A DNA stretch of 64,000 bases. Source: a virus. Location of the stretch: positions 1 through 64,000 of IMG/VR virus record IMGVR_UViG_3300048590_000661; one strand, given 5' to 3'. The position numbers were made by a program, and so were the translations under genes. Below, in pieces: positions 1 through 64,000 of the stretch; position 1 is the first letter of the stretch, and each line of letters starts with the position of its first letter. The notes under the pieces were generated by a model, which had not been told where the DNA came from, did no database searches, and saw only the letters and a list, made by a program, of their open reading frames with translations.

Positions 1-210
1 TTTATCTAAAAAGTTTATAAAATAATAATTCTCTTTAGGGTATATATTACCTACTAATATTAAATCTGTGTTATCTAACTTATCTATTAATACGAATATA
101 TTATCGCCTATTAGTTCAAAAAGAACTACGTATGTTTTATTAGGGATCGTTACTTCACAATATTCTTTATTAATAAAAGTAGCGTATGCAATATCTACAT
201 AGCTATTCAT
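1..210 (-). CDS. Hypothetical protein, 3' end beyond window
   Basis: An open reading frame starts with ATG at 210 and runs leftward off the window edge, giving 70 codons (MNSYVDIAYATFINKEYCEV...). No family is recognised. It is acidic and hydrophobic in alternation, like the two genes upstream. It follows the 248-517 gene by 37 bases on the same strand, so the three probably form one leftward operon. The start is not backed by a clear ribosome-binding site. Its C-terminus is not visible. Confidence 0.6.
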   Translation of the reverse strand, partial: MNSYVDIAYATFINKEYCEVTIPNKTYVVLFELIGDNIFVLIDKLDNTDLILVGNIYPKENYYFINFLDK

Positions 211-247
211 AGTAGATAAGGAAGGAGAAGATATGCCTAATAGTCTT

Positions 248-517
248 TTAAGTACTTCTATGATTATCATTAGTAAACTTTCTTTCTACATTATCTACTT
301 CTAAATATGCTTCGTCAATACCTCTTAAGGCACATACTTCTATTAATAAACCTTCAAAGTCTAATACTAATACATCATTATCTTCATTTAACACTATATT
401 AGTTAGCCTACTATTCCCTACTTTATCAAGTATATCAGTTAATTCTATATAGCTATTGCCTTCACTATCTTCTGCATAATAGTCATTAACTATTATTTCA
501 TCTATCTTACTAGCCAT
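248..517 (-). CDS. Hypothetical acidic protein, 89 aa
   Basis: This small acidic protein starts MASKIDEIIVNDYYAEDSEG and is rich in Asp, Glu, Asn and Val. I recognise no domain. The start ATG lies 3 bases after the stop of the upstream 55-residue gene (TAA-CTA-ATG), which suggests translational coupling. Nothing in the sequence shows a function. Small acidic early proteins are common in phages, but calling it a host-takeover or anti-defence protein would be a guess. Confidence 0.65.
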   Translation of the reverse strand: MASKIDEIIVNDYYAEDSEGNSYIELTDILDKVGNSRLTNIVLNEDNDVLVLDFEGLLIEVCALRGIDEAYLEVDNVERKFTNDNHRST

Positions 518-520
518 TAG

Positions 521-688
521 TTATACTATTCTTTCTATTTCTATCTTTAGTTTTGAGTCAGAAGATATCTTTAATATCTTTCCAGATCCAAAGTCAAGTA
601 TTACTACCTTCTCTTCTTCATAATACTTTATACTCTTAATAGTTTCATTACCTATCCTTCCCCTTAGTTCTTCTTCTTTACTTACCAT
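521..688 (-). CDS. Hypothetical protein, 55 aa
   Basis: A short leftward gene: ATG at 688, TAA at 521-523, product MVSKEEELRGRIGNETIKSI... ending KIEIERIV. It is highly charged and Lys/Glu-rich, with no recognised domain. A possible ribosome-binding site (AGGAAGAG) lies about 12 bases upstream. It is the first gene of the leftward cluster after the structured region 797-1231. Its stop nearly touches the next start, which supports a real operon rather than chance. Confidence 0.55.
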   Translation of the reverse strand: MVSKEEELRGRIGNETIKSIKYYEEEKVVILDFGSGKILKISSDSKLKIEIERIV

Positions 689-796
689 TCTTATTCTTCT
701 CTCTTCCTAATTAGGTCAGTTAGGTTATTATATTACTTTATTCTTCTATTTTATTTACTTCTTATTTCTTTATTATTAACTTATTTAACTAACTAA

Positions 797-1231
797 GCTT
801 GTATGTTCAAGGTTAAAGAACCAAGGAACCAACTGCCTAGAAAGACCCCCAAACCCCCAAAATTAGAGGGTTTCCAGCGCCGTTATCGGGAGTTCATCGA
901 ACCGACTAAGCTAACCGGAAGAAAGAGAAGTAAGAAAGAAGAAGAAAGCACATCGGTTGATGAACTTTTAATTCTTGTACTTCACCCTACCAGAGCCATC
1001 CGTTTCAGAAAACTTGTCCTTAAGTGCTTGTGGCAACTTCTAGGCCGGTTAGCTACACTGTAACAAGTTCGGTATTTCTGTTCAACTACTCTAGACTGGT
1101 TGAGTGACCACTATAGTTCTGAAGGGTGCTTTTAAATATCTAGCTTTATAGTGAAGTCGTAGTATCTTAAGAGTAATATTTAGTCTGACTATTTCAATTC
1201 AGACACGGCTTGTATATTCTTTTTATTTTCT
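797..1231. ncRNA. Putative structured noncoding RNA or long leader
   Basis: This stretch is less AT-rich than its surroundings and is full of complementary segments: hairpin 805-808/826-829 with inner 811-814/819-822; hairpin 853-858/868-873 (AAACCC/GGGTTT region); a 14-bp helix 891-898 plus 900-905 with 953-966; a perfect 10-bp helix 909-918 with 1045-1054 (AGCTAACCGG/CCGGTTAGCT) whose 5' strand lies inside the loop of the previous helix, so it would form a pseudoknot; 1011-1017 with 1063-1069; 1081-1088 with 1097-1104; 1109-1115 with 1147-1153; 1183-1188 with 1199-1204. A near-direct repeat (GCTTGTATRTTC) sits at 797-808 and 1208-1219. A strong leftward promoter ends just outside at 1239, favouring a minus-strand RNA, whereas several G-U closing pairs favour the plus strand, so the strand is open. 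I could not match it to tmRNA, RNase P or group I introns. Large phage RNAs such as GOLLD or ROOL are possible. Confidence 0.5.
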
Positions 1232-1238
1232 GTTTTAT

Positions 1239-1268
1239 ATTGTACCACAGGTCATGCTGGTTTGTCAA
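1239..1268 (-). promoter_or_regulatory. Sigma-70-type promoter, leftward
   Basis: Read leftward, the sequence gives TTGACA (1263-1268), an 18-base spacer, and TACAAT (1239-1244). Transcription would start near 1232, at the right edge of the structured region, and run toward the small genes at 688-1. The leader would be about 540 bases long. Confidence 0.65.
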
Positions 1269-1375
1269 CTTAAAGACTAGCTGGATCGATAGTTCTTTCC
1301 TATCAATCGTATCACCATTCATAGGCACAGACGATAGTAGAAAAATTCATTTATTTTCAACCAAACTATAGCTTA

Positions 1376-1384
1376 TGGTACAAT
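1376..1384 (+). promoter_or_regulatory. Possible extended -10 promoter
   Basis: TGG-TACAAT at 1376-1384 fits an extended -10 element. The -35 region is poor. It lies about 50 bases upstream of the winged-helix regulator gene at 1437 and points toward it. Confidence 0.35.
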
Positions 1385-1436
1385 GATAACTAAGAGTATA
1401 AAGCTCTTAAGTAACTAATTAGCAAAGGAAAAATCA

Positions 1437-1688
1437 ATGAGCAGACGAATAACAGAAACAGAATTGTTGACCGATAAAGAAAAAGTCTTTCAAGAACTAG
1501 GCTATGATGTTTTATATACTAGGGAAGAGGTTTGTAATGCAGCGAATGTATCTAGGATTTATTTGAAGCGGCTAATCGATAAGGGTACTTTACCTGGGCA
1601 TGTTGCAGTAGTAGGTAGGTACAAGTTGTTTACTAGTGAGGCGTTAGAAAATATTAAAGAACATTTTAAGCATCGTATCAATAAATAA
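1437..1688 (+). CDS. Small helix-turn-helix (MerR/excisionase-like) DNA-binding protein
   Basis: The 83-residue protein carries a winged-helix motif from about residue 26 to 70. The stretch YTREEVCNAANVSRIYLKRL is followed by IDKGTLPG and VGRYKLFTSEALENI, the layout of the MerR/excisionase helix-turn-helix family (the DNA-recognition helix followed by a wing). It has no effector domain. A ribosome-binding site (AGGAAA) lies 5 bases before the ATG. A perfect hairpin follows the stop, so it is probably a single-gene unit. It is a candidate regulator of the palindrome-covered promoter at 2825, but this is inference from proximity only. Confidence 0.75.
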   Translation: MSRRITETELLTDKEKVFQELGYDVLYTREEVCNAANVSRIYLKRLIDKGTLPGHVAVVGRYKLFTSEALENIKEHFKHRINK

Positions 1689-1690
1689 AA

Positions 1691-1723
1691 ATACCCAAAC
1701 TAATAGCGAGTTAGTTTGGGTAT
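1691..1723. terminator. Perfect 13-bp hairpin after the regulator gene
   Basis: Perfect inverted repeat 1691-1703 / 1711-1723 (ATACCCAAACTAA and its complement) with a 7-base loop, 2 bases after the stop codon at 1688. The A-run on its left side would be a U-run on the minus strand, so it may stop transcription in either direction. Confidence 0.7.
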
Positions 1724-1794
1724 CAAGGTATAGGGGTACTAGCCTCGATTATACTACATAAGTTAAATAAATACAAAAGGTATAGGTGGTGATT

Positions 1795-2580
1795 ATGCGT
1801 AAACGAGCGGAGTATTCAGAGGGTTATGTGTTTCCAAATAAACATTGGAAAATTATTAGAGAAATTGAAAAAAGAGGTAAACAACGATGTTTTCGATGTG
1901 CCTGTATGTTATGCAACATGGAATATGATGTGGTATTAGCAAGTTTAAGAAAAGAAAATGGTTGTTTCTGTTGTAAATCTTGTGCTATGTCTAAAGATTT
2001 AGTTGGTCAAAAATTTGGGAGATTATTAGTATTAGAAAAACATTCAATAAGTAAGAATAGAACCAATAAATATTTATGCTTATGCGACTGTCAAAATACA
2101 TGTGTTGTTTTTAGTACTGATTTACGCAGCAAAAAGATAATTTCATGTGGGTGTTACAGAAATGAATTGCTTATTCACAATAATAAATTAAACTGCGGCG
2201 AATTAGCGCCCAATTGGAAGGGTGGCGTAACGCCTCAAAATAAAATCGATAGAGATAAGATTACGCAACAGTTGAACCCATTAGTCCGCGAAAGAGATGG
2301 TGAAACTTGCCAAAAGTGTAGCCAGCACAAAGGATGGTTAGAAGTACACCACATATTCGATTTTGGGACTTATCAAGAATTACGATTTGAAATAAATAAC
2401 CTCATCACGTTATGCAAAAATTGTCATGATGATTTTCATTCTGTTTATTCAAGATACGGCAGCAACACCCTATCCGACTTAGAAGCATGGTTATCTCACG
2501 ATTACAAATATAGAACTGAGCTACTAGCGGCTTACTCAACTGTCATAGCGGCACCTACGTTAAGCGATAGCGTTAGTTAG
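1795..2580 (+). CDS. HNH homing endonuclease with zinc-ribbon and FGRL-type domains
   Basis: A 261-residue free-standing HNH nuclease. It has an N-terminal Cys-rich part (CACMLC...CFCCKSC), a central module with the GQKFGRLLVLEK signature ending in SCGC, and a C-terminal HNH domain (RERDGETCQKC, LEVHHIFDF, NLITLCKNCHDDFH) with its zinc Cys pairs. It is clearly related to the proteins at 54361 and 61501. The alignment with the latter (MRRIIEITTG.EVLPNKHWK against MRKRAEYSEGYVFPNKHWK) supports the ATG at 1795 over the upstream GTG codons at 1786 and 1789. Such enzymes cut genomes lacking the gene and so spread by recombination; here it is a mobile passenger. Confidence 0.88.
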   Translation: MRKRAEYSEGYVFPNKHWKIIREIEKRGKQRCFRCACMLCNMEYDVVLASLRKENGCFCCKSCAMSKDLVGQKFGRLLVLEKHSISKNRTNKYLCLCDCQNTCVVFSTDLRSKKIISCGCYRNELLIHNNKLNCGELAPNWKGGVTPQNKIDRDKITQQLNPLVRERDGETCQKCSQHKGWLEVHHIFDFGTYQELRFEINNLITLCKNCHDDFHSVYSRYGSNTLSDLEAWLSHDYKYRTELLAAYSTVIAAPTLSDSVS

Positions 2581-2824
2581 GTAGATTATGACCTTGACGG
2601 ATTTTTAGACACCTCTACGCCCTAGTTTTCTAAATTAGATTATAGGGCTAGAATTTTTCACTCTACCACCCACAGTCTAGCAATCAAAAAACGAGGCTAA
2701 ATCAATCGAAAAAACTTCAGCAATAGTATTTGACCTAAGTAAGAATATCATTCAATCTAGCCCTAATTTTCTACAGTTAATAGGTAAGCCGCATTTATGA
2801 AAATATTACTAGCTAAGTGGCGGC
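2581..2824. other. Intergenic region with hairpins and GCCCTA motifs
   Basis: No gene is supported between the HNH stop and the promoter. GCCCTA at 2619-2624 pairs with TAGGGC at 2643-2648. A second copy of the same context (GCCCTA followed by RTTTTCTA) is at 2760-2773. The right end holds the nested palindrome described under the 2825 promoter. Confidence 0.5.
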
Positions 2825-2847
2825 TTGACAAAAATAGATAACTGTAG
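2771..2847. repeat. Nested palindrome overlapping a promoter (possible operator)
   Basis: Outer arms CTACAGTTA (2771-2779) and TAACTGTAG (2839-2847) enclose inner arms AAGCCGC (2786-2792) and GCGGCTT (2820-2826). The right inner arm ends in the -35 box and the right outer arm fills the spacer up to the -10 box of the promoter below. The hairpin lies upstream of the predicted start site, so it is better read as a protein-binding or DNA-looping site than as an RNA leader. Confidence 0.55.
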
Positions 2848-2853
2848 TATACT
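2825..2853 (+). promoter_or_regulatory. Sigma-70-type promoter of the left rightward cluster
   Basis: TTGACA (2825-2830), 17-base spacer, TATACT (2848-2853): near-consensus. It lies about 45 bases before the gene at 2898 and probably drives the chain of small genes to 5665. Confidence 0.85.
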
Positions 2854-2897
2854 AGTTGGAGTTAATGATATTTTTATTTTAGAAAGGTAAGTTACTT

Positions 2898-3176
2898 ATG
2901 GCAAAGCAAGCAAGTGTCTCAATAGAGGAACAGGAAACCACATTCACGGTAGAAGCAACCGACCGAAATACTTTATATGTATTTTCAAATGACCCTACTT
3001 GGATTCGTCGGCTAGATGGTATTACAGAATCATATCGGGAAGATTCATATGGCAAATTTTACAAATTGGATTTATCAGAATTTACTTTCACGTTACGCCC
3101 AAAGCGTAAGATGACAGAGGAACAAAAGCGTGCTAGTGCAGAGCGTTTACAGACGGCACGTTTAGCCACAAAATAA
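2898..3176 (+). CDS. Hypothetical protein, 92 aa
   Basis: First gene after the 2825 promoter, with a ribosome-binding site (GAAAGG) upstream. The N-terminal two thirds look like a small beta-rich domain (TFTVEATDRNTLYVFSNDP, then YGKFYKLDLSEFTFTLRPK). The C-terminus is a basic helix (KMTEEQKRASAERLQTAR). That helix could bind nucleic acid, but I recognise no named family. The stop overlaps the start of an AGCCCTAGA motif. Confidence 0.75.
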   Translation: MAKQASVSIEEQETTFTVEATDRNTLYVFSNDPTWIRRLDGITESYREDSYGKFYKLDLSEFTFTLRPKRKMTEEQKRASAERLQTARLATK

Positions 3177-3250
3177 GCCCTAGATTCAACGAAAAAGTTC
3201 AAATGGCATCAATGTACCAAATGAACTATTAAGAAGCCATATAGCCCTAG
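3176..3250 (+). promoter_or_regulatory. Intergenic hairpin flanked by AGCCCTAG motifs
   Basis: A symmetric hairpin has outer arms AGTTCA (3196-3201) and TGAACT (3222-3227) and inner arms TGG (3204-3206) and CCA (3217-3219), separated by an AA/AA internal loop. AGCCCTAG occurs directly repeated on both sides (3176-3183 and 3243-3250). Role unknown; an RNA processing or regulator-binding site is possible. Confidence 0.45.
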
Positions 3251-3293
3251 AAAAAGACCTAACAACAGAGGATTATAGACAGGAAAATAAAAG

Positions 3294-3596
3294 ATGACAA
3301 CCAAGATTAATTATACACCAGAGCTAAAAGAGTTTTTCAAGACTTTTACCGATAAAAAATTAGACCGTCGCTGGTATTTGGTAGTAGAGAAAGATGGTGT
3401 TAACAAGCTAACATATAGCCTATGTCAGAAGTTGATTAATGTAACTGATGAGGATATTGAGGAAATGATTAAAGAAGAATCAAAAAATATGTATGATAAT
3501 GAAGATTTTGAAGAAGAACAAGTAATAAACCTGATGCGGGAATTACGCCAACGATATGAGATATTTATTAAAGAGATTATGGATGACCAGTCATGA
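3294..3596 (+). CDS. Hypothetical acidic protein, 100 aa
   Basis: The product begins MTTKINYTPELKEFFKTFTD and has a strongly acidic helical C-terminal half (EEDIEEMIKEESKN... then EEEQVINLMRELRQRY). No domain is recognised. The stop overlaps the start of the next gene by 4 bases (ATGA), showing translational coupling in the 2898-5665 operon. Confidence 0.7.
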   Translation: MTTKINYTPELKEFFKTFTDKKLDRRWYLVVEKDGVNKLTYSLCQKLINVTDEDIEEMIKEESKNMYDNEDFEEEQVINLMRELRQRYEIFIKEIMDDQS

Positions 3597-3778
3597 TAAT
3601 CACCATCATTTCAACATTATCTAAAGAAGAATTAGAATTAATTCGTAACTATTATAACCGCAATAAAACAATTACGTTATTTACGAAAAATTTCAAGGTG
3701 GCAGAATTTATTCCTATGGAAGATTTAGAAGGAAAGTATTCTGTAGAGCTAACCTTAACGGAGATAACAAACGAATAA
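3593..3778 (+). CDS. Hypothetical protein, 61 aa
   Basis: Small product MIITIISTLSKEELELIRNY... with a predicted helix-strand pattern and a C-terminus VELTLTEITNE. It resembles a shortened form of the next gene's product (both have a TKEE or SKEE helix then a strand ending in ELEE/ELTL), so the two may be diverged paralogues. It overlaps its upstream neighbour by 4 bases. Function unknown. Confidence 0.65.
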   Translation: MIITIISTLSKEELELIRNYYNRNKTITLFTKNFKVAEFIPMEDLEGKYSVELTLTEITNE

Positions 3779-3790
3779 ACGCCGCCCGTT

Positions 3791-3862
3791 GATCGGGAAA
3801 AATACGGCAAAACACGCAAATTAATGTCTTTGTAGTAAATCTTACATTAACAGAAAAGAGGG
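3791..3862 (+). repeat. 72-nt intergenic element, copy 1
   Basis: Aligns without gaps to 5139-5210, with about 52 of 72 positions identical by hand count. Shared blocks include AATACGGCAA (3801-3810) and TTTGTAGT..A..CTTACA (around 3829-3846). The latter can fold as a small hairpin. Each copy ends at the ribosome-binding site of the next gene. Confidence 0.8.
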
Positions 3863-3865
3863 TAT

Positions 3866-4252
3866 ATGAAGTTTTATGTGATGGGCGAATTAACAAAGGA
3901 AGAGGCTAACAAACTAATAGTTACGAATTATTTATCATTAGATAAAATTGAATTATTTGGTAGAGAATTTAAACTAACGGTTAAGTCAATGGATTCAGAT
4001 GTACCATTTAATTATTACGACATTCAATTTGAGTTAGAAGAGATACCGCAAGAATATGTAGTAATTAGTAATATTGTTGAGTATAAAGAGTTTATGCCTA
4101 TTTATTTAGAGGTTATGAGTAAAGAGTATTTATATAAAGACAATAAATATTTAATAGACTATTTTGAATATTCTATACATGGCAAATCTGATGGTAAAAT
4201 TTATTATAATTATTCGTTAGGGTTAAAGTTAAAAAAGGAAGATATATGTTAG
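3866..4252 (+). CDS. Hypothetical protein, 128 aa
   Basis: The product starts MKFYVMGELTKEEANKLI and alternates strands and helices. No family is recognised. Its N-terminal 45 residues resemble the 61-residue product encoded just upstream (TKEEANKLIVTNYLSLDKIELFG against SKEELELIRNYYNRNKTITLFT). A GAGGG ribosome-binding site is provided by the 72-nt repeated element. It overlaps the next gene by 7 bases. Confidence 0.7.
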   Translation: MKFYVMGELTKEEANKLIVTNYLSLDKIELFGREFKLTVKSMDSDVPFNYYDIQFELEEIPQEYVVISNIVEYKEFMPIYLEVMSKEYLYKDNKYLIDYFEYSIHGKSDGKIYYNYSLGLKLKKEDIC

Positions 4253-4578
4253 TAAATATTTCAGCAGGGAATAGCGATAATAAAGTAACCCAACAAGAGT
4301 GGAAAGGCGAAACTGTAGTATACATTTGGATAGGCACATGGTTAGTTGATGCAAATGGCTATATGATTACGTATAAGCAATTGGGATTTAATCATCCGCA
4401 AAAGGAGCATCCTATATTGCCATTTAAAGATTATATAGAAACATTAGATGGTATTAAAAGACTTGGATACAAACAACCATCACTAATAAATAGTGTAATG
4501 ACTTATTATGATGTAATGACAACCGAGCAATTTCATAATTTAAAATTAGATATAGAAGGGGCAATGACTAGTGAGTAA
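4246..4578 (+). CDS. Hypothetical protein, 110 aa
   Basis: Product MLVNISAGNSDNKVTQQEWKG... with several Trp and Tyr residues (VVYIWIGTWLVDANGYM). No domain is recognised. The gene overlaps both neighbours (7 and 8 bases), typical of a tightly packed early operon. Confidence 0.7.
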   Translation: MLVNISAGNSDNKVTQQEWKGETVVYIWIGTWLVDANGYMITYKQLGFNHPQKEHPILPFKDYIETLDGIKRLGYKQPSLINSVMTYYDVMTTEQFHNLKLDIEGAMTSE

Positions 4579-4804
4579 ACAAGGGAAGTTATATAATTTT
4601 ATCCAGTGGCTAAATAGTGTAATGCAGCCTATTGGGTTTGTGGAAATAAAACTTACCACCGTATCGCATGACGAATATTGGAAACACTATTTAGTTATGG
4701 TAGGGTCAAAAACTTTTAGAGGTAATGAAGAAGAAATTATGGCTAAGTTAACGAAACTAGTTATTGAAGAGATGAGCGAAAGAATTAAGGAGTTAAGTTT
4801 ATGA
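4571..4804 (+). CDS. Hypothetical protein, 77 aa, GTG start
   Basis: Product begins with GTG (MSKQGKLYNFIQWLNSVMQ), placed 9 bases after a GGGG ribosome-binding site inside the previous gene. A beta-strand-like middle is followed by an amphipathic C-terminal helix (EEIMAKLTKLVIEEMSERIK). No family is recognised. It overlaps the next gene by 4 bases. Confidence 0.65.
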   Translation: MSKQGKLYNFIQWLNSVMQPIGFVEIKLTTVSHDEYWKHYLVMVGSKTFRGNEEEIMAKLTKLVIEEMSERIKELSL

Positions 4805-5130
4805 GGGCATTAGTTTATGTATTCGCTATTGTTTTATTATATTTAGTAGCTTCATTATTTCTAGATATGATTGATAAAAAGATTACAATAGTAGATGAGG
4901 ATGTTAGTGTACCAAGTATCGTCGCTAATCCTAATGAGGTAGTGCCAGCTATTGAGACGATTCCAAATTGGGAAAATAGCTTTTCGCCGCCGAGTAGATT
5001 TTACCAAGATAATGGACAGATTTTCGACAGGTGTCCTAATCCAGAAGCATTACAGCAATGCGATCTCATTTTGAGACAACTTGGTTTGCCATTTGAACCG
5101 GAACAAGATAAATTGGACTACAGTAAATAA
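4801..5130 (+). CDS. Small secreted or membrane-anchored protein, 109 aa
   Basis: An N-terminal hydrophobic segment at residues 4-22 (LVYVFAIVLLYLVASLFLD) would anchor or export the protein. The rest is a short outside domain containing two Cys (DRCPNPEALQQCDLI) that could form a disulfide. No family is recognised. A membrane-located early phage protein might act in exclusion or lysis control, but nothing here shows it. ATG overlaps the previous stop (TTTATGAG). Confidence 0.65.
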   Translation: MRALVYVFAIVLLYLVASLFLDMIDKKITIVDEDVSVPSIVANPNEVVPAIETIPNWENSFSPPSRFYQDNGQIFDRCPNPEALQQCDLILRQLGLPFEPEQDKLDYSK

Positions 5131-5138
5131 AGGTCACT

Positions 5139-5210
5139 CATCGGAGAGAATACGGCAATAATTGTAAATTAGCGGTTTTGTAGTGAAGCTTACAGTAATA
5201 GAATGGAGCG
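5139..5210 (+). repeat. 72-nt intergenic element, copy 2
   Basis: Second copy of the element at 3791-3862, aligned without gaps. The AATACGGCAA block is at 5149-5158 and the TGTAGTGAAGCTTACA hairpin block at 5179-5194. The hairpin differs from copy 1 by TAA/TTA against TGA/TTA, which keeps pairing through a G-U. It directly precedes the gene at 5216. Confidence 0.8.
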
Positions 5211-5215
5211 AATAA

Positions 5216-5665
5216 ATGAGCGAAGCAATAGGATTGCGGCTACATGCCGACCATTTAATGCGTGTGCAATTGCACATGAATAAAATCATAAATAACTTAC
5301 TTAGTAGGCTTGTATGCCATGATAGTAGCAAATATAATACTGAAGAAATATCATTAATTATTGGAAAGGCAATGTTAAATAATACTACTTACGGAAGTGC
5401 CGAATATAACATTGCGTTAAAATCTGTTCAAGACGGAGTGTTAAGCCACTACAGTAAAAATACACACCATCCTGAACATTATGTTAATGGTATTGTTGGT
5501 ATGTCATTATTTGATTTGTTAGAAATGTTGGCGGATTGGAAGTCTGCTGGTGAGCAAAATGGAGGTGATATTCTTTCATCATTGACGATTAATATTGATA
5601 GATATAATATTCCAGAGCCTATTGCTAAGATTATATCTAATACAATACAAGAATTAAACTGGTAA
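5216..5665 (+). CDS. DUF5662-like HD-type phage protein
   Basis: The 149-residue protein carries HDSSKY (about residues 39-44), then HYSKNTHHPEHY (about 77-88) and LLEMLADWKSA (about 101-111). This is the spacing of histidines and acidic residues seen in DUF5662 phage proteins, which look like small HD-fold metal-dependent proteins of unknown substrate. A second, clearer member is at 56249 on the other strand. The start follows a GGAG site in the repeated 72-nt element. It is the last gene of the rightward left-arm cluster. Confidence 0.65.
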   Translation: MSEAIGLRLHADHLMRVQLHMNKIINNLLSRLVCHDSSKYNTEEISLIIGKAMLNNTTYGSAEYNIALKSVQDGVLSHYSKNTHHPEHYVNGIVGMSLFDLLEMLADWKSAGEQNGGDILSSLTINIDRYNIPEPIAKIISNTIQELNW

Positions 5666-5715
5666 AAATATCCCACATGAAAGCGATTGATAACGTCTTT
5701 ATGTGGGATATTTTT
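5664..5715. terminator. Bidirectional terminator between convergent genes
   Basis: Perfect 15-bp inverted repeat: 5664-5678 (AAAAATATCCCACAT) and 5701-5715, with a U-run on both strands. It sits exactly between the convergent genes ending at 5665 and 5719, so it can stop both transcripts. Confidence 0.92.
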
Positions 5716-5718
5716 ATT

Positions 5719-6297
5719 CTATCCCCATTGACTAGCCATTGCATTAGCGATAGATTTAAAACTTTTGCTTCTAGTTTTACCACCACGAGTAGCGTCAGTA
5801 AAGTGACGGTTCTTACCATTGCTATCTACATAATAAGGTTCTGGTTTATTCTTTTTATTGGCGATATCATAAGTTAGTAATGGTAGATTCTTTAGCCATA
5901 AACAAGTACGTTTCATTTCTGGCTCACCAAAATAATAAGGGTGAATTATCTGGTCAGGTTTTCGGTATACTGTATTAGGGTAGCCTACTGGGTTTTCTAC
6001 ACAAATTTTTTCAATGGGTGCATTAATGAATAATATAAAAAACTCTAAAGCCTGTTCTCTTAGTTCTGCTCTACCTGGATTATTCCATGAACTAGTGGCT
6101 GCATAACTAAGGTAAGTACATGGTGGATGAGCTATTAATAAGTCCCACCCATCATAAAGTATATCAAGTACATTACCTTGATAATGTGGACCTTCTGATT
6201 CTGTTGGCAAAAGATCACAAGACATTGCGTCATGCCCTAATTTTAGAAACGCATCGCGAGTTGTACCACTATATTCACATGCCACTAATACTTTCAT
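5719..6297 (-). CDS. DNA methyltransferase-like phage protein
   Basis: The 192-residue protein has the layout of a widespread phage family often annotated as DNA cytosine methyltransferase: MKVLVACEYSGTTRDAFLKLGHDAMSCDL (SAM-binding-like strand and loop), then LLIAHPPCTYLS (HPPCT motif) and ENPVGYPNTVYRKPDQIIHP. It ends in FKSIANAMASQWG. It is much shorter than a full C5 methyltransferase and lacks the second half, so whether it methylates DNA is uncertain. It is the last gene of the leftward cluster started at 9225. Confidence 0.75.
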   Translation of the reverse strand: MKVLVACEYSGTTRDAFLKLGHDAMSCDLLPTESEGPHYQGNVLDILYDGWDLLIAHPPCTYLSYAATSSWNNPGRAELREQALEFFILFINAPIEKICVENPVGYPNTVYRKPDQIIHPYYFGEPEMKRTCLWLKNLPLLTYDIANKKNKPEPYYVDSNGKNRHFTDATRGGKTRSKSFKSIANAMASQWG

Positions 6298-6299
6298 TT

Positions 6300-6767
6300 T
6301 TACCCCTTATATGATTTAATAATCTGACCATCTACTTTAACAATTTTTCTATCTTCTAACATCCTCATATGGTTTTCATAATTAGTTTTTCGTTTCTTAT
6401 AGATATAAAATTTGAAAACAAGAAACAAACCACCAACAATTAACCCAATAGAAGAGATAAGAGTTAGAGTAACTAATACTGGCGATCTAATATATTGTGT
6501 ATTAGGCACTGAGTTAATAACATGTATTTCTTTAACAATCGTTATTACTTTAGTTTCTACAATAGTTAATGGTTTATTAGCTAATTCTTTACTTAAGTCT
6601 TGGTTAAGTATTGCTAATTCTCTATTTGTTTTCTCTAGTTGAGTAATAGTATTATTTCTGTCTTCTAATCTAATCTTTTTTAATTCATCATTTTCATTAT
6701 ACAAAGCCAATAATAAAATAATCAATATAATAGAGATTACTGCGGTTCCGTTAATTAATGGTGACAT
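6300..6767 (-). CDS. Two-pass membrane protein with periplasmic coiled coil
   Basis: The 155-residue product has a membrane helix near residues 9-24 (AVISIILIILLLAL), a charged coiled coil (about 25-65), a strand region, and a second membrane helix about 100-122 (VTLTLISSIGLIVGGLFLVF). It ends in a basic tail. A GGGAGG site 9 bases before the ATG at 6767 decides this start over the upstream ATG at 6797. It overlaps the previous gene by 17 bases. The topology is reminiscent of i-spanin or holin-like proteins, but its place in an FtsK operon suggests another role. Confidence 0.7.
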   Translation of the reverse strand: MSPLINGTAVISIILIILLLALYNENDELKKIRLEDRNNTITQLEKTNRELAILNQDLSKELANKPLTIVETKVITIVKEIHVINSVPNTQYIRSPVLVTLTLISSIGLIVGGLFLVFKFYIYKKRKTNYENHMRMLEDRKIVKVDGQIIKSYKG

Positions 6768-7047
6768 TCGATGCAACCTCCCAAGCAAACTTCTCAAAAG
6801 TATCTACGTTAGTATACCACCGCATATTATTACCATTAAATATAATCTTATTATCTACTAATAGTTTAAAGATATATTCTTTTTCTACGTTTGCTAATTC
6901 CTTATTGCGTGCTGACCATAAAAGAAACTTACGTGGTGTATTTTTAAAGTAATATTTTTCTACATTTGGGTCATATACCAATTCATTCGCGAATCGCACT
7001 TCCATATCTTTTAATAATAGTTCAATTAATTCTAAATTATTTTTCAT
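6751..7047 (-). CDS. Hypothetical protein, 98 aa
   Basis: Product MKNNLELIELLLKDMEVRFA..., mixed charged, ending TFEKFAWEVASNVTIN. No domain is recognised. An AAAGAGG ribosome-binding site precedes the ATG, inside the gene at 7037-7315. It overlaps both neighbours in the leftward cluster. Confidence 0.65.
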   Translation of the reverse strand: MKNNLELIELLLKDMEVRFANELVYDPNVEKYYFKNTPRKFLLWSARNKELANVEKEYIFKLLVDNKIIFNGNNMRWYTNVDTFEKFAWEVASNVTIN

Positions 7048-7315
7048 GGTTTAGTTCCTCTTTCTTTGCTTTAATGATTCCTAAGATTAATAATGTAATA
7101 ATAAGTAATGGGCCTAGTGTTCCGTAAATAATATATGGTGTATATGGTAGATAGGTTAATATTAATTTAATCATAATAACGGCTAATAAAAGTATATTAA
7201 TAAATCCTTCTTTTGTATCCATAAACCAGAATAGTTTCTGTGATTCTGCGAACGATATAATATTAAGCCCTAATAGGATAAAGAATATTACATTAAGCAC
7301 TAATGGTTCTAACAT
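7037..7315 (-). CDS. Small three-helix membrane protein
   Basis: A 92-residue hydrophobic protein with membrane segments at about residues 5-22 (LVLNVIFFILLGLNIISF), 38-55 (INILLLAVIMIKLILTYL) and 60-82 (YIIYGTLGPLLIITLLILGI), and a short charged C-terminus. No family is recognised. It lies between the FtsK-associated 7317 protein and two further small genes, with 1 base separating it from the gene upstream. Confidence 0.65.
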   Translation of the reverse strand: MLEPLVLNVIFFILLGLNIISFAESQKLFWFMDTKEGFINILLLAVIMIKLILTYLPYTPYIIYGTLGPLLIITLLILGIIKAKKEELNHEK

Positions 7316-7316
7316 T

Positions 7317-7910
7317 TTATTTCCTCTTAAATTCTTTAAAGATAATTAATGCTTTATTTTGGTTTTCGGCATTAAGGGTATTTGATTTAGTTGACTTCAA
7401 TAGCCCACAGTTAACAAGTAACTGTTTAGCTTCCTCAAATTCATTGCGTGTTAATCGTAAATGTGCTTTAGCTAGCTCCGCGGTTATCTTCATGTTCTTT
7501 TCGTAGTGTGCCACGATTAGACGCAAGGCATTAGTTTCGGCACCGCTGTTAACTAGGCTAGACTTATTGATGACGGTAGCAATTTCTTTCGTAGCTTTTT
7601 CGTTACATAATAGCTTGCCGCTTTGCACCCCTAACCAGAAGATTGCTGCACTAAGCCCAATTTCATCACCAAAGAAACGGTAGATATTAAATAGTGCAGC
7701 AATAACTAGCCCAACTACTAATACGGTCCCTGTGAATGGTGCATTAATCAAGAATGTCCAGCCACTTAAGTAAAAGTACAGGATTATGGATACACTAAGC
7801 CCACCGACCATATTTTGCATTAGGGGTACTAAAATGCTGCTATGGGCAGTTTGGGTTGCTCGTTTATTTTTAATTATTTCGCTTCTTAGTGTATCCATGT
7901 TACTAGTCAT
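7317..7910 (-). CDS. Membrane-anchored protein with C-terminal winged-helix-like domain
   Basis: The 197-residue product has two hydrophobic segments at about residues 30-70 (MVGGLSVSIILYFYLSGW and GTVLVVGLVIAALFNIYRF). A C-terminal region of about 85 residues (from TNALRLIVAHYEKN through LRLTRNEFEEAKQLLVNCGL) looks like a small winged helix. It lies directly after the FtsK-type translocase gene. A partner that links the motor to membrane or DNA is a reasonable inference. No named family is recognised. Confidence 0.65.
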   Translation of the reverse strand: MTSNMDTLRSEIIKNKRATQTAHSSILVPLMQNMVGGLSVSIILYFYLSGWTFLINAPFTGTVLVVGLVIAALFNIYRFFGDEIGLSAAIFWLGVQSGKLLCNEKATKEIATVINKSSLVNSGAETNALRLIVAHYEKNMKITAELAKAHLRLTRNEFEEAKQLLVNCGLLKSTKSNTLNAENQNKALIIFKEFKRK

Positions 7911-7911
7911 A

Positions 7912-9225
7912 TTACTTAATATATTCCTCTTGCACTCCAGTGTCTAAAAATGCTACCTGTAATCTTTTCCCGTTTAGTAATGCATCCCCACTACCTAATA
8001 ACTTCGTTGCATCACTGTTGCCAATAATCAATTGGCTATCTACATCTGCAATTACCTTTAATGCTAACCTGCCTGGGATGTTGGTTTTAATTAGCCCAGT
8101 AATTACTTTCTTATTAGGCTTCTGAGTGGTAATGACGATATGAATACCAGTTGCCCTACACTTAGAAGCCAATACACTTAACTTGTTTTCTAGCTCTGAT
8201 TTTAATTTGCTATCGTCAATTAACATAATGCTAGATAGTTCTTCAATGACGAATAAGATAAAGGGTAATTTTTCTTTACTACTTGCGTTATACTCCTGAA
8301 TGTTTTTAGCCCCTATCTTTTGCATCTTCTCTAACCTTTGTTGCATTACTTTTAATAGGTATTCTAACTGGGCATGGAACTCATCTACCTCATATGCAAT
8401 ATTTCCAATTAGGTGTTCACTATTCTTAAACGCTACTAGCTCTACTAATTTAAAATCTGCCAACACTAGTTTTAACTCATTAACCTTCTTATTCATCAAC
8501 ATTGAAGTCATGAATACTTGTAGTGCATTACTCTTCCCACTATTCGTTTCACCAGCAATTAAAAGGTGTGGAAAATTAGTAGCATCACCACATACCACAT
8601 TATCGTTTAAATCATACCCTAGACAGAATGGCAAACCATCAGCATATTTCTTTACTATTTGTTTATAATTTTTCTCATTAACCATTTCTTTAAAACTAAG
8701 GCTCTTAAATTCAGGGTTAATAATCGCTATGCCTAATTTGTTCTTTTCAGGAATTAAGCGAATACTTTCACCTAACGCTAATTCTATTTCAGGCTTAATG
8801 TTTTCTACTTGTGAAATCTTGGTAAATTTCTTTCTGTTATTAACTATTGTAAACCCTAACCCGTAGTAGAAAATCACTTGATTACTTGTTACCTTAGTCT
8901 CTAAAAATGTCATAGGTATATCGTAATTCTCTAAGACGTTATCAATCTTTATTCTTGTACTACTATAATCGTTATTTTCTACTCGAATCCCTCGCACTTC
9001 CTCACGAATATTTGATAATAGATCTTCATACTCTTCATCAAACACTACATATGCCAATTTATCCGCATATTTTTTGCCTTCATACAACAGTATTAATAAA
9101 GAAATAGTGGCACTAACTATTAGGGCAATACTATTTCCTATTAATATCAAAAGTATAATGGCTAACTTTAAAAAAACCACCGTAGTATCTACAGTGCCGT
9201 GAAACGCAAAATTTTCTTTTTTCAT
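7912..9225 (-). CDS. FtsK/SpoIIIE-type DNA translocase
   Basis: A 437-residue motor: N-terminal membrane helices (about residues 14-46), an alpha domain, then the RecA-like motor. The motor has Walker A LLIAGETNSGKSNAL (about 228), KLVLADFKLVEL, Walker B ILFVIEELSSIM (about 325), CRATGIHIVITTQKP and VITGLIKTNIPGRLALKV. These follow the FtsK/SpoIIIE order closely. The usual first Walker B aspartate (VIDEL) is Glu here. There is no C-terminal gamma (sequence-reading) domain, so it would not recognise KOPS-like sites that way. In phages and plasmids such motors move DNA across membranes or aid partition. It is the first gene of the leftward cluster, 120 bases after a perfect promoter. Confidence 0.9.
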   Translation of the reverse strand: MKKENFAFHGTVDTTVVFLKLAIILLILIGNSIALIVSATISLLILLYEGKKYADKLAYVVFDEEYEDLLSNIREEVRGIRVENNDYSSTRIKIDNVLENYDIPMTFLETKVTSNQVIFYYGLGFTIVNNRKKFTKISQVENIKPEIELALGESIRLIPEKNKLGIAIINPEFKSLSFKEMVNEKNYKQIVKKYADGLPFCLGYDLNDNVVCGDATNFPHLLIAGETNSGKSNALQVFMTSMLMNKKVNELKLVLADFKLVELVAFKNSEHLIGNIAYEVDEFHAQLEYLLKVMQQRLEKMQKIGAKNIQEYNASSKEKLPFILFVIEELSSIMLIDDSKLKSELENKLSVLASKCRATGIHIVITTQKPNKKVITGLIKTNIPGRLALKVIADVDSQLIIGNSDATKLLGSGDALLNGKRLQVAFLDTGVQEEYIK

Positions 9226-9344
9226 AATTTTTCCGGTTCTGTGTTATTCTTTTTTTACACATGCGCAATATTTCTTGCACAAGCTAAAGTTTTTCACACA
9301 GGCGATAGTGATAGGAGCAATGATGTGTTGAACTTACGTAATGT

Positions 9345-9373
9345 ATTATACCATAACTTAAGAAATATGTCAA
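9345..9373 (-). promoter_or_regulatory. Perfect consensus sigma-70 promoter for the FtsK cluster
   Basis: Read leftward: TTGACA (9368-9373), 17-base spacer, TATAAT (9345-9350). It lies in the divergent gap between the FtsK gene and the terminase genes. On the opposite strand a TATAAT (9386-9391) without a good -35 could serve the late operon. Confidence 0.92.
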
Positions 9374-9413
9374 GACGTTATGGCGTATAATTAAGACGAG
9401 TTAAGGGGCAATA

Positions 9414-9974
9414 ATGTTCAAACAGCTAAAGAATGAAAGTGATGATGCATACCTAGCCTTTATATCATACGTAAATGCAGATGGTGTATCGTTGGACGCA
9501 GCCTATAAAATGTTCTGTGAAGAAGTAGGTATTGAAAATGAGCCTATCCCTGACATTTGGTATGTATGGTCAAGTAAATATAATTGGGACCATAGACTGC
9601 AAGCCGAAAAAGACCTAACGGATGACGTGGAAGTAATTTCGCCTACGGATTATAATAGACGAATCCAAGCTTTCCAACAACGCCAAACTAGGCTTAATGA
9701 GGAATTATTTAAAACTACTCGTTTGGCATTAAAGCGGATTAAGTCGCGTCTTGTTACTTTAGACCCTGATGAGATTCCAGCGGGTGCTATTCCAAATTAT
9801 ATTAATAGTGTAGCAAAAATTGTAGAACTATTCACTAAAAACGAAGCTGATCAATTGGCACTAGAAGAAATAATGGAAGCATTAGACAAGCTTAAGGGTG
9901 AAGAGTCTGGTACGAAAAAGGTAGCGATTAAACCTGTACCATTTAACTTTGAAAGATTAGCGAATGGCAATTAA
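9414..9974 (+). CDS. Terminase small subunit
   Basis: The 186-residue protein sits immediately before the large terminase and overlaps it by 11 bases. The N-terminal part holds a helical DNA-binding-like region (LDAAYKMFCEEVGI, then WYVWSSKYNWDHRLQAEKDL). The middle is a long helix (RRIQAFQQRQTRLNEELFK) and the C-terminus another oligomerisation-like helix. Residues WDHR..A before a helical core are common in small terminases. It would recognise phage DNA and start packaging. A GGGG ribosome-binding site precedes the ATG. Confidence 0.75.
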   Translation: MFKQLKNESDDAYLAFISYVNADGVSLDAAYKMFCEEVGIENEPIPDIWYVWSSKYNWDHRLQAEKDLTDDVEVISPTDYNRRIQAFQQRQTRLNEELFKTTRLALKRIKSRLVTLDPDEIPAGAIPNYINSVAKIVELFTKNEADQLALEEIMEALDKLKGEESGTKKVAIKPVPFNFERLANGN

Positions 9975-11526
9975 TAACGTTAAGCGCATTAAAGAAAAAA
10001 TGCGGGATGAAAACCCATACCTTCGTCAACTAGAAAACCTTAATAAGCAAGAAGAGATAGATTATTCTATTTATAAGGGCTACCCATGTGAGTTTGCTAG
10101 AGATATATTAGGGGTAGATTGGTGGGAAAAACAATGCTATATTGCACACCTAGCAGAAACGCAACAAAAAGTATTAGTGCGTGCTTCTCATATGGTAGGC
10201 AAAAGCTATATGTTATCTGGTTATTGTATTTATAATTGGCGTACAGAACCAGTATTACGGGGTAGCGTTCTTAGCCCAACTTTAACACTCACTAAAGATG
10301 TAATTTTTTCTCAAATTAGAAAATTCATGGGTGAAGATGCTGATATTGTTGGTACTGCTAGCCCAACACTATATAACCCAAAAACACCAGATAAAGTATT
10401 GAAAGGACTATCTGTTAGCGAAGCTGTAGCTTTGCAAGGTAGGCATACTTCTGGTATGGCACTTATTATTATTGACGAAGCAACGGGTATTTCACCAGAG
10501 TATTTTGAAGCATTAGAAAGTATTTCTCATGGTGGAACAGGTAGTAGATGGATTTGCGCCTATAATCCAATTGACCCTAGTTCTATGGTGGCACAATTAG
10601 AAAATGACCCTGATTGGTCTATTATTGTTATTTCTGCATTAGAACATCCTAATGTTCGATATTATGATAACGATCCAGAAGACCCATTTGTTCCAATCCC
10701 AGGTGCTATTACTGGTAAGCGGTTTAATGAATTAATGCGAGGGTGGTCTACTCCAATTGAAGAAAAAGATAAAAAAAATACAGATATTAGACTTCCTGGT
10801 ACTGATCAATGGGTTAGACCGAGTTCAATTGGTGAAGCTAGGTTATTAGGTAGATGGCCTACTATTGGGTATGAAAGTATTTGGACGGATGCTATATTTC
10901 AAGTAGTAGAATCGACTATATTATCTTATGATTATAAAAACCACTTACCAGAAGTAGGTGTAGATGTTGCTAGATATGGCAATGACCATAGTGCCATTGC
11001 CATTCGTCAAGGTGGAAAATTAATAGACGTTGAAGAATACTATGGATTATCAGTAATAGAATTAAGTAATTTAGTAGGGCAAAAAATTAAAGAGGTTGCT
11101 AGTTCTAATAATGTAGATGCAGAGCATATTCCTATTAAGATTGATGCGAATGGTGTAGGTGCAGGGGTAGTCGATATTCTTGATGATTTAGACTACAATA
11201 CAGTAGAGATTCAAGTGTCAGAACGAGCGTATGAGTCTGAAAAATATGTCGATAAGCGTAGTGAATTATGGATGACATTGCGTGATAAGGCATTGGCAAG
11301 TGAAATATCTTTTGCGGGTTTGAATAGGTATATTGGGAATAAATTACGAATAGAACTATTAGCACCTAAATATTCTTATAATAGTCGTGGACAAATCGTA
11401 GTAGAATCTAAAAAAGATACAAAGAAACGTACAAAACTTAATAGCCCTAATTTAGCCGATGCTGTTAATTTAGCTTTTTATGAGGCAGAGCCAAGTATTA
11501 CAACAACAGTTCGTAGAACTAATTAG
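9964..11526 (+). CDS. Terminase large subunit
   Basis: A 520-residue ATPase-nuclease that drives DNA packaging at the portal. The ATPase half has a Walker A variant VRASHMVGKSY (about residue 75) and Walker B MALIIIDEAT (about 164-173). The C-terminal RNase H-like nuclease has the acidic residues in EVGVDVARYGNDHSAI (about 325), IKIDANGVGAGV and SPNLADAVNLAF (about 500). The length is normal for the family. Confidence 0.93.
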   Translation: MAINNVKRIKEKMRDENPYLRQLENLNKQEEIDYSIYKGYPCEFARDILGVDWWEKQCYIAHLAETQQKVLVRASHMVGKSYMLSGYCIYNWRTEPVLRGSVLSPTLTLTKDVIFSQIRKFMGEDADIVGTASPTLYNPKTPDKVLKGLSVSEAVALQGRHTSGMALIIIDEATGISPEYFEALESISHGGTGSRWICAYNPIDPSSMVAQLENDPDWSIIVISALEHPNVRYYDNDPEDPFVPIPGAITGKRFNELMRGWSTPIEEKDKKNTDIRLPGTDQWVRPSSIGEARLLGRWPTIGYESIWTDAIFQVVESTILSYDYKNHLPEVGVDVARYGNDHSAIAIRQGGKLIDVEEYYGLSVIELSNLVGQKIKEVASSNNVDAEHIPIKIDANGVGAGVVDILDDLDYNTVEIQVSERAYESEKYVDKRSELWMTLRDKALASEISFAGLNRYIGNKLRIELLAPKYSYNSRGQIVVESKKDTKKRTKLNSPNLADAVNLAFYEAEPSITTTVRRTN

Positions 11527-11538
11527 AAAGAAATATTT

Positions 11539-11748
11539 ATGAAAGCAACAGTAGTTCTTATAAAAGACAGTTATCTTATTAGTTTTAAAGAAGCTGTATA
11601 TCAATATCATAATATTACATTTAATGAGTTTGCCAAACATATACAATTTATTTTGCCCATAAATTGTGTGCTTGCTATATGTGGTAGTGATGAAAATATA
11701 GAAATATATAAATGTTATTTAGAAACAATTGGGTATAGTTTATTATGA
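11539..11748 (+). CDS. Hypothetical protein, 69 aa
   Basis: Small product MKATVVLIKDSYLISFKEAV... with no recognised domain. It lies between the large terminase and the exonuclease and overlaps the latter by 4 bases, so the two are probably one accessory insertion in the head operon. Confidence 0.65.
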   Translation: MKATVVLIKDSYLISFKEAVYQYHNITFNEFAKHIQFILPINCVLAICGSDENIEIYKCYLETIGYSLL

Positions 11749-12266
11749 ATATATACCTTGATACAGAATTTACAGGATTGCATAGTAAGGCGGAATTAAT
11801 CTCTATAGGATTATATGCCGATGATGGCAGTTCTTTCTATGCAGAATTTGAGGGATATAAAGCACCAACTGATTGGGTATTAGTAAATGTAATTCCACAT
11901 CTAACTAAAAAAAACTATATGACATTAGCTACTGCTGATGAGTATATTAGGTTTGAATCTGATAGACAAGAAATTGTTAATAACTTATTTATATGGTTAT
12001 CACAATGGAACAAATGCCAAATAATTGGCGATACTATATCGCAAGATTGGATTTTATTTTTAGATTTATTTAATCATAAATTACCTCATAATGTTCATTA
12101 TCAACCAATTGATATTACTACATTATTTTATATCGCTGGTATTGATATGAATATTACTAGATTAGATTTCGTAGAGATGGATGATATAGCAAAACATCAT
12201 GCCCTAACTGATGCTATGATTATTCATTTATGTTATAAAAAATTAATGGAGAAACTTAACATATGA
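11745..12266 (+). CDS. DEDDh 3'-5' exonuclease (DnaQ/RNase-T-like)
   Basis: The 173-residue protein has the DEDDh catalytic set: YLDTEF (Asp and Glu at about residues 5-7), IIGDTISQDWILFLDLF (third acidic residue, about 97) and HHALTDA (His and last Asp, about 151-157). It resembles stand-alone exoribonucleases and proofreading-like nucleases that trim 3' ends, with no fused polymerase. Its position between terminase and portal, with 4-base overlaps on both sides, is unusual and suggests a transferred accessory gene. Confidence 0.8.
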   Translation: MNIYLDTEFTGLHSKAELISIGLYADDGSSFYAEFEGYKAPTDWVLVNVIPHLTKKNYMTLATADEYIRFESDRQEIVNNLFIWLSQWNKCQIIGDTISQDWILFLDLFNHKLPHNVHYQPIDITTLFYIAGIDMNITRLDFVEMDDIAKHHALTDAMIIHLCYKKLMEKLNI

Positions 12267-14206
12267 TTCCATATGATGACCAACTAACTAATAGTCCTGC
12301 TGAAATGCCGATGTTTACGTCTGTGTTGCAGGTTCTTAATCGTACTGCTAATGGGCTACCTAGTTGGTGGTCACATGATAGAGACAAATATTTAAGAGAT
12401 ACTGCAATTAAAATTGATTTCTTAGAAAGTGCCGTTAATACAATTGTACTTAAATTATTTTCGATTCCTTTTTCAGTTGTATCGAAAAATAATAGTTCTT
12501 TATTGATGCAGAAATACGCAGAGCAGTACCAATTACTAACAAATGATTTATTATTAAGAAACCAAACCTTAGAAAAATTTATTCGTAGCTTTCTTATTTC
12601 AGATAATGGGGCATTTCTTTATGTAGATGATGGCGTAACACCAAATAATGAACCATTACAAAGTTTACCTACAGATTTACGATGGCTAGACCCCACTAGA
12701 TGTCAAAGAACTGGAAATATAGAATACCCAGTTATTTATTGGCATAGTGATAGTAATCGCCAATTCCCACTTCACAATTCTAGAGTTATATCATTAGTCC
12801 AATCACCATCTACTGATGCTACTATGCATAATGTCGGGTTATGTTTCGTTAGCCGAGCTATTATGCTAGCTCAACACCTTTCAGATATTTATATTTATGA
12901 AGGCGAAGTTATGGGTAGTCGGTCTAGCGAAGAAATTATTTATGCGACTGGTGCAAAGTCTAAGGAAATTGATGAAGCTTTTCAAATTGCTGATATGGAT
13001 TCTAATAACTCTGGACTTACTAGAGTAGGGAAACGTGTTTATTTAGGTTTACGTGACCCTAATGCCAAGTTAGGTAAATTAGCTCTTAAAAACTTACCAG
13101 ACCGATATGATAAGCGTAATGATATTGAGATAACATTAACCCTATTAGCTATGGCTAGTGGTGGTTCTCCAAACTGGTTTTTTGATTCTGTAAAATCTGG
13201 TAGCACAAAAGCATCTGCTAGCGAAAGCACTAAAATGGGTGAAAGCAAGATCGAAACTTGGTTCATCCGACATTTAACACATGAGATTGAGCAAAAGGTA
13301 TTGCCAGATTTCCTTAAAATGATTAACCGCAATGCCGATATAGATAGTACTGGTGTTCGTGCTCGTATCCAATTAAATTTAGCTCAAAAAAGTAAACTTA
13401 ATATTGAAAGTGGCGTAACAAATAAACGAGTTGAACGGCAGCGAATGTTAGAGCGCGAAGAAATAGACTTAATTACTTTTGAAGATTTAGAATTAGCTGA
13501 TGGTAGAACCCCTAATGGATTACCCATATACAGTTTTTTTGAGACTGATAATGAGTATTTGCGAGATTTATTATATTTTACAGATAACCCATTAGATTTT
13601 GTTAATAATGATGCTGAAGAAATGATAGATTTATCAGAAAATTATCTAAAGCAAGCGCAGAATTTAGCCCTTAATAGCCTAAATCCAGAAGAACAACGTC
13701 TTGGTGTATATGCTATGTATACTTTAGATTATGTTCGTGATGAATACCGTCAACAAATTACTCGCGAAGAAATTGAATTAAATGAACCTGTTAAAGCATT
13801 AGTAGAAGAAAATATTAATGAGCAATTAGATGGCGAAACTACTGGTGAAGTATTAAATGGTATGAATGATGACGATGAACTTAATAATAGTGAAGACCCT
13901 ACCGAAACCGCTTTACGAAAAGCAATAACGGTAGACCAAAAAGTATTTTCTACTAGAGAGCTAAGAAATACCCAAAATAAGGTACGTAGTTTATGTAGAG
14001 AATATTGGAATAACAATATCAACCAACAAACTTTTTATGAAAGAATGTACTTGCTTTTTGATGATAAACCAAATTATGATAAACAAATGATTGCTAACCA
14101 TACAAAAACACTTAATGATTTTATTAAATCACACCCTAGAAATAATAAGGGTAAATTACAAAATATTTACAAATTAGCCGATCAATTTATTATGTATCGT
14201 ATATAG
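12263..14206 (+). CDS. Portal protein
   Basis: The 647-residue protein follows the terminase module and precedes the head protease-like and scaffold genes, the usual place of the portal. Sequence hints include the N-terminal ISEYL-free but typical stem/clip pattern: WLDPTRC, PVIYWHSDSNRQFPLHNSRVI (split into strands), and a long helix-rich middle (LTLLAMASGGSPNWFF, ESKIETWFIRHLTHEIEQKV). The C-terminal 200 residues are acidic and helical and longer than in small portals. It would form the dodecameric DNA gate. The assignment rests on order and size more than on motif. Confidence 0.8.
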   Translation: MIPYDDQLTNSPAEMPMFTSVLQVLNRTANGLPSWWSHDRDKYLRDTAIKIDFLESAVNTIVLKLFSIPFSVVSKNNSSLLMQKYAEQYQLLTNDLLLRNQTLEKFIRSFLISDNGAFLYVDDGVTPNNEPLQSLPTDLRWLDPTRCQRTGNIEYPVIYWHSDSNRQFPLHNSRVISLVQSPSTDATMHNVGLCFVSRAIMLAQHLSDIYIYEGEVMGSRSSEEIIYATGAKSKEIDEAFQIADMDSNNSGLTRVGKRVYLGLRDPNAKLGKLALKNLPDRYDKRNDIEITLTLLAMASGGSPNWFFDSVKSGSTKASASESTKMGESKIETWFIRHLTHEIEQKVLPDFLKMINRNADIDSTGVRARIQLNLAQKSKLNIESGVTNKRVERQRMLEREEIDLITFEDLELADGRTPNGLPIYSFFETDNEYLRDLLYFTDNPLDFVNNDAEEMIDLSENYLKQAQNLALNSLNPEEQRLGVYAMYTLDYVRDEYRQQITREEIELNEPVKALVEENINEQLDGETTGEVLNGMNDDDELNNSEDPTETALRKAITVDQKVFSTRELRNTQNKVRSLCREYWNNNINQQTFYERMYLLFDDKPNYDKQMIANHTKTLNDFIKSHPRNNKGKLQNIYKLADQFIMYRI

Positions 14207-14268
14207 TTTTTCATTTATTTGCAAAGCTATTTAATAAAGTAGTATTTTAATAAAGAGGTATGAAATAT

Positions 14269-14964
14269 ATGATTTTAACAGTGCAAGATTATTCAGAATT
14301 AATTGCTATTTCACAGATGCGCAATAAACTACTTAATGCATTTTATTTAGTAGAAGATATTGGGCGTAATATTCTTGATATGCCTACTTTTTCGTTAGAA
14401 GATTTAGACTATCAAAAGCAATTAATGCTCAAGCTATTAGCAGATGTAGCTAATGTAATTACTTCTGATAATAACCTATTAAAAGATGCTAGTATTATTG
14501 AGCCAAATGAATCGACTATTTTATTCATTAAGTCGGCAGATGGTCAATTACGCTGGATAGGTAGTCCTACTAACAAATTTGAAGATGTGCATAAACATAT
14601 TCTTATGGAAAAAGCCCATAAGTTATTTGTTGAACGCATTGAAAAAGGTGAAGTGCCATACCCTAAATTATTAGTATGGCATGAACAAGAATGGGAAGTT
14701 GGGTCTACTGATTGGGTAGCATATGATGAACGAGGGTTCTTAGTCGCTGGTGGTATAATCTTTCCTCAACATGAAACATTAATGAAAGAACTTCAAAAAG
14801 ACCAACTTGGTATGTCACATGGTATGCCTATGTCTTCTGTTAAGTTTCAAAAGCTAAATACAGAAAAGGGTGACTATTTGGGTATTTCGGAATATGTATC
14901 TGATGAGTTTACGGTTTTACCAGTTAATGAAGCGGCTAACAAACTAACTAATTGGAGTGCATAA
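14269..14964 (+). CDS. Putative head maturation protease (S78-like pattern)
   Basis: The 231-residue protein sits between portal and scaffold, where the head protease usually is. From residue 95 it reads LRWIGSPTNKFEDVHKHI, then LLVWHEQEWEVGSTDW, GFLVAGG, and LGMSHGM. A His followed later by a Ser in a small-residue motif is like the His...Ser order of phage S78 prohead proteases (SxGF), but similarity is weak. The ATG at 14269 is better spaced from the AGAGG site than the ATG at 14260. It could be a non-enzymatic head protein instead. Confidence 0.55.
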   Translation: MILTVQDYSELIAISQMRNKLLNAFYLVEDIGRNILDMPTFSLEDLDYQKQLMLKLLADVANVITSDNNLLKDASIIEPNESTILFIKSADGQLRWIGSPTNKFEDVHKHILMEKAHKLFVERIEKGEVPYPKLLVWHEQEWEVGSTDWVAYDERGFLVAGGIIFPQHETLMKELQKDQLGMSHGMPMSSVKFQKLNTEKGDYLGISEYVSDEFTVLPVNEAANKLTNWSA

Positions 14965-14965
14965 C

Positions 14966-15520
14966 ATGGTAACGGATGAGAAAAAACGTGAATGGCTGTT
15001 AAAAACTGGTAATGAGTCAGCTTTAGAATTACTAAATAATAGTATTCAAAAGAATTTAGAAAAAACTGGCGGCTTACTATATAAAGAGGAAAATAAGGAA
15101 ATGAATGAAGAAAATCAAACAGAAGTAACAGAGAAAAAGGCAGTAGAGGAAGAAGTTCCTACCACTGAGCAAGAGGCAGTTACAGAAGAAATTGTAGCTG
15201 AAGAAGTAGCGCCTGTTTTACAAAAGGCAGAAGACATTGTTGATATGCTTGAACCTATGATCGCTGCCATGCAAACACTAACTGAGCGCATGGAAAAACT
15301 AGAAAAAGCAGTAGCGCAAGGTGGAAAGGTAACGGCACAGCTATTACCAGCAGCATCAACAAAAAGTCTATTAAAAGAGCGTTTACAGTTTATTGGTCCC
15401 GCAAATACGTTTTTAGTTGATGCAGACCCTAAACTTGTTAAGCAAAAACCTGCTGAAAATACAGTAGAATCTGAATCAGAAATTCCAGACACATTTGCTG
15501 GATTTCTAAACGGTCAATAA
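14966..15520 (+). CDS. Putative scaffold protein
   Basis: The 184-residue protein is very acidic (repeated EE in EKKAVEEEVPTTEQEAV...) with a coiled-coil stretch (MIAAMQTLTERMEKLEKAVA). It lies directly before the capsid gene, which is typical of scaffold proteins that shape the procapsid. The ATG at 14966 follows GGAG at the right distance and is preferred over the GTG at 14957. No family name can be given with confidence. Confidence 0.7.
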   Translation: MVTDEKKREWLLKTGNESALELLNNSIQKNLEKTGGLLYKEENKEMNEENQTEVTEKKAVEEEVPTTEQEAVTEEIVAEEVAPVLQKAEDIVDMLEPMIAAMQTLTERMEKLEKAVAQGGKVTAQLLPAASTKSLLKERLQFIGPANTFLVDADPKLVKQKPAENTVESESEIPDTFAGFLNGQ

Positions 15521-15537
15521 TTTTGGAGAACAATAGA

Positions 15538-17022
15538 ATGAATATTAATGATTTAGTTGAAGCTTATAGTGAACAAACTGCGCAAGCTTTCGGGGCACAA
15601 TCACGCCTATATAAAAGTGAAGGTTTAGGTAGTGGTGTTAACCCTGCTAGTATGGTTCATCTTCCATACGCTACAGGGGGTATTTTTGCGGACTGTGCAT
15701 TAGAAGCTTCAGTCCTTAACCTTCTAATTCAGCCAATTTATAGCATGGCTAACCTAATCCCTGTAGTTCCAGATAATAACGATAAAATTAAGTATGGGTT
15801 CCTTAGCTCAATTAGTAATGCTACTGGCGATTACCCATCTGCTCCTTGTGACCCATCACCAACGGTAGGTGATATTAACGCTGCATACGCTGAATTTTAT
15901 CCTGGTCGTGTAAGCTATAAAACCAAGACTATGGAGCTTGACCAGCTAATTCGACGTGCCCATGCTGGTGTGCGTGAAGACCTTTATTTAGTCGGTTCTG
16001 TTCGTGGTGTTAGTGCTGCACCAACTATGCAACAATTAAGTGACCCACAATTCATTAGCCGTGCTGCGGTACGTCGCCAAATGCAATTAGTTATGCGCCA
16101 AATGCAGATGGATCTGATCCACCAATTTTGGTCGGGTAATCCAACTGATAATGCCGTTAATACTGCGGGCGGTGGGCGTAAGGAATTTTGGGGGCTTAAT
16201 AACCTAATCGCTAATGATTATGGTAGCAAGTCATTTATTACTGGCACTAATAAAACTCTTCTAAATAGTGTCGTACTAGATTTTCAAGAAGGTTCACAAA
16301 CTGGTGTTATTGGTGGTGGTGATTCTATCTTTGCATATCTACAAGAAGCGGAAGATGTAACTTATCAACGTGCGGCTATGATGGGACTATTACCTACTGA
16401 GTGGAATTGGGTAATGCACCCGATTACATGGTCAGAACTAGTTAAATGGCTACCATGTGAAATGCTTACAGATTCTTGTGGGTATCCTGCACAAGCAAAT
16501 AGTTTAGTGGGTGCTGGTATTTCACTAAATGTTGCTGCTGATAATGGTATGGGTATTCAAGCCTTACGTCAACAATTAATGAATAGCATGTCATTAACCC
16601 TCAATGGTCGCACACATCGAGTAATCTTAGATAGTGGCGTTCCTGTTGTTCAAGGTGATGATGGCGAAGTTACACCAACACTTATCGCTGAATATGCGGC
16701 TAGCATCTATCTAGTTCCCGTTAATGTAGCTGGTGAAAGCGTTCTAGAATGGCGTCACCGTGATTATCGCAGTTTTGAGGAAGTACTATCTGCTATTCCT
16801 TCTAGCGCTGATGTTGGGCTAAGGGGTTGGACAGATGGTGGGCGTTTCCACTCTATTGTAGAGCGTCGAATGCGGTGTTTTGAAATTGATACTAAGGCCG
16901 AATTTGGTCTAGTATTTAGGGCACCACATTTAGCTGCACGCATTGATAATGTTGTTGCTGCTCCAAAGGGTTTCCGCCCACGGTTTGATATTGAGGCCAC
17001 TTTACCTCATAACCAAGCATAA
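15538..17022 (+). CDS. Major capsid protein
   Basis: A 494-residue protein in the position after the scaffold gene. The length and order fit an HK97-fold capsid. Recognisable parts include RKEFWGLNNLIANDYG (a segment seen in capsid proteins around the A-domain), and a C-terminal region with strands (FGLVFRAPHLAARID). It starts at ATG 15538, with GGAG 9 bases upstream; the TTG at 15523 lies on top of that site and is rejected. Its GC content is higher than that of the small genes, as is normal for a highly expressed gene. Confidence 0.85.
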   Translation: MNINDLVEAYSEQTAQAFGAQSRLYKSEGLGSGVNPASMVHLPYATGGIFADCALEASVLNLLIQPIYSMANLIPVVPDNNDKIKYGFLSSISNATGDYPSAPCDPSPTVGDINAAYAEFYPGRVSYKTKTMELDQLIRRAHAGVREDLYLVGSVRGVSAAPTMQQLSDPQFISRAAVRRQMQLVMRQMQMDLIHQFWSGNPTDNAVNTAGGGRKEFWGLNNLIANDYGSKSFITGTNKTLLNSVVLDFQEGSQTGVIGGGDSIFAYLQEAEDVTYQRAAMMGLLPTEWNWVMHPITWSELVKWLPCEMLTDSCGYPAQANSLVGAGISLNVAADNGMGIQALRQQLMNSMSLTLNGRTHRVILDSGVPVVQGDDGEVTPTLIAEYAASIYLVPVNVAGESVLEWRHRDYRSFEEVLSAIPSSADVGLRGWTDGGRFHSIVERRMRCFEIDTKAEFGLVFRAPHLAARIDNVVAAPKGFRPRFDIEATLPHNQA

Positions 17023-17038
17023 GAAAGGATAGTAAATA

Positions 17039-17449
17039 ATGGCAGGGTGCAATAGTTGTGGTAAGGGTTCCAAAAAATTAAATTCTAACATATCTTCAAC
17101 TAGCATTATTAGTGCTATTCCTGAAGTGGATAGAATGGAAGTAATTTATTTAGGTGGTGCATATAGTCATCGAATTATTTCACCACATGGGGCTTTATAC
17201 AAATATGGCATGGCGAATTATGGGACTGGGCAATATGGCAAAAAATTAATTATTCATAAAGATGATTATCCACCTAAAGATGGTGTGAAATTATTTGAAG
17301 AAGTAGTTACTTTAGAGCCAATTATTGTTCAGTCAGTAGAAATAGTAGATGACGATTCAGAATTAGAGCCAGAAAATGATTTTGAACCACAATCAGAAGA
17401 AGTTTCTACACCTACGAAAACTAAGTCATTATTTGGAGTATTAAAATAA
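17039..17449 (+). CDS. Small CxxC virion-associated protein A
   Basis: The 136-residue product has an N-terminal Cys pair (AGCNSCGKG), a beta-like core (MEVIYLGGAYSHRII, KKLIIHKDDYPPKDGVKLFEEV) and an acidic tail. It is a paralogue of the 17789 product, which shares the Cys pair, the V.Y.G strand and the HKDDY......L.EEV end. It might be a head-tail connector or capsid decoration. The assignment as virion-associated is inferred from its place after the capsid gene. Confidence 0.65.
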   Translation: MAGCNSCGKGSKKLNSNISSTSIISAIPEVDRMEVIYLGGAYSHRIISPHGALYKYGMANYGTGQYGKKLIIHKDDYPPKDGVKLFEEVVTLEPIIVQSVEIVDDDSELEPENDFEPQSEEVSTPTKTKSLFGVLK

Positions 17450-17799
17450 TGGATTTCTTAATCAATTTGCTTGCTGTTGCTAGGTTATCGTTTTTACTTG
17501 TAGATGAAGACGGTCCATATAGTATCTTTTCAAAAATTAGAAAATATTTTGGACTAGTTGTTATAATTAATATCGATGGCGAAGAGGAAAAAGTAGCTTT
17601 AGTAGATACAGATGATTCTGAATTTTATACATTAATGCAAGGTATTTTAGATTGCAAATGGTGTACTAGTGTATGGATGTCTATATTAGTATGGGCATTA
17701 AATCTTAGCCCATATACTAAATGGTTAAATTATATCTTAGCCCTATCAATGGCAGCAATATTGATTTTTATAGTAAAGGATAAAGTTCATGGCATGTAG
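17449..17799 (+). CDS. DUF1360-like membrane protein
   Basis: The 116-residue protein has the DUF1360 pattern: an N-terminal membrane-like helix (FLINLLAVARLSFLLVDEDGP), a central GILDCKWCTSVWMSI with the paired Cys, and a C-terminal membrane helix (YILALSMAAILIFIV). The family occurs in phages and bacteria with unknown role. It overlaps its neighbours by 1 and 11 bases, between two Cys-pair paralogues. Confidence 0.75.
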   Translation: MDFLINLLAVARLSFLLVDEDGPYSIFSKIRKYFGLVVIINIDGEEEKVALVDTDDSEFYTLMQGILDCKWCTSVWMSILVWALNLSPYTKWLNYILALSMAAILIFIVKDKVHGM

Positions 17800-18040
17800 C
17801 GCATGTAACAAACGAAAAATTGTTAGAACAAATAGTAATTTATTAAAACTAAGTAATACTGCATATCAGAACGAAGACTTTATGGTTGTATATTATATTG
17901 GGCCATCTTCTACAGTTATTGGTTCTTCTACTAACATAAATTATGGAGTACGTGTTACAGGCGCACAAATGCTTGTACATAAAGACGATTATAATGATGC
18001 GCTTAGTGCTGGACTATATAGTTTAGAGGAAGTAGGGTAA
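17789..18040 (+). CDS. Small CxxC virion-associated protein B
   Basis: An 83-residue paralogue of the 17039 product: it starts MACSACNKRKI, has the strand DFMVVYYIGPSS and ends LVHKDDYNDAL...LYSLEEVG. It overlaps the next gene by one base (TAATG). The Cys pair with a nearby basic patch could bind zinc. No named family is recognised. Confidence 0.65.
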   Translation: MACSACNKRKIVRTNSNLLKLSNTAYQNEDFMVVYYIGPSSTVIGSSTNINYGVRVTGAQMLVHKDDYNDALSAGLYSLEEVG

Positions 18041-18285
18041 TGAGTAATCAATATATTAAGAAAGATTTACAACTATTTCAAGAAGTGACGGTTGATGGTA
18101 AAACAGAATCGGTAGAAGTACCAGTGTTTGATTTTGTAGACTTAAACTTTGATGAGATAGCTAACAATGCACAAGAACGTTTACTAAATTTAATTGTTAA
18201 ACGTCAAAAAATCAATATCGAATTAGAAGAGATAATGCAGTGCTTTACGATTCCTTTTACGAAAGCACTCAATGGGAGAGTATAA
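18040..18285 (+). CDS. Hypothetical small tail-region protein, 81 aa
   Basis: The product MSNQYIKKDLQLFQEVTVDG... has a beta-like front and a helical end (LLNLIVKRQKINIELEEI). No domain is recognised. It sits 3 bases before the tail-tube-like protein at 18289 and could be a completion protein. Confidence 0.65.
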   Translation: MSNQYIKKDLQLFQEVTVDGKTESVEVPVFDFVDLNFDEIANNAQERLLNLIVKRQKINIELEEIMQCFTIPFTKALNGRV

Positions 18286-18288
18286 ATA

Positions 18289-19749
18289 ATGGCAAATCGA
18301 CTTTCTGCGCCTGCGCGAAATGATTTTAGTAGACTATTCATTTTCCGTGATGGTGTATTTAAAAACCTACCAGCAGAATATTTAAACTGTGTTGGTATGG
18401 ATGGCTTAAGCCAAGATCGTGGCGATGTAACACCTGTAGAATGCCCATCACCTTATGAATATGGGGCGTTCGTTGAAGTAGGCCAAATTCCTGGTGAATT
18501 AAGCCGTATGACAACTACTGTAACTGGGCAAATGTCCCAATATGAATTAGATATTTTCTACGATCTATTCATTCGTAATTGCCCATTTGATCTGCATTTG
18601 CATTTTGGCAATTGCACATCGCCAGATGCCTTCAATCAGTATGATAAGGCATTTGTGTTTGAAAGTGTACTAGCTAGTTCTTTCAGTACAGACCCACTAA
18701 TTGCTTTAGCTAGTGGTGATCGTGCCGTCATTACTAATAGTATGGATATTAGTATTGGCAAGTTCTATTCTGTATTTAATCCTAAATACACAGTAGCAGC
18801 CAGTACATTAACGGTTGATGAACCACTAGTAGCCGTTTCGGTTTGTGACCAACGCTCTTGCGGTGAATGTAACGACCCTTCAAATGGTTGTGAAAAAATT
18901 ATTGGCGTATCTGCTGATGGTTATGTATATTACAGCCGTGATGGTGGTTCTAACTGGGCTAAATTCTTAATTGATGATGGTGCTGGAACTCCTGCGTCAC
19001 CTGTCGCTGTAGTTGGTGCAAAATGCTATAATAGCTCTTATGTTGTAGTAGAAAGCAATGGCGATGTTTGGTTAGGTAGCTTAGCTAAAATCTTTAATGG
19101 CGAAGACCCAACTTTTAGTAAAATTGATAGTGGCGCAGTTGGTACTTTAGCTGGTATTGACGCAACACGCGATATGGCATTAATGGTTGGTAGTGGTGGT
19201 ACTATTATTGCTCTTACTGGAACACAAACCGTTACTGCTGTTGGCACTGGTGTTACTGCTGCTGCACTATCAAGTGTCCATATTGGTCCTGATGGTACAG
19301 CTTTAGCTGTAGGTGCAAATGGTGTTGTGCTATATTCTAGTGATGGTGAACTATGGTATGTTGCACAATCTGTTCCAGCTAATGTTACCCTAACTGCGGG
19401 TGTAGCAAAATCAGACCGTAACTGGATTGTTGGTACTACTGGCGGCGCACTTTATGCCACAGAAAATGCGGGACGTACTTGGTTCCAAATTTCTTATGAA
19501 CTAGGTGCTTCTGCTACTATTACTGATATTCAACTAGCAACCACGCATGTTCTTTATATGACTGCTGGTGAAGCTCTATATCGTAGTATTGATGGTGGTG
19601 CTACATGGGTTGCAGAACCTAATAGTGCACTATCTATCGCTGCTAACGGTGGACTAAACGCTGTAGCTACTTGTACTTTTAACCCTAATTTCGCTGTAGT
19701 TGGTGGTGAAAGTAGTGGTGCGGCAGGTATTCTAATCTTAGGTAGCTAA
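18289..19749 (+). CDS. Tail-tube-like protein with C-terminal Asp-box propeller
   Basis: The 486-residue protein joins an N-terminal tail-tube-like domain (about 1-170: ARNDFSRLFIFRDG, LNCVGMDGLSQDRGDVTPVECP, VTGQMSQYELDIFYDLF) to a C-terminal propeller. The propeller has Asp-box repeats: SRDGGSNW (about 217), TENAGRTW (about 390), SIDGGATW (about 434). Asp-box blades are typical of sialidases and YCF48-like photosystem assembly factors. The 21645 product has the same layout. The propeller would project from the tail and may bind carbohydrates. A terminator-like hairpin follows the stop. Confidence 0.75.
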   Translation: MANRLSAPARNDFSRLFIFRDGVFKNLPAEYLNCVGMDGLSQDRGDVTPVECPSPYEYGAFVEVGQIPGELSRMTTTVTGQMSQYELDIFYDLFIRNCPFDLHLHFGNCTSPDAFNQYDKAFVFESVLASSFSTDPLIALASGDRAVITNSMDISIGKFYSVFNPKYTVAASTLTVDEPLVAVSVCDQRSCGECNDPSNGCEKIIGVSADGYVYYSRDGGSNWAKFLIDDGAGTPASPVAVVGAKCYNSSYVVVESNGDVWLGSLAKIFNGEDPTFSKIDSGAVGTLAGIDATRDMALMVGSGGTIIALTGTQTVTAVGTGVTAAALSSVHIGPDGTALAVGANGVVLYSSDGELWYVAQSVPANVTLTAGVAKSDRNWIVGTTGGALYATENAGRTWFQISYELGASATITDIQLATTHVLYMTAGEALYRSIDGGATWVAEPNSALSIAANGGLNAVATCTFNPNFAVVGGESSGAAGILILGS

Positions 19750-19765
19750 TTTAATATGAATAAGT

Positions 19766-19803
19766 AGGTATCTATTTATGCGTAATTGTATAAATAGATA
19801 CCT
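19766..19803 (+). terminator. Perfect 14-bp intergenic hairpin
   Basis: Inverted repeat 19766-19779 (AGGTATCTATTTAT) with 19790-19803 and a 10-base loop, located 16 bases after the first tail-tube gene. No long U-run follows on the plus strand, so it may only attenuate transcription or protect the mRNA of the highly expressed genes upstream. Confidence 0.7.
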
Positions 19804-19826
19804 CTTGCTATATGAGGGTAAATTAA

Positions 19827-21488
19827 TTGAGTAAATTACACCATAGTTTTACAGGTACATTATCTAATGCAATTGCTAATGACTTATGCGTAGAAAATAT
19901 GGAAATTGGTGGTATTTTAGTTAATGCCACTACTTTTTCTGTATACGTGCGAACAAAAAAGTCTACACCATCTGTCGTTGGTGACTGGTCGTTATTTACA
20001 GGTAGTTCTGGCGGCGTAATTTCCGATAAATTTGTTAATGGCTTATTATTTAGTCCTACCACAAATATTTTATCTGTTTTAAGAAGCGACGGAATTACAT
20101 TTACCACTGATTTATCATCTTTAAAGGTGCCAGTTGCATCAGTGATTACATTTAATAATGCAGGCACTAATTTTATATCTACTACAGTAGATGCAGCAAT
20201 TAAAGAACTTAATACTAGTAGACCGTGGGTAAAAGTTGGTACACTACAATCTAGTGCTACTACTAATAAACCTGTTTTAGTTGGGGATAATATTTATCAT
20301 TTAGGTAAAGTAGTTTTAGGAACTTTTATTTCTGATGCTGCTTCTGCACTATTAGTTAATGGGTCAGTAGTTACAGGCAAAGATAATAGTATTAATACTA
20401 ATGGGTCTGTTACATCTGCAATTATTGGTGGTTATGAAAATACTATTACATATACCAATGATCCTGGGTCTGGTGACGATTTAACATATGGTAGTCAAAT
20501 ATTAGGTGGTCGTGGGGTTGATATTGATGGGCATCGTATATTAGCTTTTGCTAATTCTAATATGGCTATTACTGGTAGTAAGCATTTTGCAATCCAAAAC
20601 GAAACTATGCCTATTACTGGACAAAATAACTTTGTGGCCTATGGTAGTGTTGGTAGAGTAGATGGTAATAATAATACAGTTTTTCGTGTAACTGGTGTAA
20701 ATATTTTAGGCAGCAATAATACTATATTTTATATGCCTAGCACTGTTGAATTTAGTAATTCTAATACAAATGTTATTCTTTATGCACAAAATGTTGAAAA
20801 GATTACTAATGCAAATAAAAATATTATTTTAAAGGCAGTTAACGGTTCGGTAAGAGCCAGTGATAACCTTGTATGGGGTGAAAATTTACATCTATTATCT
20901 GGACTTGATCGGTCTGATAATGTAGTATTAGGGCGCAATATTTATGTTGGTGGTAATAATAACTTTATTTGGTCTGCCACACAAAATGTTATTCCTGGGT
21001 ATATTGGAATAGATCCTGCTGTAGATAATAATGGTGTATTTGCTATTTATGATAGTTCTGCCTATGCAGATTTTAGCAGTGTTGCAAACAATCAATTCAT
21101 GGCTAGATTTGCTGGTGGATACAGATTAAGGACTAATGCTGCTGGCACAGTTGGAGTAGATTTAGCCGCTGGTGGAAGTAGTTGGGCATCAGTTTCATCT
21201 ATTTTAACTAAGGATGTAGTAGATGATACAATTAATGTTGATGAACTAGTATCTAGATTAAATACTGTTAGTTTTAAAATATATAAATTCAAAGATGATG
21301 CTAGCAATACTAATTTTCTATCTACCACTGCTGAAGAGTGGCATACTTTAATGAGTGGGTTCACTACGCCAGAATATGCCGTTAATAATAGTGGCAATAT
21401 TCCTGCAATTCGTACTAATGACCAAATATCATTAGCATTAATGCTAATTCAAGATATATATCGTAAACTAGAAGAAATGAGTAACTAA
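19827..21488 (+). CDS. Fibre protein with shared N-terminal docking module
   Basis: The 553-residue protein starts at TTG, set by a GAGGG site 8 bases upstream. Residues 1-60 hold the module shared with 23458, 29554 and 30046 (DLCVENMEIGGILV, TTFSVYVR, GDWSLF). The middle is rich in Asn, Gly and Thr with a repeated hexapeptide-like pattern (GSNNTIFYM, NVVLGRNIYVGGNNNF), suggesting a beta-helical or trimeric fibre shaft. The C-terminus is helical (FLSTTAEEWHTLMSG, IRTNDQISLALMLIQDIYRK). Receptor binding is inferred. Confidence 0.65.
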   Translation: MSKLHHSFTGTLSNAIANDLCVENMEIGGILVNATTFSVYVRTKKSTPSVVGDWSLFTGSSGGVISDKFVNGLLFSPTTNILSVLRSDGITFTTDLSSLKVPVASVITFNNAGTNFISTTVDAAIKELNTSRPWVKVGTLQSSATTNKPVLVGDNIYHLGKVVLGTFISDAASALLVNGSVVTGKDNSINTNGSVTSAIIGGYENTITYTNDPGSGDDLTYGSQILGGRGVDIDGHRILAFANSNMAITGSKHFAIQNETMPITGQNNFVAYGSVGRVDGNNNTVFRVTGVNILGSNNTIFYMPSTVEFSNSNTNVILYAQNVEKITNANKNIILKAVNGSVRASDNLVWGENLHLLSGLDRSDNVVLGRNIYVGGNNNFIWSATQNVIPGYIGIDPAVDNNGVFAIYDSSAYADFSSVANNQFMARFAGGYRLRTNAAGTVGVDLAAGGSSWASVSSILTKDVVDDTINVDELVSRLNTVSFKIYKFKDDASNTNFLSTTAEEWHTLMSGFTTPEYAVNNSGNIPAIRTNDQISLALMLIQDIYRKLEEMSN

Positions 21489-21658
21489 TGATTAATATAG
21501 ATGAACTAAAAAACAGGGTTACACAATTAACGCAACAACATCAACAACGTATTGAACAATTGCTAATGAATGACCCTGTTGTACAAAATATCAGTGGGCA
21601 ATTAACGATATTAACACAGATTATATCGCAGTTGGAGAAAGATAATGAAAAGAAATAA
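21488..21658 (+). CDS. Small helical protein between fibre and second tail-tube gene
   Basis: A 56-residue product, MINIDELKNRVTQLTQQHQQ... ending ILTQIISQLEKDNEKK, with a Gln-rich helical pattern. Its ATG overlaps the stop of the fibre gene (TAATG) and its end overlaps the next gene by 14 bases. The GGAG site of the 21645 gene lies inside it. It resembles a short fibre-assembly helper or coupling peptide, but the role is unknown. Confidence 0.7.
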   Translation: MINIDELKNRVTQLTQQHQQRIEQLLMNDPVVQNISGQLTILTQIISQLEKDNEKK

Positions 21659-23162
21659 GTTAGCAAGAAATGATATTAGCCGTATTTTCGTTGCGGAAAA
21701 TGGCACTTCTCCAAATGACGAATATAGCTATCATAATTGTATGAAAATGGAAGGGTTAGATAAGTCACTACCAGATGTTACAGTAGCGCAATGTCCACAT
21801 CCTACACAAGCTAAAAAGTTTATTGAAGTGGCAGAAATTGAAAGTGGTGAAGAAAGCAGGTGGTCTACTTCATTAACTGGGCGAATGCCATTGCGTGAAT
21901 CAAGTGTTTTGTTTGATTTATTTAATGCTCGACAATCGTTTGATATGCAAGTTCATTTTGGCGAATGTTATGATGTGTCAGATTTTAATAGTTTTGATTT
22001 AGCAATGATCTTAGAAAACGTTCGGATTAATAATTATAGCACAGACCCACTAGGTTCGTTAGAATCTAGCGAAGTAGCGCTTATTAATGAAACGGTTTCT
22101 GTTAGTATTGGTAATGTTAGTTACGCTTATAAGCCAATTATTAATGAAGTTGGTGAAGAAGTGACTGTTAATGGTGCTATTACTGATTTGGCATTTACGC
22201 AAGGTGATACATGCACTAATGATTATGCTAATTTACTATTTGGCTTAAAAATCCCTTCAGATGGTGTTGGGAATGATGTATATATTGTTTGGTCTGATGA
22301 TAAAGGGGTTACATGGAATGAGGTACTTTTAGATTGTGCAGCTACACTTTCTGGTAGTATTCTTAGATCATATAATATTCAAGCAGATGAAAAAAATGTA
22401 TACGTGACACTTAACGAAGCATCAGGTAATGGTCATATTTATATCGTTAGGATTATTGATATTCTTAATGGTATTGACGGTAGCCCAATTATTTCTGTTT
22501 TAGATAATGTGAATAGTATCTATAACAGTCGAGTATTTGGGAAAACCATTATTACAGTAGGCAACGCTGGCACAATTAACCTTATCAATGCAAACTCATT
22601 AACATATACAACCTTACCATCTGGAACTGTACAAAATTTATATGCCATTGATGGAATATCAGAAGATGAATTTATTATTGGTGGCGCTAGCAATACATTG
22701 CGCTATTATAACTCTTCATCTGGATTTAGAACTATTACTACTAGTGGTGGCGGAACTAGCGCTATTGAAGCAGTAGCAATGCTAAATGAAGATATTTGGT
22801 TAGTTGGAAATTATGACGGATATTTATTAGCCACTACCAATGCTGGTAAAACTTGGAAAGTAAAAGAATTATTTGGTGCTTGTGTATCTTCTATTTCATT
22901 TGTAAACTCTATTGTCGGCTTTTTAGGGCTAAAAACTGGTGAAGTTTACCGCACAATTGATGGCGGAGCAACATGGATACAGATAGAAGACGAATTAGCA
23001 CAATTACCTTCTGGTGCCGAACTATTAGGGTTATACGCTAGTGATGTGAACACTTTCTATGCTTATGGTCGTGTTGCAGGTGGTGCAGTTCCAGACCCTT
23101 GTGACCCATTAAATACATTTATTGTTGGTGATGTCGGTTGGATTTTAAAAGGCGGCGTATAA
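21645..23162 (+). CDS. Second tail-tube-like protein with Asp-box propeller
   Basis: A 505-residue paralogue of the 18289 product. The N-terminal domain matches (LARNDISRIFVAENG, HNCMKMEGLDKSLPDVTVAQCPHP, LTGRMPLRESSVLFDLF, MQVHFGEC, YSTDPLGSLES). The C-terminal half is an Asp-box propeller with SDDKGVTW (about 221), TTNAGKTW (about 403) and TIDGGATW (about 444). Two tube-like proteins could form a mixed tube, or one may be a terminator-type protein. Both propellers end in a Gly-rich strand (IVGDVGWILKGG). Confidence 0.72.
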   Translation: MKRNKLARNDISRIFVAENGTSPNDEYSYHNCMKMEGLDKSLPDVTVAQCPHPTQAKKFIEVAEIESGEESRWSTSLTGRMPLRESSVLFDLFNARQSFDMQVHFGECYDVSDFNSFDLAMILENVRINNYSTDPLGSLESSEVALINETVSVSIGNVSYAYKPIINEVGEEVTVNGAITDLAFTQGDTCTNDYANLLFGLKIPSDGVGNDVYIVWSDDKGVTWNEVLLDCAATLSGSILRSYNIQADEKNVYVTLNEASGNGHIYIVRIIDILNGIDGSPIISVLDNVNSIYNSRVFGKTIITVGNAGTINLINANSLTYTTLPSGTVQNLYAIDGISEDEFIIGGASNTLRYYNSSSGFRTITTSGGGTSAIEAVAMLNEDIWLVGNYDGYLLATTNAGKTWKVKELFGACVSSISFVNSIVGFLGLKTGEVYRTIDGGATWIQIEDELAQLPSGAELLGLYASDVNTFYAYGRVAGGAVPDPCDPLNTFIVGDVGWILKGGV

Positions 23163-23163
23163 T

Positions 23164-23454
23164 ATGCAAGTTGTATACGATGTTTTACCAACTGGCAAAA
23201 AAATACCATATTTAGTAACTGATGATATAGATATTAATAGTGATGATTTTGACCCTACAATTGGTGTTCCTATTGTATTTACAGATATTAACTTAATTGC
23301 TTGGGATGCTTTATTAGTCAAATTACATAATATATATATGCAAGAAGAGTTTTATACAAAAAATGACCTAGATACACCCGAAAGAATTAAGAGGTTTATT
23401 GAGGTATCTAGGTCAATACTTTTATCTGAACTATTACAACATATGATGGAATAA
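23164..23454 (+). CDS. Hypothetical small protein, 96 aa
   Basis: Product MQVVYDVLPTGKKIPYLVTD... with a strand-rich front (PTIGVPIVFTDINLIAWDAL) and a helical end (RIKRFIEVSRSILLSELLQHMM). No domain is recognised. It lies between the second tube-like protein and the second fibre, spaced by 1 and 3 bases, so it is probably a structural or assembly protein. Confidence 0.65.
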   Translation: MQVVYDVLPTGKKIPYLVTDDIDINSDDFDPTIGVPIVFTDINLIAWDALLVKLHNIYMQEEFYTKNDLDTPERIKRFIEVSRSILLSELLQHMME

Positions 23455-23457
23455 TGC

Positions 23458-25017
23458 ATGTCTGATAAATATAGAGTTGCCGGAACAACAGAAATACCAG
23501 AAGTAGTAAATGATATATGTGTGTGCAATGCTCATATTGGCGCAATATTTGTTGGCACTACTAACCGAGTGTTCGTTAGAGTAGATGTAACTATTCCATG
23601 CGATGATTCTGATTGGGTAGAACTTGACCAAAGTGCGGGGTTTACATTTACCTTTATTGGTGATGCTGGTACAAATTTAGATGTAGATAATGCAGATCAA
23701 ATAACATTAGATGGTGTTAATGGGCTAACTGCTAGCATTAGTGGTACAACTATTTCGCTTAATGGGCATTTATATTCTAGTAATCTTGCTCCCAGTGGCA
23801 CACCTACAGACCCTACACAAGTATCTATTCATTTAAATACGGCTAATAATAGTGTTTACGTATGGAACCCTAATACATCTACATGGGTCATTATTAGTAA
23901 AGGTGAAACAGTTACTACCCTTATTAATAATGGTAACGGTACATATACATATACAAATGAGTTAGGCGTTCAAACTACATTTGCTTTTTCTCAAACAGTC
24001 ACTACACTAGTAAATAATAATAATGGTACAGTAACATACACTAATGAAGCTCTTAATACAGTTACACTTGACTTAGTAGCTATTATTAATACATATGGGA
24101 GCGTAGGTAAAACCTTATTATTTAATACAAATACATATAATTTATCGTTACTTAATGGTGCTGGGCAAATTATTAGCACTATTAATTTAACCCCTCAAAT
24201 ATCTGGTGATGTTGATAATATTTTAGAGTTGCGACCCAATGGGTTATATGCTAGCGAAACTATTACTTCATTAGTTGATAATTTAGATGGTACATTTACA
24301 TATACCGGAGAAGATGGTTCACAAACTACTATTAGTGGTGCTAGTGAAACAATAACAACATTAATAGACAACAATAACGGTACATTTACGTATACAAACG
24401 AGTTGGGTGTTGTTACTGTATTAGATGTATCTGGTGCAAACCTTAGTATTAGTAACAGTAGCGTATTTGGTGCTGAGTACTTAGTTAAAAATGCAGAAAT
24501 AACGGCTGGGGAATTACTAATTACTTCTGGTCCAGAACACTTAAGTAGTGGCACAACAGTTTCAAGCCCAATTGTTGAATTAACACCAGTACCATCAGAT
24601 ATTGATAACCAAGCAAGTATTACTATTGATGTGGTTAACCCTTCATTAACTAGAAATGCAAAGGCACAATTTGTATTCACAGGGTACCCTGTTACATTCG
24701 TTTCTTTTCAACCAACATTTTTAACATTAATACTTGAAGAAAATATTACGATCAATGGTGTTAAACCCAGTGATTTTGTGAACCATATTTCACAATTTAA
24801 ACTTGAAGGCAACCAACGGTTTACTGCTCGAACACAAGGATATTCTGGTATATTAGACTTATTACCTGGACAAACACTACAAATTGTAATAAGTTTACGA
24901 GCATACTTTTATGAATTTTCTGATGGAGAGGTAACGTTACCAAACAACTTAAATGATGGTACGTATGGTTTAAACTTCACTTATGGCAAAAATAGTTATC
25001 ACATAGTAGTTATATAG
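23458..25017 (+). CDS. Fibre protein with docking module and NNxGTxTYTNE repeats
   Basis: A 519-residue protein. Residues 15-62 hold the docking module (DICVCNAHIGAIFVGTTNRVFVR, here split: CNAHIGAIFVG, NRVFVR, SDWVEL). From about 150 to 320 there are four repeats of TTLxNNxxGTxTYTNE (near 155, 182, 264 and 295). The C-terminal 190 residues form a beta-rich domain (ELLITSGPEHLSSGTTVSS). Such repeats are seen in beta-structured shafts of adhesins. The receptor is unknown. Confidence 0.65.
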   Translation: MSDKYRVAGTTEIPEVVNDICVCNAHIGAIFVGTTNRVFVRVDVTIPCDDSDWVELDQSAGFTFTFIGDAGTNLDVDNADQITLDGVNGLTASISGTTISLNGHLYSSNLAPSGTPTDPTQVSIHLNTANNSVYVWNPNTSTWVIISKGETVTTLINNGNGTYTYTNELGVQTTFAFSQTVTTLVNNNNGTVTYTNEALNTVTLDLVAIINTYGSVGKTLLFNTNTYNLSLLNGAGQIISTINLTPQISGDVDNILELRPNGLYASETITSLVDNLDGTFTYTGEDGSQTTISGASETITTLIDNNNGTFTYTNELGVVTVLDVSGANLSISNSSVFGAEYLVKNAEITAGELLITSGPEHLSSGTTVSSPIVELTPVPSDIDNQASITIDVVNPSLTRNAKAQFVFTGYPVTFVSFQPTFLTLILEENITINGVKPSDFVNHISQFKLEGNQRFTARTQGYSGILDLLPGQTLQIVISLRAYFYEFSDGEVTLPNNLNDGTYGLNFTYGKNSYHIVVI

Positions 25018-25026
25018 GAAAAAATA

Positions 25027-25578
25027 ATGGCAAATATTAATATTTTAGATGCTCTTGGAGCAAGTAAATTTACAAAAAGTTCTGGTGCTGGTAGTAGCGG
25101 TGATCCGTTTATTCCAGAACATTTAGAAAGCAATAGCGCAGCAATGCTAACGGCTTTACAAACAATTGATAATATGATTGCGGGTAACGAGGCGCAGGTA
25201 GATGTTATTACACTACCTGCTTTACCTACGGGCACTAATACGATTGGCAATGTTGGTATAGCCCGTACAGCTAGCACATCATATGTTGGCACTGTAACTG
25301 CTAGTGGTGATACTACTATTATTGCTGCTCCTGGTGTTGGGTTGCGATACCGAGTTCTTAGTTGGTCGTTTTGGAATGAAACGGCTACCGCAACTAAAGC
25401 TACTCTAAAAACTGCCACTATTAACATTGATTCATATTACATGTTATCACAGTCTTTTGGCAAGAATGGACAGCTACAACTAAATGAAGATTTAGTATTA
25501 GGTACGAACCAAGCAATCTTAATGAACTTAAGTGTAGCTACTACTGTTGGTTATAGTATCCGTGTACAGGTGATATAA
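25027..25578 (+). CDS. Fibre-associated beta protein A
   Basis: A 183-residue protein: an N-terminal region with low-complexity Gly/Ser (KSSGAGSSGDPFIPEHLES) then a beta domain (GDTTIIAAPGVGLRYRVLSWS, ATLKTATINIDSYYML, VGYSIRVQVI). The 32923 product is a paralogue of the beta domain (GDNIIIAAPGEGKAIDLITWSWW). Both probably form small virion-surface or head/tail accessory parts. Overlaps the next gene by one base (TAATGG). Confidence 0.65.
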   Translation: MANINILDALGASKFTKSSGAGSSGDPFIPEHLESNSAAMLTALQTIDNMIAGNEAQVDVITLPALPTGTNTIGNVGIARTASTSYVGTVTASGDTTIIAAPGVGLRYRVLSWSFWNETATATKATLKTATINIDSYYMLSQSFGKNGQLQLNEDLVLGTNQAILMNLSVATTVGYSIRVQVI

Positions 25579-26768
25579 TGGTATTAGGTAGTGATTTTTT
25601 AGTTTACCCTAGTGCATCTGTTAGTAGTGCTATAATGGGTGCTGCATCTGTTGTCCAATTAGCATCTGGTGCTTTTTCTATTACCGATGCTAATCTTGGT
25701 GCAACACCTAATGCGGCATTATTAATTGGTGGTAAAGCTGGTGATGTATCATCTTTGAATCTTGGTTTATTTGATGGTACTGGTGTATATTCTGTTTATG
25801 GCCGGACTAGAGATATTACTACACCATCTAATGCTAGGTCCGTTCTTAGCAGCACAAAAATATATAACGCCATAGGGAATACTACCAATACCATAGAATC
25901 ATCAATTAGCACTAGTGGATTTAGCGCAAATACATTGGGTCTGAGTTTTGACGGGGTTTCAGAAGCGGCTACTGGTTTGTTGGGTATTTTATTAAATTTA
26001 CCAAATGCTGTATTGACTATTCATGAATTTTCTGCTGGCACATCTGTATTAAATAAAACTGGGTTAGCATTCACACCCAACTTTTTTATTACATTTGCTC
26101 AGCCTAATACTGAGGTGGCGTCAGGTGTTGTATTGCAACAATACCAAAGTATTGGTTTCGCGACAAGTACTGTTAACCAATACAGTATGAATTATGCATC
26201 ATTCCATAACGCTGCTACGGCTGACGCTAGTGCAATACTTTCTACATCATACCTTGCCTACAATTTTTCAAATGCACAGTCTATTTCATTAACAACTATT
26301 GCTGCTGATGGGTATACACTAACAAGAAGTGCTACTAGCGGAATTAGCAGTGTTGGTGTATTAGCATGTTACTTACCAAATAATGTTGTTTTATCTGTAG
26401 AAGATAGCCCTATCACCACTGGCTTACACACAATTGCTTTAGGTGCAGATACAAAAGAACATATTGTTGTAATATCTACGGTCGAAGCGGTAGATTCTTT
26501 AGTAACTAATAGTACTGCTAATGGCATGGCTATTGGGTATTTTAATGATAATATTACAGCATCATATGGTATTGTTGTTAACGAAGGGTCTAACCCTGTT
26601 AATACCGAGGCGTATTACAATAATGATAAAATACTATTAGAGTCAACCGTAGGTACAACTGTTGCAGATTTTGCATTTAATGCATATACGGGAACCGGAC
26701 CGCAAATGAATTGGGTTACTGCTCCTGGCACTGCAAAAAAGATGATTGTATTGGGGATAGAAAACTAA
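25578..26768 (+). CDS. Fibre-region structural protein, 396 aa
   Basis: The product MVLGSDFLVYPSASVSSAIM... is Ser/Ala/Thr/Gly-rich with beta-like strands throughout (IGFATSTVNQYSMNYASFH, TGLHTIALGADTKEHIVVI). No family is recognised. The sequence texture and its position between a small beta protein and the beta-helix spike suggest a structural or fibre part. Codon use matches its neighbours. Confidence 0.6.
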   Translation: MVLGSDFLVYPSASVSSAIMGAASVVQLASGAFSITDANLGATPNAALLIGGKAGDVSSLNLGLFDGTGVYSVYGRTRDITTPSNARSVLSSTKIYNAIGNTTNTIESSISTSGFSANTLGLSFDGVSEAATGLLGILLNLPNAVLTIHEFSAGTSVLNKTGLAFTPNFFITFAQPNTEVASGVVLQQYQSIGFATSTVNQYSMNYASFHNAATADASAILSTSYLAYNFSNAQSISLTTIAADGYTLTRSATSGISSVGVLACYLPNNVVLSVEDSPITTGLHTIALGADTKEHIVVISTVEAVDSLVTNSTANGMAIGYFNDNITASYGIVVNEGSNPVNTEAYYNNDKILLESTVGTTVADFAFNAYTGTGPQMNWVTAPGTAKKMIVLGIEN

Positions 26769-29438
26769 ATGGCGATATATTACGTAGATACAGTAGCGGG
26801 CAATAATGCAAATAGCGGCACTACTTTTGCTAATGCTTTTAAGACTATTACTAAAGGTATTTCTGTATTAAATTCTGGTGATGCTCTTAAAATAGGGGCA
26901 GGAATTTATAAAGGCGAAGCTTTAGTAATTAATAAACCTAATGTAGTTGTAGAGCCTTATGGCAACGGAGTAGTGACTATAGATGGTGAATATAAGTATC
27001 CATTGGGTAGTTTGGTCAGAGAAGGTATTGTTCTGCCTGATGGCACAGTTACTACGGGGTATACAAATGCTGCTTTATTAGATATTAATGCTAATGGCGT
27101 CACACTTAGGGGTATTAATGGGCGTAACTCTAGGGGTAGAGGGATGCGTATATATGATTGCGAAAATATATTAGTAGAAGATTGTACTATGGAAGGTGCC
27201 AGAAATAGTGCATTGCTTATTTGGTTTGCTAATGATTTAATAATACGACGGTCTACCTTCTCATATGGGTGCAATTATGCTCCTGCATGGCGCACCCCAC
27301 AAACAGCACTTTTCCCAAAAGGCGCAGATTTTAGTAGGTGTAATAACGGGTTAATTGAAGATTGCGAATTACACCACTTTTATGGTGGCGCATTAGGGTC
27401 TACCCTTAGTACGAACACTATATTTAGAGGGTGTAAAATTCATGATTCTTGGCGTACTGGTATTAATTTAACTGCCTCTACAGATGTCCTTGTAGAAAAT
27501 TGCCATGTGTATCAAGAAGACCCATTATGGGTTAATAGGGCATTTGGTGGTATTATTTTCTTACCAGAAAATGACGCTCCTGGTGGCACTAATGTTAGGT
27601 GCATTTTTCAAAATAACTTAGTAGTAGATTATGATGGGGCATGTAATGTTGGGCATGAAACATTAGTAATTAATGATGATTGCAAAATGATTAACAATAC
27701 TTTTATTAACCGTAAGTCTGGCGAAGCTGTTGCAGATTTAAGAAAAACACACCCAACACTTACTATTGAAAATAATATATTCTATGCTGGTTCTGGCGTA
27801 ACTGCTAACATAACTTCTGAATTTATTAATAGTGACCCTACATTTACTAATAATTTATGGTATGGGTACACTCCTGATGCTGGTATTCAAGGGCCAAACT
27901 ACCTTAATGCTGACCCATTATTTGTAAATATTAATGGTGCAGCGTCTATTAGGGATAATTTTAAACTATTGGTAGGTAGCCCAGCAATAGATAGTGCTAC
28001 TAATAATGCCCCATTAACTGACCTAACTGGTGCTAGTCGTTCTGGCGTTCCAGATAGGGGTGCATTTGAATATGCAAGTGGCGTCACTATACCTGTAGAT
28101 GTACCATGCGATAATTCACAAAATGGTGAATTTATTCGTACTATTCTTAATAGCACTAACGATAGCGCGGTACTTGGTGGGGCTTGGAGTAATAATACCA
28201 CCTTAAGAGTAGGCGATCAAAGTTCAACAATATTTGACGATAGATTCGCAGTTACATTCCATAACATCCCTGTTAATGTAGATAATATAATAGAAAGTGC
28301 AATAGTAACTTTAACAATTAGAGCTACAACAGGTGTTGGTGGTAAAGTATTAATTAGGGGTGAAAAAAGCCTTAACCCAGTACACCCTAGTAGTATTGGA
28401 GATTTTGATGGCAGAACAAAAACCACGGCATCAGTGATCTGGAATGTTGGTACACCAACTTTAGATACTCAAGTTACTACTCCTGATTTATCTGCCATTA
28501 TTCAGGAAATTATAGACCAGCCAGGGTGGGTAAATGGTAATAGAATAACTCTATATTTTACTGATAACCAAGGGGCTGGCTATCAAGGGCAAGCTGGAAC
28601 AGCATTCGATTCTTATGATGAAGGTGAAATTGCTACTGGTCCTAAACTGGAAGTAGAATATTCTTGTTTTGTTAGTGGTGGTGTTTGTGATGGCAATATA
28701 CTTTTAAATTCAGACTTTTCTTCTGGTGAAGATAATTGGACAGCTACTAGTGATGGTGTTAATGAAGTAAGTGGTGGGCAATTCCATATTAGTGGTACTA
28801 TTGCTACGTCACCTTTTAACCAACTATTACAAGGTGGGCTTAATATAGTAGAAGGCACGGCATATACACTATCTGTATTACTTAGGTCTGTAGGTGCAGT
28901 TGGGTCAATTAGGGCACAATTATTACAAGATAATTCGCCATTTGCCAACTTAGGGTTAAATGAGACTTTTTCGGTTAGCACAGAACAAACAGTGTATACG
29001 CTTAACTTTGTTGCTACTGCTGATGAGCTAGACGCAAGACTAAGGTTTACATTTTTTACTGGTGATTTTTATATCGATGATGTATGCCTAACTTCTACTG
29101 GTGCGGCACACATTACCGCCGATTTTTATGCATTAGACCCAACAGTTAATGAAGATGAACCCTTGACTTTCGTAAATAATTCTACTAGCACAAATGGTAT
29201 TACTTCATACTTATGGAACTTTGGGGATGGAAGAACGTCTACAGACTTTGAGCCAATTGGTATATCATACCCTGATGCGGGTGAATATATGGTCACTTTG
29301 ACAGTTAATGGGCCTGATGGCGAGTCTAGCGCGACTACTTTAGTCACGATTAATGAAGTTTTGCCGCCTGAAGTAACTGCAAATAATAGTATTCATATTG
29401 GAAAGGCATATGTGACGGTTTTAGTTGTAACAACATAA
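26769..29438 (+). CDS. Beta-helix tail spike with DNRLRE, CBM-like and PKD domains
   Basis: An 889-residue modular protein. Residues about 1-440 form a right-handed parallel beta-helix of DUF1565/pectate-lyase-like type (IYYVDTVAGNNANSGTT, then repeated NVVVEPYGNGVV, GVTLRGINGRNSRGRGM). About 450-635 looks like a DNRLRE domain (RTILNSTND, TTLRVGDQSST, ATTGVGGKVLIRGEK). About 640-775 resembles a family 4/9 carbohydrate-binding module (NILLNSDFSSGEDNW). About 780-865 is a PKD domain (SYLWNFGDGRTSTDFEP, YMVTLTVNGPDG). A surface-polysaccharide-binding or degrading spike is likely. No catalytic triad could be assigned with confidence. Confidence 0.78.
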   Translation: MAIYYVDTVAGNNANSGTTFANAFKTITKGISVLNSGDALKIGAGIYKGEALVINKPNVVVEPYGNGVVTIDGEYKYPLGSLVREGIVLPDGTVTTGYTNAALLDINANGVTLRGINGRNSRGRGMRIYDCENILVEDCTMEGARNSALLIWFANDLIIRRSTFSYGCNYAPAWRTPQTALFPKGADFSRCNNGLIEDCELHHFYGGALGSTLSTNTIFRGCKIHDSWRTGINLTASTDVLVENCHVYQEDPLWVNRAFGGIIFLPENDAPGGTNVRCIFQNNLVVDYDGACNVGHETLVINDDCKMINNTFINRKSGEAVADLRKTHPTLTIENNIFYAGSGVTANITSEFINSDPTFTNNLWYGYTPDAGIQGPNYLNADPLFVNINGAASIRDNFKLLVGSPAIDSATNNAPLTDLTGASRSGVPDRGAFEYASGVTIPVDVPCDNSQNGEFIRTILNSTNDSAVLGGAWSNNTTLRVGDQSSTIFDDRFAVTFHNIPVNVDNIIESAIVTLTIRATTGVGGKVLIRGEKSLNPVHPSSIGDFDGRTKTTASVIWNVGTPTLDTQVTTPDLSAIIQEIIDQPGWVNGNRITLYFTDNQGAGYQGQAGTAFDSYDEGEIATGPKLEVEYSCFVSGGVCDGNILLNSDFSSGEDNWTATSDGVNEVSGGQFHISGTIATSPFNQLLQGGLNIVEGTAYTLSVLLRSVGAVGSIRAQLLQDNSPFANLGLNETFSVSTEQTVYTLNFVATADELDARLRFTFFTGDFYIDDVCLTSTGAAHITADFYALDPTVNEDEPLTFVNNSTSTNGITSYLWNFGDGRTSTDFEPIGISYPDAGEYMVTLTVNGPDGESSATTLVTINEVLPPEVTANNSIHIGKAYVTVLVVTT

Positions 29439-29444
29439 TTAATA

Positions 29445-29500
29445 GGAAAAATAATAATATGTATGATATACTAAAAAATATCTTAGGTATTATTATTTCC
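29445..29500 (+). terminator. Imperfect intergenic hairpin after the spike gene
   Basis: GGAA-AA-ATAATAATA (29445-29459) can pair with TATTATTATTTCC (29488-29500), with a two-base bulge. An alternative hairpin CTTAGG (29482-29487) with CCTAAG (29499-29504) competes with it. The two exclusive pairings could be a simple terminator or attenuator. Confidence 0.5.
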
Positions 29501-29553
29501 TAAGTTAAATAACTATAAGAAGTATTAATAAATATGACGAGGTATAAAACAAC

Positions 29554-29967
29554 ATGGCAGCAATTTTAGGAACAGCAGACGGGTACGCTAATCAGAACTT
29601 CGTAGATATTGATTGTTCTGAGCATTTAGATGATAAACCAAATATTAATAACCCTTGCATTTGTACAATGGCAGTAGGTGAGGTTTATGTTACTCCTACT
29701 GATCGAGTATTTATGCGTATCAACCGCAACATTGGTGAAATCTGCAACGATAATGATTGGATTGAGCTAAAAGCAGCATTAACTAATGGCACACACACAG
29801 TAGATAAACTAAATATTTCTGCTGGTACGGCCACTAAATCACAGATTAATCTAGTAGATGGCGTTGAACCAACTACTAAAGTTAATGGCGATATTTGGCG
29901 AGAAGGTGCCGCTATTCATGTTTATTTGGGTAGTGCTGAATACACTCTTGATATGACCGCAGTATAA
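29554..29967 (+). CDS. Short fibre-base protein with docking module
   Basis: A 137-residue protein almost entirely made of the docking module shared with the fibres: HLDDKPNINNPCICTMAVGE, VYVTPTDRVFMR, CNDNDWIELKAA. A short beta tail follows (GTHTVDKLNISAGTATKSQI, VKVNGDIWREGAAIHV). It resembles the front of the 30046 protein (NPCICMMSVG). It may be a fibre base without a tip, or a competitor for fibre docking sites. Confidence 0.65.
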   Translation: MAAILGTADGYANQNFVDIDCSEHLDDKPNINNPCICTMAVGEVYVTPTDRVFMRINRNIGEICNDNDWIELKAALTNGTHTVDKLNISAGTATKSQINLVDGVEPTTKVNGDIWREGAAIHVYLGSAEYTLDMTAV

Positions 29968-29978
29968 ATATAATATAG

Positions 29979-30021
29979 TTTACGTGTTGTATAGTATTAA
30001 ATTTATTATATGACACGTAAA
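29979..30021 (+). repeat. 9-bp inverted repeat between fibre genes
   Basis: TTTACGTGT (29979-29987) pairs with ACACGTAAA (30013-30021). The loop is AT-rich. It lies 12 bases after the stop of the short fibre-base gene; it may stabilise or end that mRNA. Confidence 0.6.
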
Positions 30022-30045
30022 TAAATAAATTTATTATAGGTAAAT

Positions 30046-32232
30046 ATGCCAGTAATTGAAAACCAAGAATATAGAAATTTTATTGACCCTAGATGCTATG
30101 AACATTTAGAGTTTCCTAACATAAATAACCCTTGCATCTGTATGATGTCTGTAGGCAGTATTTATATTGGCACTACTGGTAGGGTATTTGTCCGCCAAAA
30201 GAAACGAAATGAAGAAATTTGTCGCTTTACAGATTGGGGCGAATTAATACCATCTCAGGAAATTGTTGGTGATAATTATCTATTAGGTGCAAGTTATAAT
30301 AGCACGACAAATATCCTCACCTTTACTTTAGTTAATGGTACAATTCTTACTGTTGACATGAATGATTTAGTAGATCCACCATCTATTATGACGGCAGATT
30401 TGCCTAATGCTCTTTGGGTGCATAATAATGGCAGTGGGGTACTTACTGATATCCGTTCTGTATCTGCCAACGAAAACAACATTTTAGATATTGGTACAGA
30501 TGGTGGTGCTTATCTTAACGCAGTATCGCTTTGCGCTCTTATTCAAGACTGCAATTTAGGGGTTGGGTTTAACTATATTTCTGGTACAAATACCCTTCGT
30601 TTACTAGACGCTAATAACGATGTTCTTAGCCAAGTAGCACTAAATAATACTTCATTAGTTAACAACAATAATGGGACATTTACTTTTACTAATGAAGTAG
30701 GAACAACTACTACTATTGATTTTAAGCGTACCATTATTACTAACCCCGAAGCTAATGTATACGTCATTACTGATGATAATGGTAATGTGGTAGAAATTGA
30801 TACAACTAATGTTGTTACTACCCTTACGCTAGTAGATTGCACATTAACCTACACTAATGAAGCTGGTACAGTAGTAGATCTAGATTTAACAACTTGTATT
30901 CAAGACTCTCAAAGTCTTACTACTATAGAATATTCTGGTGGTGTCATTACCTACACTGATGAGGCTGGTAATGAAACTACCCTGAATATTGGTGTTGAAA
31001 ATTTCTTAGCTAATGTAGATTATGATGGCGTACTTAATCAATTAACATTTACTCTTACTAATGGCACAGAATTTATTGTCAGCTTAAATGATTTAGTAGA
31101 CACTTTTGCAGTTAATATATTAGATACTGCTACCATTAATATGTCTATTAGTGGTACTGGGCCTACTATTGATCCTTATATTATTAGTGGGTCTGTAAAG
31201 ATTTCTACTGATGCTAATAATAAATTAGAAGCTAAAGCAGATGGGCTATATGTAGATACTAGAATACAATCTGCTAATGACTTTATCAATAATTCTGGTG
31301 TCGGTACTAATTTATTTCCAATTACCTATGACCATGCTAGTGGTAAATTTACTCTTACACAATTAAGCCATAGTAACTTAGCTAATTTAAATAGTGATGA
31401 CCACACACAGTATCTGCTGGCGGACGGTTCGCGCACGGGTGCGAGTAGTTCGTTGCAGGCGTTCACCAGCGGCGTGATTACCGGAATTGTGCGACCGGCG
31501 ACCGATTCGACTACGGCGTTTCGGATACAGGACGCGGCAGGTAGCACGTCTGTGCTGACGGTGGACACGACGAATGGTCGCATTGGTGTCAATGGCGCTC
31601 CGGGAGCGAACAGATTGTCTGTAAAATCGGCAGGGGGCATTGATGCCCTCCTCGTGCGGGACAGTGACGGAAAAGTATTTTGGGGGTCTACATCAGGATT
31701 CGCGTTGGGTGGGGGCACATATCCACTAGGGATTTTACATGACGGAATATCAGCCGCCATCACAAATAGCATTGGTGACATGCAGATACGCAACACGTCG
31801 GCAGCGGGGCGACTGTTATTCCGCACCATAAATACTAATCGGCTATTGATTGATGCGCTTAGTAATGGAGTGTCTGCCATTACGACAAATGTCATTGTGA
31901 CGCACACCGATTCAGGCACACCGGCGACGGGATTTGGCACAGGTATTAATTTTTTACTCAAGAGTAGCACGACGGCAGACCAAAGTGCGGGGCGTCTCAT
32001 TTTCAAGTGGGACGTTGCCGACCACGCCACCCGCAGCGCGACCGGCCAACTGTCGGCCTATTACACCACCACCGAGCACACGCCTGTCACCTGGGGCGCA
32101 AACAGCGGCGGGGCGTTGCTCTCGTTTTATGATGTCGCCACACCGATTGCCCGCCAAACGCTGCCGCTTGGTGCGAGTAGTGACGATATTGTCAATGCAC
32201 TGGCGAATTTGGGATTAACAAAACTTTCATAG
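30046..32232 (+). CDS. Fibre protein with docking module and GC-rich imported tip
   Basis: A 728-residue fibre. Residues 1-80 hold the docking module (NPCICMMSVGSIYIGTTGRV, CRFTDWGELI). Three degenerate NNxGTFTFTNE-type repeats lie around 204-320. Up to about residue 450 the codons are AT-rich like the rest; from nucleotide 31402 they turn GC-rich. The switch lies at the DDHTQYLLADGSR motif, a conserved junction motif of many tail fibres. The tip (about 450-728) is Ser/Ala/Gly/Thr-rich. The C-terminus (ASSDDIVNALANLGL) is helical. Receptor binding by the tip is inferred. Confidence 0.75.
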   Translation: MPVIENQEYRNFIDPRCYEHLEFPNINNPCICMMSVGSIYIGTTGRVFVRQKKRNEEICRFTDWGELIPSQEIVGDNYLLGASYNSTTNILTFTLVNGTILTVDMNDLVDPPSIMTADLPNALWVHNNGSGVLTDIRSVSANENNILDIGTDGGAYLNAVSLCALIQDCNLGVGFNYISGTNTLRLLDANNDVLSQVALNNTSLVNNNNGTFTFTNEVGTTTTIDFKRTIITNPEANVYVITDDNGNVVEIDTTNVVTTLTLVDCTLTYTNEAGTVVDLDLTTCIQDSQSLTTIEYSGGVITYTDEAGNETTLNIGVENFLANVDYDGVLNQLTFTLTNGTEFIVSLNDLVDTFAVNILDTATINMSISGTGPTIDPYIISGSVKISTDANNKLEAKADGLYVDTRIQSANDFINNSGVGTNLFPITYDHASGKFTLTQLSHSNLANLNSDDHTQYLLADGSRTGASSSLQAFTSGVITGIVRPATDSTTAFRIQDAAGSTSVLTVDTTNGRIGVNGAPGANRLSVKSAGGIDALLVRDSDGKVFWGSTSGFALGGGTYPLGILHDGISAAITNSIGDMQIRNTSAAGRLLFRTINTNRLLIDALSNGVSAITTNVIVTHTDSGTPATGFGTGINFLLKSSTTADQSAGRLIFKWDVADHATRSATGQLSAYYTTTEHTPVTWGANSGGALLSFYDVATPIARQTLPLGASSDDIVNALANLGLTKLS

Positions 32233-32262
32233 TCGCAGCATCGCACACGCAAACAAGGGGAT
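31402..32262 (+). other. GC-rich island encoding a fibre tip
   Basis: Base composition changes abruptly near 31402 (GTATCTGCTGGCGGACGG) and returns to AT-rich near 32262, about 30 bases after the stop codon. Runs such as the ones in 31981-32160 are visibly more than half GC, whereas the surrounding genes are about one third. The island covers the fibre tip and a little of the 3' flank, as expected from a single recombination event. Confidence 0.85.
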
Positions 32263-32308
32263 ATGCTAACCATTAGCGAGTATTATGGATTAATTAGAGG
32301 TTTTTATT

Positions 32309-32743
32309 ATGACCACAGTTAATGAATTATTGTACCAAGAAAAGATTGACGATGCATATAAAGAATATCGTAATGAACCACGTAATATTATTAATTATGG
32401 CGTTCGCCCTAATGCCCAAAAGTGTTTAGAGTCATATAATAGATTACAAATAGCCCTAGCTGGTGGTAACGATTCTATTATAGATATTTCATCTAAATCA
32501 GAGGTGTTTTCGATTATTACATCTTCTGTACTACCTTTTATTGCTATATTGCAAAATGCTATGAAATTAATCATTGACACACCGATTTTTATTGACCAAT
32601 TGGCGGCTATGCAAGGTATGGAAGTATTACCATTTTTAGGTGTTGGTTCAGATTCTATGATTACGCCAGAAGAATATGTTATATTGTTGTATGAGGCTAT
32701 GACCTCTATTCAAAATGTGATCAGTATTTTAGAAAGTGAATAA
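32309..32743 (+). CDS. Hypothetical structural protein, 144 aa
   Basis: Product MTTVNELLYQEKIDDAYKEY... is mainly helical, with hydrophobic stretches (SVLPFIAILQNAMKLII, VILLYEAMTSIQNVISILE). No family is recognised. AT-rich again, immediately after the GC island. It sits 3 bases before the small gene at 32747. The position suggests fibre assembly or a minor structural part. Confidence 0.65.
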   Translation: MTTVNELLYQEKIDDAYKEYRNEPRNIINYGVRPNAQKCLESYNRLQIALAGGNDSIIDISSKSEVFSIITSSVLPFIAILQNAMKLIIDTPIFIDQLAAMQGMEVLPFLGVGSDSMITPEEYVILLYEAMTSIQNVISILESE

Positions 32744-32746
32744 TTT

Positions 32747-32923
32747 ATGGCGGACTTGACCAAAGAGCAAATTAAAGAGTACCAACAAAAAATGGCGCAA
32801 GAATTTTTAAAGGAATATAATGATTTATGTGAAAGAACTGGATTTGTATTAATTCCTTATGCCATAATTGATAATGAAGGTAGAATCAGGGCAGAGAACC
32901 AAATTGGAGTGAAACCTAACTAA
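32747..32923 (+). CDS. Hypothetical small protein, 58 aa
   Basis: Product MADLTKEQIKEYQQKMAQEF... with a charged helix and a strand-like end (GFVLIPYAIIDNEGRIRAEN). Its stop overlaps the next start by one base (TAATG), which supports expression. No family is recognised; similar small helical proteins often occur next to fibre genes. Confidence 0.68.
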   Translation: MADLTKEQIKEYQQKMAQEFLKEYNDLCERTGFVLIPYAIIDNEGRIRAENQIGVKPN

Positions 32924-33336
32924 TGGCAACAAATATTCGAGACGGACAAAGATTATCAGCTAAAGATGCTACCCCTAAAGGTGGTACAGCTTCTACTAGC
33001 GGTGACAACATCATTATCGCTGCTCCAGGTGAAGGAAAAGCTATTGACTTAATTACATGGTCATGGTGGAATAAAACCAATACAGAAACTTCCGTAATTC
33101 TTAAATCTGCTAGCATTGCTAATATTGATAACTATATTACTGATAAATTAGGTAATGGCAAACTATTTACTATTCCTGGCGGGTTTAAGGTTCAATTAGC
33201 AGAAAATGAGGCACTAGTGCTTAACTTAAGTGCAGCTAATGAGCATGGCTATTTTGTATTGTACCAAATTTATGATATTAGAAATGGGAAAGCAGATGAG
33301 GAAACGCAATACGATTATATTATAATGGCGTATTAA
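32923..33336 (+). CDS. Fibre-associated beta protein B
   Basis: A 137-residue paralogue of the beta domain at 25027: GDNIIIAAPGEGKAIDLITWSWW, SVILKSASIANIDNYIT, ANEHGYFVLYQI. The C-terminus (DIRNGKADEETQYDYIIMAY) is extra compared with 25027. A reading frame without a start (33300-33488) begins just inside the 3' end in the -1 frame and looks protein-like, so the gene may once have been longer. Confidence 0.65.
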   Translation: MATNIRDGQRLSAKDATPKGGTASTSGDNIIIAAPGEGKAIDLITWSWWNKTNTETSVILKSASIANIDNYITDKLGNGKLFTIPGGFKVQLAENEALVLNLSAANEHGYFVLYQIYDIRNGKADEETQYDYIIMAY

Positions 33337-33488
33337 TAGGTACAGAGCAAACTGTTAGTAATGTTGAAATAATTAGTAATACACGGCATGGCACTTTTTC
33401 AACTTATGAGCTTAATGAGTTTGATAATTTATTAATTTATGATAGCGGTGTTACTGGTACATACGATTCAATTTTAGATACGATATAA
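33300..33488 (+). pseudogene. Start-less reading frame after fibre-associated protein B
   Basis: In the frame -1 relative to the gene above there are 62 sense codons up to a TAA at 33486-33488, with no ATG, GTG or TTG near the start. The translation is protein-like (YNGVLIGTEQTVSNVEII, then STYELNEFDNLLIYDSG). Because the preceding frame is closed by TGA at 33297-33299 it is a decayed gene end, a frameshifted extension of the 32923 gene, or an assembly error. No convincing slippery heptamer is seen. Confidence 0.4.
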
Positions 33489-33505
33489 TACAAATAACTA
33501 TAAAT

Positions 33506-33535
33506 TTGGCATTCTTTACCCATTTTTGATACACT
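33506..33535 (+). promoter_or_regulatory. Probable sigma-70-type promoter
   Basis: TTGGCA (33506-33511), 18-base spacer, TACACT (33530-33535) with an upstream TG that makes an extended -10. It lies about 40 bases before the Hc1-like gene and could give it, and the tail block, independent expression. Confidence 0.55.
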
Positions 33536-33572
33536 CTCTTTAGTACATATTATTAAAGAAAGGATATTGAAA

Positions 33573-33788
33573 ATGGGTAAAAATTTGGTAGTAATTGACT
33601 TAGAGAATTTACCAGAAGAGTTAGCCGTTGCGCATGACTTTTTTGTAAATAATATTTTAACAGAATATGTAAAATATTATACACATGGTAATAAGGCTGC
33701 TGGCGCACGGTTACGTAAAAATAGTTTAACACTTAAGAAGTTTGCAGAAAATTTACGCAAACAAGTACGTGAAGATTTAAATAAATAA
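33573..33788 (+). CDS. Histone H1 (Hc1)-like small basic protein
   Basis: The 71-residue product ends in YYTHGNKAAGARLRKN, then SLTLKKFAENLRKQVREDLN. This matches the core of Hc1-type bacterial histone H1-like proteins (Y..GNKAAGTR.RK......K..A.E.R..V). The family coats or bends DNA in bacteria such as Bacteroidetes and Chlamydiae. The start is the ATG at 33573, eight bases after AAAGGA; the upstream TTG at 33567 is less well spaced. The gene has its own likely promoter. It could bind packaged or host DNA; virion packaging is not shown. Confidence 0.72.
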   Translation: MGKNLVVIDLENLPEELAVAHDFFVNNILTEYVKYYTHGNKAAGARLRKNSLTLKKFAENLRKQVREDLNK

Positions 33789-33794
33789 CTATAT

Positions 33795-34502
33795 ATGATA
33801 ATTAATGGGTATGACGTATCTATTAATAGAATATCTAATTATCTTTTATATGAAAAAATTATTAAATCTGATAAGTTTAATTCATTAATATATCCAGAAA
33901 TACCAAAAAAATGGGATGAAAAAAGAAAAGGGTGGTTAGAAAACCCAATGCATCCTGATTATTTACGTGATATAGATTTATATGAAATAGCTAAAAATAA
34001 TATTATTATAGATTTACTATTAGATGAAGTAGTTGAAATTAATATAAATTCTATTGACCAAAATGTTATTAATAGGCTTAAAAGAACTAGATTAACAGAT
34101 AATTTGAAATTAGGTATTCTAAAGCATATAATATTACAAAGTCCCAATGATATTAATAAGATAGTATACTCTACATTATTAACTGAAGCATTAGTATACG
34201 AATATATTGGATTAATTTCTATCACACGTAATGGAGTTGATATTTTAACACATGGGTTAAAGAACCCTGCTGATGCTCATATTGAAATATCACCTATTAC
34301 AGTTGGAGCATATGAGTTAGTTAGCCCATTGCATGAATATACAGCATGTATAGAGGCTAAATTAGATTGGAATAGTTGGTTAAATAATGGGTATGAGCTT
34401 AATGTAATGGCGTATACAATCGCTATTCACCGTTTAAATAAGTTAATAGACATCCACTCACAGGATGAAATTCAAAGTCAACAATCGAAAGGCAAGAAAT
34501 AA
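33795..34502 (+). CDS. Hypothetical tail-region protein, 235 aa
   Basis: The product MIINGYDVSINRISNYLLYE... is helical in the middle (YEIAKNNIIIDLLLDEVVEI) with more strands later. No family is recognised. It lies just ahead of the chaperone-like gene and the tape measure, and its pattern (ENPMHPDYLRDIDLYEIAK) is similar to helical chaperone- or assembly-type proteins. A C-terminal charged tail ends QSQQSKGKK. Confidence 0.6.
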   Translation: MIINGYDVSINRISNYLLYEKIIKSDKFNSLIYPEIPKKWDEKRKGWLENPMHPDYLRDIDLYEIAKNNIIIDLLLDEVVEININSIDQNVINRLKRTRLTDNLKLGILKHIILQSPNDINKIVYSTLLTEALVYEYIGLISITRNGVDILTHGLKNPADAHIEISPITVGAYELVSPLHEYTACIEAKLDWNSWLNNGYELNVMAYTIAIHRLNKLIDIHSQDEIQSQQSKGKK

Positions 34503-34507
34503 TTAAC

Positions 34508-34930
34508 ATGGCAACTAAAACTAATGAAGTAAAGGCTGTAACCCTTAGTACTGGTGTAGAAGTTCGGTTTGAAGACCTTAATCAAAATACAATTCAAGAC
34601 CTAGTACTAACATCTTTTTCTGGTATGAATCTACAAAAAATGGATCAAGATGAAGTTTTGCAACATGGGGATAAATTAGTTAGATATAATACAACCCTTA
34701 TTCAAGAAGGGGTATATTTGGTAGGTAGTTTAGAAGATGCTATTAAAACAATTGGGCTATCTGCTAATTGGATGAAACAGCTACTTCGTAGCGGTAAGGT
34801 AGTAGATGCTCAATACTATGACCTTGACGATGATCGTGACAAGGAAATACTTTTCTTGCGGTATCATGCTTTTAAAACTGAGGAAGATTTTGCTAAACTA
34901 ACAGAGTATACATTAGGTGGTAATCGCTAA
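34508..34930 (+). CDS. Putative tail assembly chaperone
   Basis: The 140-residue product has a beta-like front (VKAVTLSTGVEVRFEDLN) and a helical back (GSLEDAIKTIGLSANWMKQL, FLRYHAFKTEEDFAKLTE). Its location upstream of the tape measure is where siphophage chaperones lie, but no frameshift signal typical of the G/GT pair is seen. The assignment is by position only. Confidence 0.5.
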   Translation: MATKTNEVKAVTLSTGVEVRFEDLNQNTIQDLVLTSFSGMNLQKMDQDEVLQHGDKLVRYNTTLIQEGVYLVGSLEDAIKTIGLSANWMKQLLRSGKVVDAQYYDLDDDRDKEILFLRYHAFKTEEDFAKLTEYTLGGNR

Positions 34931-34933
34931 TTA

Positions 34934-35458
34934 ATGGGTTTTTCAAATGGGTTTAAGACACTAGTTAACAAGTTTAGTTGGGTTAAGTCTTTAACTTCTG
35001 GTTTAGATAATGAAGAAAGGGTTATTCGTAACCGCATTATGCCAGAACTTAGAGAGCTAGTGTCTAAATTTGATACTGATATACCCGTTGATTATGAAAA
35101 AATTGAAGATGGTGAATCTACTAGATTTACTATTGGACCAGTAGAAGGGGTATACTTCACTAGAGAAAGTGATGGTGATAGCATACCTACTTCTGCTTTA
35201 TTTAATTGGTTAAATGATGGCACTGATGTTAGACGTGTTATTTTCTTCCCTCCAGGTGAATATAAAAGAGAGTCAGAGCCTAACTCTTTATCAACAAGTA
35301 GTCAAGATAATTCCGGTGTTACAATCTATGCTAGTAAGAACTTTGATTTCCCTGGCATAGAAGCTAGAAATTGGACACGACTTTTAAGAGATAAATACCA
35401 AAGTGAGATTGAAAGAAGTTTTCTAACAGGTATTAAGCAATATCTGAGGGGTAAGTAA
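34934..35458 (+). CDS. Minor tail protein, 174 aa
   Basis: Product MGFSNGFKTLVNKFSWVKSL... with beta-rich middle (RFTIGPVEGVYFTRESDGD, LFNWLNDGTDVRRVIFFPPG) and a helical C-terminus (NWTRLLRDKYQSEIERSFL). This pattern, directly before the tape measure, fits tail-completion or tail-terminator-like proteins of siphophages. No exact family is named. It abuts the tape-measure gene. Confidence 0.6.
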   Translation: MGFSNGFKTLVNKFSWVKSLTSGLDNEERVIRNRIMPELRELVSKFDTDIPVDYEKIEDGESTRFTIGPVEGVYFTRESDGDSIPTSALFNWLNDGTDVRRVIFFPPGEYKRESEPNSLSTSSQDNSGVTIYASKNFDFPGIEARNWTRLLRDKYQSEIERSFLTGIKQYLRGK

Positions 35459-38400
35459 ATGGCATTAGTTAAGAGTGGTTTAGAAATTGAAATTAAAGGT
35501 ATTAAACAAGCACTAGATGAACTTGGTATGTTAGACCGTATCCAAGATCAATTAGCTCTATCTGCTGATAATGTAATTATTACCATTAGTGGCATGAATA
35601 AATCTATTGGTGCCCTAAATCAAAAAACTGGAACACTTAATAATGCTCTTAATCCAGATAGGTTTACTAACTTTGGTAACGCTGCTAATATAGCAGATAG
35701 TAAATTAGATGGTTTTAGTCAGGCTGTTCAAGCAACAGTCCCACACTTAAGAAATATAGCAACGGCAAGCAATGACCTTAATACTAGTGGGCTTAATACC
35801 TTATCTAACCTACAGATTAAAGATGAATCTATTAGAATTGCTGCAACTAGTGTAGAAAAATTAAAGCAAGAATTTCAAGAGCTAAATGTTATTCTTGACG
35901 GTCCTGTTGTTAAAAATATTCAAGAATTTACGGCTGCATTATCGAAAGCTAATATTGGTAATGGGTCATTTGGTACAGAAATTAACCAATTAGCATTAGG
36001 TTTTAGAAAACTTAATGAAATTAAAGACTTAAGCGCGATATCTGCTAACCTAAATAAGTTCCTAGATGTACTTAGGCGATTATCGGCTATTGAAGTTGGT
36101 GGTGCATTATCTGATTTAGATAGGTTAGCCCCTGCACTTAAGGCTGCTGGTGATGGGTTTAGGGAGTTTAATAAAACCACTAATATAAAAAACACTAGTG
36201 GGTTAGATGGGTTTATTAATGTAGTTAAAGAAATTGCTAAAGTACCACTAACAAAAATTAGTGGTGAATTGCCTATATTTGCAGTAGCTTTAGGTACATT
36301 AGCAGAAGCATTTAAAAAGTTTGCATCTGGTGCTCCTGGTGAAAAATTACCTTCTGCATTAAAAGCTGTTACATTAGCACTATCTGAATTAGTAAAAATA
36401 TCCGCTAAAGATGCAGGTAAAGGGATTGTAGATTTAGGTACAGCATTAGGTAGCGTTGCTACGCCGCTATCTAATTTTGCTAAAGCTATGCGTGATTTTA
36501 CTACTGGTAAAGGTATTACAGATTTACCTGCTAGAGCTAAAGATATTAAGGCTGCAATGCTAGATATTCGCAATGCCTTTAATTTTAAAGACATAGATAC
36601 GTTAGCACCCAAACTTCAACAACTTTCACCAGCACTTAGAGATTTTGCTAATGCATTTAAAGCATTCTCTACTGGTAAAAATACAAACTCTTTACCTGCT
36701 AATATTGCAGCAGTTTCAAAAGCACTGAATGATTTTTCTAAAATAAAGTTAGGTGATTTATCTGCTGATTTAACAACTTTGGGACCAGGAATAGAAAAGT
36801 TAGCTTTAGCATTTAGGGCTTTTACTACTGGCACTAATATTGGTGATTTACCACAACGTATCCAAGCAATTGTTAACGCTATTAATTCACTTAAGAATGT
36901 TAGAATAGAAAGCTTAGGACCAGAGCTACAAAGTGTGGTAAAACCTTTAGGCGAATTTTTTGGTGCCTTTCGCCTATTTTCTGGTAGTGAAAAATTTGCC
37001 GATATTGGTAAGCGATTCGGTGAGCTTCAAAAGGGGCTTAACGATATTAAGAAGCTTAATTTAGGTTCATTTGCTAAAGAACTTAAAGAAGTTTCTGTAG
37101 GCTTAGAATCATTAGTTAAGGCAGCGGCTTTAGTAAATAGTAAAAACCTTAGTAGCATTAGCGCAACGCTTACTGCATTACGAGCAGAATCACAAAAAGC
37201 TACATTAGCTAATCGAGCATTAGCACTTAGTTATACCTATTTAATTAACCCAGTAAAAAATGTAGCAAATGGGCTAGGTGGGTTGGCGGCTGCTATTATT
37301 AGGCTACCAATTAATATTTTTATTAACCAGCTAAAATTCTTACGTGCAGTATTTATTGGTTTCCCAATTGCAGTATTAACTAAGGGATTTCAATTATTTT
37401 TTGGTGCTATTAATTTAGTACAAAAAGCATTCTCTGGTTTTTCTACGTTAGTAGCTAAAGTAGCTAATATATTTAAAGCGTTAAGCCAAACAATGAATAA
37501 CTTAGGTATTATTGTTAAAGCCTTATTATTCCCAATTGTTGCACTTGTTAATGCCTTCAATAGCATTATTAATGTTGGTAGTAAAGTATCCTCTATCTTT
37601 ACTGCATTTAAAGTAAATCAAGTTGCTAATGATACAAAAGTATTATCAGAGAACTTAAAAAATACTAATGTAGAACTAACTAAAACAGCAGCAACTACAA
37701 CTAGAGCTAATGCTGAATTTGTTAAAACCGATGCTGTATTAACACAAGTAGGACAAGAATCCCAACGGGCTACTACTGGTGTACGTGGCATGTCTGGTGC
37801 ATTATCGGCTATTAATGTAGCACAGGTTACACTATTAGGTTTAGGTATTGCTGGTGCTACTAAGAAAATATTAGCATTTGCTGCTGCTGCTAAAAGTTTA
37901 GAAGTCATTAGTAATGTTTTTCAACGCTTAAACATGGTAGTTCGGCAATTTGGTGGGCAAATAATTGGTGGCGCATTTGAGGCAACTAGTACATTTGAAC
38001 AACAAACCCTACAAATCACTTCGCTATTAGCTAAAGAATTTGTCAAGTTAGGTAAAGCTGGCAGTGTGCAAGAAGCTTTACAATTAGATGAGCTTAATGC
38101 GACATTTAATGAATCATTAGCCATTATTAAAAGACTAGCCATTGAAAGTCCTTTTGATAATAAAGATATTATTACAGTTTTTAGAATGGCATCTAGCTTC
38201 GGGTTTATGCGTGAAGAAGCTTTAGATATGACTAGGATCTTAACTGATGCTAGTGCTGCTTTAGGTTTAACAGGTAGTGATGCTTCTGAAATTGCTAAGG
38301 TATTTGGTCAAATTAAATCGTTAGGCAAGCTATTAGCTGGTGATGTTAATCAATTAGCCCAACGTGGTATTAATGTTAAAACCATCCTTAAAGATGTAGG

Positions 38401-41400
38401 CTTGACAATGGCCGATGTGCAAGGTGGTGCATTAGATGCTGATCAAGCTATCCAATTAATTCTTACCAGTTTAGATAGAGATTTTGGTGGAAGTGCTGCT
38501 AGAGCTACAAATACATTAGCTGGTCTAGCTAGTACATTTACTAGTCTTAGAGATGATGTTTTAAGGACTACATTTACCCCATTATTTGATGCACTTAAAC
38601 CATTTGGAGCAGAACTATTAGCACCATTTCAAAATACAGACTTCTTAGAAAAAGTAACACAATTTGGCGAGGTACTTAGAGATAATGTATTAGGGGTAAT
38701 AACGGGTATAGTTCGCCCCATTGTGTTCTTGACTACTGCCTTTATCAATTTACCAAAACCTATCCAACAAGCTATATTCTTTGCTGCTAAGTTTGCCGCT
38801 ACTGCATTAGCAGTATCTACAGCCGTAGCAGTAGTGCAAGCTGGTATAGTGCTTTTTGGTACTACTTTGGCATTTATCTTCAACCCTATTTCCCTTACTG
38901 TTGGTGCATTAATATCGTTAGCAACGGTTGCATATACTGGTCGTGAGGCTATCACTAGTTTTGCCAACGCTATTGGTGGGAGTATTTATGCTCGACTTTT
39001 AGACTTAGCTAAAGTATTCCCCGTTATTGGTAATGCGTTAAATGGGCTACAAAGTGTATTTATTAGGATTAAAACTGGGTTTAATTCGTTATTTGAGCCA
39101 TCCGAAGCTACAAAACTAGCTAGATCAGTTGATACCTTCGTTCAATCTACTAATACATCTTTATCAAGTACAACAGGTTCTTTTAATGAGGTATCTTTTG
39201 CTGCGAATACAACGGCAAAAGCGCTAGGGTTAACGGGCACACTAGCTAAGAATATGGTGGCTTCTTTTATTCCTATGCGTAGAGAGTTGTCATTAGTTGC
39301 CTTAACTGGTGAGCAAGTAACTGAAGCATTAGATATTAAACCAACTGGGTTAGAAAATACTATCTCAACAATTAGCACCAGTATTAATGGGTTTAATAAT
39401 AGTATTAATAATTTATTTAGCGGTATTCAAAACACTATTCAGCCTGGAATAGATGCCGTTAGCGCTGGTGCCAACTCAATAGTGGCTGCATTTAATACTG
39501 CTGGGGTAGAAGTTACAAGCATTGGGCAATCTATACTATTAATATTTGGTGGGATAGGGCAAACTATTCTTGATGAGCTAGGTAAACTAGGCACAGGAAT
39601 ATCAGAAAGGTTAGGCGGGTTAGGTACTTTCTTTGCAGACTTCTTAACTAGCGTAACCGACTTTGGTGGTGGGTTAATTGATGCCTTCTCGCAAGGTATT
39701 TTAACATCCCTTAACTATGTAGCCGATGCCCTATTAGCTATTGCAGAATTAGTAACCTTTTGGCTAGAACCTGGGAGTCCGCCTAGATTACTTCCTGACA
39801 TTGATAAATGGGGTGCTGGATTAATCCTATCATGGATTGATGGTATGACTGCAACTATCGGCCCCGCATTTCAAGGTTTGGGTGGTATTATTGAAAAAGC
39901 GGCTGCTGGTATATTTTCTGTATTTATAGCAATAGGTAAATTCACTTTCGATACCATTATTAATAGCATCATTGCATTTGGTGGAATATTTACCCAAGTA
40001 TTTTCTAGTTTAGTCGCTGTAGGCACTGCTTTTATTGGTCAAATAGCTTTAATATTTAACTTAATCGCTAATAGCTTTCTAGTAGCTATTGACCCTGCGC
40101 TATCTTTTAAAGATAAATTTATTCGTATCCTTAATGAAGTGGGTTATTTCATTAGTGGCACATTCGTAAACGTTGGTGTATTAGTAGCTAGTGTTGCGCA
40201 AGATATTGTTAACTCACTATTAATAGTTAGCCAGTTTGTCATTAATGAGTTTGTTATTGGTTTTAATGCTATTAAAATGATATTCCCACAATTAGATGGG
40301 TTATCAACAAGAATAGCAGATTTTTCTAATAAAAGCTTGGCTAATCTACAAACTTTTGGTAATGGTGCGGCCACATTCTTTGCAGACTTACTAGATACTG
40401 TTACAGACTATGGTAGTGCTTTAATATCAGCTTTTAGCGATGGTATTATTGGTGCGGTTTCTGTAGTATCACAAGCCCTTAGTTATTTAGGTGATCAAAT
40501 AGCATATTGGTTAGCTCCTGGTTCGCCACCTCGCCTATTGCCTGAAATTGATAAATGGGGTACTGCTGCGGCTGGTGAATTTCTTGGTGGGTTTAGTTCT
40601 GCTGATTTCAGCAAAATTGAAGATTTTGGTTCTACCGCTGAAAAACTTTTAGAGAATATTAACTTAGACCCTGGAATAGATATTAATTTTCAAGGCATAT
40701 TTGAGGGGTTTGCTGGCGCATTAGCTCAAGGTAGTTTAGGTGAAGATACCTTTGCCGAAGTTAGCGCAGTAGCCCCACAAGCGGCAGCAGAGCTTCAACT
40801 ATTAGCTAGCACATATTTTTCTGTAGAAGATGCTAGTAAAAAACTAGAAGAAGCTAATGAAAAAGTTGCGGCTAGCCAAGCTAAAGTAACGGAAGAAACT
40901 GAAAAAATAGCTGAAGCTACTAAAACATATGATGACCAAATTGCAGAATTAGAAGGTCGTTTAACTGATATTGATACTGCATCTACTTATGATGCTGAAA
41001 TTAAGAAAATTGCCCAATTACAAGATGTCATTAATTCACGTTATACAAGCGAGTATGAACAAATGCAAGCGCAACGTGAAATTGAAAAGATTCGTAATAC
41101 ACAACAGCTACGGCAACTAAAAGCCGCAAAAGCTGCAAATGAGGCTAATTTACGGGCTGCTGAAGCGGAACTATCTGCCAATGAAAAAATGGCCCAACAA
41201 AGTGAAAGTAATGTAGATAAATCACAAGAAGAATTAGATGCCCTTAAAGCTAGGTTAGACCTTGCTGCTAAATTTGCTAGTGAAAATAGTGGTCTTGGCG
41301 CTGATGGCTCATTAGGTGGTAGCGATGCCGATGAAGATGGCAAGAAGCTTAAAGGTAAAAAGATAAAAATACCTAAAGGTGAAGATTTAGTTGATGCCTT

Positions 41401-44400
41401 CGATTTAGATTCTGCCTTAGCAATAGGTGAAGCTGGGTTTGCTAACTTTAATAATAAAATTCGTACTGCTTTTGATGATTTTAGGGATAAAATTCAAGGG
41501 GTCCGTGATGGCGTTAATGCTTTCTTCGATAATATTAGGGAGAAATTTGGAAGGTTACAAGAAGTATTTAAACCAGTAACGGATGCAGTTTATAAACTAT
41601 TTACAAACACAAACTTCTTAAAGACTGCATTCGTTGCTTTAGGGGTTATTTTAGCTGGGCCATTAATAATTGGTGCATTAACTACATTAGCTACAATTAT
41701 CGGTGGAATTGTAATAGCTTTAGGCCCATTTACAGGAACTTTATTACTATTAACTGGTGCATTAGGTGGTGCTGGGTTTGGCGCATACTTATTAGGTCAA
41801 AATTTAGCAGAAGCTAGTGGGTTATTTGGTGAAAGTTCAGCAATACTAAATGATGTAGTCAATAGCCTATTGACGATAGGATCAACCATTGGTACAGTAC
41901 TGTCTAATTTTGGCAGCGGTTTTATTACTGGGCTATTTGCAGATGGTCAAACTTTCTTATCTGCAATTCTTGGTTTTGATGTAACAGACCTATCTACTAT
42001 TTCTGCTAGTTTAGGGAACCTAGCCGCCGAGCTTGTACAAGAGTTTATTAGGTTTAACTTAATAATATTCAAAAGCTTTACAGGGATACTATTAGGAAAT
42101 AACCCTATTGATACATTCTTAACTGAATTAACAGGCAAGGATTATTCTGGCACTTTTGAGCAATTTGCGACTAAATTAGGTAATGACTTACGTAATTATG
42201 TCATCAAAGCATTTAACCTTTTTGAGTCTAATATAGCTAGTAGTGGAGTATTAGCGGGTGTAACTAAAACTTTAGGAACCCTTATTTCTGAAGCATTTGC
42301 TAATTTAGGCAATGCCGTAGCTGGAGTTGCTAACTTTGATTTGTCTACTATCTCATTTGATTTAGGTGGCATTACCCTTACTGGTGGGCCAGAATTAGGC
42401 ACTAAATTAGCTGGGTTATTAGGCGAAAGTTTTAACTTCTTAACTACTATTGATTTTAGCACACCTGCTACCGTCATTCAAAGTACTTTTGAAACAGCCT
42501 TCAATACTATTCAACCTATCGTTAGCCAAAAATTCTTAGAATTTATGACGCTAGTATTTGGGTCAAATAGTCAAAGCGTTATTGATGGCTTAACTACTAC
42601 CCTAGATAATATTGGGTTAGCTTTTGATCGTCTTTTCAATAATATTAATAAGCAAGGGTTAGCTGGTGGTATTCTTCAAACTATCTTTGGTGATGGTGCA
42701 CAAGCTATCTTAGCTAACTTTAGTATTGCTCTTTCTGGTTTAGAATCTGTATTTGGCTTAGTAGGTAGCGCTTTTAATACATTCTTAGCCAATATTGAAG
42801 CTAGTGGATTAGCAGATAGCCTTATTAACTTAGGCAACCAAATACTATATGCTAGCCAAGAAATACTTAAATTAATTGGACCATTAGTGGCTGGTGCGGT
42901 AGGTGGAGCTTTTGTATTATTATTAGAAGTATTTAAAGAATTACCATTTATCCTAACTAATGTCATAGACTTATTTGCCAACTTATTTGAAAGAATAGGT
43001 AATATTGCGAAAGCTATTACAGATTTGGTATTAGGCAATATTAGTTTCGGACAATTTTTAAGTGAGTTCTTTGGTAATATCTTAGGTATATTCTCTGACA
43101 TTGGAGTCTTTATTGATGGTATTGGAGATAATATTGCTAATGCAGTTAAAGGGTTTATATCTACTATTGGTGATTTAATTGGTATTGATGTACAACCATT
43201 CTTAGATAGTTTTGGCTTTATTATTGACATTATTGCTGATATTACATCTAGCCTTCTATTAGGTTGGGTATTTAAGCTTGCTACCCAATTTAACCGCTTA
43301 ACCAATATTTTTACTAAAACCAGTAAGCCATTAACAGAATTAGATAAAGCATTTATCTTTATTGGGCAAAAGGTGGCAAATTTATTTACTGGTATTAGTA
43401 GATTATTTGGTAGCTTTGGAAAATTGGGCACCAGCATTAAAAATGTTTTACCATCTACTACTAGCTTTACTAATGCCATCAATACAATTGGTGGTTTAGC
43501 TGGAGGTGTATTAAAGGCATTTTTTACATTTGCTACATCTAGTTTTGCTAAGTTTAATGCCACATTATTGGGTGTACTAGGAATAGCACTATTATTAAAG
43601 AATGGCATCATAGAAACTTTCACTGCTATTCGCGATGGTATTTCAGAGAAAATTAATGCTATTAATACATTCTTTAGTGCATTAGAACTAACTAACCCAT
43701 TCGCTTCACTATCAACTGCTATATTTGGTGAAGAAGGGTTTGTTAGTAAAATACAAGCTGTACCTGCTAGTTTTGATGGCTTATTTGCTAGTGTCGTTAT
43801 TGCAAACCCATTAGCTTTCTTTGATGACTTTTTCCCATTATTCAAACTTGCAATAGGTGAAGTTCCTGGGTATTTCACAGGGCTATTAGATACAATAACA
43901 ATAGTTAACCCATTTGACGCACTTAATGACTTCTTATTTAGTGAAACTGGATTTGTGAGTAAAGTATTAGGAATTGGTTCTTCGTTCGTTACAACTGCCG
44001 AAGATATTACTGGGATTAATATTATTGACCCATTTGAAGCGATTAAAATTACGCTAGGGTTAGTAAAAATAGCAGTAGATGAAATTCCTGGGCTAATAAC
44101 TAATTTAAGTAAAGCAATTAATGAGTTAACTGTTACTGATGTATTTGCCGCTATTGCTGAATCTACAAACTTCTTAGTAGAAGGCGCACAAAACCTATTA
44201 GAAATAGATTTAAGCGGCTTTAGTAATGTATTTGCTCCTGTCACTGCTACAATTGATGGTCTAGTAGAGAAATTTAATAACTTAACACAAACCTTTAAAG
44301 ATGCAGCAAACTTAGTTCCTGGTATTAATATTGGTGGTGCAGAATTAAGTGGCGTAGAAGTTATTCAAGAAAAAATCAAGACGGAGTTCGGAAATACACC

Positions 44401-46276
44401 TGTATCCAGTGAACAAAAACTAGATTTAATTTTTGAAGACCCTAATCTAAGCACTAAAGCATCTGCATTATTACAAGAGTTTGAAACTGCCTATGATAAT
44501 GCATCTGGACCATTAGGCACAAACTTTGCTGCTATCAATAAAGAATTAATAGCAAAAGGGTTTAGTGCAGAAGACATAATAGCTGTAGCTAAGGCTGCTG
44601 GGTTATCAATTGAAGAAGGGTTTGCTGAAGGGTTTACATCTGATACTAGCGCTACAACTAGAGAAGCTAGAGCTTTAGCCACTAATACACTGTTAGAGCT
44701 AAAAGACGCATTAGGTATTCAATCACCATCTACCGAAGCAAAAGACCAAATTGGTATTCCTGTAGTGGAGGGTATTATTGAACCTTTCTCAGATACAACA
44801 CTTATTCAACCAGCTATAACGACATTAGTAAATAACTTACTAGCAGAGTTAACCGCACAAGTAGAAAGTAAATCTAACAGTATTAAAGAAGCCATCAACA
44901 ACGCTTTAACACCTAAATTTCAAGAATCTGGTGCGGAATTAGGTACAGCGCTAGCAACATCTACTGCTACAACACTATCTAATGCTGATATTCCAGTAGA
45001 ATTAACAACTGACTTTAATGCTATTGGTACAGAGTATGGTACTGCATTAGGTGGTGGCTTTACAACTGGTTTAGATACAGAGCTATCTAAATCTACTGGC
45101 TTGACTGGTATCACTACATTATTCAAAAATACATTCACTGGTATTACTGCTACACTTAATAAGTTTAAAATATCATTATCAACAAGTCTTAATGGTTTAT
45201 ACTCATCATTTAATCAAATCACAAGCACCTTTTCTACAAATATGATTAGATTATGGTCTGTTATGTTTGATAGTTTAATTGAACTAATGGAAGAATTTGT
45301 AGATGAATTTATAGAGCTATTAGAAGACTTTTTGGAAGCGATTACCACTAATGTAGAAGATATGTTTGATAATATCGTTAGTTTATTTGCATCTTTTATC
45401 AATAGTATTCTAAATAGCTATAGCGTATTTACGACAGAATTAGTACGGCTAACAACAGTAGCAGTTATTAATATTATTAACCAATTTAAGCGGTTAGAAA
45501 CAGAACTAGTACCTATTATAGAACGGGCTATTGATGCTGCTACTGCTGCAATGCGTAAAATAGTAGATGCCTTCCGAACAATTGGTACTGATGCTGTTGA
45601 TGCCTTTATTGAGCAAGTTGACACAATGCTTGATAGAACTGTTGGTGCTATAGACATATTTATTACAGAAATATTGGATCTATATAGTGGAACAGGTAGT
45701 ACAATTTACGCTGCTGGTCGTAGTATTGGTGTAAATTTTATTAATGGTTGGATATTTGGTATTGAAAGTAGATTACCTGCGCTATTAGTTGTAGTTGGTA
45801 ATATGGTTGATTCTATGGTTGCTAAAGTAGAGTCTGAATTGCTGATTGAATCACCATCAAGAGTTATGTTTAGACTAGGTGAGTTTACTGGTGATGGTTT
45901 AGCTATGGGTATCCAAAATAAAATTAGCGCAGTATCTAATAGCATGAAAATGTTAACTGATAGCGTCGTTAATAGTGGGTTTAAAAATAAAGTCACGAAC
46001 TTTATTAATAAAGATATATTTGGTACAATGAATAACATAAAGACGGAAGGGTTATTATCGATTCAAGGGGCTGCGCAACGTCACTTAATTGATATGAATA
46101 CTGGGCAAAATATTACATCATATAGTCCAGACTATCAACGGCTAATAGCTAGTAGCAGCAACGTTAGTAATAGTTATGTAACCAATAATAGTTATGCTAT
46201 GACCGTTAATACAAAGCAGGACCGTGTAGTGCCAATTAGACGAAAGTTCCGCACTATGGAATTTATAGGGGTATAA
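35459..46276 (+). CDS. Tape measure protein (3605 aa)
   Basis: A huge helical protein that sets tail length and is probably ejected with the DNA. The first part is repetitive and low-complexity (NLNKFLDVLRRLSAI, LGPGIEKLALAFRAFTT repeats). A conserved tape-measure core follows (about 880-1010: FDNKDIITVFRMASSFGFMREEAL, here split). Membrane-like stretches occur around 1090-1130 and 2057-2117 (LAGPLIIGALTTLATIIGG). GSPPRLLPDIDKWG recurs at about 1438 and 1687, and later SPS motifs at about 3087 (IQSPSTEAKDQ) and 3461 (LIESPSRVMF). The length predicts a tail near 540 nm (about 0.15 nm per residue). Confidence 0.92.
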   Translation: MALVKSGLEIEIKGIKQALDELGMLDRIQDQLALSADNVIITISGMNKSIGALNQKTGTLNNALNPDRFTNFGNAANIADSKLDGFSQAVQATVPHLRNIATASNDLNTSGLNTLSNLQIKDESIRIAATSVEKLKQEFQELNVILDGPVVKNIQEFTAALSKANIGNGSFGTEINQLALGFRKLNEIKDLSAISANLNKFLDVLRRLSAIEVGGALSDLDRLAPALKAAGDGFREFNKTTNIKNTSGLDGFINVVKEIAKVPLTKISGELPIFAVALGTLAEAFKKFASGAPGEKLPSALKAVTLALSELVKISAKDAGKGIVDLGTALGSVATPLSNFAKAMRDFTTGKGITDLPARAKDIKAAMLDIRNAFNFKDIDTLAPKLQQLSPALRDFANAFKAFSTGKNTNSLPANIAAVSKALNDFSKIKLGDLSADLTTLGPGIEKLALAFRAFTTGTNIGDLPQRIQAIVNAINSLKNVRIESLGPELQSVVKPLGEFFGAFRLFSGSEKFADIGKRFGELQKGLNDIKKLNLGSFAKELKEVSVGLESLVKAAALVNSKNLSSISATLTALRAESQKATLANRALALSYTYLINPVKNVANGLGGLAAAIIRLPINIFINQLKFLRAVFIGFPIAVLTKGFQLFFGAINLVQKAFSGFSTLVAKVANIFKALSQTMNNLGIIVKALLFPIVALVNAFNSIINVGSKVSSIFTAFKVNQVANDTKVLSENLKNTNVELTKTAATTTRANAEFVKTDAVLTQVGQESQRATTGVRGMSGALSAINVAQVTLLGLGIAGATKKILAFAAAAKSLEVISNVFQRLNMVVRQFGGQIIGGAFEATSTFEQQTLQITSLLAKEFVKLGKAGSVQEALQLDELNATFNESLAIIKRLAIESPFDNKDIITVFRMASSFGFMREEALDMTRILTDASAALGLTGSDASEIAKVFGQIKSLGKLLAGDVNQLAQRGINVKTILKDVGLTMADVQGGALDADQAIQLILTSLDRDFGGSAARATNTLAGLASTFTSLRDDVLRTTFTPLFDALKPFGAELLAPFQNTDFLEKVTQFGEVLRDNVLGVITGIVRPIVFLTTAFINLPKPIQQAIFFAAKFAATALAVSTAVAVVQAGIVLFGTTLAFIFNPISLTVGALISLATVAYTGREAITSFANAIGGSIYARLLDLAKVFPVIGNALNGLQSVFIRIKTGFNSLFEPSEATKLARSVDTFVQSTNTSLSSTTGSFNEVSFAANTTAKALGLTGTLAKNMVASFIPMRRELSLVALTGEQVTEALDIKPTGLENTISTISTSINGFNNSINNLFSGIQNTIQPGIDAVSAGANSIVAAFNTAGVEVTSIGQSILLIFGGIGQTILDELGKLGTGISERLGGLGTFFADFLTSVTDFGGGLIDAFSQGILTSLNYVADALLAIAELVTFWLEPGSPPRLLPDIDKWGAGLILSWIDGMTATIGPAFQGLGGIIEKAAAGIFSVFIAIGKFTFDTIINSIIAFGGIFTQVFSSLVAVGTAFIGQIALIFNLIANSFLVAIDPALSFKDKFIRILNEVGYFISGTFVNVGVLVASVAQDIVNSLLIVSQFVINEFVIGFNAIKMIFPQLDGLSTRIADFSNKSLANLQTFGNGAATFFADLLDTVTDYGSALISAFSDGIIGAVSVVSQALSYLGDQIAYWLAPGSPPRLLPEIDKWGTAAAGEFLGGFSSADFSKIEDFGSTAEKLLENINLDPGIDINFQGIFEGFAGALAQGSLGEDTFAEVSAVAPQAAAELQLLASTYFSVEDASKKLEEANEKVAASQAKVTEETEKIAEATKTYDDQIAELEGRLTDIDTASTYDAEIKKIAQLQDVINSRYTSEYEQMQAQREIEKIRNTQQLRQLKAAKAANEANLRAAEAELSANEKMAQQSESNVDKSQEELDALKARLDLAAKFASENSGLGADGSLGGSDADEDGKKLKGKKIKIPKGEDLVDAFDLDSALAIGEAGFANFNNKIRTAFDDFRDKIQGVRDGVNAFFDNIREKFGRLQEVFKPVTDAVYKLFTNTNFLKTAFVALGVILAGPLIIGALTTLATIIGGIVIALGPFTGTLLLLTGALGGAGFGAYLLGQNLAEASGLFGESSAILNDVVNSLLTIGSTIGTVLSNFGSGFITGLFADGQTFLSAILGFDVTDLSTISASLGNLAAELVQEFIRFNLIIFKSFTGILLGNNPIDTFLTELTGKDYSGTFEQFATKLGNDLRNYVIKAFNLFESNIASSGVLAGVTKTLGTLISEAFANLGNAVAGVANFDLSTISFDLGGITLTGGPELGTKLAGLLGESFNFLTTIDFSTPATVIQSTFETAFNTIQPIVSQKFLEFMTLVFGSNSQSVIDGLTTTLDNIGLAFDRLFNNINKQGLAGGILQTIFGDGAQAILANFSIALSGLESVFGLVGSAFNTFLANIEASGLADSLINLGNQILYASQEILKLIGPLVAGAVGGAFVLLLEVFKELPFILTNVIDLFANLFERIGNIAKAITDLVLGNISFGQFLSEFFGNILGIFSDIGVFIDGIGDNIANAVKGFISTIGDLIGIDVQPFLDSFGFIIDIIADITSSLLLGWVFKLATQFNRLTNIFTKTSKPLTELDKAFIFIGQKVANLFTGISRLFGSFGKLGTSIKNVLPSTTSFTNAINTIGGLAGGVLKAFFTFATSSFAKFNATLLGVLGIALLLKNGIIETFTAIRDGISEKINAINTFFSALELTNPFASLSTAIFGEEGFVSKIQAVPASFDGLFASVVIANPLAFFDDFFPLFKLAIGEVPGYFTGLLDTITIVNPFDALNDFLFSETGFVSKVLGIGSSFVTTAEDITGINIIDPFEAIKITLGLVKIAVDEIPGLITNLSKAINELTVTDVFAAIAESTNFLVEGAQNLLEIDLSGFSNVFAPVTATIDGLVEKFNNLTQTFKDAANLVPGINIGGAELSGVEVIQEKIKTEFGNTPVSSEQKLDLIFEDPNLSTKASALLQEFETAYDNASGPLGTNFAAINKELIAKGFSAEDIIAVAKAAGLSIEEGFAEGFTSDTSATTREARALATNTLLELKDALGIQSPSTEAKDQIGIPVVEGIIEPFSDTTLIQPAITTLVNNLLAELTAQVESKSNSIKEAINNALTPKFQESGAELGTALATSTATTLSNADIPVELTTDFNAIGTEYGTALGGGFTTGLDTELSKSTGLTGITTLFKNTFTGITATLNKFKISLSTSLNGLYSSFNQITSTFSTNMIRLWSVMFDSLIELMEEFVDEFIELLEDFLEAITTNVEDMFDNIVSLFASFINSILNSYSVFTTELVRLTTVAVINIINQFKRLETELVPIIERAIDAATAAMRKIVDAFRTIGTDAVDAFIEQVDTMLDRTVGAIDIFITEILDLYSGTGSTIYAAGRSIGVNFINGWIFGIESRLPALLVVVGNMVDSMVAKVESELLIESPSRVMFRLGEFTGDGLAMGIQNKISAVSNSMKMLTDSVVNSGFKNKVTNFINKDIFGTMNNIKTEGLLSIQGAAQRHLIDMNTGQNITSYSPDYQRLIASSSNVSNSYVTNNSYAMTVNTKQDRVVPIRRKFRTMEFIGV

Positions 46277-46278
46277 AA

Positions 46279-49035
46279 TTGCACAGAAATACATTAACTA
46301 AGCACAGACGACCCATAGATATACCAAATGGGTATATTCTTAACGAAAAAAAGAGTTATATATCGTATATTATTCCTGAAGATGGTGTAAATTTATTTTA
46401 CCCTAGTTCGGTTGGGTGGCAGTTTATTGGCACTAGTAATGGTGTACAACCATCCTATGATGACCCAATTTTTAATTTAAATCATTATAGAGTGACACCT
46501 ACCGCTAACCAAGAAATGTATACGGAAATGGGTGAAGAGTTAGAGCAAGGTAAAATATATACATTTTCTTTTTGGGCAAAACGTTTATCAACTGAAAATA
46601 CTATTGAAGCATATATAGGTAGTTATAACTCATTAGGCACACCATTAGGGTTTGGCACACCTTTTGGTGTTCGGTCATTTGAAGTTGATGAGTTTTGGAA
46701 TGCATATGAATTTCAATTTTATACTAGGCAAGTAGACCCAGCAGCTAGATACTTTTTTGTATTTAGATATCCTAATGGTGGTGAATTTTATTTAGATGGG
46801 TTCCAATTAGAACAAAAAGAATATAGAACTACCTATATTAATGGCGAATTAGGGCGCATTACCGGACAAGATTACTATGGTTGGGCGGGTGAGCCATATA
46901 ATAGCCCTAGTATTAGGAATGCTCATATTTCGGGTGGGCGCATTATGAATTTTGCCGATATTGGGTTTGATTTAATTAGCATGGAAGGGTTTGGGTTGCC
47001 AGATTTTAACCATAATATTATAGAGTTACCCGTTAACCCTATAGGACTTTATCAAGGCAGTACACCAGAGCAACGTGATATCACATTAGACTTTGTGTAT
47101 TATGCTACTGATATTGAAGATATGTTAACGGCTAGGCATAAGTTAATACGTCAATTAAAATCAGGTTTATTACATATCTATATTCAACTATTTAATTGTG
47201 AAACGCCAATAACAACAATTTACGAAACTACTTTATTGTATGATGGTGGAGCAGAACTAAATCTAGAAAGTTTATATGGTGAAAAAATAAGCCTAGACTT
47301 TACCACATTTGACCCATATTTATACAGAATAGGCGTTAATAGTAATATTCTTATTCCTACAAAATCTGGTAATGCTCAATTATTAGCCAATGCAAATGGT
47401 AATTGGACATCAATACCAACTGTATCAACTATTACAAATGACTGGATTAAAGCGCTTATTGGTCCAGATAAAAATTTATATTTACTAAAAAATGCTCCTG
47501 GTAATGGTGGTGGGTTCTTATTTAAATATAATGGAACTAATTGGACGGTATTATTGCGGTCTGGTAAAGCTGGGCAAATATTCACTGACATGGTTTTAGC
47601 GCCCGATAATGAAATATTTATTGTAGGTGATTTTGATATTATTGTGAGAGGTATTAATGGTGTAGTTGGCGTTAATGGATCTAATGTAAACTTTATTAAA
47701 TTTAATATCTTTAACCAATTAGTATTACCTGTAGCTGATGGTATGAGCATGGCATCTGGCAATTCTATTATTCATACTATTGTACCAATGGCTAATAATA
47801 AATTTTTTATTGGTGGTAAATTTAGCCAAATACAACCATATACTGATGTAGCACGAAAAATTGTTACAAATCATATGGCATTTTATAATAACAATAATAA
47901 TAGATTTGAAGTAATTACGCCTACTGGTATTACAGACGTTAATGGACAAGTTTTTGCAGCTATGCAGTATGAGGATACATTATATGTAGGTGGGTCATTT
48001 ACAGATAGTGCATTTAGTGCAAGTAACCTAATGAATATTAATAACATTAGTTCTAGTTCTGCAAATAATAGATCGAAATTGCCTGTTGGGAACCCTATTG
48101 GCACAATTTATGTCATTACTAAAACAAGGTATGGTGATATATATATTGGTGGGCAATTTACTGGGCCAAATATTGTTGGTGGGGCTTTTGAGGCAGATGA
48201 GTATATAAATGGCAATCTAGTTGTTAGTTTGGCTAGGGTTAACCATAATAGCCGTACACTTGATGGTATTGTTGGTGGCACAGTACTTAATTTTTCTAGT
48301 GCTACTAATGTGGCTGGTATTATATATGATATGGAAGTTGATGCTAATGACAAGTTATGGATAGTTGGGAATTTTGATTATTATGGAGATTTATTTCTTA
48401 ACGGGTTTAATGACCCTATAGATAATTTATTTGTCAATTTAAAACTAAGCACTAACTTTACAAAAAATACATCTTCTATTGCAACATATGATACAATACA
48501 AAAGAAGTGGCTAGCACCAGAAGTTATATTTGATGATAATAGAATAATTTATGATATACTATTAGCCAATAATGAGCAATACTCATCGAATATAGGTATA
48601 GAAGTTTTATTGGCTACTATTGGTGGTAATTATAAATCAATAAGAGAATTAACACTAGTAATAGATAATAATGCAGTAGCGGTTTATCCTGCCATATTGG
48701 TATTAGGCTCGTTTAACGGCGAATCTGTAGACCTATTAAATATTACGAATACGACGACAGGCAAACAACTATATTTTAATAAACTATTAGCTGGGTCGGA
48801 AGAATATTTAGTTGATTTACGTGGTATTCTTCCTAAAGTAACATCAAATTATTATGGAGTACAAAATGGACAGCTTTTATATGGGTCTAATGCAAAGCAA
48901 TTTTACCTTGTGCCTGGAACTAATAAATTAAAAATAGGCATAGACTTAAAAGATTTAACTACTAGTATAGATCCATTGACGGTATTTTTTATTTATCGAA
49001 ATAAATATCTTAGCATAGATAGTATGGTATCATAG
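46279..49035 (+). CDS. Distal tail-like protein with CBM-like and propeller-like parts
   Basis: A 918-residue protein starting at TTG, with AGGGG 7 bases upstream overlapping the tape-measure stop. About 85-190 resembles a carbohydrate-binding module (YTFSFWAKRLSTENTIEAYI, GEFYLDGFQLEQKEY). About 225-300 resembles the distal tail domain (DITLDFVYYATDIEDMLTAR). About 355-700 is propeller-like repeats (NEIFIVGDFDIIVRG, YEDTLYVGGSFTDS, KLWIVGNFDYYG). It would cap the tail tube and present binding modules. Confidence 0.65.
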   Translation: MHRNTLTKHRRPIDIPNGYILNEKKSYISYIIPEDGVNLFYPSSVGWQFIGTSNGVQPSYDDPIFNLNHYRVTPTANQEMYTEMGEELEQGKIYTFSFWAKRLSTENTIEAYIGSYNSLGTPLGFGTPFGVRSFEVDEFWNAYEFQFYTRQVDPAARYFFVFRYPNGGEFYLDGFQLEQKEYRTTYINGELGRITGQDYYGWAGEPYNSPSIRNAHISGGRIMNFADIGFDLISMEGFGLPDFNHNIIELPVNPIGLYQGSTPEQRDITLDFVYYATDIEDMLTARHKLIRQLKSGLLHIYIQLFNCETPITTIYETTLLYDGGAELNLESLYGEKISLDFTTFDPYLYRIGVNSNILIPTKSGNAQLLANANGNWTSIPTVSTITNDWIKALIGPDKNLYLLKNAPGNGGGFLFKYNGTNWTVLLRSGKAGQIFTDMVLAPDNEIFIVGDFDIIVRGINGVVGVNGSNVNFIKFNIFNQLVLPVADGMSMASGNSIIHTIVPMANNKFFIGGKFSQIQPYTDVARKIVTNHMAFYNNNNNRFEVITPTGITDVNGQVFAAMQYEDTLYVGGSFTDSAFSASNLMNINNISSSSANNRSKLPVGNPIGTIYVITKTRYGDIYIGGQFTGPNIVGGAFEADEYINGNLVVSLARVNHNSRTLDGIVGGTVLNFSSATNVAGIIYDMEVDANDKLWIVGNFDYYGDLFLNGFNDPIDNLFVNLKLSTNFTKNTSSIATYDTIQKKWLAPEVIFDDNRIIYDILLANNEQYSSNIGIEVLLATIGGNYKSIRELTLVIDNNAVAVYPAILVLGSFNGESVDLLNITNTTTGKQLYFNKLLAGSEEYLVDLRGILPKVTSNYYGVQNGQLLYGSNAKQFYLVPGTNKLKIGIDLKDLTTSIDPLTVFFIYRNKYLSIDSMVS

Positions 49036-49038
49036 TAT

Positions 49039-50211
49039 ATGAATATTAATGATTATAGTATTAATTTTTTTTCACCAGAAGGATATAAAATATATACCTT
49101 TAATGCTATTTATGAATTAGAATTTGGGCGTAAAAAGAACGATATTGGTGCATTATCAATCCTAATTCCTAATTTGGAACTATATAATATTAATGATTTT
49201 AAAAGAAATTGCACAGCAGAAATATACCGTGATGGAATTATTATTCCTGTATTATGGTATTTAAAAAAAGTTACAATTACAGAAGATAGTATAGAGCTTG
49301 TATTTTTCGATCATTTAACTCTATTAACCCAAAGGTATGTAACTTGGTACGAAGTAGAGTTTTTTAATTACCCATCACATATGCGATTGCCTAGTGATGA
49401 GCTTATACATGAAGTCATTAGAACAAATTATATTGATGTTCTAGACAATTTAGGATTCTCAGTTGATGCACCAGAGCCTATTAGTGATATGAATACTGAT
49501 GCTAGAGTAATTGACTTTAAATTAGTAGAGCCATTAGGCGTAGGTACTGTTATTGAAGATAGCTTTGCATGGCGTAAAGTTAGTGAAGTAGTTAAAAATA
49601 TCACTGAAACTGCCGAAACAAATGGCGAAAATATATGGTATGATTTTATCTATACCCCTAATGGTGATGGATTCACAATTGGGAATTTATCTTTTAGAAT
49701 ATGGTATAATATTAGAGGTAATGACAGGCGTATTAATAAATCTAATAACCCAGTAGTTTTTTCACCAGAATTGGGTAATTTATCAAACTATTCATTAGAA
49801 TTGGATTATGAAAATTATTATAACCAAGTCTATGTAGTAGCCAAAGAACTACCAGAATTAGATGACGGTGTTAATCTTGTTCGTATTGTGCCGTACCCTC
49901 AAGAGTATGAGTACGAAGGGCAAGAGTTAATTGAGCATGTAGAAATCCTTAATGATGAGGAAATCAACGAAGAGATTATGGAAGCGAAAGCTAAAACATT
50001 ACTAGCACAAGGTAAGCCTATTTCACGTTTAACAGGGGATATTATTCAAACCGACGATTATCAATTTTTTAGAGATTATAATTTCGGTGACAAAGTATCT
50101 GCTTATTGGCAAAATTTATTTTTTGAAACAGAAATAACGACTTATAATGTAACTGTTAGTGATACAGAAGAAATTCGCATTCCATTTGAAAATATAATAG
50201 GTATTAATTAA
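49039..50211 (+). CDS. Siphovirus tail protein (ReqiPepy6 Gp37-like)
   Basis: A 390-residue protein whose pattern (FRIWYNIRGNDRRINKSN, LSNYSLELDYENYYNQVYV, and later SRLTGDIIQTDDYQFFRDYNFGD in two parts) fits Gp37-like siphovirus tail tip or baseplate proteins, where strands alternate with an Asn/Tyr-rich middle. It lies after the distal tail protein, as expected for the tail tip. Cell-wall contact during entry is inferred. Confidence 0.7.
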   Translation: MNINDYSINFFSPEGYKIYTFNAIYELEFGRKKNDIGALSILIPNLELYNINDFKRNCTAEIYRDGIIIPVLWYLKKVTITEDSIELVFFDHLTLLTQRYVTWYEVEFFNYPSHMRLPSDELIHEVIRTNYIDVLDNLGFSVDAPEPISDMNTDARVIDFKLVEPLGVGTVIEDSFAWRKVSEVVKNITETAETNGENIWYDFIYTPNGDGFTIGNLSFRIWYNIRGNDRRINKSNNPVVFSPELGNLSNYSLELDYENYYNQVYVVAKELPELDDGVNLVRIVPYPQEYEYEGQELIEHVEILNDEEINEEIMEAKAKTLLAQGKPISRLTGDIIQTDDYQFFRDYNFGDKVSAYWQNLFFETEITTYNVTVSDTEEIRIPFENIIGIN

Positions 50212-50213
50212 TA

Positions 50214-51383
50214 ATGGCGATTTCAATCAATTCTAATCAAATAACTAGTAGTATTAATGGGTTTGCTACATTTTTCGGGCTTAACCCGTTTTATTTTAAT
50301 TTTCTAGACCCTAGCTGTCTGTACCCTGTAACAGATATTTGTTTAGAATTTTGGTCACAAAATACCTATAATAGCACCAACGGGCTATCTATAGAACTAT
50401 TAAGCCAATTATTATATGAAGCAGAACTTGAAATTATGACATATTATGGCTTATCATTAGGCGCATGGATTGTTAATGAACGCCATAATTACCCAATAGA
50501 ATTGCGGCATGGGAATTATATTGTGCCTTATATTCATGATGTAGTTTTTAAAACAAAATATAAAATTGATTATTTTGGGCAGCGCAAATTCACACCAGTT
50601 GCCACAACTAATTTAACTTATGTAGATAATGATAGCGATACATATTCTGAAGCGGCAAGAATAACTTATACTATCCCTACAGGTAAATCTATTGAAGATA
50701 TTAAATTTTATTACCCTAACCATTTAGGCGAAAGTAATTATGAAATCAAAGATTATCGGCTTATTTCGCTTACGAATGATGTAGCAGTATTTGAATTTGA
50801 TGCGTGGAATTTGGTATCATTAAGTACGTTAACAAGTACAAAATTTAAAAATACTAAGGCACATAGCTTATGCAACCCTGCAATTTATCTTAGCACAATA
50901 GGGATTGGTTTTGAAGAAAAAGATAGTTGCTTACCTGATATAAAATTATTTTATAAAGAGGATGCATGTATTATTAACTGTGATTACGATAATGTTCCTG
51001 CATGTGGTATTAAAGTTTCAGACAACTTATTTAAACTAGCCTTGCAAAGTTATGATACTGAAACTGGGTGCGTAATTATTGATACTCCTACAGAAATTGA
51101 TTTATGTCAACGAATAGACTATATAGAAGTGAATTATCACACTAGCTCGGATAATAGTTATTTGCTGCAACATGCCATATACTATTTAGCAGCAAGTCGT
51201 TTTCCGTTACAAAATTGCCAATGTGACTGTATAAAAAATATATTTGGCACATTACAAAAAGATACTAGATTTAAAGAAAAAAATGCGGGCAATTACAATA
51301 CTTTTAACACTGACCAACGTAGCCCGTTTGGTACAAGAATAGGCGAATTAAAAGCTTACAACATTTTAGAAAATATTATCTAA
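50214..51383 (+). CDS. Tail tip structural protein, 389 aa
   Basis: Product MAISINSNQITSSINGFATF... contains several Cys clusters (CLYPVTDICLEF, FKLALQSYDTETGCVI, QNCQCDCIKNIF). No family is recognised. The last gene before the lysis block, two bases after the Gp37-like gene. The Cys pattern late in the protein might bind metal or form disulfides. Confidence 0.65.
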   Translation: MAISINSNQITSSINGFATFFGLNPFYFNFLDPSCLYPVTDICLEFWSQNTYNSTNGLSIELLSQLLYEAELEIMTYYGLSLGAWIVNERHNYPIELRHGNYIVPYIHDVVFKTKYKIDYFGQRKFTPVATTNLTYVDNDSDTYSEAARITYTIPTGKSIEDIKFYYPNHLGESNYEIKDYRLISLTNDVAVFEFDAWNLVSLSTLTSTKFKNTKAHSLCNPAIYLSTIGIGFEEKDSCLPDIKLFYKEDACIINCDYDNVPACGIKVSDNLFKLALQSYDTETGCVIIDTPTEIDLCQRIDYIEVNYHTSSDNSYLLQHAIYYLAASRFPLQNCQCDCIKNIFGTLQKDTRFKEKNAGNYNTFNTDQRSPFGTRIGELKAYNILENII

Positions 51384-51387
51384 AGTT

Positions 51388-51396
51388 TGCTATAAT
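51388..51396 (+). promoter_or_regulatory. Extended -10 promoter before the lysis genes
   Basis: TGC-TATAAT at 51388-51396 is an excellent extended -10 element (TG, one base, then the consensus hexamer). No good -35 is present. It lies about 40 bases before the coiled-coil membrane protein and would give the lysis genes their own start. Confidence 0.6.
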
Positions 51397-51436
51397 ATTG
51401 TAAGGTCGTAAATATTAGCTACTTATAGGTGTTAAA

Positions 51437-51985
51437 ATGAGTGAAACCGAAAATAAAGAAGAAGTAAAGTTAGGTGGGATTTTGCCATCCATCTTTAATA
51501 GTGACAAAATCCCACGATGGTCATTAGGTGTCGCCGCTATCGTTATTGTATTAACGGTGTTATTTAATGGGCTAAATTTGGGCACCATTATTCAAAATAA
51601 ACTAGAAAATGATAACGCATTACAATTACAAATTATTAACCAGAGATATCAATCTGATTTACAAGCAATGAATACTTTGGTTAATCTTAATGAAGAATTG
51701 AATGACAGGCTACAAAACGTTTTAACTGCATACAATGAACAAGCAGTTACAAATAGCCAATTGAGCGATAGCAATTTAAAATTAAATCGTGAAGTAGATG
51801 CACTTAAAATTCAATTGAGTAGCAAGGACTTAGCTATCTCAGCTTTAGAACAGAGCAATAGAGAGCTTAATGATAAAGTATTATTATTAACATCTCAAAA
51901 TGAGGATTTACAGAAACAAATTGATACCCTTAATCGACGAATTGATACGTTATTCTCACAGATTCAGGAAGAACCACTACCATGA
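51437..51985 (+). CDS. Single-pass coiled-coil membrane protein (holin- or spanin-like position)
   Basis: A 182-residue protein with one membrane helix at about residues 28-47 (SLGVAAIVIVLTVLFNGLN) followed by a long coiled coil (to the end; LNEELNDRLQNVLTAYNEQA and similar). It directly precedes the endolysin and overlaps it by 4 bases, a typical place for a holin or inner-membrane spanin. The single helix plus long periplasmic coiled coil fits an i-spanin-like or fibre-like role better than a pore. Confidence 0.65.
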   Translation: MSETENKEEVKLGGILPSIFNSDKIPRWSLGVAAIVIVLTVLFNGLNLGTIIQNKLENDNALQLQIINQRYQSDLQAMNTLVNLNEELNDRLQNVLTAYNEQAVTNSQLSDSNLKLNREVDALKIQLSSKDLAISALEQSNRELNDKVLLLTSQNEDLQKQIDTLNRRIDTLFSQIQEEPLP

Positions 51986-54336
51986 TAGGTCCACATATTA
52001 TTAATGATAAGGCAAACTTAAGTTTATTACAAAAGTGGAACCCACCAGTTATTACTTTACTTGACCCTAATCCTGATTACTTGGTTAAAGTAAGAAATGC
52101 TGTGCCTGATGCTAAACTATTAGTTAGAATCTATATTCCTGACAATGAGGTCAGTGATGGAATTAAGACTAACCCAGTAGCATATGCTAAATATAGCCAT
52201 GACCTTACTATTCAAAAATATGGGCACGTTTTAACATCAATTGATTATGTTCAAATAGCTAATGAAGTATTACAACATAATGAAGAGTTAACACTACTAG
52301 CGAATTACGAATTAGAACGCATGAGATTAGCAGATGCATCTAAGCTATATAAGTGCGGTATTTTTGCCTTTTCTGTTGGCAATCCAGATGTGCCTAATTG
52401 GGAGCTTTATTTAAGTGGTGCACTAGAATATGCAGATAAGTATAATCATGTAGTCGTAGTGCATCAATATAGTAAACCACCAAGTATGTGGACACCTGGT
52501 CCTGATTGGCATATTCATAGGTTAGAACATAAAGTATTGCCATTATTGAGTAACTATACGTCATTGAAATATATCGTTGCAGAATATGGACTAGATGATT
52601 TACTTTATGGTAACGGCACAAAAGGCGGATATAAAAAGTTTATTTCGGCTGAAGAATACGCTAATCAACTTATTAATATAGGTTCATATATTTATCAATT
52701 TTCAGATAAGGTATTAGGGTATTGCATTTTCACGTTGGGAACTGGTAGTAGTGATTGGATTACATATGATATTAGTGGTGAAGTGGAAGGTATTTTAGCA
52801 GCATATTATGAGCAGAATAAAGTACTACCAAAATGGAGAAATAATACAACGATGACAAAATATAAAGTGCGAATAACCGCTAATGCTGGGTTAAACGTTA
52901 GGAGTAAACCAAATACTACTGCTCAAATAGTTGAAACTCTACTCAGTAATACAATTGTAGAAGTTACAGATTATAACAGTGAATGGCTAAAATATAATAG
53001 TGGTTATATTTTTAAAGCATATACAAGTTCTAATTTAACAGTGTCTACAAACGATAAATTAGCCGAGTACGCTAAAGCCAACGAGCTAGATAAATACTTA
53101 TTACAAGCTTTGACAAATATAGAGAGCGGAGCAAATGGGTTTCAAAATGGTAGATTACTAATTAGAGTTGAAGCACATTTGCTATTATCGGCTGCACCGG
53201 AACTTAGCCAATTTTTTAGTTACAACCCTAATAACCGATTTTTTGACCACTTTTTTAACGGGCAAAAATATCATGGCAACCAAGATAAAGAATGGCAAGC
53301 GTTTGATTTTGCTAGGCGCAAACATGCATTAGCTACCTATAATTCAACCAGTTATGGAAAATTTCAAATCTTAGGGTCTAATTATGCATCACTTGGGTTT
53401 AATTCTGCTGAAGATATGTTTAACTATTTATCCGCCAACGAAGATAACCACTACACGGTATTCTTTCGTTATTTAGAAAATTTTAATTTACTTCAACCAA
53501 TTCAAAATAAAGATTTTGTTGCAATCACAAGTATTTATAATGGTCCTGGTAATGTGGCACACTATTCTAAATTGTTAGAACAAGAATATAACCGTATTAA
53601 ACCTAAAGGCGATATAATAGAAGTGCCTGTAGAAATTCTAGAACCTATTATTATAGAGGATGAAAAGGAACCGGATGTGACAGAACAGCAATATAACGAA
53701 TTACTAGAACTAGTGATTAATAATTCTAATACCATTAATACTATTCTAGCAGTCATAAATAAGCTCAGTTTGCGCTTAGATAGTTTAGAAGCTTATATAC
53801 TATCAGAACCAGATAAAGAGCCTGTAGAGCCTGAGAAACCACCTATTAAACCTAGTAACGTAGACGTCGGCACTGGGCTAAAAGAGTTCTTTGATAAGGG
53901 TATTTTTAAAGTAAAACAAGGCAATGAATTTAAGTTAGTTGAAGTATTTTCTATTCAAGATGGAAGCTGGGATGTCTCTTCAAAAAGATTTTCAATAGAC
54001 CAACGCTTTAGAGATAAGTGGTTAAGACCAACTAATAGCCCTGAGTATATCGGAAGTGGCGATCACGCATTGAGTGTTTTAGTTGAAGATAAGGATGGTA
54101 ATCGACTTGAAAATGTTCCTATTACATTTAAATCAAATGGCGAACCGCCACTAATTGTTAATAGGGTTACAAAGCAAGGTAGCGGATATGAAAATCTAGA
54201 GCTTTATTCTGGACAGAATTTCAGTGAAACTAGTGGTGGTCCGTGGAGTGTTATTGTAGGTGATTTTGAATTTTCAGGTGGCGGAATGTATTCTAATCAT
54301 CACATTTCAACTATACTTATAATTCAAAAACAATAA
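51982..54336 (+). CDS. Modular endolysin: glycosidase-like, SH3, muramidase
   Basis: A 784-residue enzyme. Residues about 1-285 form a TIM-barrel-like glycosidase domain (VQIANEVLQHNEE with Asn-Glu; later YIVAEYGLDDL with a second acidic residue). About 289-350 is an SH3b domain (KVRITANAGLNVRSKPNTTA, KYNSGYIFKAYTSS). About 358-540 matches the N-acetylmuramidase family (DUF3380: LTNIESGANGFQNGRLLIRVE in two parts; SYGKFQILGSNY; YNGPGNVAHYSKLL). A coiled-coil linker and a C-terminal beta domain (about 630-784: GLKEFFDKGIFKV, GPWSVIVGDFEF) follow. It would degrade peptidoglycan for lysis or entry. Confidence 0.83.
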   Translation: MIGPHIINDKANLSLLQKWNPPVITLLDPNPDYLVKVRNAVPDAKLLVRIYIPDNEVSDGIKTNPVAYAKYSHDLTIQKYGHVLTSIDYVQIANEVLQHNEELTLLANYELERMRLADASKLYKCGIFAFSVGNPDVPNWELYLSGALEYADKYNHVVVVHQYSKPPSMWTPGPDWHIHRLEHKVLPLLSNYTSLKYIVAEYGLDDLLYGNGTKGGYKKFISAEEYANQLINIGSYIYQFSDKVLGYCIFTLGTGSSDWITYDISGEVEGILAAYYEQNKVLPKWRNNTTMTKYKVRITANAGLNVRSKPNTTAQIVETLLSNTIVEVTDYNSEWLKYNSGYIFKAYTSSNLTVSTNDKLAEYAKANELDKYLLQALTNIESGANGFQNGRLLIRVEAHLLLSAAPELSQFFSYNPNNRFFDHFFNGQKYHGNQDKEWQAFDFARRKHALATYNSTSYGKFQILGSNYASLGFNSAEDMFNYLSANEDNHYTVFFRYLENFNLLQPIQNKDFVAITSIYNGPGNVAHYSKLLEQEYNRIKPKGDIIEVPVEILEPIIIEDEKEPDVTEQQYNELLELVINNSNTINTILAVINKLSLRLDSLEAYILSEPDKEPVEPEKPPIKPSNVDVGTGLKEFFDKGIFKVKQGNEFKLVEVFSIQDGSWDVSSKRFSIDQRFRDKWLRPTNSPEYIGSGDHALSVLVEDKDGNRLENVPITFKSNGEPPLIVNRVTKQGSGYENLELYSGQNFSETSGGPWSVIVGDFEFSGGGMYSNHHISTILIIQKQ

Positions 54337-54340
54337 ATAT

Positions 54341-54385
54341 AAGCACTAGCGAATAATATACTAAATAAAGTATTCGCTAGTGCTT
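54341..54385. terminator. Perfect 15-bp terminator between convergent units
   Basis: AAGCACTAGCGAATA (54341-54355) pairs with 54371-54385. It ends the late operon right after the endolysin stop. The last codons of the leftward HNH gene at 54361 lie inside it, so it serves both sides. Confidence 0.88.
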
Positions 54386-55338
54386 TCTATATAATAATGT
54401 TCAAAAGCTTGTATTAATGCGTCCCTGTATTTCCATTCTTCCCCCATCCAAGTTTCTAATTCATTAAGGGTATTAGTCTTTGTTCCGTAAGTAGAATGAA
54501 AATTTTTGTGACACGGTTCGCAAAGCGTAATCAAATTTGAATGTTCATCAAATAATTTTAAATAAGTAGTTAAATCATAAATGTGGTGAACTGCTTTGCG
54601 ATGCTTCTTAGTTCCACAATTTTGACATTGGACATTGTCACGTTGACGAATTAATTTAACAGGCACTCTATCTCTGTAGTCTTTTTTAGTTGCGTTATCT
54701 AGCTTCTCTGCTTTCCAACTAGTACTTTTGCTACCCGAATTACTTTTATTTACATCAATTCGTAAGCATCCACATGATTTTGTCGTATTGCGTGATAGTG
54801 AGTGCCCGCTAACAATGACCTTACTACCACAATCGCATTCGCAATTATATTTCCACCCCTCGTTTTTTGTAATTTCATATCTACTAACTACTAATAATCG
54901 CCCAAATTTTTGCCCTGTTAAATCATTAGAATGAGCGCACTTAACACAAGAATAACTTTTGTTTTTATTTGTTAAACTAGAAATCTCAACTTTGTATAAA
55001 TTATTACACTTTAAGCATTTGCACGAAAAATATCTGCGTGACTTACCATCTTTGCCTACTTTTTTATCTAACTCTTCTATTACTTCCCAATTTTTAAATA
55101 TATCCCCAGGATTAATAACTAATTGCTTAGCTAATCCGTTACATTTTTTGCAGCAAAAATCAACATTAGGATTAACTAAACTACTAAGATAAATTGTATA
55201 ATTAATGCCACATTTCAAACATTTACACAAAAATGACCTAGACTTAACTCCATTTTCTGCACCACGCTTATCTACTTCCTCAATTACTTCCCAACTCTTG
55301 AATATATCTCCAGGTTTAACATCCCATTTTTGGGCCAA
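54361..55338 (-). CDS. HNH homing endonuclease with duplicated zinc-ribbon domain
   Basis: A 325-residue relative of the nucleases at 1795 and 61501. Here the N-terminal Cys-rich module occurs twice in tandem (PGDIFKSWEVIEEV...LCKCLKCG...CCKKC and PGDIFKNWEVIEEL...CKCLKCN...CVKC). Then come the GQKFGRLLVV module (ending SCGC) and HNH (IRQRDNVQCQNC, KAVHHIYDL, NLITLCEPCHKNFH). The start is TTG at 55338, fixed by AAGGAG 7 bases upstream. It lies at the very end of the leftward cluster and abuts the terminator. Mobile passenger. Confidence 0.87.
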   Translation of the reverse strand: MAQKWDVKPGDIFKSWEVIEEVDKRGAENGVKSRSFLCKCLKCGINYTIYLSSLVNPNVDFCCKKCNGLAKQLVINPGDIFKNWEVIEELDKKVGKDGKSRRYFSCKCLKCNNLYKVEISSLTNKNKSYSCVKCAHSNDLTGQKFGRLLVVSRYEITKNEGWKYNCECDCGSKVIVSGHSLSRNTTKSCGCLRIDVNKSNSGSKSTSWKAEKLDNATKKDYRDRVPVKLIRQRDNVQCQNCGTKKHRKAVHHIYDLTTYLKLFDEHSNLITLCEPCHKNFHSTYGTKTNTLNELETWMGEEWKYRDALIQAFEHYYIESTSEYFI

Positions 55339-55363
55339 TACTTAACTCCTTAATAGAAACCAT

Positions 55364-55399
55364 ATAGAGATAATATCTAGTTAAAGATATTATCTCTAT
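55364..55399. terminator. Perfect 15-bp hairpin upstream of the HNH gene
   Basis: ATAGAGATAATATCT (55364-55378) pairs with 55385-55399. A T-run follows on the plus strand. On the minus strand it separates the small membrane gene at 55396 from the HNH gene, so it may be the original end of the leftward cluster before HNH insertion. Confidence 0.7.
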
Positions 55400-55494
55400 T
55401 TTTTATATCTAATTCTATCACCTCTACTAGCGGCTACACATGCACAATATACTATAATTGTAGCTATAAGTGGTGCTAGTAGGCATAGTAACAT
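55396..55494 (-). CDS. 32-residue membrane peptide
   Basis: The product MLLCLLAPLIATIIVYCACV... is one hydrophobic helix followed by a short basic tail (RGDRIRYKK). The ATG overlaps the stop of the upstream gene (TAATG). Such peptides can be toxins, holin-like or regulators of the cell membrane. No homologue is recognised. Confidence 0.5.
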   Translation of the reverse strand: MLLCLLAPLIATIIVYCACVAASRGDRIRYKK

Positions 55495-55853
55495 TAGCTA
55501 ATATCTCTTTTGCTAACGTTAAAGTATGGATTTAGATATACATCGTCGGTCATTTTAAAACCTGCCGTTAGCATAGCAATAATAGCCTCACCATTATAAA
55601 TATATTCATCAAGTGATTTGGTTAGATGTTTAGCAATAACTTGGCTATTATGGTCACGATTAAAAGACTGAATTTTAGTGAATTTATTGGCGATAAAATT
55701 GGCGGCTTTAACTATTCGTGCCATAGATGTACTATCATAGAACTTTGCACGGTCTGCTTCCCATTCTTGTAAACTAGGGTAAAAACCATGTCCATTCATA
55801 GATACTTCTGGAAAGGTTTTAATTACTTCTTTGATGTCTGCTTCAGTATACAT
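55494..55853 (-). CDS. Conserved phage hypothetical protein, 119 aa
   Basis: A helical product with a typical phage pattern: SMARIVKAANFIANKFTKIQ, then KHLTKSLDEYIYNGEAIIAM, then AGFKMTDDVYLNPYFNVSKR. I have seen similarly shaped phage proteins with an NGEFI-type motif and NAYFNVSKR end, but no function is known to me. The AGGAG site lies in the upstream 29-residue gene, which overlaps by 11 bases. Confidence 0.7.
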   Translation of the reverse strand: MYTEADIKEVIKTFPEVSMNGHGFYPSLQEWEADRAKFYDSTSMARIVKAANFIANKFTKIQSFNRDHNSQVIAKHLTKSLDEYIYNGEAIIAMLTAGFKMTDDVYLNPYFNVSKRDIS

Positions 55854-55932
55854 GATATAATTTTTCTCCTGCTAAATAAACAACGTTACCTAATAAATAA
55901 CCTATTATTAATATTAATAATATAGTACTCAT
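55843..55932 (-). CDS. 29-residue membrane peptide
   Basis: The product MSTILLILIIGYLLGNVVYL... ends AGEKLYHVY: a single membrane helix. Its 3' end overlaps the next gene and provides that gene's AGGAG ribosome-binding site. It has no recognised family. The weak ribosome-binding site of its own start keeps confidence low. Confidence 0.45.
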   Translation of the reverse strand: MSTILLILIIGYLLGNVVYLAGEKLYHVY

Positions 55933-55938
55933 AAACTA

Positions 55939-56262
55939 TTATTCCAATAATCTATCTACAAATTCACAATCAAGTACTAATGTATATTTAATAACTTCAT
56001 TCTCACCTGGCGAAACGTTTGTTATTTCTAGCCTATCTGTTTTGCAATTTAAAAACTCATAGACTATATCACCATTATTAACGACAAATAAGTTACTTCC
56101 ATCAATAAAATGTTGCACATAATCTATCATTTCTTTTGTAAATACAGATAGATATACCACAGCATCGCCATCAGAAAATATTGTGATTTTATCAATCTCT
56201 GCTTGCTCTAGCTCTATTTTATCGTGGAATACTTTATTAGCAATATTTTTATAATATAGCAT
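55939..56262 (-). CDS. Hypothetical protein, 107 aa
   Basis: The product is MLYYKNIANKVFHDKIELEQ... with strands and acidic patches. No domain is recognised. The ATG at 56262 is 8 bases after AAAGG and preferred over nearer codons at 56268 and 56271. It overlaps the DUF5662 gene upstream by 14 bases. Confidence 0.65.
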   Translation of the reverse strand: MLYYKNIANKVFHDKIELEQAEIDKITIFSDGDAVVYLSVFTKEMIDYVQHFIDGSNLFVVNNGDIVYEFLNCKTDRLEITNVSPGENEVIKYTLVLDCEFVDRLLE

Positions 56263-56818
56263 ATTCATCACCTTTCAGAAAGTCATAGCCTAAGTCAATT
56301 AATAGTTGATATAATTCTTTACGAGTATTATTATGTAAAGATATTTTATTTAGGTTCTTTTGTAACCACTCTGTACTATCCCAATTACCTTGATATGTTC
56401 TATTAGCACCATGCCAATCTGCCACCATTTCTCTGATATACTTACTTGGCATTGCTAGGATGTATTTAGGTGAAATTACCCAATGTTCATGGTGGTGTGG
56501 GTTATGGATTACATGATGGTGCCAAGCATAACCAAACCCTAACTTAATTTCATCAGTTACATTCTCATAAGTAAATCGTTTAATATAATGTGGGAGTTCA
56601 TCATGATTTAATTTACTTAAGTCATGTATTGATAATAGATTTGGTATACCCCCAATTTTATTTCCAAATTCTATCACATATGACACATGCTGTATCAACC
56701 CATCAATATATTTACGAGTTAGATTATAGTCTATTTCAAACATATCTGTATAATATAAGACTGTTTCGTCTGTAATATCTAAAATAGGATTATTAACCAT
56801 TAATAACTTCACTTTCAT
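56249..56818 (-). CDS. DUF5662 family protein
   Basis: A 189-residue protein with a clear DUF5662 pattern: HDLSKLNHDELPHYIKRF, then GYAWHHHVIHNPHHHEHW, then YIREMVADWHGANRTYQG. Clustered His/Asp residues resemble an HD-type metal site, so a phosphohydrolase-like activity is possible; the substrate is unknown. A smaller relative is at 5216. ATG codons at 56818 and 56800 are both possible starts; the latter would leave an 8-base overlap with the SLOG gene. Confidence 0.85.
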   Translation of the reverse strand: MKVKLLMVNNPILDITDETVLYYTDMFEIDYNLTRKYIDGLIQHVSYVIEFGNKIGGIPNLLSIHDLSKLNHDELPHYIKRFTYENVTDEIKLGFGYAWHHHVIHNPHHHEHWVISPKYILAMPSKYIREMVADWHGANRTYQGNWDSTEWLQKNLNKISLHNNTRKELYQLLIDLGYDFLKGDEYAIL

Positions 56819-57215
56819 TAGTTAGATAATTATAGACATATATCTTTAACTTATGCTTCTTAGTTATTTTTAGCATATCTTTACTACCGCTTGACTTCCC
56901 ATCATAAATAAGAATTAAGGCATCTGCATATTCTGCCATTTGTCGGTTACGAACTGTACCTGCTGCTGCGTTATATTCCTTGCCAAACTTATTAAGTTTA
57001 CGTACAACAATTGGTAAGTCAAAATTATTCCACTCTGCTATGAATGGTTCTATGTGTATATCATTTGCAATGGCAAATTCTTCACCAAAACTATCTATTC
57101 CATCTGCTTTACCTGATACAACTTCTGTAATGTCATCTAAGAATGGACAACTATTCATACCACTTATGAAATCTGCATAAGTTGCATGTCTGCTACCCGC
57201 TATAATTGTTTTCAT
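56793..57215 (-). CDS. SLOG-type DUF2493 (YspA-like) protein
   Basis: A 140-residue protein with the DUF2493 layout: MKTIIAGSRHATYADF (nucleotide loop), VVSGKADGIDSFGEEFA, FIAEWNNF, GTVRNRQMAEYADALILIYD, SSGSKDMLKITKK. SLOG domains bind nucleotides or nucleotide-derived signals such as ADP-ribose-like ligands. Phage copies may act in anti-defence or nucleotide metabolism, but this is unproven. It is in the same operon as a macro-like protein. Confidence 0.82.
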   Translation of the reverse strand: MKTIIAGSRHATYADFISGMNSCPFLDDITEVVSGKADGIDSFGEEFAIANDIHIEPFIAEWNNFDLPIVVRKLNKFGKEYNAAAGTVRNRQMAEYADALILIYDGKSSGSKDMLKITKKHKLKIYVYNYLTNESEVING

Positions 57216-57447
57216 AAATTTCTATATCTTTCTTTAATAATTGAATAGTAGTATCTTTCGCTGCGACGGTCCTATTAATGTCATTCATAATACTATGCCA
57301 CGTTTCAATTTCACTAATTAAGTCCGCAATAACTTCGTCTACTTCGTGTGCGTCATAATAATCGCCAATGTCATAATAGCTTCTTTCGTATTCGCCAGTC
57401 CATTGATTGTAAGACACATCAAATCGTCGCAAATTGTTCATTAGCAT
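57193..57447 (-). CDS. Hypothetical acidic helical protein, 84 aa
   Basis: The product is MLMNNLRRFDVSYNQWTGEY... with a Tyr/Asp-rich front (ERSYYDIGDYYDAHEVDEV) and a helical end (AKDTTIQLLKKDIEIYENNY). No domain is recognised. The start codon could be the ATG at 57441. It overlaps the next gene by 23 bases. Confidence 0.6.
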   Translation of the reverse strand: MLMNNLRRFDVSYNQWTGEYERSYYDIGDYYDAHEVDEVIADLISEIETWHSIMNDINRTVAAKDTTIQLLKKDIEIYENNYSG

Positions 57448-57454
57448 CTGCTTT

Positions 57455-57658
57455 CTAAAGTATCAACCCTAATGCAATATAAAATATAAATACTACAACC
57501 ATAACAATAAAATACACAACCATAAAACATGCAGTTACATTACGTGCCTGTTTATAATGTTCTGCTCTAAAATACAAATGTAAAATTATATTCTGTAGCA
57601 ACATTCCAAGTAATATTAACAATACTACTACTGTCATAACTACTACTAATTCTATCAT
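57455..57658 (-). CDS. Two-helix membrane protein, 67 aa
   Basis: Hydrophobic stretches at residues 2-28 (IELVVVMTVVVLLILLGMLL) and 44-67 (VTACFMVVYFIVMVVVFIFY). No family is recognised. Possible membrane-located small phage protein. Confidence 0.6.
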   Translation of the reverse strand: MIELVVVMTVVVLLILLGMLLQNIILHLYFRAEHYKQARNVTACFMVVYFIVMVVVFIFYIALGLIL

Positions 57659-57762
57659 AATTTACTCTTACTTACGCCACTGTTACACCATTCCTTATTC
57701 TATCATATAATACTATTTTATGGGAAAATCAACATAAATAGGAGTAGCAATAGTTATATGAA

Positions 57763-57948
57763 TTAACTCATATTTTTGCAAACACCCATTGCTACATATA
57801 GTGTCCATAACCCTAAAGTTAGGAACGCCCATCCAGCACCAAAAAAGTACCAAATAGATGCACTTAATAGTATCATTCCAATCCAAACAAAACACCCAGT
57901 AATAATTATTCTAGTATCTTCTTGTGTTGCTTTAGGCTCATTACTCAT
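57763..57948 (-). CDS. Two-helix membrane protein, 61 aa
   Basis: The product MSNEPKATQEDTRIIITGCF... has membrane segments about 14-32 and 35-55 (GAGWAFLTLGLWTLYVAMGV). No family is recognised. A short gap on the left (57659-57762) holds no clear gene. Confidence 0.6.
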   Translation of the reverse strand: MSNEPKATQEDTRIIITGCFVWIGMILLSASIWYFFGAGWAFLTLGLWTLYVAMGVCKNMS

Positions 57949-57949
57949 A

Positions 57950-58153
57950 TTATAGATCCTTCCATACTTCTACAAATAAACCTTTAATATCTGACATTAC
58001 CGTGAATAGTGAAATTAGAGCTTTAATGTTCCCATGAATTTCAAATACTTCACTAACTGAAAAACTATTTAAATGGTCCATAAATGCTTGCTCTGCTTCA
58101 TCCGAATAAAACCTATCTTCCCATAATTTTAGTAGCTTAAGAAATCTTTCCAT
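57950..58153 (-). CDS. Hypothetical helical protein, 67 aa
   Basis: The product MERFLKLLKLWEDRFYSDEA... is mostly helical and acidic. No domain is recognised. It follows 58153 with a 1-base overlap and precedes the small membrane gene by 1 base. The tight packing supports expression. Confidence 0.6.
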   Translation of the reverse strand: MERFLKLLKLWEDRFYSDEAEQAFMDHLNSFSVSEVFEIHGNIKALISLFTVMSDIKGLFVEVWKDL

Positions 58154-58560
58154 TATCCTAATACCTTTCTAATTATTCCACTTGGTGTTTTATTAATTTT
58201 ACCTGATGGTATTTTTAATTCTTTGATTTTATTTAACCTTGTATTACCATTTATTTTTTCTTCAGTAATTGGTAATATATCTGCATACATTGGTAATGTA
58301 TTTAGATGAACAAACAATATTTCTTCTGCTAATTCTAAATCTTTTTCTAGCACATAAAACCCTAACCCATGCCCATCCATAAAAGTATTATCTATTGTAT
58401 CATAAATTGGTATATCATATTCTAAAAGTAATTGCTCAATATAAAGGCTTTTATATTGTGTTAACATTAAAAACTCTATTTTTTTAGTCTTTTTACCCAG
58501 CCTTTCAAAGAATAAAAGTATTATTAATAATGCAATAACTATACCACCAATAATAATCAT
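58153..58560 (-). CDS. Membrane-anchored DUF2007-like protein
   Basis: A 135-residue protein with an N-terminal membrane helix (IIGGIVIALLIILLFFERL) followed by a domain resembling DUF2007 (EFLMLTQYKSLYIEQLLLEY, then GLGFYVLEKDLELAEEILF). DUF2007 is a small alpha/beta domain of unknown role. The C-terminus is a basic tail. The start overlaps the next gene by 4 bases. Confidence 0.6.
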   Translation of the reverse strand: MIIIGGIVIALLIILLFFERLGKKTKKIEFLMLTQYKSLYIEQLLLEYDIPIYDTIDNTFMDGHGLGFYVLEKDLELAEEILFVHLNTLPMYADILPITEEKINGNTRLNKIKELKIPSGKINKTPSGIIRKVLG

Positions 58561-58841
58561 ACTATACCAAACGCTTCCTTAATAATACTAGCTGGCTTAT
58601 CTGGAATCATATAACACATATTACCCTTATGTGTAAAATGCTTGCCATGTTTGCGAAACATACTTATTACATTAGTATCTAATATTTTAATATCACTAAA
58701 TTCAAAAAGAACTTCATCTGAGCAAAAATCTACTATATCATTTCTTAGTTTTTCAGTGGCGCATAATAAGATATAGTCATCCGTACTATATTTAAAATAT
58801 ATTAGATATTCTGGCTCAATTTTTTGGCTGAAGAATTTCAC
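58557..58841 (-). CDS. Hypothetical protein, 94 aa
   Basis: Product MKFFSQKIEPEYLIYFKYST... with strands and a possible helical end (YMIPDKPASIIKEAFGIV). No family is recognised. Overlaps with both neighbours (4 bases each). Confidence 0.6.
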   Translation of the reverse strand: MKFFSQKIEPEYLIYFKYSTDDYILLCATEKLRNDIVDFCSDEVLFEFSDIKILDTNVISMFRKHGKHFTHKGNMCYMIPDKPASIIKEAFGIV

Positions 58842-59275
58842 AATATTATCCTAATATCTACTTTATGTTCTTCTGCAAACGTAACAAAACTTTGTTCTAA
58901 CCATTCAAATTCATTATTAATATTATCTAAAATACTACTGTGAAAAATTAAATTATATGGTGTATTATATGAATTAAAAATCATAATAAAATGCTCTAAT
59001 ACAGAAAACAATTCAGTTTCATTAATACGCTTATTTTTAATGCAATCTACAAATAAAATAAAGAAACAATTATCTTTTGGTGGAGCATATTTACATAAGA
59101 TACCATAATCTACTTCCCCCTCAAATTCGCGAATACTTACTGCATTTTCGCCATATAGACTAATTAAAGATTCTGGAATATATGAGGATTTAGGGTTTAA
59201 TCTTGAATACGATATCGGCGCAATAACTGTATCATTTTCTTGCAGTTTGTAATTAGTGCCCATTATTTTTATCAT
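58838..59275 (-). CDS. Hypothetical protein, 145 aa
   Basis: Product MIKIMGTNYKLQENDTVIAP... with strands and hydrophobic runs (NCFFILFVDCIKNKRINETE). No domain is recognised. It could be a small alpha/beta protein. It overlaps the next gene by 4 bases (ATGA). Confidence 0.6.
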   Translation of the reverse strand: MIKIMGTNYKLQENDTVIAPISYSRLNPKSSYIPESLISLYGENAVSIREFEGEVDYGILCKYAPPKDNCFFILFVDCIKNKRINETELFSVLEHFIMIFNSYNTPYNLIFHSSILDNINNEFEWLEQSFVTFAEEHKVDIRIIL

Positions 59276-59826
59276 ATTTTATCTAACCTTAGATGATTTG
59301 CATCAATAATACAATTATTAATAAAGAAAAGGATATAACAAATAGTACTAAATACTAGATTATTATATATTGGTAATAATATACTAAAATTAGTAGTAAC
59401 TAATAAATATACACCTATTGTCATAGTTAAGAAATATATATTTCTTAATAAAGTGCTCCATATATAACTATGGCTTAATTTATGTCGGTGTGGTATTAGT
59501 GAATATATTGACCAAAACAACATTGTAGTATATATAATTATTTGTTTAATAAGATTGGCTATCGGGTATGGAACCCTTAGATAATTACGCATAAAATAAT
59601 ATAATCCAATAGCCAATTCTGTTTCATTAATAGTAGCTACTTGTTGTTGGTCTAAATCTGGTCCATATAAATATCCGAATAATAATCCTAATATACAGCT
59701 TAAAAAGAATTGCCAAAAAAGAAAACCAAAAATCAAATAGGAAATTATGAATAATATAGAATAAAGTAATAACAGTTTTTTAATTAACTTTCTATTTGAT
59801 TTTTGGTGTACTTTACCGCTAGCCAT
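59272..59826 (-). CDS. DUF2227-like membrane protein
   Basis: A 184-residue membrane protein with four to five hydrophobic helices and the DUF2227 pattern: MASGKVHQ at the start, YGPDLDQQQ after the second helix, LIPHRHKLSHSYIWSTLLRN near the middle. The conserved His/Asp residues suggest a membrane-bound metal-dependent hydrolase, but the substrate is unknown. The family is found in cyanobacteria and other bacteria. Confidence 0.75.
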   Translation of the reverse strand: MASGKVHQKSNRKLIKKLLLLYSILFIISYLIFGFLFWQFFLSCILGLLFGYLYGPDLDQQQVATINETELAIGLYYFMRNYLRVPYPIANLIKQIIIYTTMLFWSIYSLIPHRHKLSHSYIWSTLLRNIYFLTMTIGVYLLVTTNFSILLPIYNNLVFSTICYILFFINNCIIDANHLRLDKI

Positions 59827-59828
59827 TA

Positions 59829-60038
59829 TTAACCGTCTCTTTCTTTAATCTTAAAATGATCTAATAGATAGCGTCTATCAATCTCTAATGGGATATTTCT
59901 ATCTTCTACTCTATCAGGAATAAACCGAAACCAGAAACCCTTATAATAAAACACTGAAATGCCATCTATAATGACCCCTGGTATTTTATAATCGTTAATA
60001 TATCCATAGATTTTTTTCAGTTTATGTAGCCCAAACAT
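59829..60038 (-). CDS. Hypothetical small protein, 69 aa
   Basis: Product MFGLHKLKKIYGYINDYKIP... with strand-like runs (GVIIDGISVFYYKGFWFRFI). No domain is recognised. Overlaps the primase gene by 22 bases and could be translationally coupled to it. Confidence 0.6.
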   Translation of the reverse strand: MFGLHKLKKIYGYINDYKIPGVIIDGISVFYYKGFWFRFIPDRVEDRNIPLEIDRRYLLDHFKIKERDG

Positions 60039-60844
60039 GCCTTAATACTTTCATCGGACATTTCATCAGGCATAGTTTTATTAATAATAACCCTATGCGC
60101 TTGGTTGTTTGCTTTAATTTTCATACGCTTCTTATTAACCCTATCTAGTAAGTTACCGTGTCTATCAGTGTCATAATCGAGCATCCAAACTACGTTATCT
60201 AACCCACTTAAGTATTCAAACTGAGCATTAGTAGGCCCAAACGATAGCCCAGCAAATAGGTTATAACTAATGCCTACCTCTTTACTTACTTGCCAAAATC
60301 GCATAACTGACCAAGCACCCTCAAAGATAATAGTCTGATGTTCTGGATTAAATTCGTGTATATTCCAAAATGGACACGGTGTTTCTATATAAAGTTTTTT
60401 ATATTTTGGTTTGCGGTTAGCGTACCTAATTAATGAGCCTACTCTAATGTTACTTTCGTTTTTAATAGGGATAATTATGTCATCGTTAATGACTTCTAAA
60501 CCAAAATAACGAGCGGTTTCTTTATTGATATTTCTAGAGTTAATATAGGGCGTATATTTCTGCCGTCCTACTGTTTTCAAAAAGTCGTCATGGTCTAGTC
60601 TTTGGTCATTATTTGTGAATAAAATTGGATCAGCATTCTCTAAGTAAAACTGTTTTTCATCTTCAGAATAGTTATTATAATTTAACCAGTCCCCAATACC
60701 ACCACCAATATGAAGACTATACCACCACCACCTATTTTCTTCGGGCCAGATAATAAGGGAATCGTGTTGACTAGTTGATAAAATACCATTACCAACACGT
60801 ACTATTTGATATTGTTCTGCAATTAGGTTAACAAGATCGCTCAT
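60017..60844 (-). CDS. DNA primase with TOPRIM domain
   Basis: A 275-residue DnaG-like primase. The N-terminal part is a degenerate zinc-binding-like domain without the usual Cys set (SLIIWPEENRWWWYSLHIGG, IGDWLNYNN). The C-terminal TOPRIM domain has the acidic EG (TIIFEGAWSVMRFW, about 165) and DYDTDRHG (about 213-220). It would make RNA primers for the helicase encoded at 63015. A perfect promoter overlaps the upstream CAP gene. Confidence 0.82.
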   Translation of the reverse strand: MSDLVNLIAEQYQIVRVGNGILSTSQHDSLIIWPEENRWWWYSLHIGGGIGDWLNYNNYSEDEKQFYLENADPILFTNNDQRLDHDDFLKTVGRQKYTPYINSRNINKETARYFGLEVINDDIIIPIKNESNIRVGSLIRYANRKPKYKKLYIETPCPFWNIHEFNPEHQTIIFEGAWSVMRFWQVSKEVGISYNLFAGLSFGPTNAQFEYLSGLDNVVWMLDYDTDRHGNLLDRVNKKRMKIKANNQAHRVIINKTMPDEMSDESIKACLGYIN

Positions 60845-60850
60845 ATCAAT

Positions 60851-60879
60851 ATTATACTACACTTTCTATAATTTGTCAA
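60851..60879 (-). promoter_or_regulatory. Perfect consensus sigma-70 promoter for the primase
   Basis: Read leftward: TTGACA (60874-60879), 17-base spacer, TATAAT (60851-60856). It overlaps the CAP gene stop and would start a transcript at the primase and the genes behind it. Confidence 0.93.
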
Positions 60880-61421
60880 GCACCACATTTTACGATGTGA
60901 ATCACCCAAAAGTAGTTGTTATGCCCTTCACTCATACTTATACCTATTTGGTTAGCTTCTTGAAAAAAACTTGTTAATCCTAACAATATATTTTTATGCC
61001 TTTGACTATTCATAAGTGAATTAAATGCTACTGTTGGGTCTTTTGTGCCAATTACTAAAACCTCAACGAAATTACCTTTATCTTCATAAGGAATTTTACA
61101 CCCGAACCTTTTAACAATTTCATTAGGATGCTCGCCTGTAGGACTGATATGCGTATAATAATTTTTAAGAGCCATATCATTAGTTTTATATGATGATGAC
61201 TTATATAAATTTTGGTTACAAGCAAGTACCCTTTTTTGTTCAGGATGCTTAATTACTAAGTTAAAAAACTCTAACTCATTATCAGTAAAATCACATGGGT
61301 TAGTTTTCTCCCTATTAAAAGCTATTGGTATATATGTAGTATATGGTAATGTATCGCCTTGCATATGTACTCCTGGTACTAGTACTATTAAAAATACTAG
61401 TACCGATAAAATATTTGCCAT
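60876..61421 (-). CDS. Secreted CAP/SCP-domain protein
   Basis: A 181-residue protein with an N-terminal signal peptide (ILSVLVFLIVLVPGV) and a CAP (SCP/PR-1) fold: DMALKNYYTHISPTGEHP, NFVEVLVIG, NSQRHKNILLG, NNYFWVIHIV. The two His and Glu of the family are present. The short TYIPIAFN segment near residue 30 resembles YLP-type motifs. CAP proteins act outside the cell; the role in a phage is unclear, perhaps in virion entry or host interaction. Confidence 0.78.
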   Translation of the reverse strand: MANILSVLVFLIVLVPGVHMQGDTLPYTTYIPIAFNREKTNPCDFTDNELEFFNLVIKHPEQKRVLACNQNLYKSSSYKTNDMALKNYYTHISPTGEHPNEIVKRFGCKIPYEDKGNFVEVLVIGTKDPTVAFNSLMNSQRHKNILLGLTSFFQEANQIGISMSEGHNNYFWVIHIVKCGA

Positions 61422-61492
61422 TATTTCTGGAAAACTATTACATTAGCAGGTAGCCCATCTAGCAGATATTCTACTTTATCTAATTGTAATTT
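61421..61492 (-). pseudogene. Remnant of the macro gene 3' end
   Basis: Twenty-three codons read KLQLDKVEYLLDGLPANVIV and end FQK-stop. They match the macro gene's own C-terminus (VEYLLEGLPANVLIFKLK) but are diverged. There is no start, and a TGA lies just upstream (61493-61495). The stop overlaps the CAP start codon (TAATG), as if this were the original 3' end of the macro gene before the HNH gene entered. Confidence 0.8.
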
Positions 61493-61500
61493 TCAAGTAA

Positions 61501-62286
61501 TTAAATTTGACATGATTTTAAAACTCCCAATAATTCATTGCGATATTTATATTCTTTATTAGTAAATTTTTCTAAATCGTCTAATGTATTAGTTAGTTTT
61601 TTAGGGTATATTTTATGAAAGTCTTCATGGCAAGTTTTGCAAAGTGTGAGTAAATTATATGGCTCAAATTTTAAGTCTGGATAGGTAGCAAAATCAAATA
61701 TATGGTGAACTTCTAAATACCCGCTACATTGGTTACATTTTTGGCATGTATAACCGTCTCTTTCGCGAATTAATGGATTGATTTGTTTTTTTAATATGGC
61801 TCTATCTAATTCGTTTTGAGGGGATATTTTACTATCCCCCTTCCATTTAGGGCTTGCTTCACCAACATTTAACTTATTTCGATTTATTGTTACATCTCTG
61901 TTATAGCATCCGCAAGATTTTGTATCTCCATTTTTCAAACTAAACCCAACAATTACTTTTTCATTTCCGCATGTGCATTTGCATAAATAGTGCCAGTCAC
62001 TACTATTATTTTGTGAATGTTTTGCTATTACTGTCAATCTACCAAATTTTTGCCCTACTAATTCATCAGCTTTAATGGCGTGCCTTTTTGATGTGGCGCA
62101 ACTAGTGCAACAAAAACTATAAATTTTACTTGTTAAACTACTTAATGCAACATCATATTCTCTATTGCACAATAAACATTCACAACGAAAATATCTATTT
62201 TTGCATTTTTTATCTATCTCTTTAATTACTTTCCAATGTTTATTTGGAAGTACTTCACCTGTGGTAATCTCTATAATTCTGCGCAT
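61501..62286 (-). CDS. HNH homing endonuclease inserted at the macro gene
   Basis: A 261-residue member of the same family as 1795 and 54361: a zinc-ribbon part (NREYDVALSSLTSKIYSFCC, CCTSC), the GQKFGRLTVIAKH module ending SCGC, then HNH (IRERDGYTCQKC, LEVHHIFDF, NLLTLCKTCHEDFHKI). It lies 4 bases after the stop of the macro gene and is followed by a remnant of that gene's 3' end, showing insertion. The copy is close in length and sequence to the 1795 copy. Confidence 0.88.
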   Translation of the reverse strand: MRRIIEITTGEVLPNKHWKVIKEIDKKCKNRYFRCECLLCNREYDVALSSLTSKIYSFCCTSCATSKRHAIKADELVGQKFGRLTVIAKHSQNNSSDWHYLCKCTCGNEKVIVGFSLKNGDTKSCGCYNRDVTINRNKLNVGEASPKWKGDSKISPQNELDRAILKKQINPLIRERDGYTCQKCNQCSGYLEVHHIFDFATYPDLKFEPYNLLTLCKTCHEDFHKIYPKKLTNTLDDLEKFTNKEYKYRNELLGVLKSCQI

Positions 62287-62290
62287 TTGA

Positions 62291-62740
62291 TTATTTTAAT
62301 TTAAATATTAATACATTAGCCGGCAATCCTTCTAATAAATATTCGACATCGGCAATTCGCAAATTACCAAGCCCAATTCCAGGGTAAACAATGCCAATTA
62401 ATTTACTTCTATTTGCATTAGCAAAAATTGTTAATTTACTTAGTGCAAATTTAATAATTTCTACACTACTATTGTCTTTAAAATGGTATTTAGTTTGTAA
62501 TGCTCCAATTCGATATTCTGAATTAAATATAAACCCATAAGAATATACACCATTAGTTTTCTTATAGTTAGCCATAATATCACTGCCTAAAAGTGATGGT
62601 AAATAGGGGTACATATCCTTGACTATCCTAGCTGTGCCAGCACCCATTACTAAGTGACCATTACTTTTAACAACACCATTACTTGTAAAACACTTTACAT
62701 CCACATTGGATGTATATAGGTCTTCATAGATTATGTTCAT
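62291..62740 (-). CDS. Macro-domain-like protein
   Basis: A 149-residue protein with the macro pattern: MNIIYEDLYTSNVDVKCFTS, GHLVMGAGTARIVKD, GALQTKYHF and IVYPGIGLGNLRI. Macro domains bind ADP-ribose and related ligands. The start at 62740 is used because it avoids overlap with the gene before it; 62788 is an alternative. Its 3' end has a diverged second copy behind the HNH gene. It may process NAD-derived signals, perhaps linked with the SLOG protein. Confidence 0.75.
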   Translation of the reverse strand: MNIIYEDLYTSNVDVKCFTSNGVVKSNGHLVMGAGTARIVKDMYPYLPSLLGSDIMANYKKTNGVYSYGFIFNSEYRIGALQTKYHFKDNSSVEIIKFALSKLTIFANANRSKLIGIVYPGIGLGNLRIADVEYLLEGLPANVLIFKLK

Positions 62741-62744
62741 AGTT

Positions 62745-62999
62745 TTATTGATGATAGATATTTGGTAAATATAATTGACATACGCCATTAACCATATCTG
62801 TACACCCCTTTTCTGGTGTATTAGTGTTCGTTGGTAACGGTTGCAATGTAATACTAATCTTTGTGTTTGTTGGCGTTGGGGTTAACGTAAATAAACTAAG
62901 TGTAGGAGTAACTTGCACCATAGCCACACTATTTGTAAACCCACTATTCATAATTAATACTACAAACCCAATAGTTAGTAATGCTAAAAACTTATTCAT
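62745..62999 (-). CDS. Secreted Thr/Pro-rich protein with YLP-type C-terminus
   Basis: An 84-residue protein: signal peptide (FLALLTIGFVVLIMNSGF), a Thr/Pro/Asn-rich spacer (TLTPTPTNTKISITLQPLPT, TNTPEK) and a short C-terminal unit ending QLYLPNIYHQ with a Cys pair. The combination of Thr-Pro repeats and a YLP-type end is common in Chloroflexota secreted proteins. The role in phage biology is unknown; surface binding is possible. Confidence 0.7.
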   Translation of the reverse strand: MNKFLALLTIGFVVLIMNSGFTNSVAMVQVTPTLSLFTLTPTPTNTKISITLQPLPTNTNTPEKGCTDMVNGVCQLYLPNIYHQ

Positions 63000-63014
63000 T
63001 ATATTCCTTTTCTA

Positions 63015-63998
63015 TTAAAAACCAGCTTGCCCTTCAAGCTCAACTAAATTATACCATTCTACTTTCATTTCATCCCAATTAAATTTAGCGTATATTGATG
63101 CCTTGTCACCATTCCTATTTTTACTACTATAATATTTGAAGTAATTTTCTCCATTAATGGTTACAGCACTACTAGCTGTCATATTGACTGCATCTTGCCC
63201 AATACTATATGCTAACCCTAAATCTTCTGGCGTAGGTTCATCCGTTTTTGCTGCCCCACGATTCCCTTGTGTAACTGCAAAAACAGGGATTTCATGGTTA
63301 AGCGTAAATAATCTAACGTCCCTGCTAACTTCACCTAATTGTACCGTTTTTTGTGATTGGTCAATTGCGTTTCCTTTACCCATTAAATGTAACCCATCAA
63401 TAGCAATAACATCAATTGGTGTATCTAAGTTCTCTAAAATAGGCAATAGTTGACTAGGGTGTGAAATTGTGCCAGCTACCTTAATACGTGGTCCGGTGTT
63501 CGTCTCAGAGTTAAGTGCTACTAATTTATTTCGCTGCTCATCTGTAAATTTTAAGTTGCGGAATAGTTTAGGATTAATCCCTAAACGCATAGCATCTAAC
63601 TTTGCAATAAATTCTCTAGGTGCCATTTCATTAGAGAATACTAAGATATTTTGGTTTTGTGTTTTGTGTAATTTATGTAGTAGATATAATAATAGATTAG
63701 TTTTACCATTCCCTAGCGCACCAAAGATAATATTATAATCACTACTGTGTACTCCACCGAATGTATCATCAAACCATTTAATACCAAATGGGATACGAGC
63801 AGATTCGTCTAGATGTAAATTGCGGTCAAAATCATCATAATCAATAATATCAATTCGTATTGGCTGGCATTTTTTTGTAATGTCTAACAAAAATCCAGGT
63901 TCGTAAATATTTTGTCCACTTTGTTGTGCATTGAGTATTTGGCTCTTAATATACCCTTCTTGTCTATCATTTATGATTGTATCTACAGCGTATTCCAT
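63015..63998 (-). CDS. DnaB-type replicative helicase (possible partial)
   Basis: A 327-residue RecA-like motor: Walker A FGALGNGKTNLLLY (about 92-105), FSNEMAP, Walker B VIAIDGLHLMG (about 196-206), and a C-terminal FAVTQGNRGAAKTDEP loop. This follows DnaB-family helicase C-terminal domains. The first ATG visible is at 63998, two bases from the window end, so the true start may be outside. With the primase it forms the replication pair. Ring-shaped 5'-3' unwinding is the family function. Confidence 0.85.
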   Translation of the reverse strand: MEYAVDTIINDRQEGYIKSQILNAQQSGQNIYEPGFLLDITKKCQPIRIDIIDYDDFDRNLHLDESARIPFGIKWFDDTFGGVHSSDYNIIFGALGNGKTNLLLYLLHKLHKTQNQNILVFSNEMAPREFIAKLDAMRLGINPKLFRNLKFTDEQRNKLVALNSETNTGPRIKVAGTISHPSQLLPILENLDTPIDVIAIDGLHLMGKGNAIDQSQKTVQLGEVSRDVRLFTLNHEIPVFAVTQGNRGAAKTDEPTPEDLGLAYSIGQDAVNMTASSAVTINGENYFKYYSSKNRNGDKASIYAKFNWDEMKVEWYNLVELEGQAGF

Positions 63999-64000
63999 TG

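Follow-up and report, generated by a model that had tools for sequence, protein, structure and literature searches.

The virus record analyzed here is 124,598 bases long, and the window, by which we mean the whole stretch under study, is its first 64 kb (GC 34%). A fibre gene that appears to be chimeric lies on the plus strand at 30046–32232 and encodes 728 aa in an uninterrupted frame. Its product begins with a docking-like module (30046–30250), which has 54% identity over 59 aa to a short protein encoded at 29554–29967, followed by a stalk built from beta-type repeats such as NNNGTFTFTNE (30251–31365, GC3 0.21). Both parts are native in composition and together have 27% identity over 395 aa to a paralogue encoded at 23458–25017. 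The stalk leads into a junction motif, SHSNLANLNSDDHTQYLLADGSRT (31366–31437), whose first half has native codons and whose second half has codons of the putative donor. The candidate acquired tip (31402–32232, 276 residues) is GC-rich (GC 0.55) and includes a repeat (STTAFRIQDAAGSTSVLTVDTTNGRIGV, 31510–31593) and a C-terminal domain with a GTPATGFGTGINFLLKSSTT core and a helix at its end (31840–32229). A short GC-rich segment past the stop codon (32233–32262) is a putative 3' remnant of the donor, and two small genes of native composition follow at 32309–32743 and 32747–32920. All of these features are on the plus strand.

The docking module is of the type NNPCICxMxVGxIYxGTTxRVFVR and is present in four genes of this phage, at 19827–21488, 23458–25017, 29554–29967 and 30046–32232. 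The other three genes have different C-termini and native composition, showing that, within this genome, the N-terminus is conserved while the C-terminus varies. These genes probably encode several fibres of one virion, with a common stem type and varied ends. Further genes of the region were also noted. The paralogues at 18289–19749 and 21645–23162 (30% identity over 445 aa) have weak matches to BNR/Asp-box (beta-propeller-like) repeats, and an 889-aa protein encoded at 26769–29438, in which a right-handed beta-helix is combined with a PKD domain, is possibly another surface-binding virion protein. Two small paralogues (25027–25578 and 32923–33336; 41% identity over 96 aa) each lie slightly 3' of a fibre gene. 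Members of an HNH endonuclease family occur across the record (54361–55338 and 61501–62286 in the window, and L052:1263–2015), and several more ORFs of L052 and L053 open with a similar EINPGDxFxNKHW segment. At L051:12908–16474 an N-terminal piece of a ribonucleotide reductase (15725–16474) lies beside a LAGLIDADG-looking ORF (14876–15586) and more reductase-like ORFs, an arrangement that is perhaps an interrupted gene.

Within the frame of the fibre gene, GC rises from 32 to 55% at about 31388–31422 and reverts at about 32166–32289. In 300-base windows, GC is 0.31 before the motif, 0.50–0.58 over 31400–32299, and then 0.31 again. A maximum-likelihood change-point analysis placed the left edge at 31399 (range 31388–31422) and the right edge in the range 32166–32289, with 32205 as the best position and 32260 almost equal to it. 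Codons 1–452 are native (GC3 0.21), while from codon 453 GC3 is 0.57, and the per-codon likelihood flips at codons 452–457 (GAC CAC ACA CAG TAT CTG). Native codon preference continues through LSHSNLANLNSD and donor preference starts between codons 452 and 457, which places the break inside the motif DDHTQYLLADGSR (DDHTQYLLADG). The foreign stretch comprises the last 277 codons and about 30 bases 3' of the stop codon; the 30 bases past the stop have 57% GC and the following 46 bases 28%. The original prediction, made from the sequence of the window, was that composition flips inside the frame and returns just after the stop (31402–32262) and that the docking module stays native. The sliding-window, change-point and codon analyses agree with it on each of these points, and its coordinates fit both edges.

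The strength of this contrast was assessed against 394 native windows of equal length, in which GC3 has a mean of 0.204, an SD of 0.033 and a maximum of 0.329. The codon score of the tip is 14 SD under these windows, and no other gene within the 64-kb window has comparable codon usage. A rise in GC at 15–17 kb has native GC3 (0.23–0.26). A minus-strand gene at 7317–7910 has a GC3 of 0.37 and the worst codon score among the native genes, second to that of the tip. For the same amino acids, native synonymous usage predicts a GC3 of 0.21 in the tip, versus the 0.574 found, so the GC change is synonymous; because the shift sits in third positions, amino-acid content does not explain it. This bears on the proposal that the tip is of a type that is always GC-rich and is old in this phage. 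The tip family is rich in Gly, Ala and Thr, which raises GC1 and GC2, but the synonymous part of such a constraint is refuted by the third positions, and in relatives the GC of the tip tracks that of the genome, falling to 0.46 in L082 (tail GC3 0.36). We therefore consider a compositional constraint extremely unlikely.

The closest relative of the tip is a 657-aa fibre of the phage contig L066 (GC ~0.53), which carries terminase, portal and head genes. Its alignment with the tip starts at the motif, which reads DSHDSTYFLAADGTTTGAT in L066, and covers the first repeat; after extra repeats it resumes over the last 123 residues to the C-terminus, with 45% identity over the aligned positions and 56% over the 123 aa. 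The L066 position matching the break holds a decayed motif, and the alignment starts there. The N-terminus of the L066 fibre is unrelated to that of our fibre gene; hence a second phage carries the C-terminal module behind an N-terminus of another kind. A module internal to the L066 fibre also has 47% identity over 34 aa to the C-terminal part of the short fibre-like protein at 29554–29967, whose tip differs from that of its neighbor. The L066 fibre gene (L066:3399–5372) lies between the portal and head-morphogenesis genes, an unusual site for a tail fibre.

A profile of the C-terminal domain had 18 matches in viral contigs, two of them contigs already met under other labels (L067 = L057 and L070 = L056). 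In all 18, the GC of the module is similar to that of its surroundings, with no break of its own (genomes 0.43–0.67, genes 0.46–0.67). When 68 sets were ranked by similarity to the synonymous codon usage of the tip, L067 was first, L066 second and the phage's own genes 67th. Protein similarity and codon usage are two independent lines that point to the same donor type, and L066 is a relative of the donor lineage, not the donor. The original prediction had named a partner phage or a host as the GC-rich source. The presence of tip relatives in GC-richer phages, on other N-termini, supports an L066-like phage lineage and does not support host DNA. A cellular donor, such as a member of the Patescibacteria, would be consistent with the first tip repeat, which has 51–54% identity over ~40 aa to Patescibacteria/Saccharibacteria proteins of L054 and L055. 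However, the sole relative alignable over the full tip is in the L066 phage contig, and the C-terminal domain profile had no match in 192 Patescibacteria-group genomes, in a search run without a positive control, leaving a cellular source highly improbable. The proteins that share the ~45-aa repeat are large predicted surface proteins (L054:8984–13540 and L055:8750–13198).

Other searches returned few relatives. The whole fibre protein had no tblastn match among 50,697 phage records, and the tip DNA had none among phages and plasmids. Searches with the tip protein gave only matches of E 0.3 or worse in phages and one short match in plasmids, and a DNA pattern of the tip core had no match in its strict form and two when loosened. 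In viral searches, we found no sister phages by the docking module or a neighboring gene, and none that has the gene as it would have been before the exchange; this last result counts against an exchange. The tip is present as a single copy in the 124.6-kb record, with no second variant or inverted copy, ruling out a duplication within the record. A diversity-generating retroelement or invertible fibre segment was also considered and rejected, the whole record having one tip match.

The C-terminal 130 residues of the tip are predicted to form beta strands with a short closing helix (AlphaFold pLDDT 74); the model of the full tip has a pLDDT of 57 and its first part is unusable. The C-terminal domain has no significant sequence match in the PDB. 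Its structural neighbors there, the best of them trimeric fibre domains, belong to Bdellovibrio fibres, the T5 L-shaped tail fibre and phage tailspikes, and the top six are all fibres or tailspikes, with Z values up to 7.6, which is under the level safe for a shared fold. In BFVD, the neighbors are proteins resembling tail fibres, from uncultured phages and from cyanophages. The modular layout and the weak fold match suggest that the tip is the receptor-binding end of a tail fibre, and it probably makes up the outer portion of a fibre that is a trimer.

The genes that follow the fibre gene link it further to L066. The product of the first (32309–32743) has 31% identity over 80 aa (E 2e-12) to that of the gene directly 3' of the L066 fibre, and the second (32747–32920) is a probable homologue of L066:5697–5891 (E 0.008). 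Among tip-family fibres, only that of L066 has these small genes beside it. Both genes are of native AT-rich composition in our phage. The recipient and the donor type therefore had a cassette in common, and only the tip and about 30 bases past it are foreign. Positions 32233–32290 are collinear with the start of the next gene in L066 (shuffle p 0.007), although for the 30-base remnant alone a different L066 site scores higher, so the sequence match of the remnant to that gene is suggestive, not decisive.

We favor the interpretation that this is a mosaic fibre produced by homology-guided exchange of the tip inside a fibre cassette common to both phages, the donor being the one richer in GC, and we assign it a probability of roughly 0.82. 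The native AT-rich docking module and stalk would have been fused within DDHTQYLLADG to the C-terminal tip of another fibre, from a phage lineage of ~50–57% GC, with both phages having borne a related cassette of a fibre and the same small downstream gene. A double crossover is the likely event. On the left it would have taken place in the motif, which is conserved at the protein level and at which local DNA similarity would be highest, and on the right close to where the shared downstream gene begins, which would account for the ~30 bp of donor DNA past the stop. The codon usage of the tip has not yet drifted to that of the native genes, and by this measure the transfer is recent. With the tip it acquired, the virion may differ in what it binds. 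The original prediction had gone further, to host-range switching by tip exchange; a recent foreign tip joined in frame within DDHTQYLLADG is what our results uphold, and host-range switching, unsupported as stated, is a guess. Both ends of the tip are located with a precision of tens of bases by the composition contrast, which also ties the tip to a donor type sharing the next gene. We regard the gene as an unusually clear single exchange event of the familiar phage mosaicism, and not as one that settles a long-standing question.

That the source record is an IMG/VR metagenome assembly counts against this reading, and the presence of the junction motif in many phages would fit a chimera in which an assembler joined two phage populations of one sample at the motif. 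Such a chimera would require two joins 0.86 kb apart, one in frame and one barely past the stop, after which native genes resume, and exact sharing with known motif copies of at most 12 bp is short for a k-mer join. We consider an assembly artifact very unlikely. The main rival to the proposed mechanism, though not to the transfer itself, is illegitimate joining, in which the tip lands at random, selection then keeps a fusion that is in frame and lies at a domain border able to tolerate it, and the motif is a structural hinge and not a site of recombination. The motif DNA is 67–79% identical to the best other copies over 42 bases, and its longest exact match to 57 other copies is 12 bp, which favors illegitimate joining and counts against homology-guided exchange; the donor's motif DNA may have been closer than these best known copies. 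On the other hand, the break is confined to a six-codon stretch of the motif, and the L066 alignment begins at the same place. Random joining is a serious alternative, albeit one we think rather unlikely. No recombinase was found among the proteins scanned, which covered part of the phage's genes, a further point against homology-guided exchange.

Written as degenerate DNA, the motif was found in at least 45 stretches of viral contigs. A 24-aa consensus of it extends the matches to uncultured phages of very large size (42 and 40 bits) and, at a weak level, to tailed viruses of Halorubrum. The GC3 step of +0.41 in our fibre gene is the largest among 43 copies, and a composition step is absent from most of them. 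Smaller steps were seen in L008 (−0.27), L023 (−0.22) and L043 (+0.24), and it is possible that these are further exchanges. Some pairs of phages bearing the motif are alike upstream of it and unlike downstream, but by eye their similarity fades past the motif with no sharp break. A literature search by string alone found no phage paper naming the motif. It is conceivable, but doubtful, that DDHTQYLLADG(S/T)R is a general adapter for fibre tip exchange across very unrelated viruses, acting via locally conserved DNA. Such an adapter would span AT-rich, high-GC and very large phages and haloarchaeal tailed viruses, in the manner of a widespread natural fusion site, a generalization we offer as speculation. 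Given the diversity of the contigs in which it was found, study of the motif as a general junction may be worthwhile, and if it is a shared junction it would be a marker for fibre tip exchanges in uncultured phages.

Exchange of tips at a conserved motif is already known, and this fibre gene is a further case. In Kuttervirus tail spikes, receptor-binding modules are exchanged at the motif GTTAVSL (PMC8432352), and our gene is similar in having a conserved N-terminus with the C-terminal module swapped at a short conserved protein motif. The Kuttervirus spikes differ in their motif and protein family, and involve near-identical modules (91–100%) exchanged among related phages, whose host recognition was tested in part (PMC8432352), whereas ours is one event with a distant donor lineage, known from its sequence. 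GTTAVSL is not present in the translation of the fibre gene, which has a different motif at its junction. The tail-fibre mosaics of P2, lambda, the T-even phages and Mu (Haggard-Ljungquist, 1992; Montag, 1989; both as cited in PMC3945230) are, as described there, similar in that fibre C-termini move between unrelated phages. Unlike those cases, ours is in an uncultured phage and has a strong GC contrast, by which the exchange can be dated as recent. With regard to mechanism, Rad52-like phage recombinases carry out relaxed homologous recombination (PMC3945230), and the way proposed there for diverged phage DNA to be joined at borders of locally greater similarity, stf/tfa among them, is like that envisaged here. 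In contrast to the cases tested in that work, the border similarity here is shorter (the minimal pairing quoted there for Red-beta is 23–27 bp) and no such recombinase was among the proteins scanned. The Bdellovibrio mosaic adhesive trimeric (MAT) fibres Bd2439 and Bd1334 (PMC10769870), which also have swappable tips, and the T5 L-shaped fibre have a weak fold likeness to our C-terminal domain in their neck or tip-proximal domain (Z 7.0–7.6); a Z below 8 may reflect only a common arrangement. Relative to these systems, what is new here may be the breadth of this motif's occurrence.

Follow-up and report, generated by a model that had tools for sequence, protein, structure and literature searches.

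Organization of the macro-HNH-CAP locus

The locus lies in a virus record of 124.6 kb and 33% GC from IMG/VR (IMGVR_UViG_3300048590_000661), the first 64,000 nucleotides of which constitute the analysed stretch, hereafter the window. Genes for a terminase, a DnaE-like polymerase, a DnaB-like helicase, and a primase are present in the record. On the minus strand, a macro-domain gene is followed by an HNH endonuclease gene, a start-less remnant, and a gene of the CAP superfamily. The features are listed below in window coordinates.

62291..62740, minus strand: macro-domain gene, 149 aa, with a DarG/TARG1-like fold (PHROG 335, E 1.8e-16)
62291..62362, minus strand: macro 3' end in use, encoding LRIADVEYLLEGLPANVLIFKLK and the stop, proposed to be a donor-supplied replacement
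61501..62286, minus strand: gene encoding an HNH endonuclease of 261 aa whose N-terminus carries zinc-finger-like CxxC repeats (Pfam HNH_2, E 1.1e-4; many PHROG HNH families)
61490..61500, minus strand: junction of the HNH stop and the remnant, TTACTTGAAAA, the predicted neighbourhood of the cut site at the macro G-x-G codons, as placed from the position of the PGIGxG loop in alignments
61421..61492, minus strand: start-less remnant of a diverged macro 3' end, encoding KLQLDKVEYLLDGLPANVIVFQK and the stop, proposed to be the former native end
61419..61423, minus strand: TAATG, in which the TAA of the remnant overlaps the CAP ATG (61421)
60876..61421, minus strand: CAP-superfamily gene, 181 aa, the downstream neighbour (Pfam CAP, E 8.4e-4, just under the cut-off; PHROG 16914, E 1.5e-5)

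The first-pass annotation had stated that the macro gene ends directly before the HNH gene and that a start-less remnant behind the latter overlaps the CAP start with its stop, and both statements hold. The macro stop (62293-62291) and the HNH ATG (62286) are 4 nt apart, and an upstream in-frame ATG at 62788 is a less likely alternative start of the macro gene. The HNH stop (61503-61501) is separated from the CAP start by 79 nt, which contain the remnant frame. This frame opens after an in-frame TGA at 61495-61493, has no ATG, GTG, or TTG, and runs for 22-23 codons to its stop in the TAATG (61423-61419). We propose, from the arrangement of these five nucleotides, that the TAATG may be the trace of a former overlap between the macro and CAP genes. 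On the other side of the macro gene, an ORF at 62745-62999 encodes a secreted-looking protein with a TPTPTNT stretch and the C-terminus QLYLPNIYHQ; such YLP endings are common in exported proteins of Chloroflexota and may offer a lead on the host.

In the AlphaFold2 model of the macro protein (pLDDT 97.3), the stretch that is duplicated in the remnant forms the last helix (residues 129-136) and the last strand (residues 143-146) and is, as modelled, structurally integral to the protein. The best solved match in Foldseek is the DarG macrodomain 5m3e with an E value of 3.6e-8 and a TM score of 0.77 (TMq), and human TARG1 is also among the best. The macro profile (A4) matches DarG with an E value of 5.5e-17, and the phage residue Lys K84, which is invariant in the phage macro alignment, aligns with a Lys of the DarG motif FPTKKHW. 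The protein thus combines a macro fold with an aligned catalytic-type lysine, as in DarG/TARG1-type macrodomains. DarG reverses the ADP-ribosylation of DNA by DarT, an anti-phage toxin (PMC11481870), so that, by analogy, a counter-defence role is plausible and the phage macro protein may counter a DarT-type defence.

A second, diverged macro 3' end lies behind the HNH gene

When the two flanks of the HNH gene were compared in translation, the best score was 73, whereas the maximum in 100 shuffles was 53, and the best-scoring pair consisted of the macro 3' end and the remnant. The match at the DNA level did not rise above shuffles (28 vs 32), and the evidence is therefore coding similarity. In a search of all six frames of the genome with a macro HMM, for which 74 related macro proteins from outside this phage were used, the remnant ranked second among 4506 stop-to-stop fragments; its E value of 2.1 is weak because the remnant is short (22 residues). 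It aligns at profile columns 138-159 of 168, the expected C-terminal place. Upstream of VEYLL, the two ends remain homologous over approximately 5 further codons and perhaps as far as the G-x-G motif, which corrects the first-pass annotation. The remnant starts either at the conserved P-G-I-G-x-G loop of macro proteins or immediately behind it. Homing nucleases aim at conserved sites such as this loop.

Elsewhere in the genome, C-terminal similarities of comparable or greater strength belong to copies of the HNH and RHH families or to ORFs without gene-like features, which mostly lie antisense to the same families. No convincing start-less copy of a gene end was found 0.2-1.8 kb downstream of any of 4425 control ORFs in other loci, where two start-less hits look antisense or low-complexity. 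The remnant is of macro origin, and the nuclease gene stands between two ends of the same kind of gene.

That the two 3' ends differ, as the first-pass annotation had noted, is borne out by 8, 2, and 13 changes at codon positions 1, 2, and 3, respectively, over 22 aligned codons. The hypergeometric probability of so few changes at position 2 is 0.0015, and from VEYLL onward (17 codons) the counts are 6, 0, and 9. With pS of 0.90 and pN of 0.19 between the two ends, this pattern indicates that both were coding and under selection while they diverged and that their synonymous sites are saturated. A recent local copy of the macro end followed by decay does not fit such a long coding divergence. 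No exact repeat shared by the macro gene and the flank downstream exceeds 11 nt, so that an artefact of assembly is unlikely.

HNH relatives and comparable loci

The HNH protein has an intact core, in which H194, H195, N211, and H220, together with C181, C184, C216, and C219, are invariant in ten copies, and its match to Pfam HNH_2 is above the cut-off; its structure model is too weak for a structural search (pLDDT 72.5, pTM 0.41). Eleven members of the family, 44-60% identical, are encoded in the 124.6-kb genome, one of them a 64-aa fragment. Pairwise dN/dS against the copy at the macro locus is approximately 0.2-0.4 where estimable, so the copies look as if they have been kept functional. 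At 94-117 kb, five of the minus-strand copies form stand-alone cassettes, which are inserted in antisense orientation to plus-strand operons. In each, the HNH start is overlapped by a small ORF of RHH type, and a palindrome of 35-55 nt immediately follows the HNH stop.

G000 94090-117605, minus strand: five HNH cassettes (L005:14090-15005, L006:3338-4055, L006:6288-7185, L006:9827-10748, and L007:723-1605)

The copy at the macro locus has neither the RHH ORF nor the palindrome and sits inside an operon, flanked by the two macro ends. In the translated comparison of flanks, none of the other ten copies in the genome showed a comparable duplication.

Three further features of this family were observed. 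A decayed cassette at G000 115209-115509 (L006:17209-17509) retains an intact RHH ORF with the HNH gene cut down to a 64-aa N-terminal piece. Two copies, at 54361-55338 of the window and at L005:5260-6015, have a doubled N-terminal zinc-finger-like domain, and repeated DNA-binding domains are known in other phage homing nucleases (PMC10448857). In Staphylococcus phage S-CoN_Ph26 (L344:1160-1986), a related HNH gene has as its neighbour, on the other strand, an annotated Arc-like repressor, and the partnership of RHH and HNH genes may be wider than this genome.

No close relative of the phage, and hence none lacking the HNH gene, was found in viral contigs, phage records, or sampled bacterial genomes. 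Searches with the macro, CAP, HNH, DnaB, and DNA polymerase proteins of the viral contigs, the phage records, and 400 genomes from the phylum of an Anaerolineaceae MAG returned distant matches or none, the macro search of the 400 genomes returning nothing, and a search of the viral contigs with the C-terminal peptide pattern gave no match.

The flanks of 54 distinct HNH ORFs from viral loci were compared, and three pairs are credible. At L109:3599-4620 and L106/L107:3617-4460, the arrangement is a mirror image of the macro locus, a related HNH gene there being flanked on both sides by 5' ends of a DNA methyltransferase gene that have diverged from each other. The HNH genes of these two loci are orthologous (117 of 183 aligned positions identical), the probabilities of so few second-position changes are 0.018 for L109 and 0.015 for L106/L107, and the upstream piece of L109 matches the N-termini of phage DNA methylases. 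At the SPPYW-(A/G)L junction itself, the methyltransferase downstream carries a frameshifting insert of 8 nt in L109 and an in-frame TAG in L106, and the gene may be broken or split at both loci. Because the frame is interrupted at the junction, the mirror-image loci are imperfect support for a homing reading. The third pair, at L115:3280-5103, was rejected as a remnant case, its HNH gene being flanked by two complete, diverged tail-protein-like paralogs, and the flank matches of L155 and L148 were set aside because they look low-complexity. Neither seven annotated phage HNH loci (L343-L349), some with gaps of 67-80 nt after the nuclease, nor 15 HNH ORFs from bacterial genome contigs showed any flank duplication.

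Proposed replacement of the macro 3' end by homing and alternative explanations

The locus is probably best explained by HNH homing in a phage that replaced the 3' end of the macro gene, in the manner of the WHO elements and mORFs of fungi described below. A free-standing HNH homing gene would have entered the macro gene near the codons of the G-x-G loop, 22-25 codons before the stop. During a mixed infection, the enzyme from a donor phage would have cut the macro gene of the recipient at this place, and repair would have copied the diverged macro 3' end of the donor along with the HNH gene. The cut gene would thereby have received a complete ending and stayed whole, and it might also have become resistant to the enzyme, as the new ending differs. 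The old 3' end of the recipient would then have remained behind the nuclease, in its present start-less state and joined to the CAP gene through TAATG.

This homing scheme agrees with the intact HNH core, the junction at a conserved loop, and an order of parts shared with WHO elements and mORFs: the target gene is intact and full-length and is immediately followed by the nuclease gene, a start-less 3' fragment of the target gene lies behind the nuclease, and the two 3' ends diverged as coding alleles. Counting against it are the ten sister HNH copies that lack a duplication, the small size of the remnant (22-23 codons), and the failure to find an HNH-less relative with an empty site in the collections searched. 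A donor fragment used in WHO-type recombination would also look the same here as a recipient remnant. The first-pass annotation had proposed that the nuclease brought its own diverged version of the macro end and left the original as a scar. The anatomy, the codon divergence, the lack of tandem macro genes in 86 loci, and the non-phage precedents favour this proposal; its other parts, namely which end came from the donor and which is native and that HNH cleavage drove the exchange, are inferred. The further claim that the event is caught at base level was too strong, as the junction can be placed only to within approximately 10-15 nt.

Ordinary or illegitimate recombination of mosaic genomes would yield an identical anatomy if a block of macro and HNH genes from another phage had recombined at the macro end, leaving the resident 3' end in place and the HNH gene as a passenger. 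Phage genomes are mosaic and nuclease genes are found at exchange boundaries (PMC10448857), but such an exchange leaves unexplained why the junction coincides with a conserved codon motif and immediately adjoins the HNH stop, and we regard it as unlikely. The two diverged coding ends could also derive from two adjacent macro genes, with an HNH insertion or a nearby deletion having left only the end of the second. However, none of the 86 macro loci from relatives contains a second macro-like fragment, making this origin quite improbable.

The shortness of the remnant, its weak HMM score (E 2.1), and its source in a metagenome contig might suggest chance similarity or an assembly chimera. Set against this, the match is far above shuffles, in the right frame and at the right distance from the stop, and the shared words, all of 11 nt or less, are too short to mislead an assembler, so that such an artefact is extremely improbable. 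Group I introns often house HNH genes, and the nuclease could in principle lie within a group I or group II intron, an intein, or another spliced element of the macro gene. The macro frame, however, is complete and reaches a stop of its own ahead of the HNH gene, and no Rfam intron was matched in 60800-63100 up to an E value of 1, the only hit being a chance snoRNA at 0.96. With a complete frame and no conserved intron RNA core, a group I or II intron was rejected, and spliced elements as a whole have next to no probability.

The closest parallels are the WHO elements at FBA1 of Torulaspora and Lachancea, in which a full-length target gene is followed by the nuclease and start-less 3' fragments, and the replacement 3' end has diverged from the old one (PMC7282813). 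In the model for these elements, FBA1 is cut by the nuclease and repaired on the donor, whose 3' end is thereby copied in together with the nuclease gene, and the old end of the recipient comes to lie behind the nuclease (PMC7282813). The edge of the fragment marks the cut site in WHO elements (PMC7282813), a likeness that is predicted in the present case. WHO elements differ in having an HO-like intein/zinc-finger nuclease in yeast nuclear genes, with cutting shown experimentally and alleles compared, whereas the present case concerns an HNH nuclease in a phage. With its HNH nuclease, the phage element falls outside the WHO family proper, and it may work like WHO elements without being a member.

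The mORFs of fungal mitochondria similarly combine an inserted foreign C-terminal part, an endonuclease ORF, and the native C-terminal part downstream, with mostly synonymous divergence; they occur in atp6, atp9, cox2, and nad3 with diverged ends (PMC3630166, after the Allomyces atp6 case). They differ in their LAGLIDADG or GIY-YIG nucleases, their mitochondrial location, and the identification of the native end from relatives, and an HNH gene in a phage record lies outside the mitochondrial mORFs proper. In T-even phages, free-standing homing genes of the HNH and GIY-YIG types (mob and seg) share the phage setting and homing with co-conversion of flanks, but they are described between genes, and the review of them gives no duplicated gene end (PMC2988022). 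ShiLan-type HNH genes of phage methylases likewise lie within a coding gene and have no known splicing element, but there the HNH frame is hidden out of frame in an uninterrupted methylase frame, and the abstract gives no duplicated end (PMC11855218). The kind of element is thus known in fungi, and our literature search, which was incomplete, found no phage case.

More broadly, some phage HNH nucleases may be WHO-like, carrying a replacement 3' or 5' end of the gene that they cut. Tentatively, and with some doubt, we suggest that they invade conserved coding motifs (the G-x-G loop of macro proteins, SPPYW of methyltransferases) with no intron or intein and so cause gene ends, among them the end of a possible DarT counter-defence gene, to be exchanged rapidly. 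Homing genes that hold conserved coding sites usually rely on an intron or intein to undo the damage, and a nuclease that brings a spare gene end needs neither. If this is true in phages, short start-less fragments beside HNH genes would be markers of cut sites, and nuclease homing would directly rewrite the ends of phage genes, here those of a DarG-like gene that possibly undoes a host defence.
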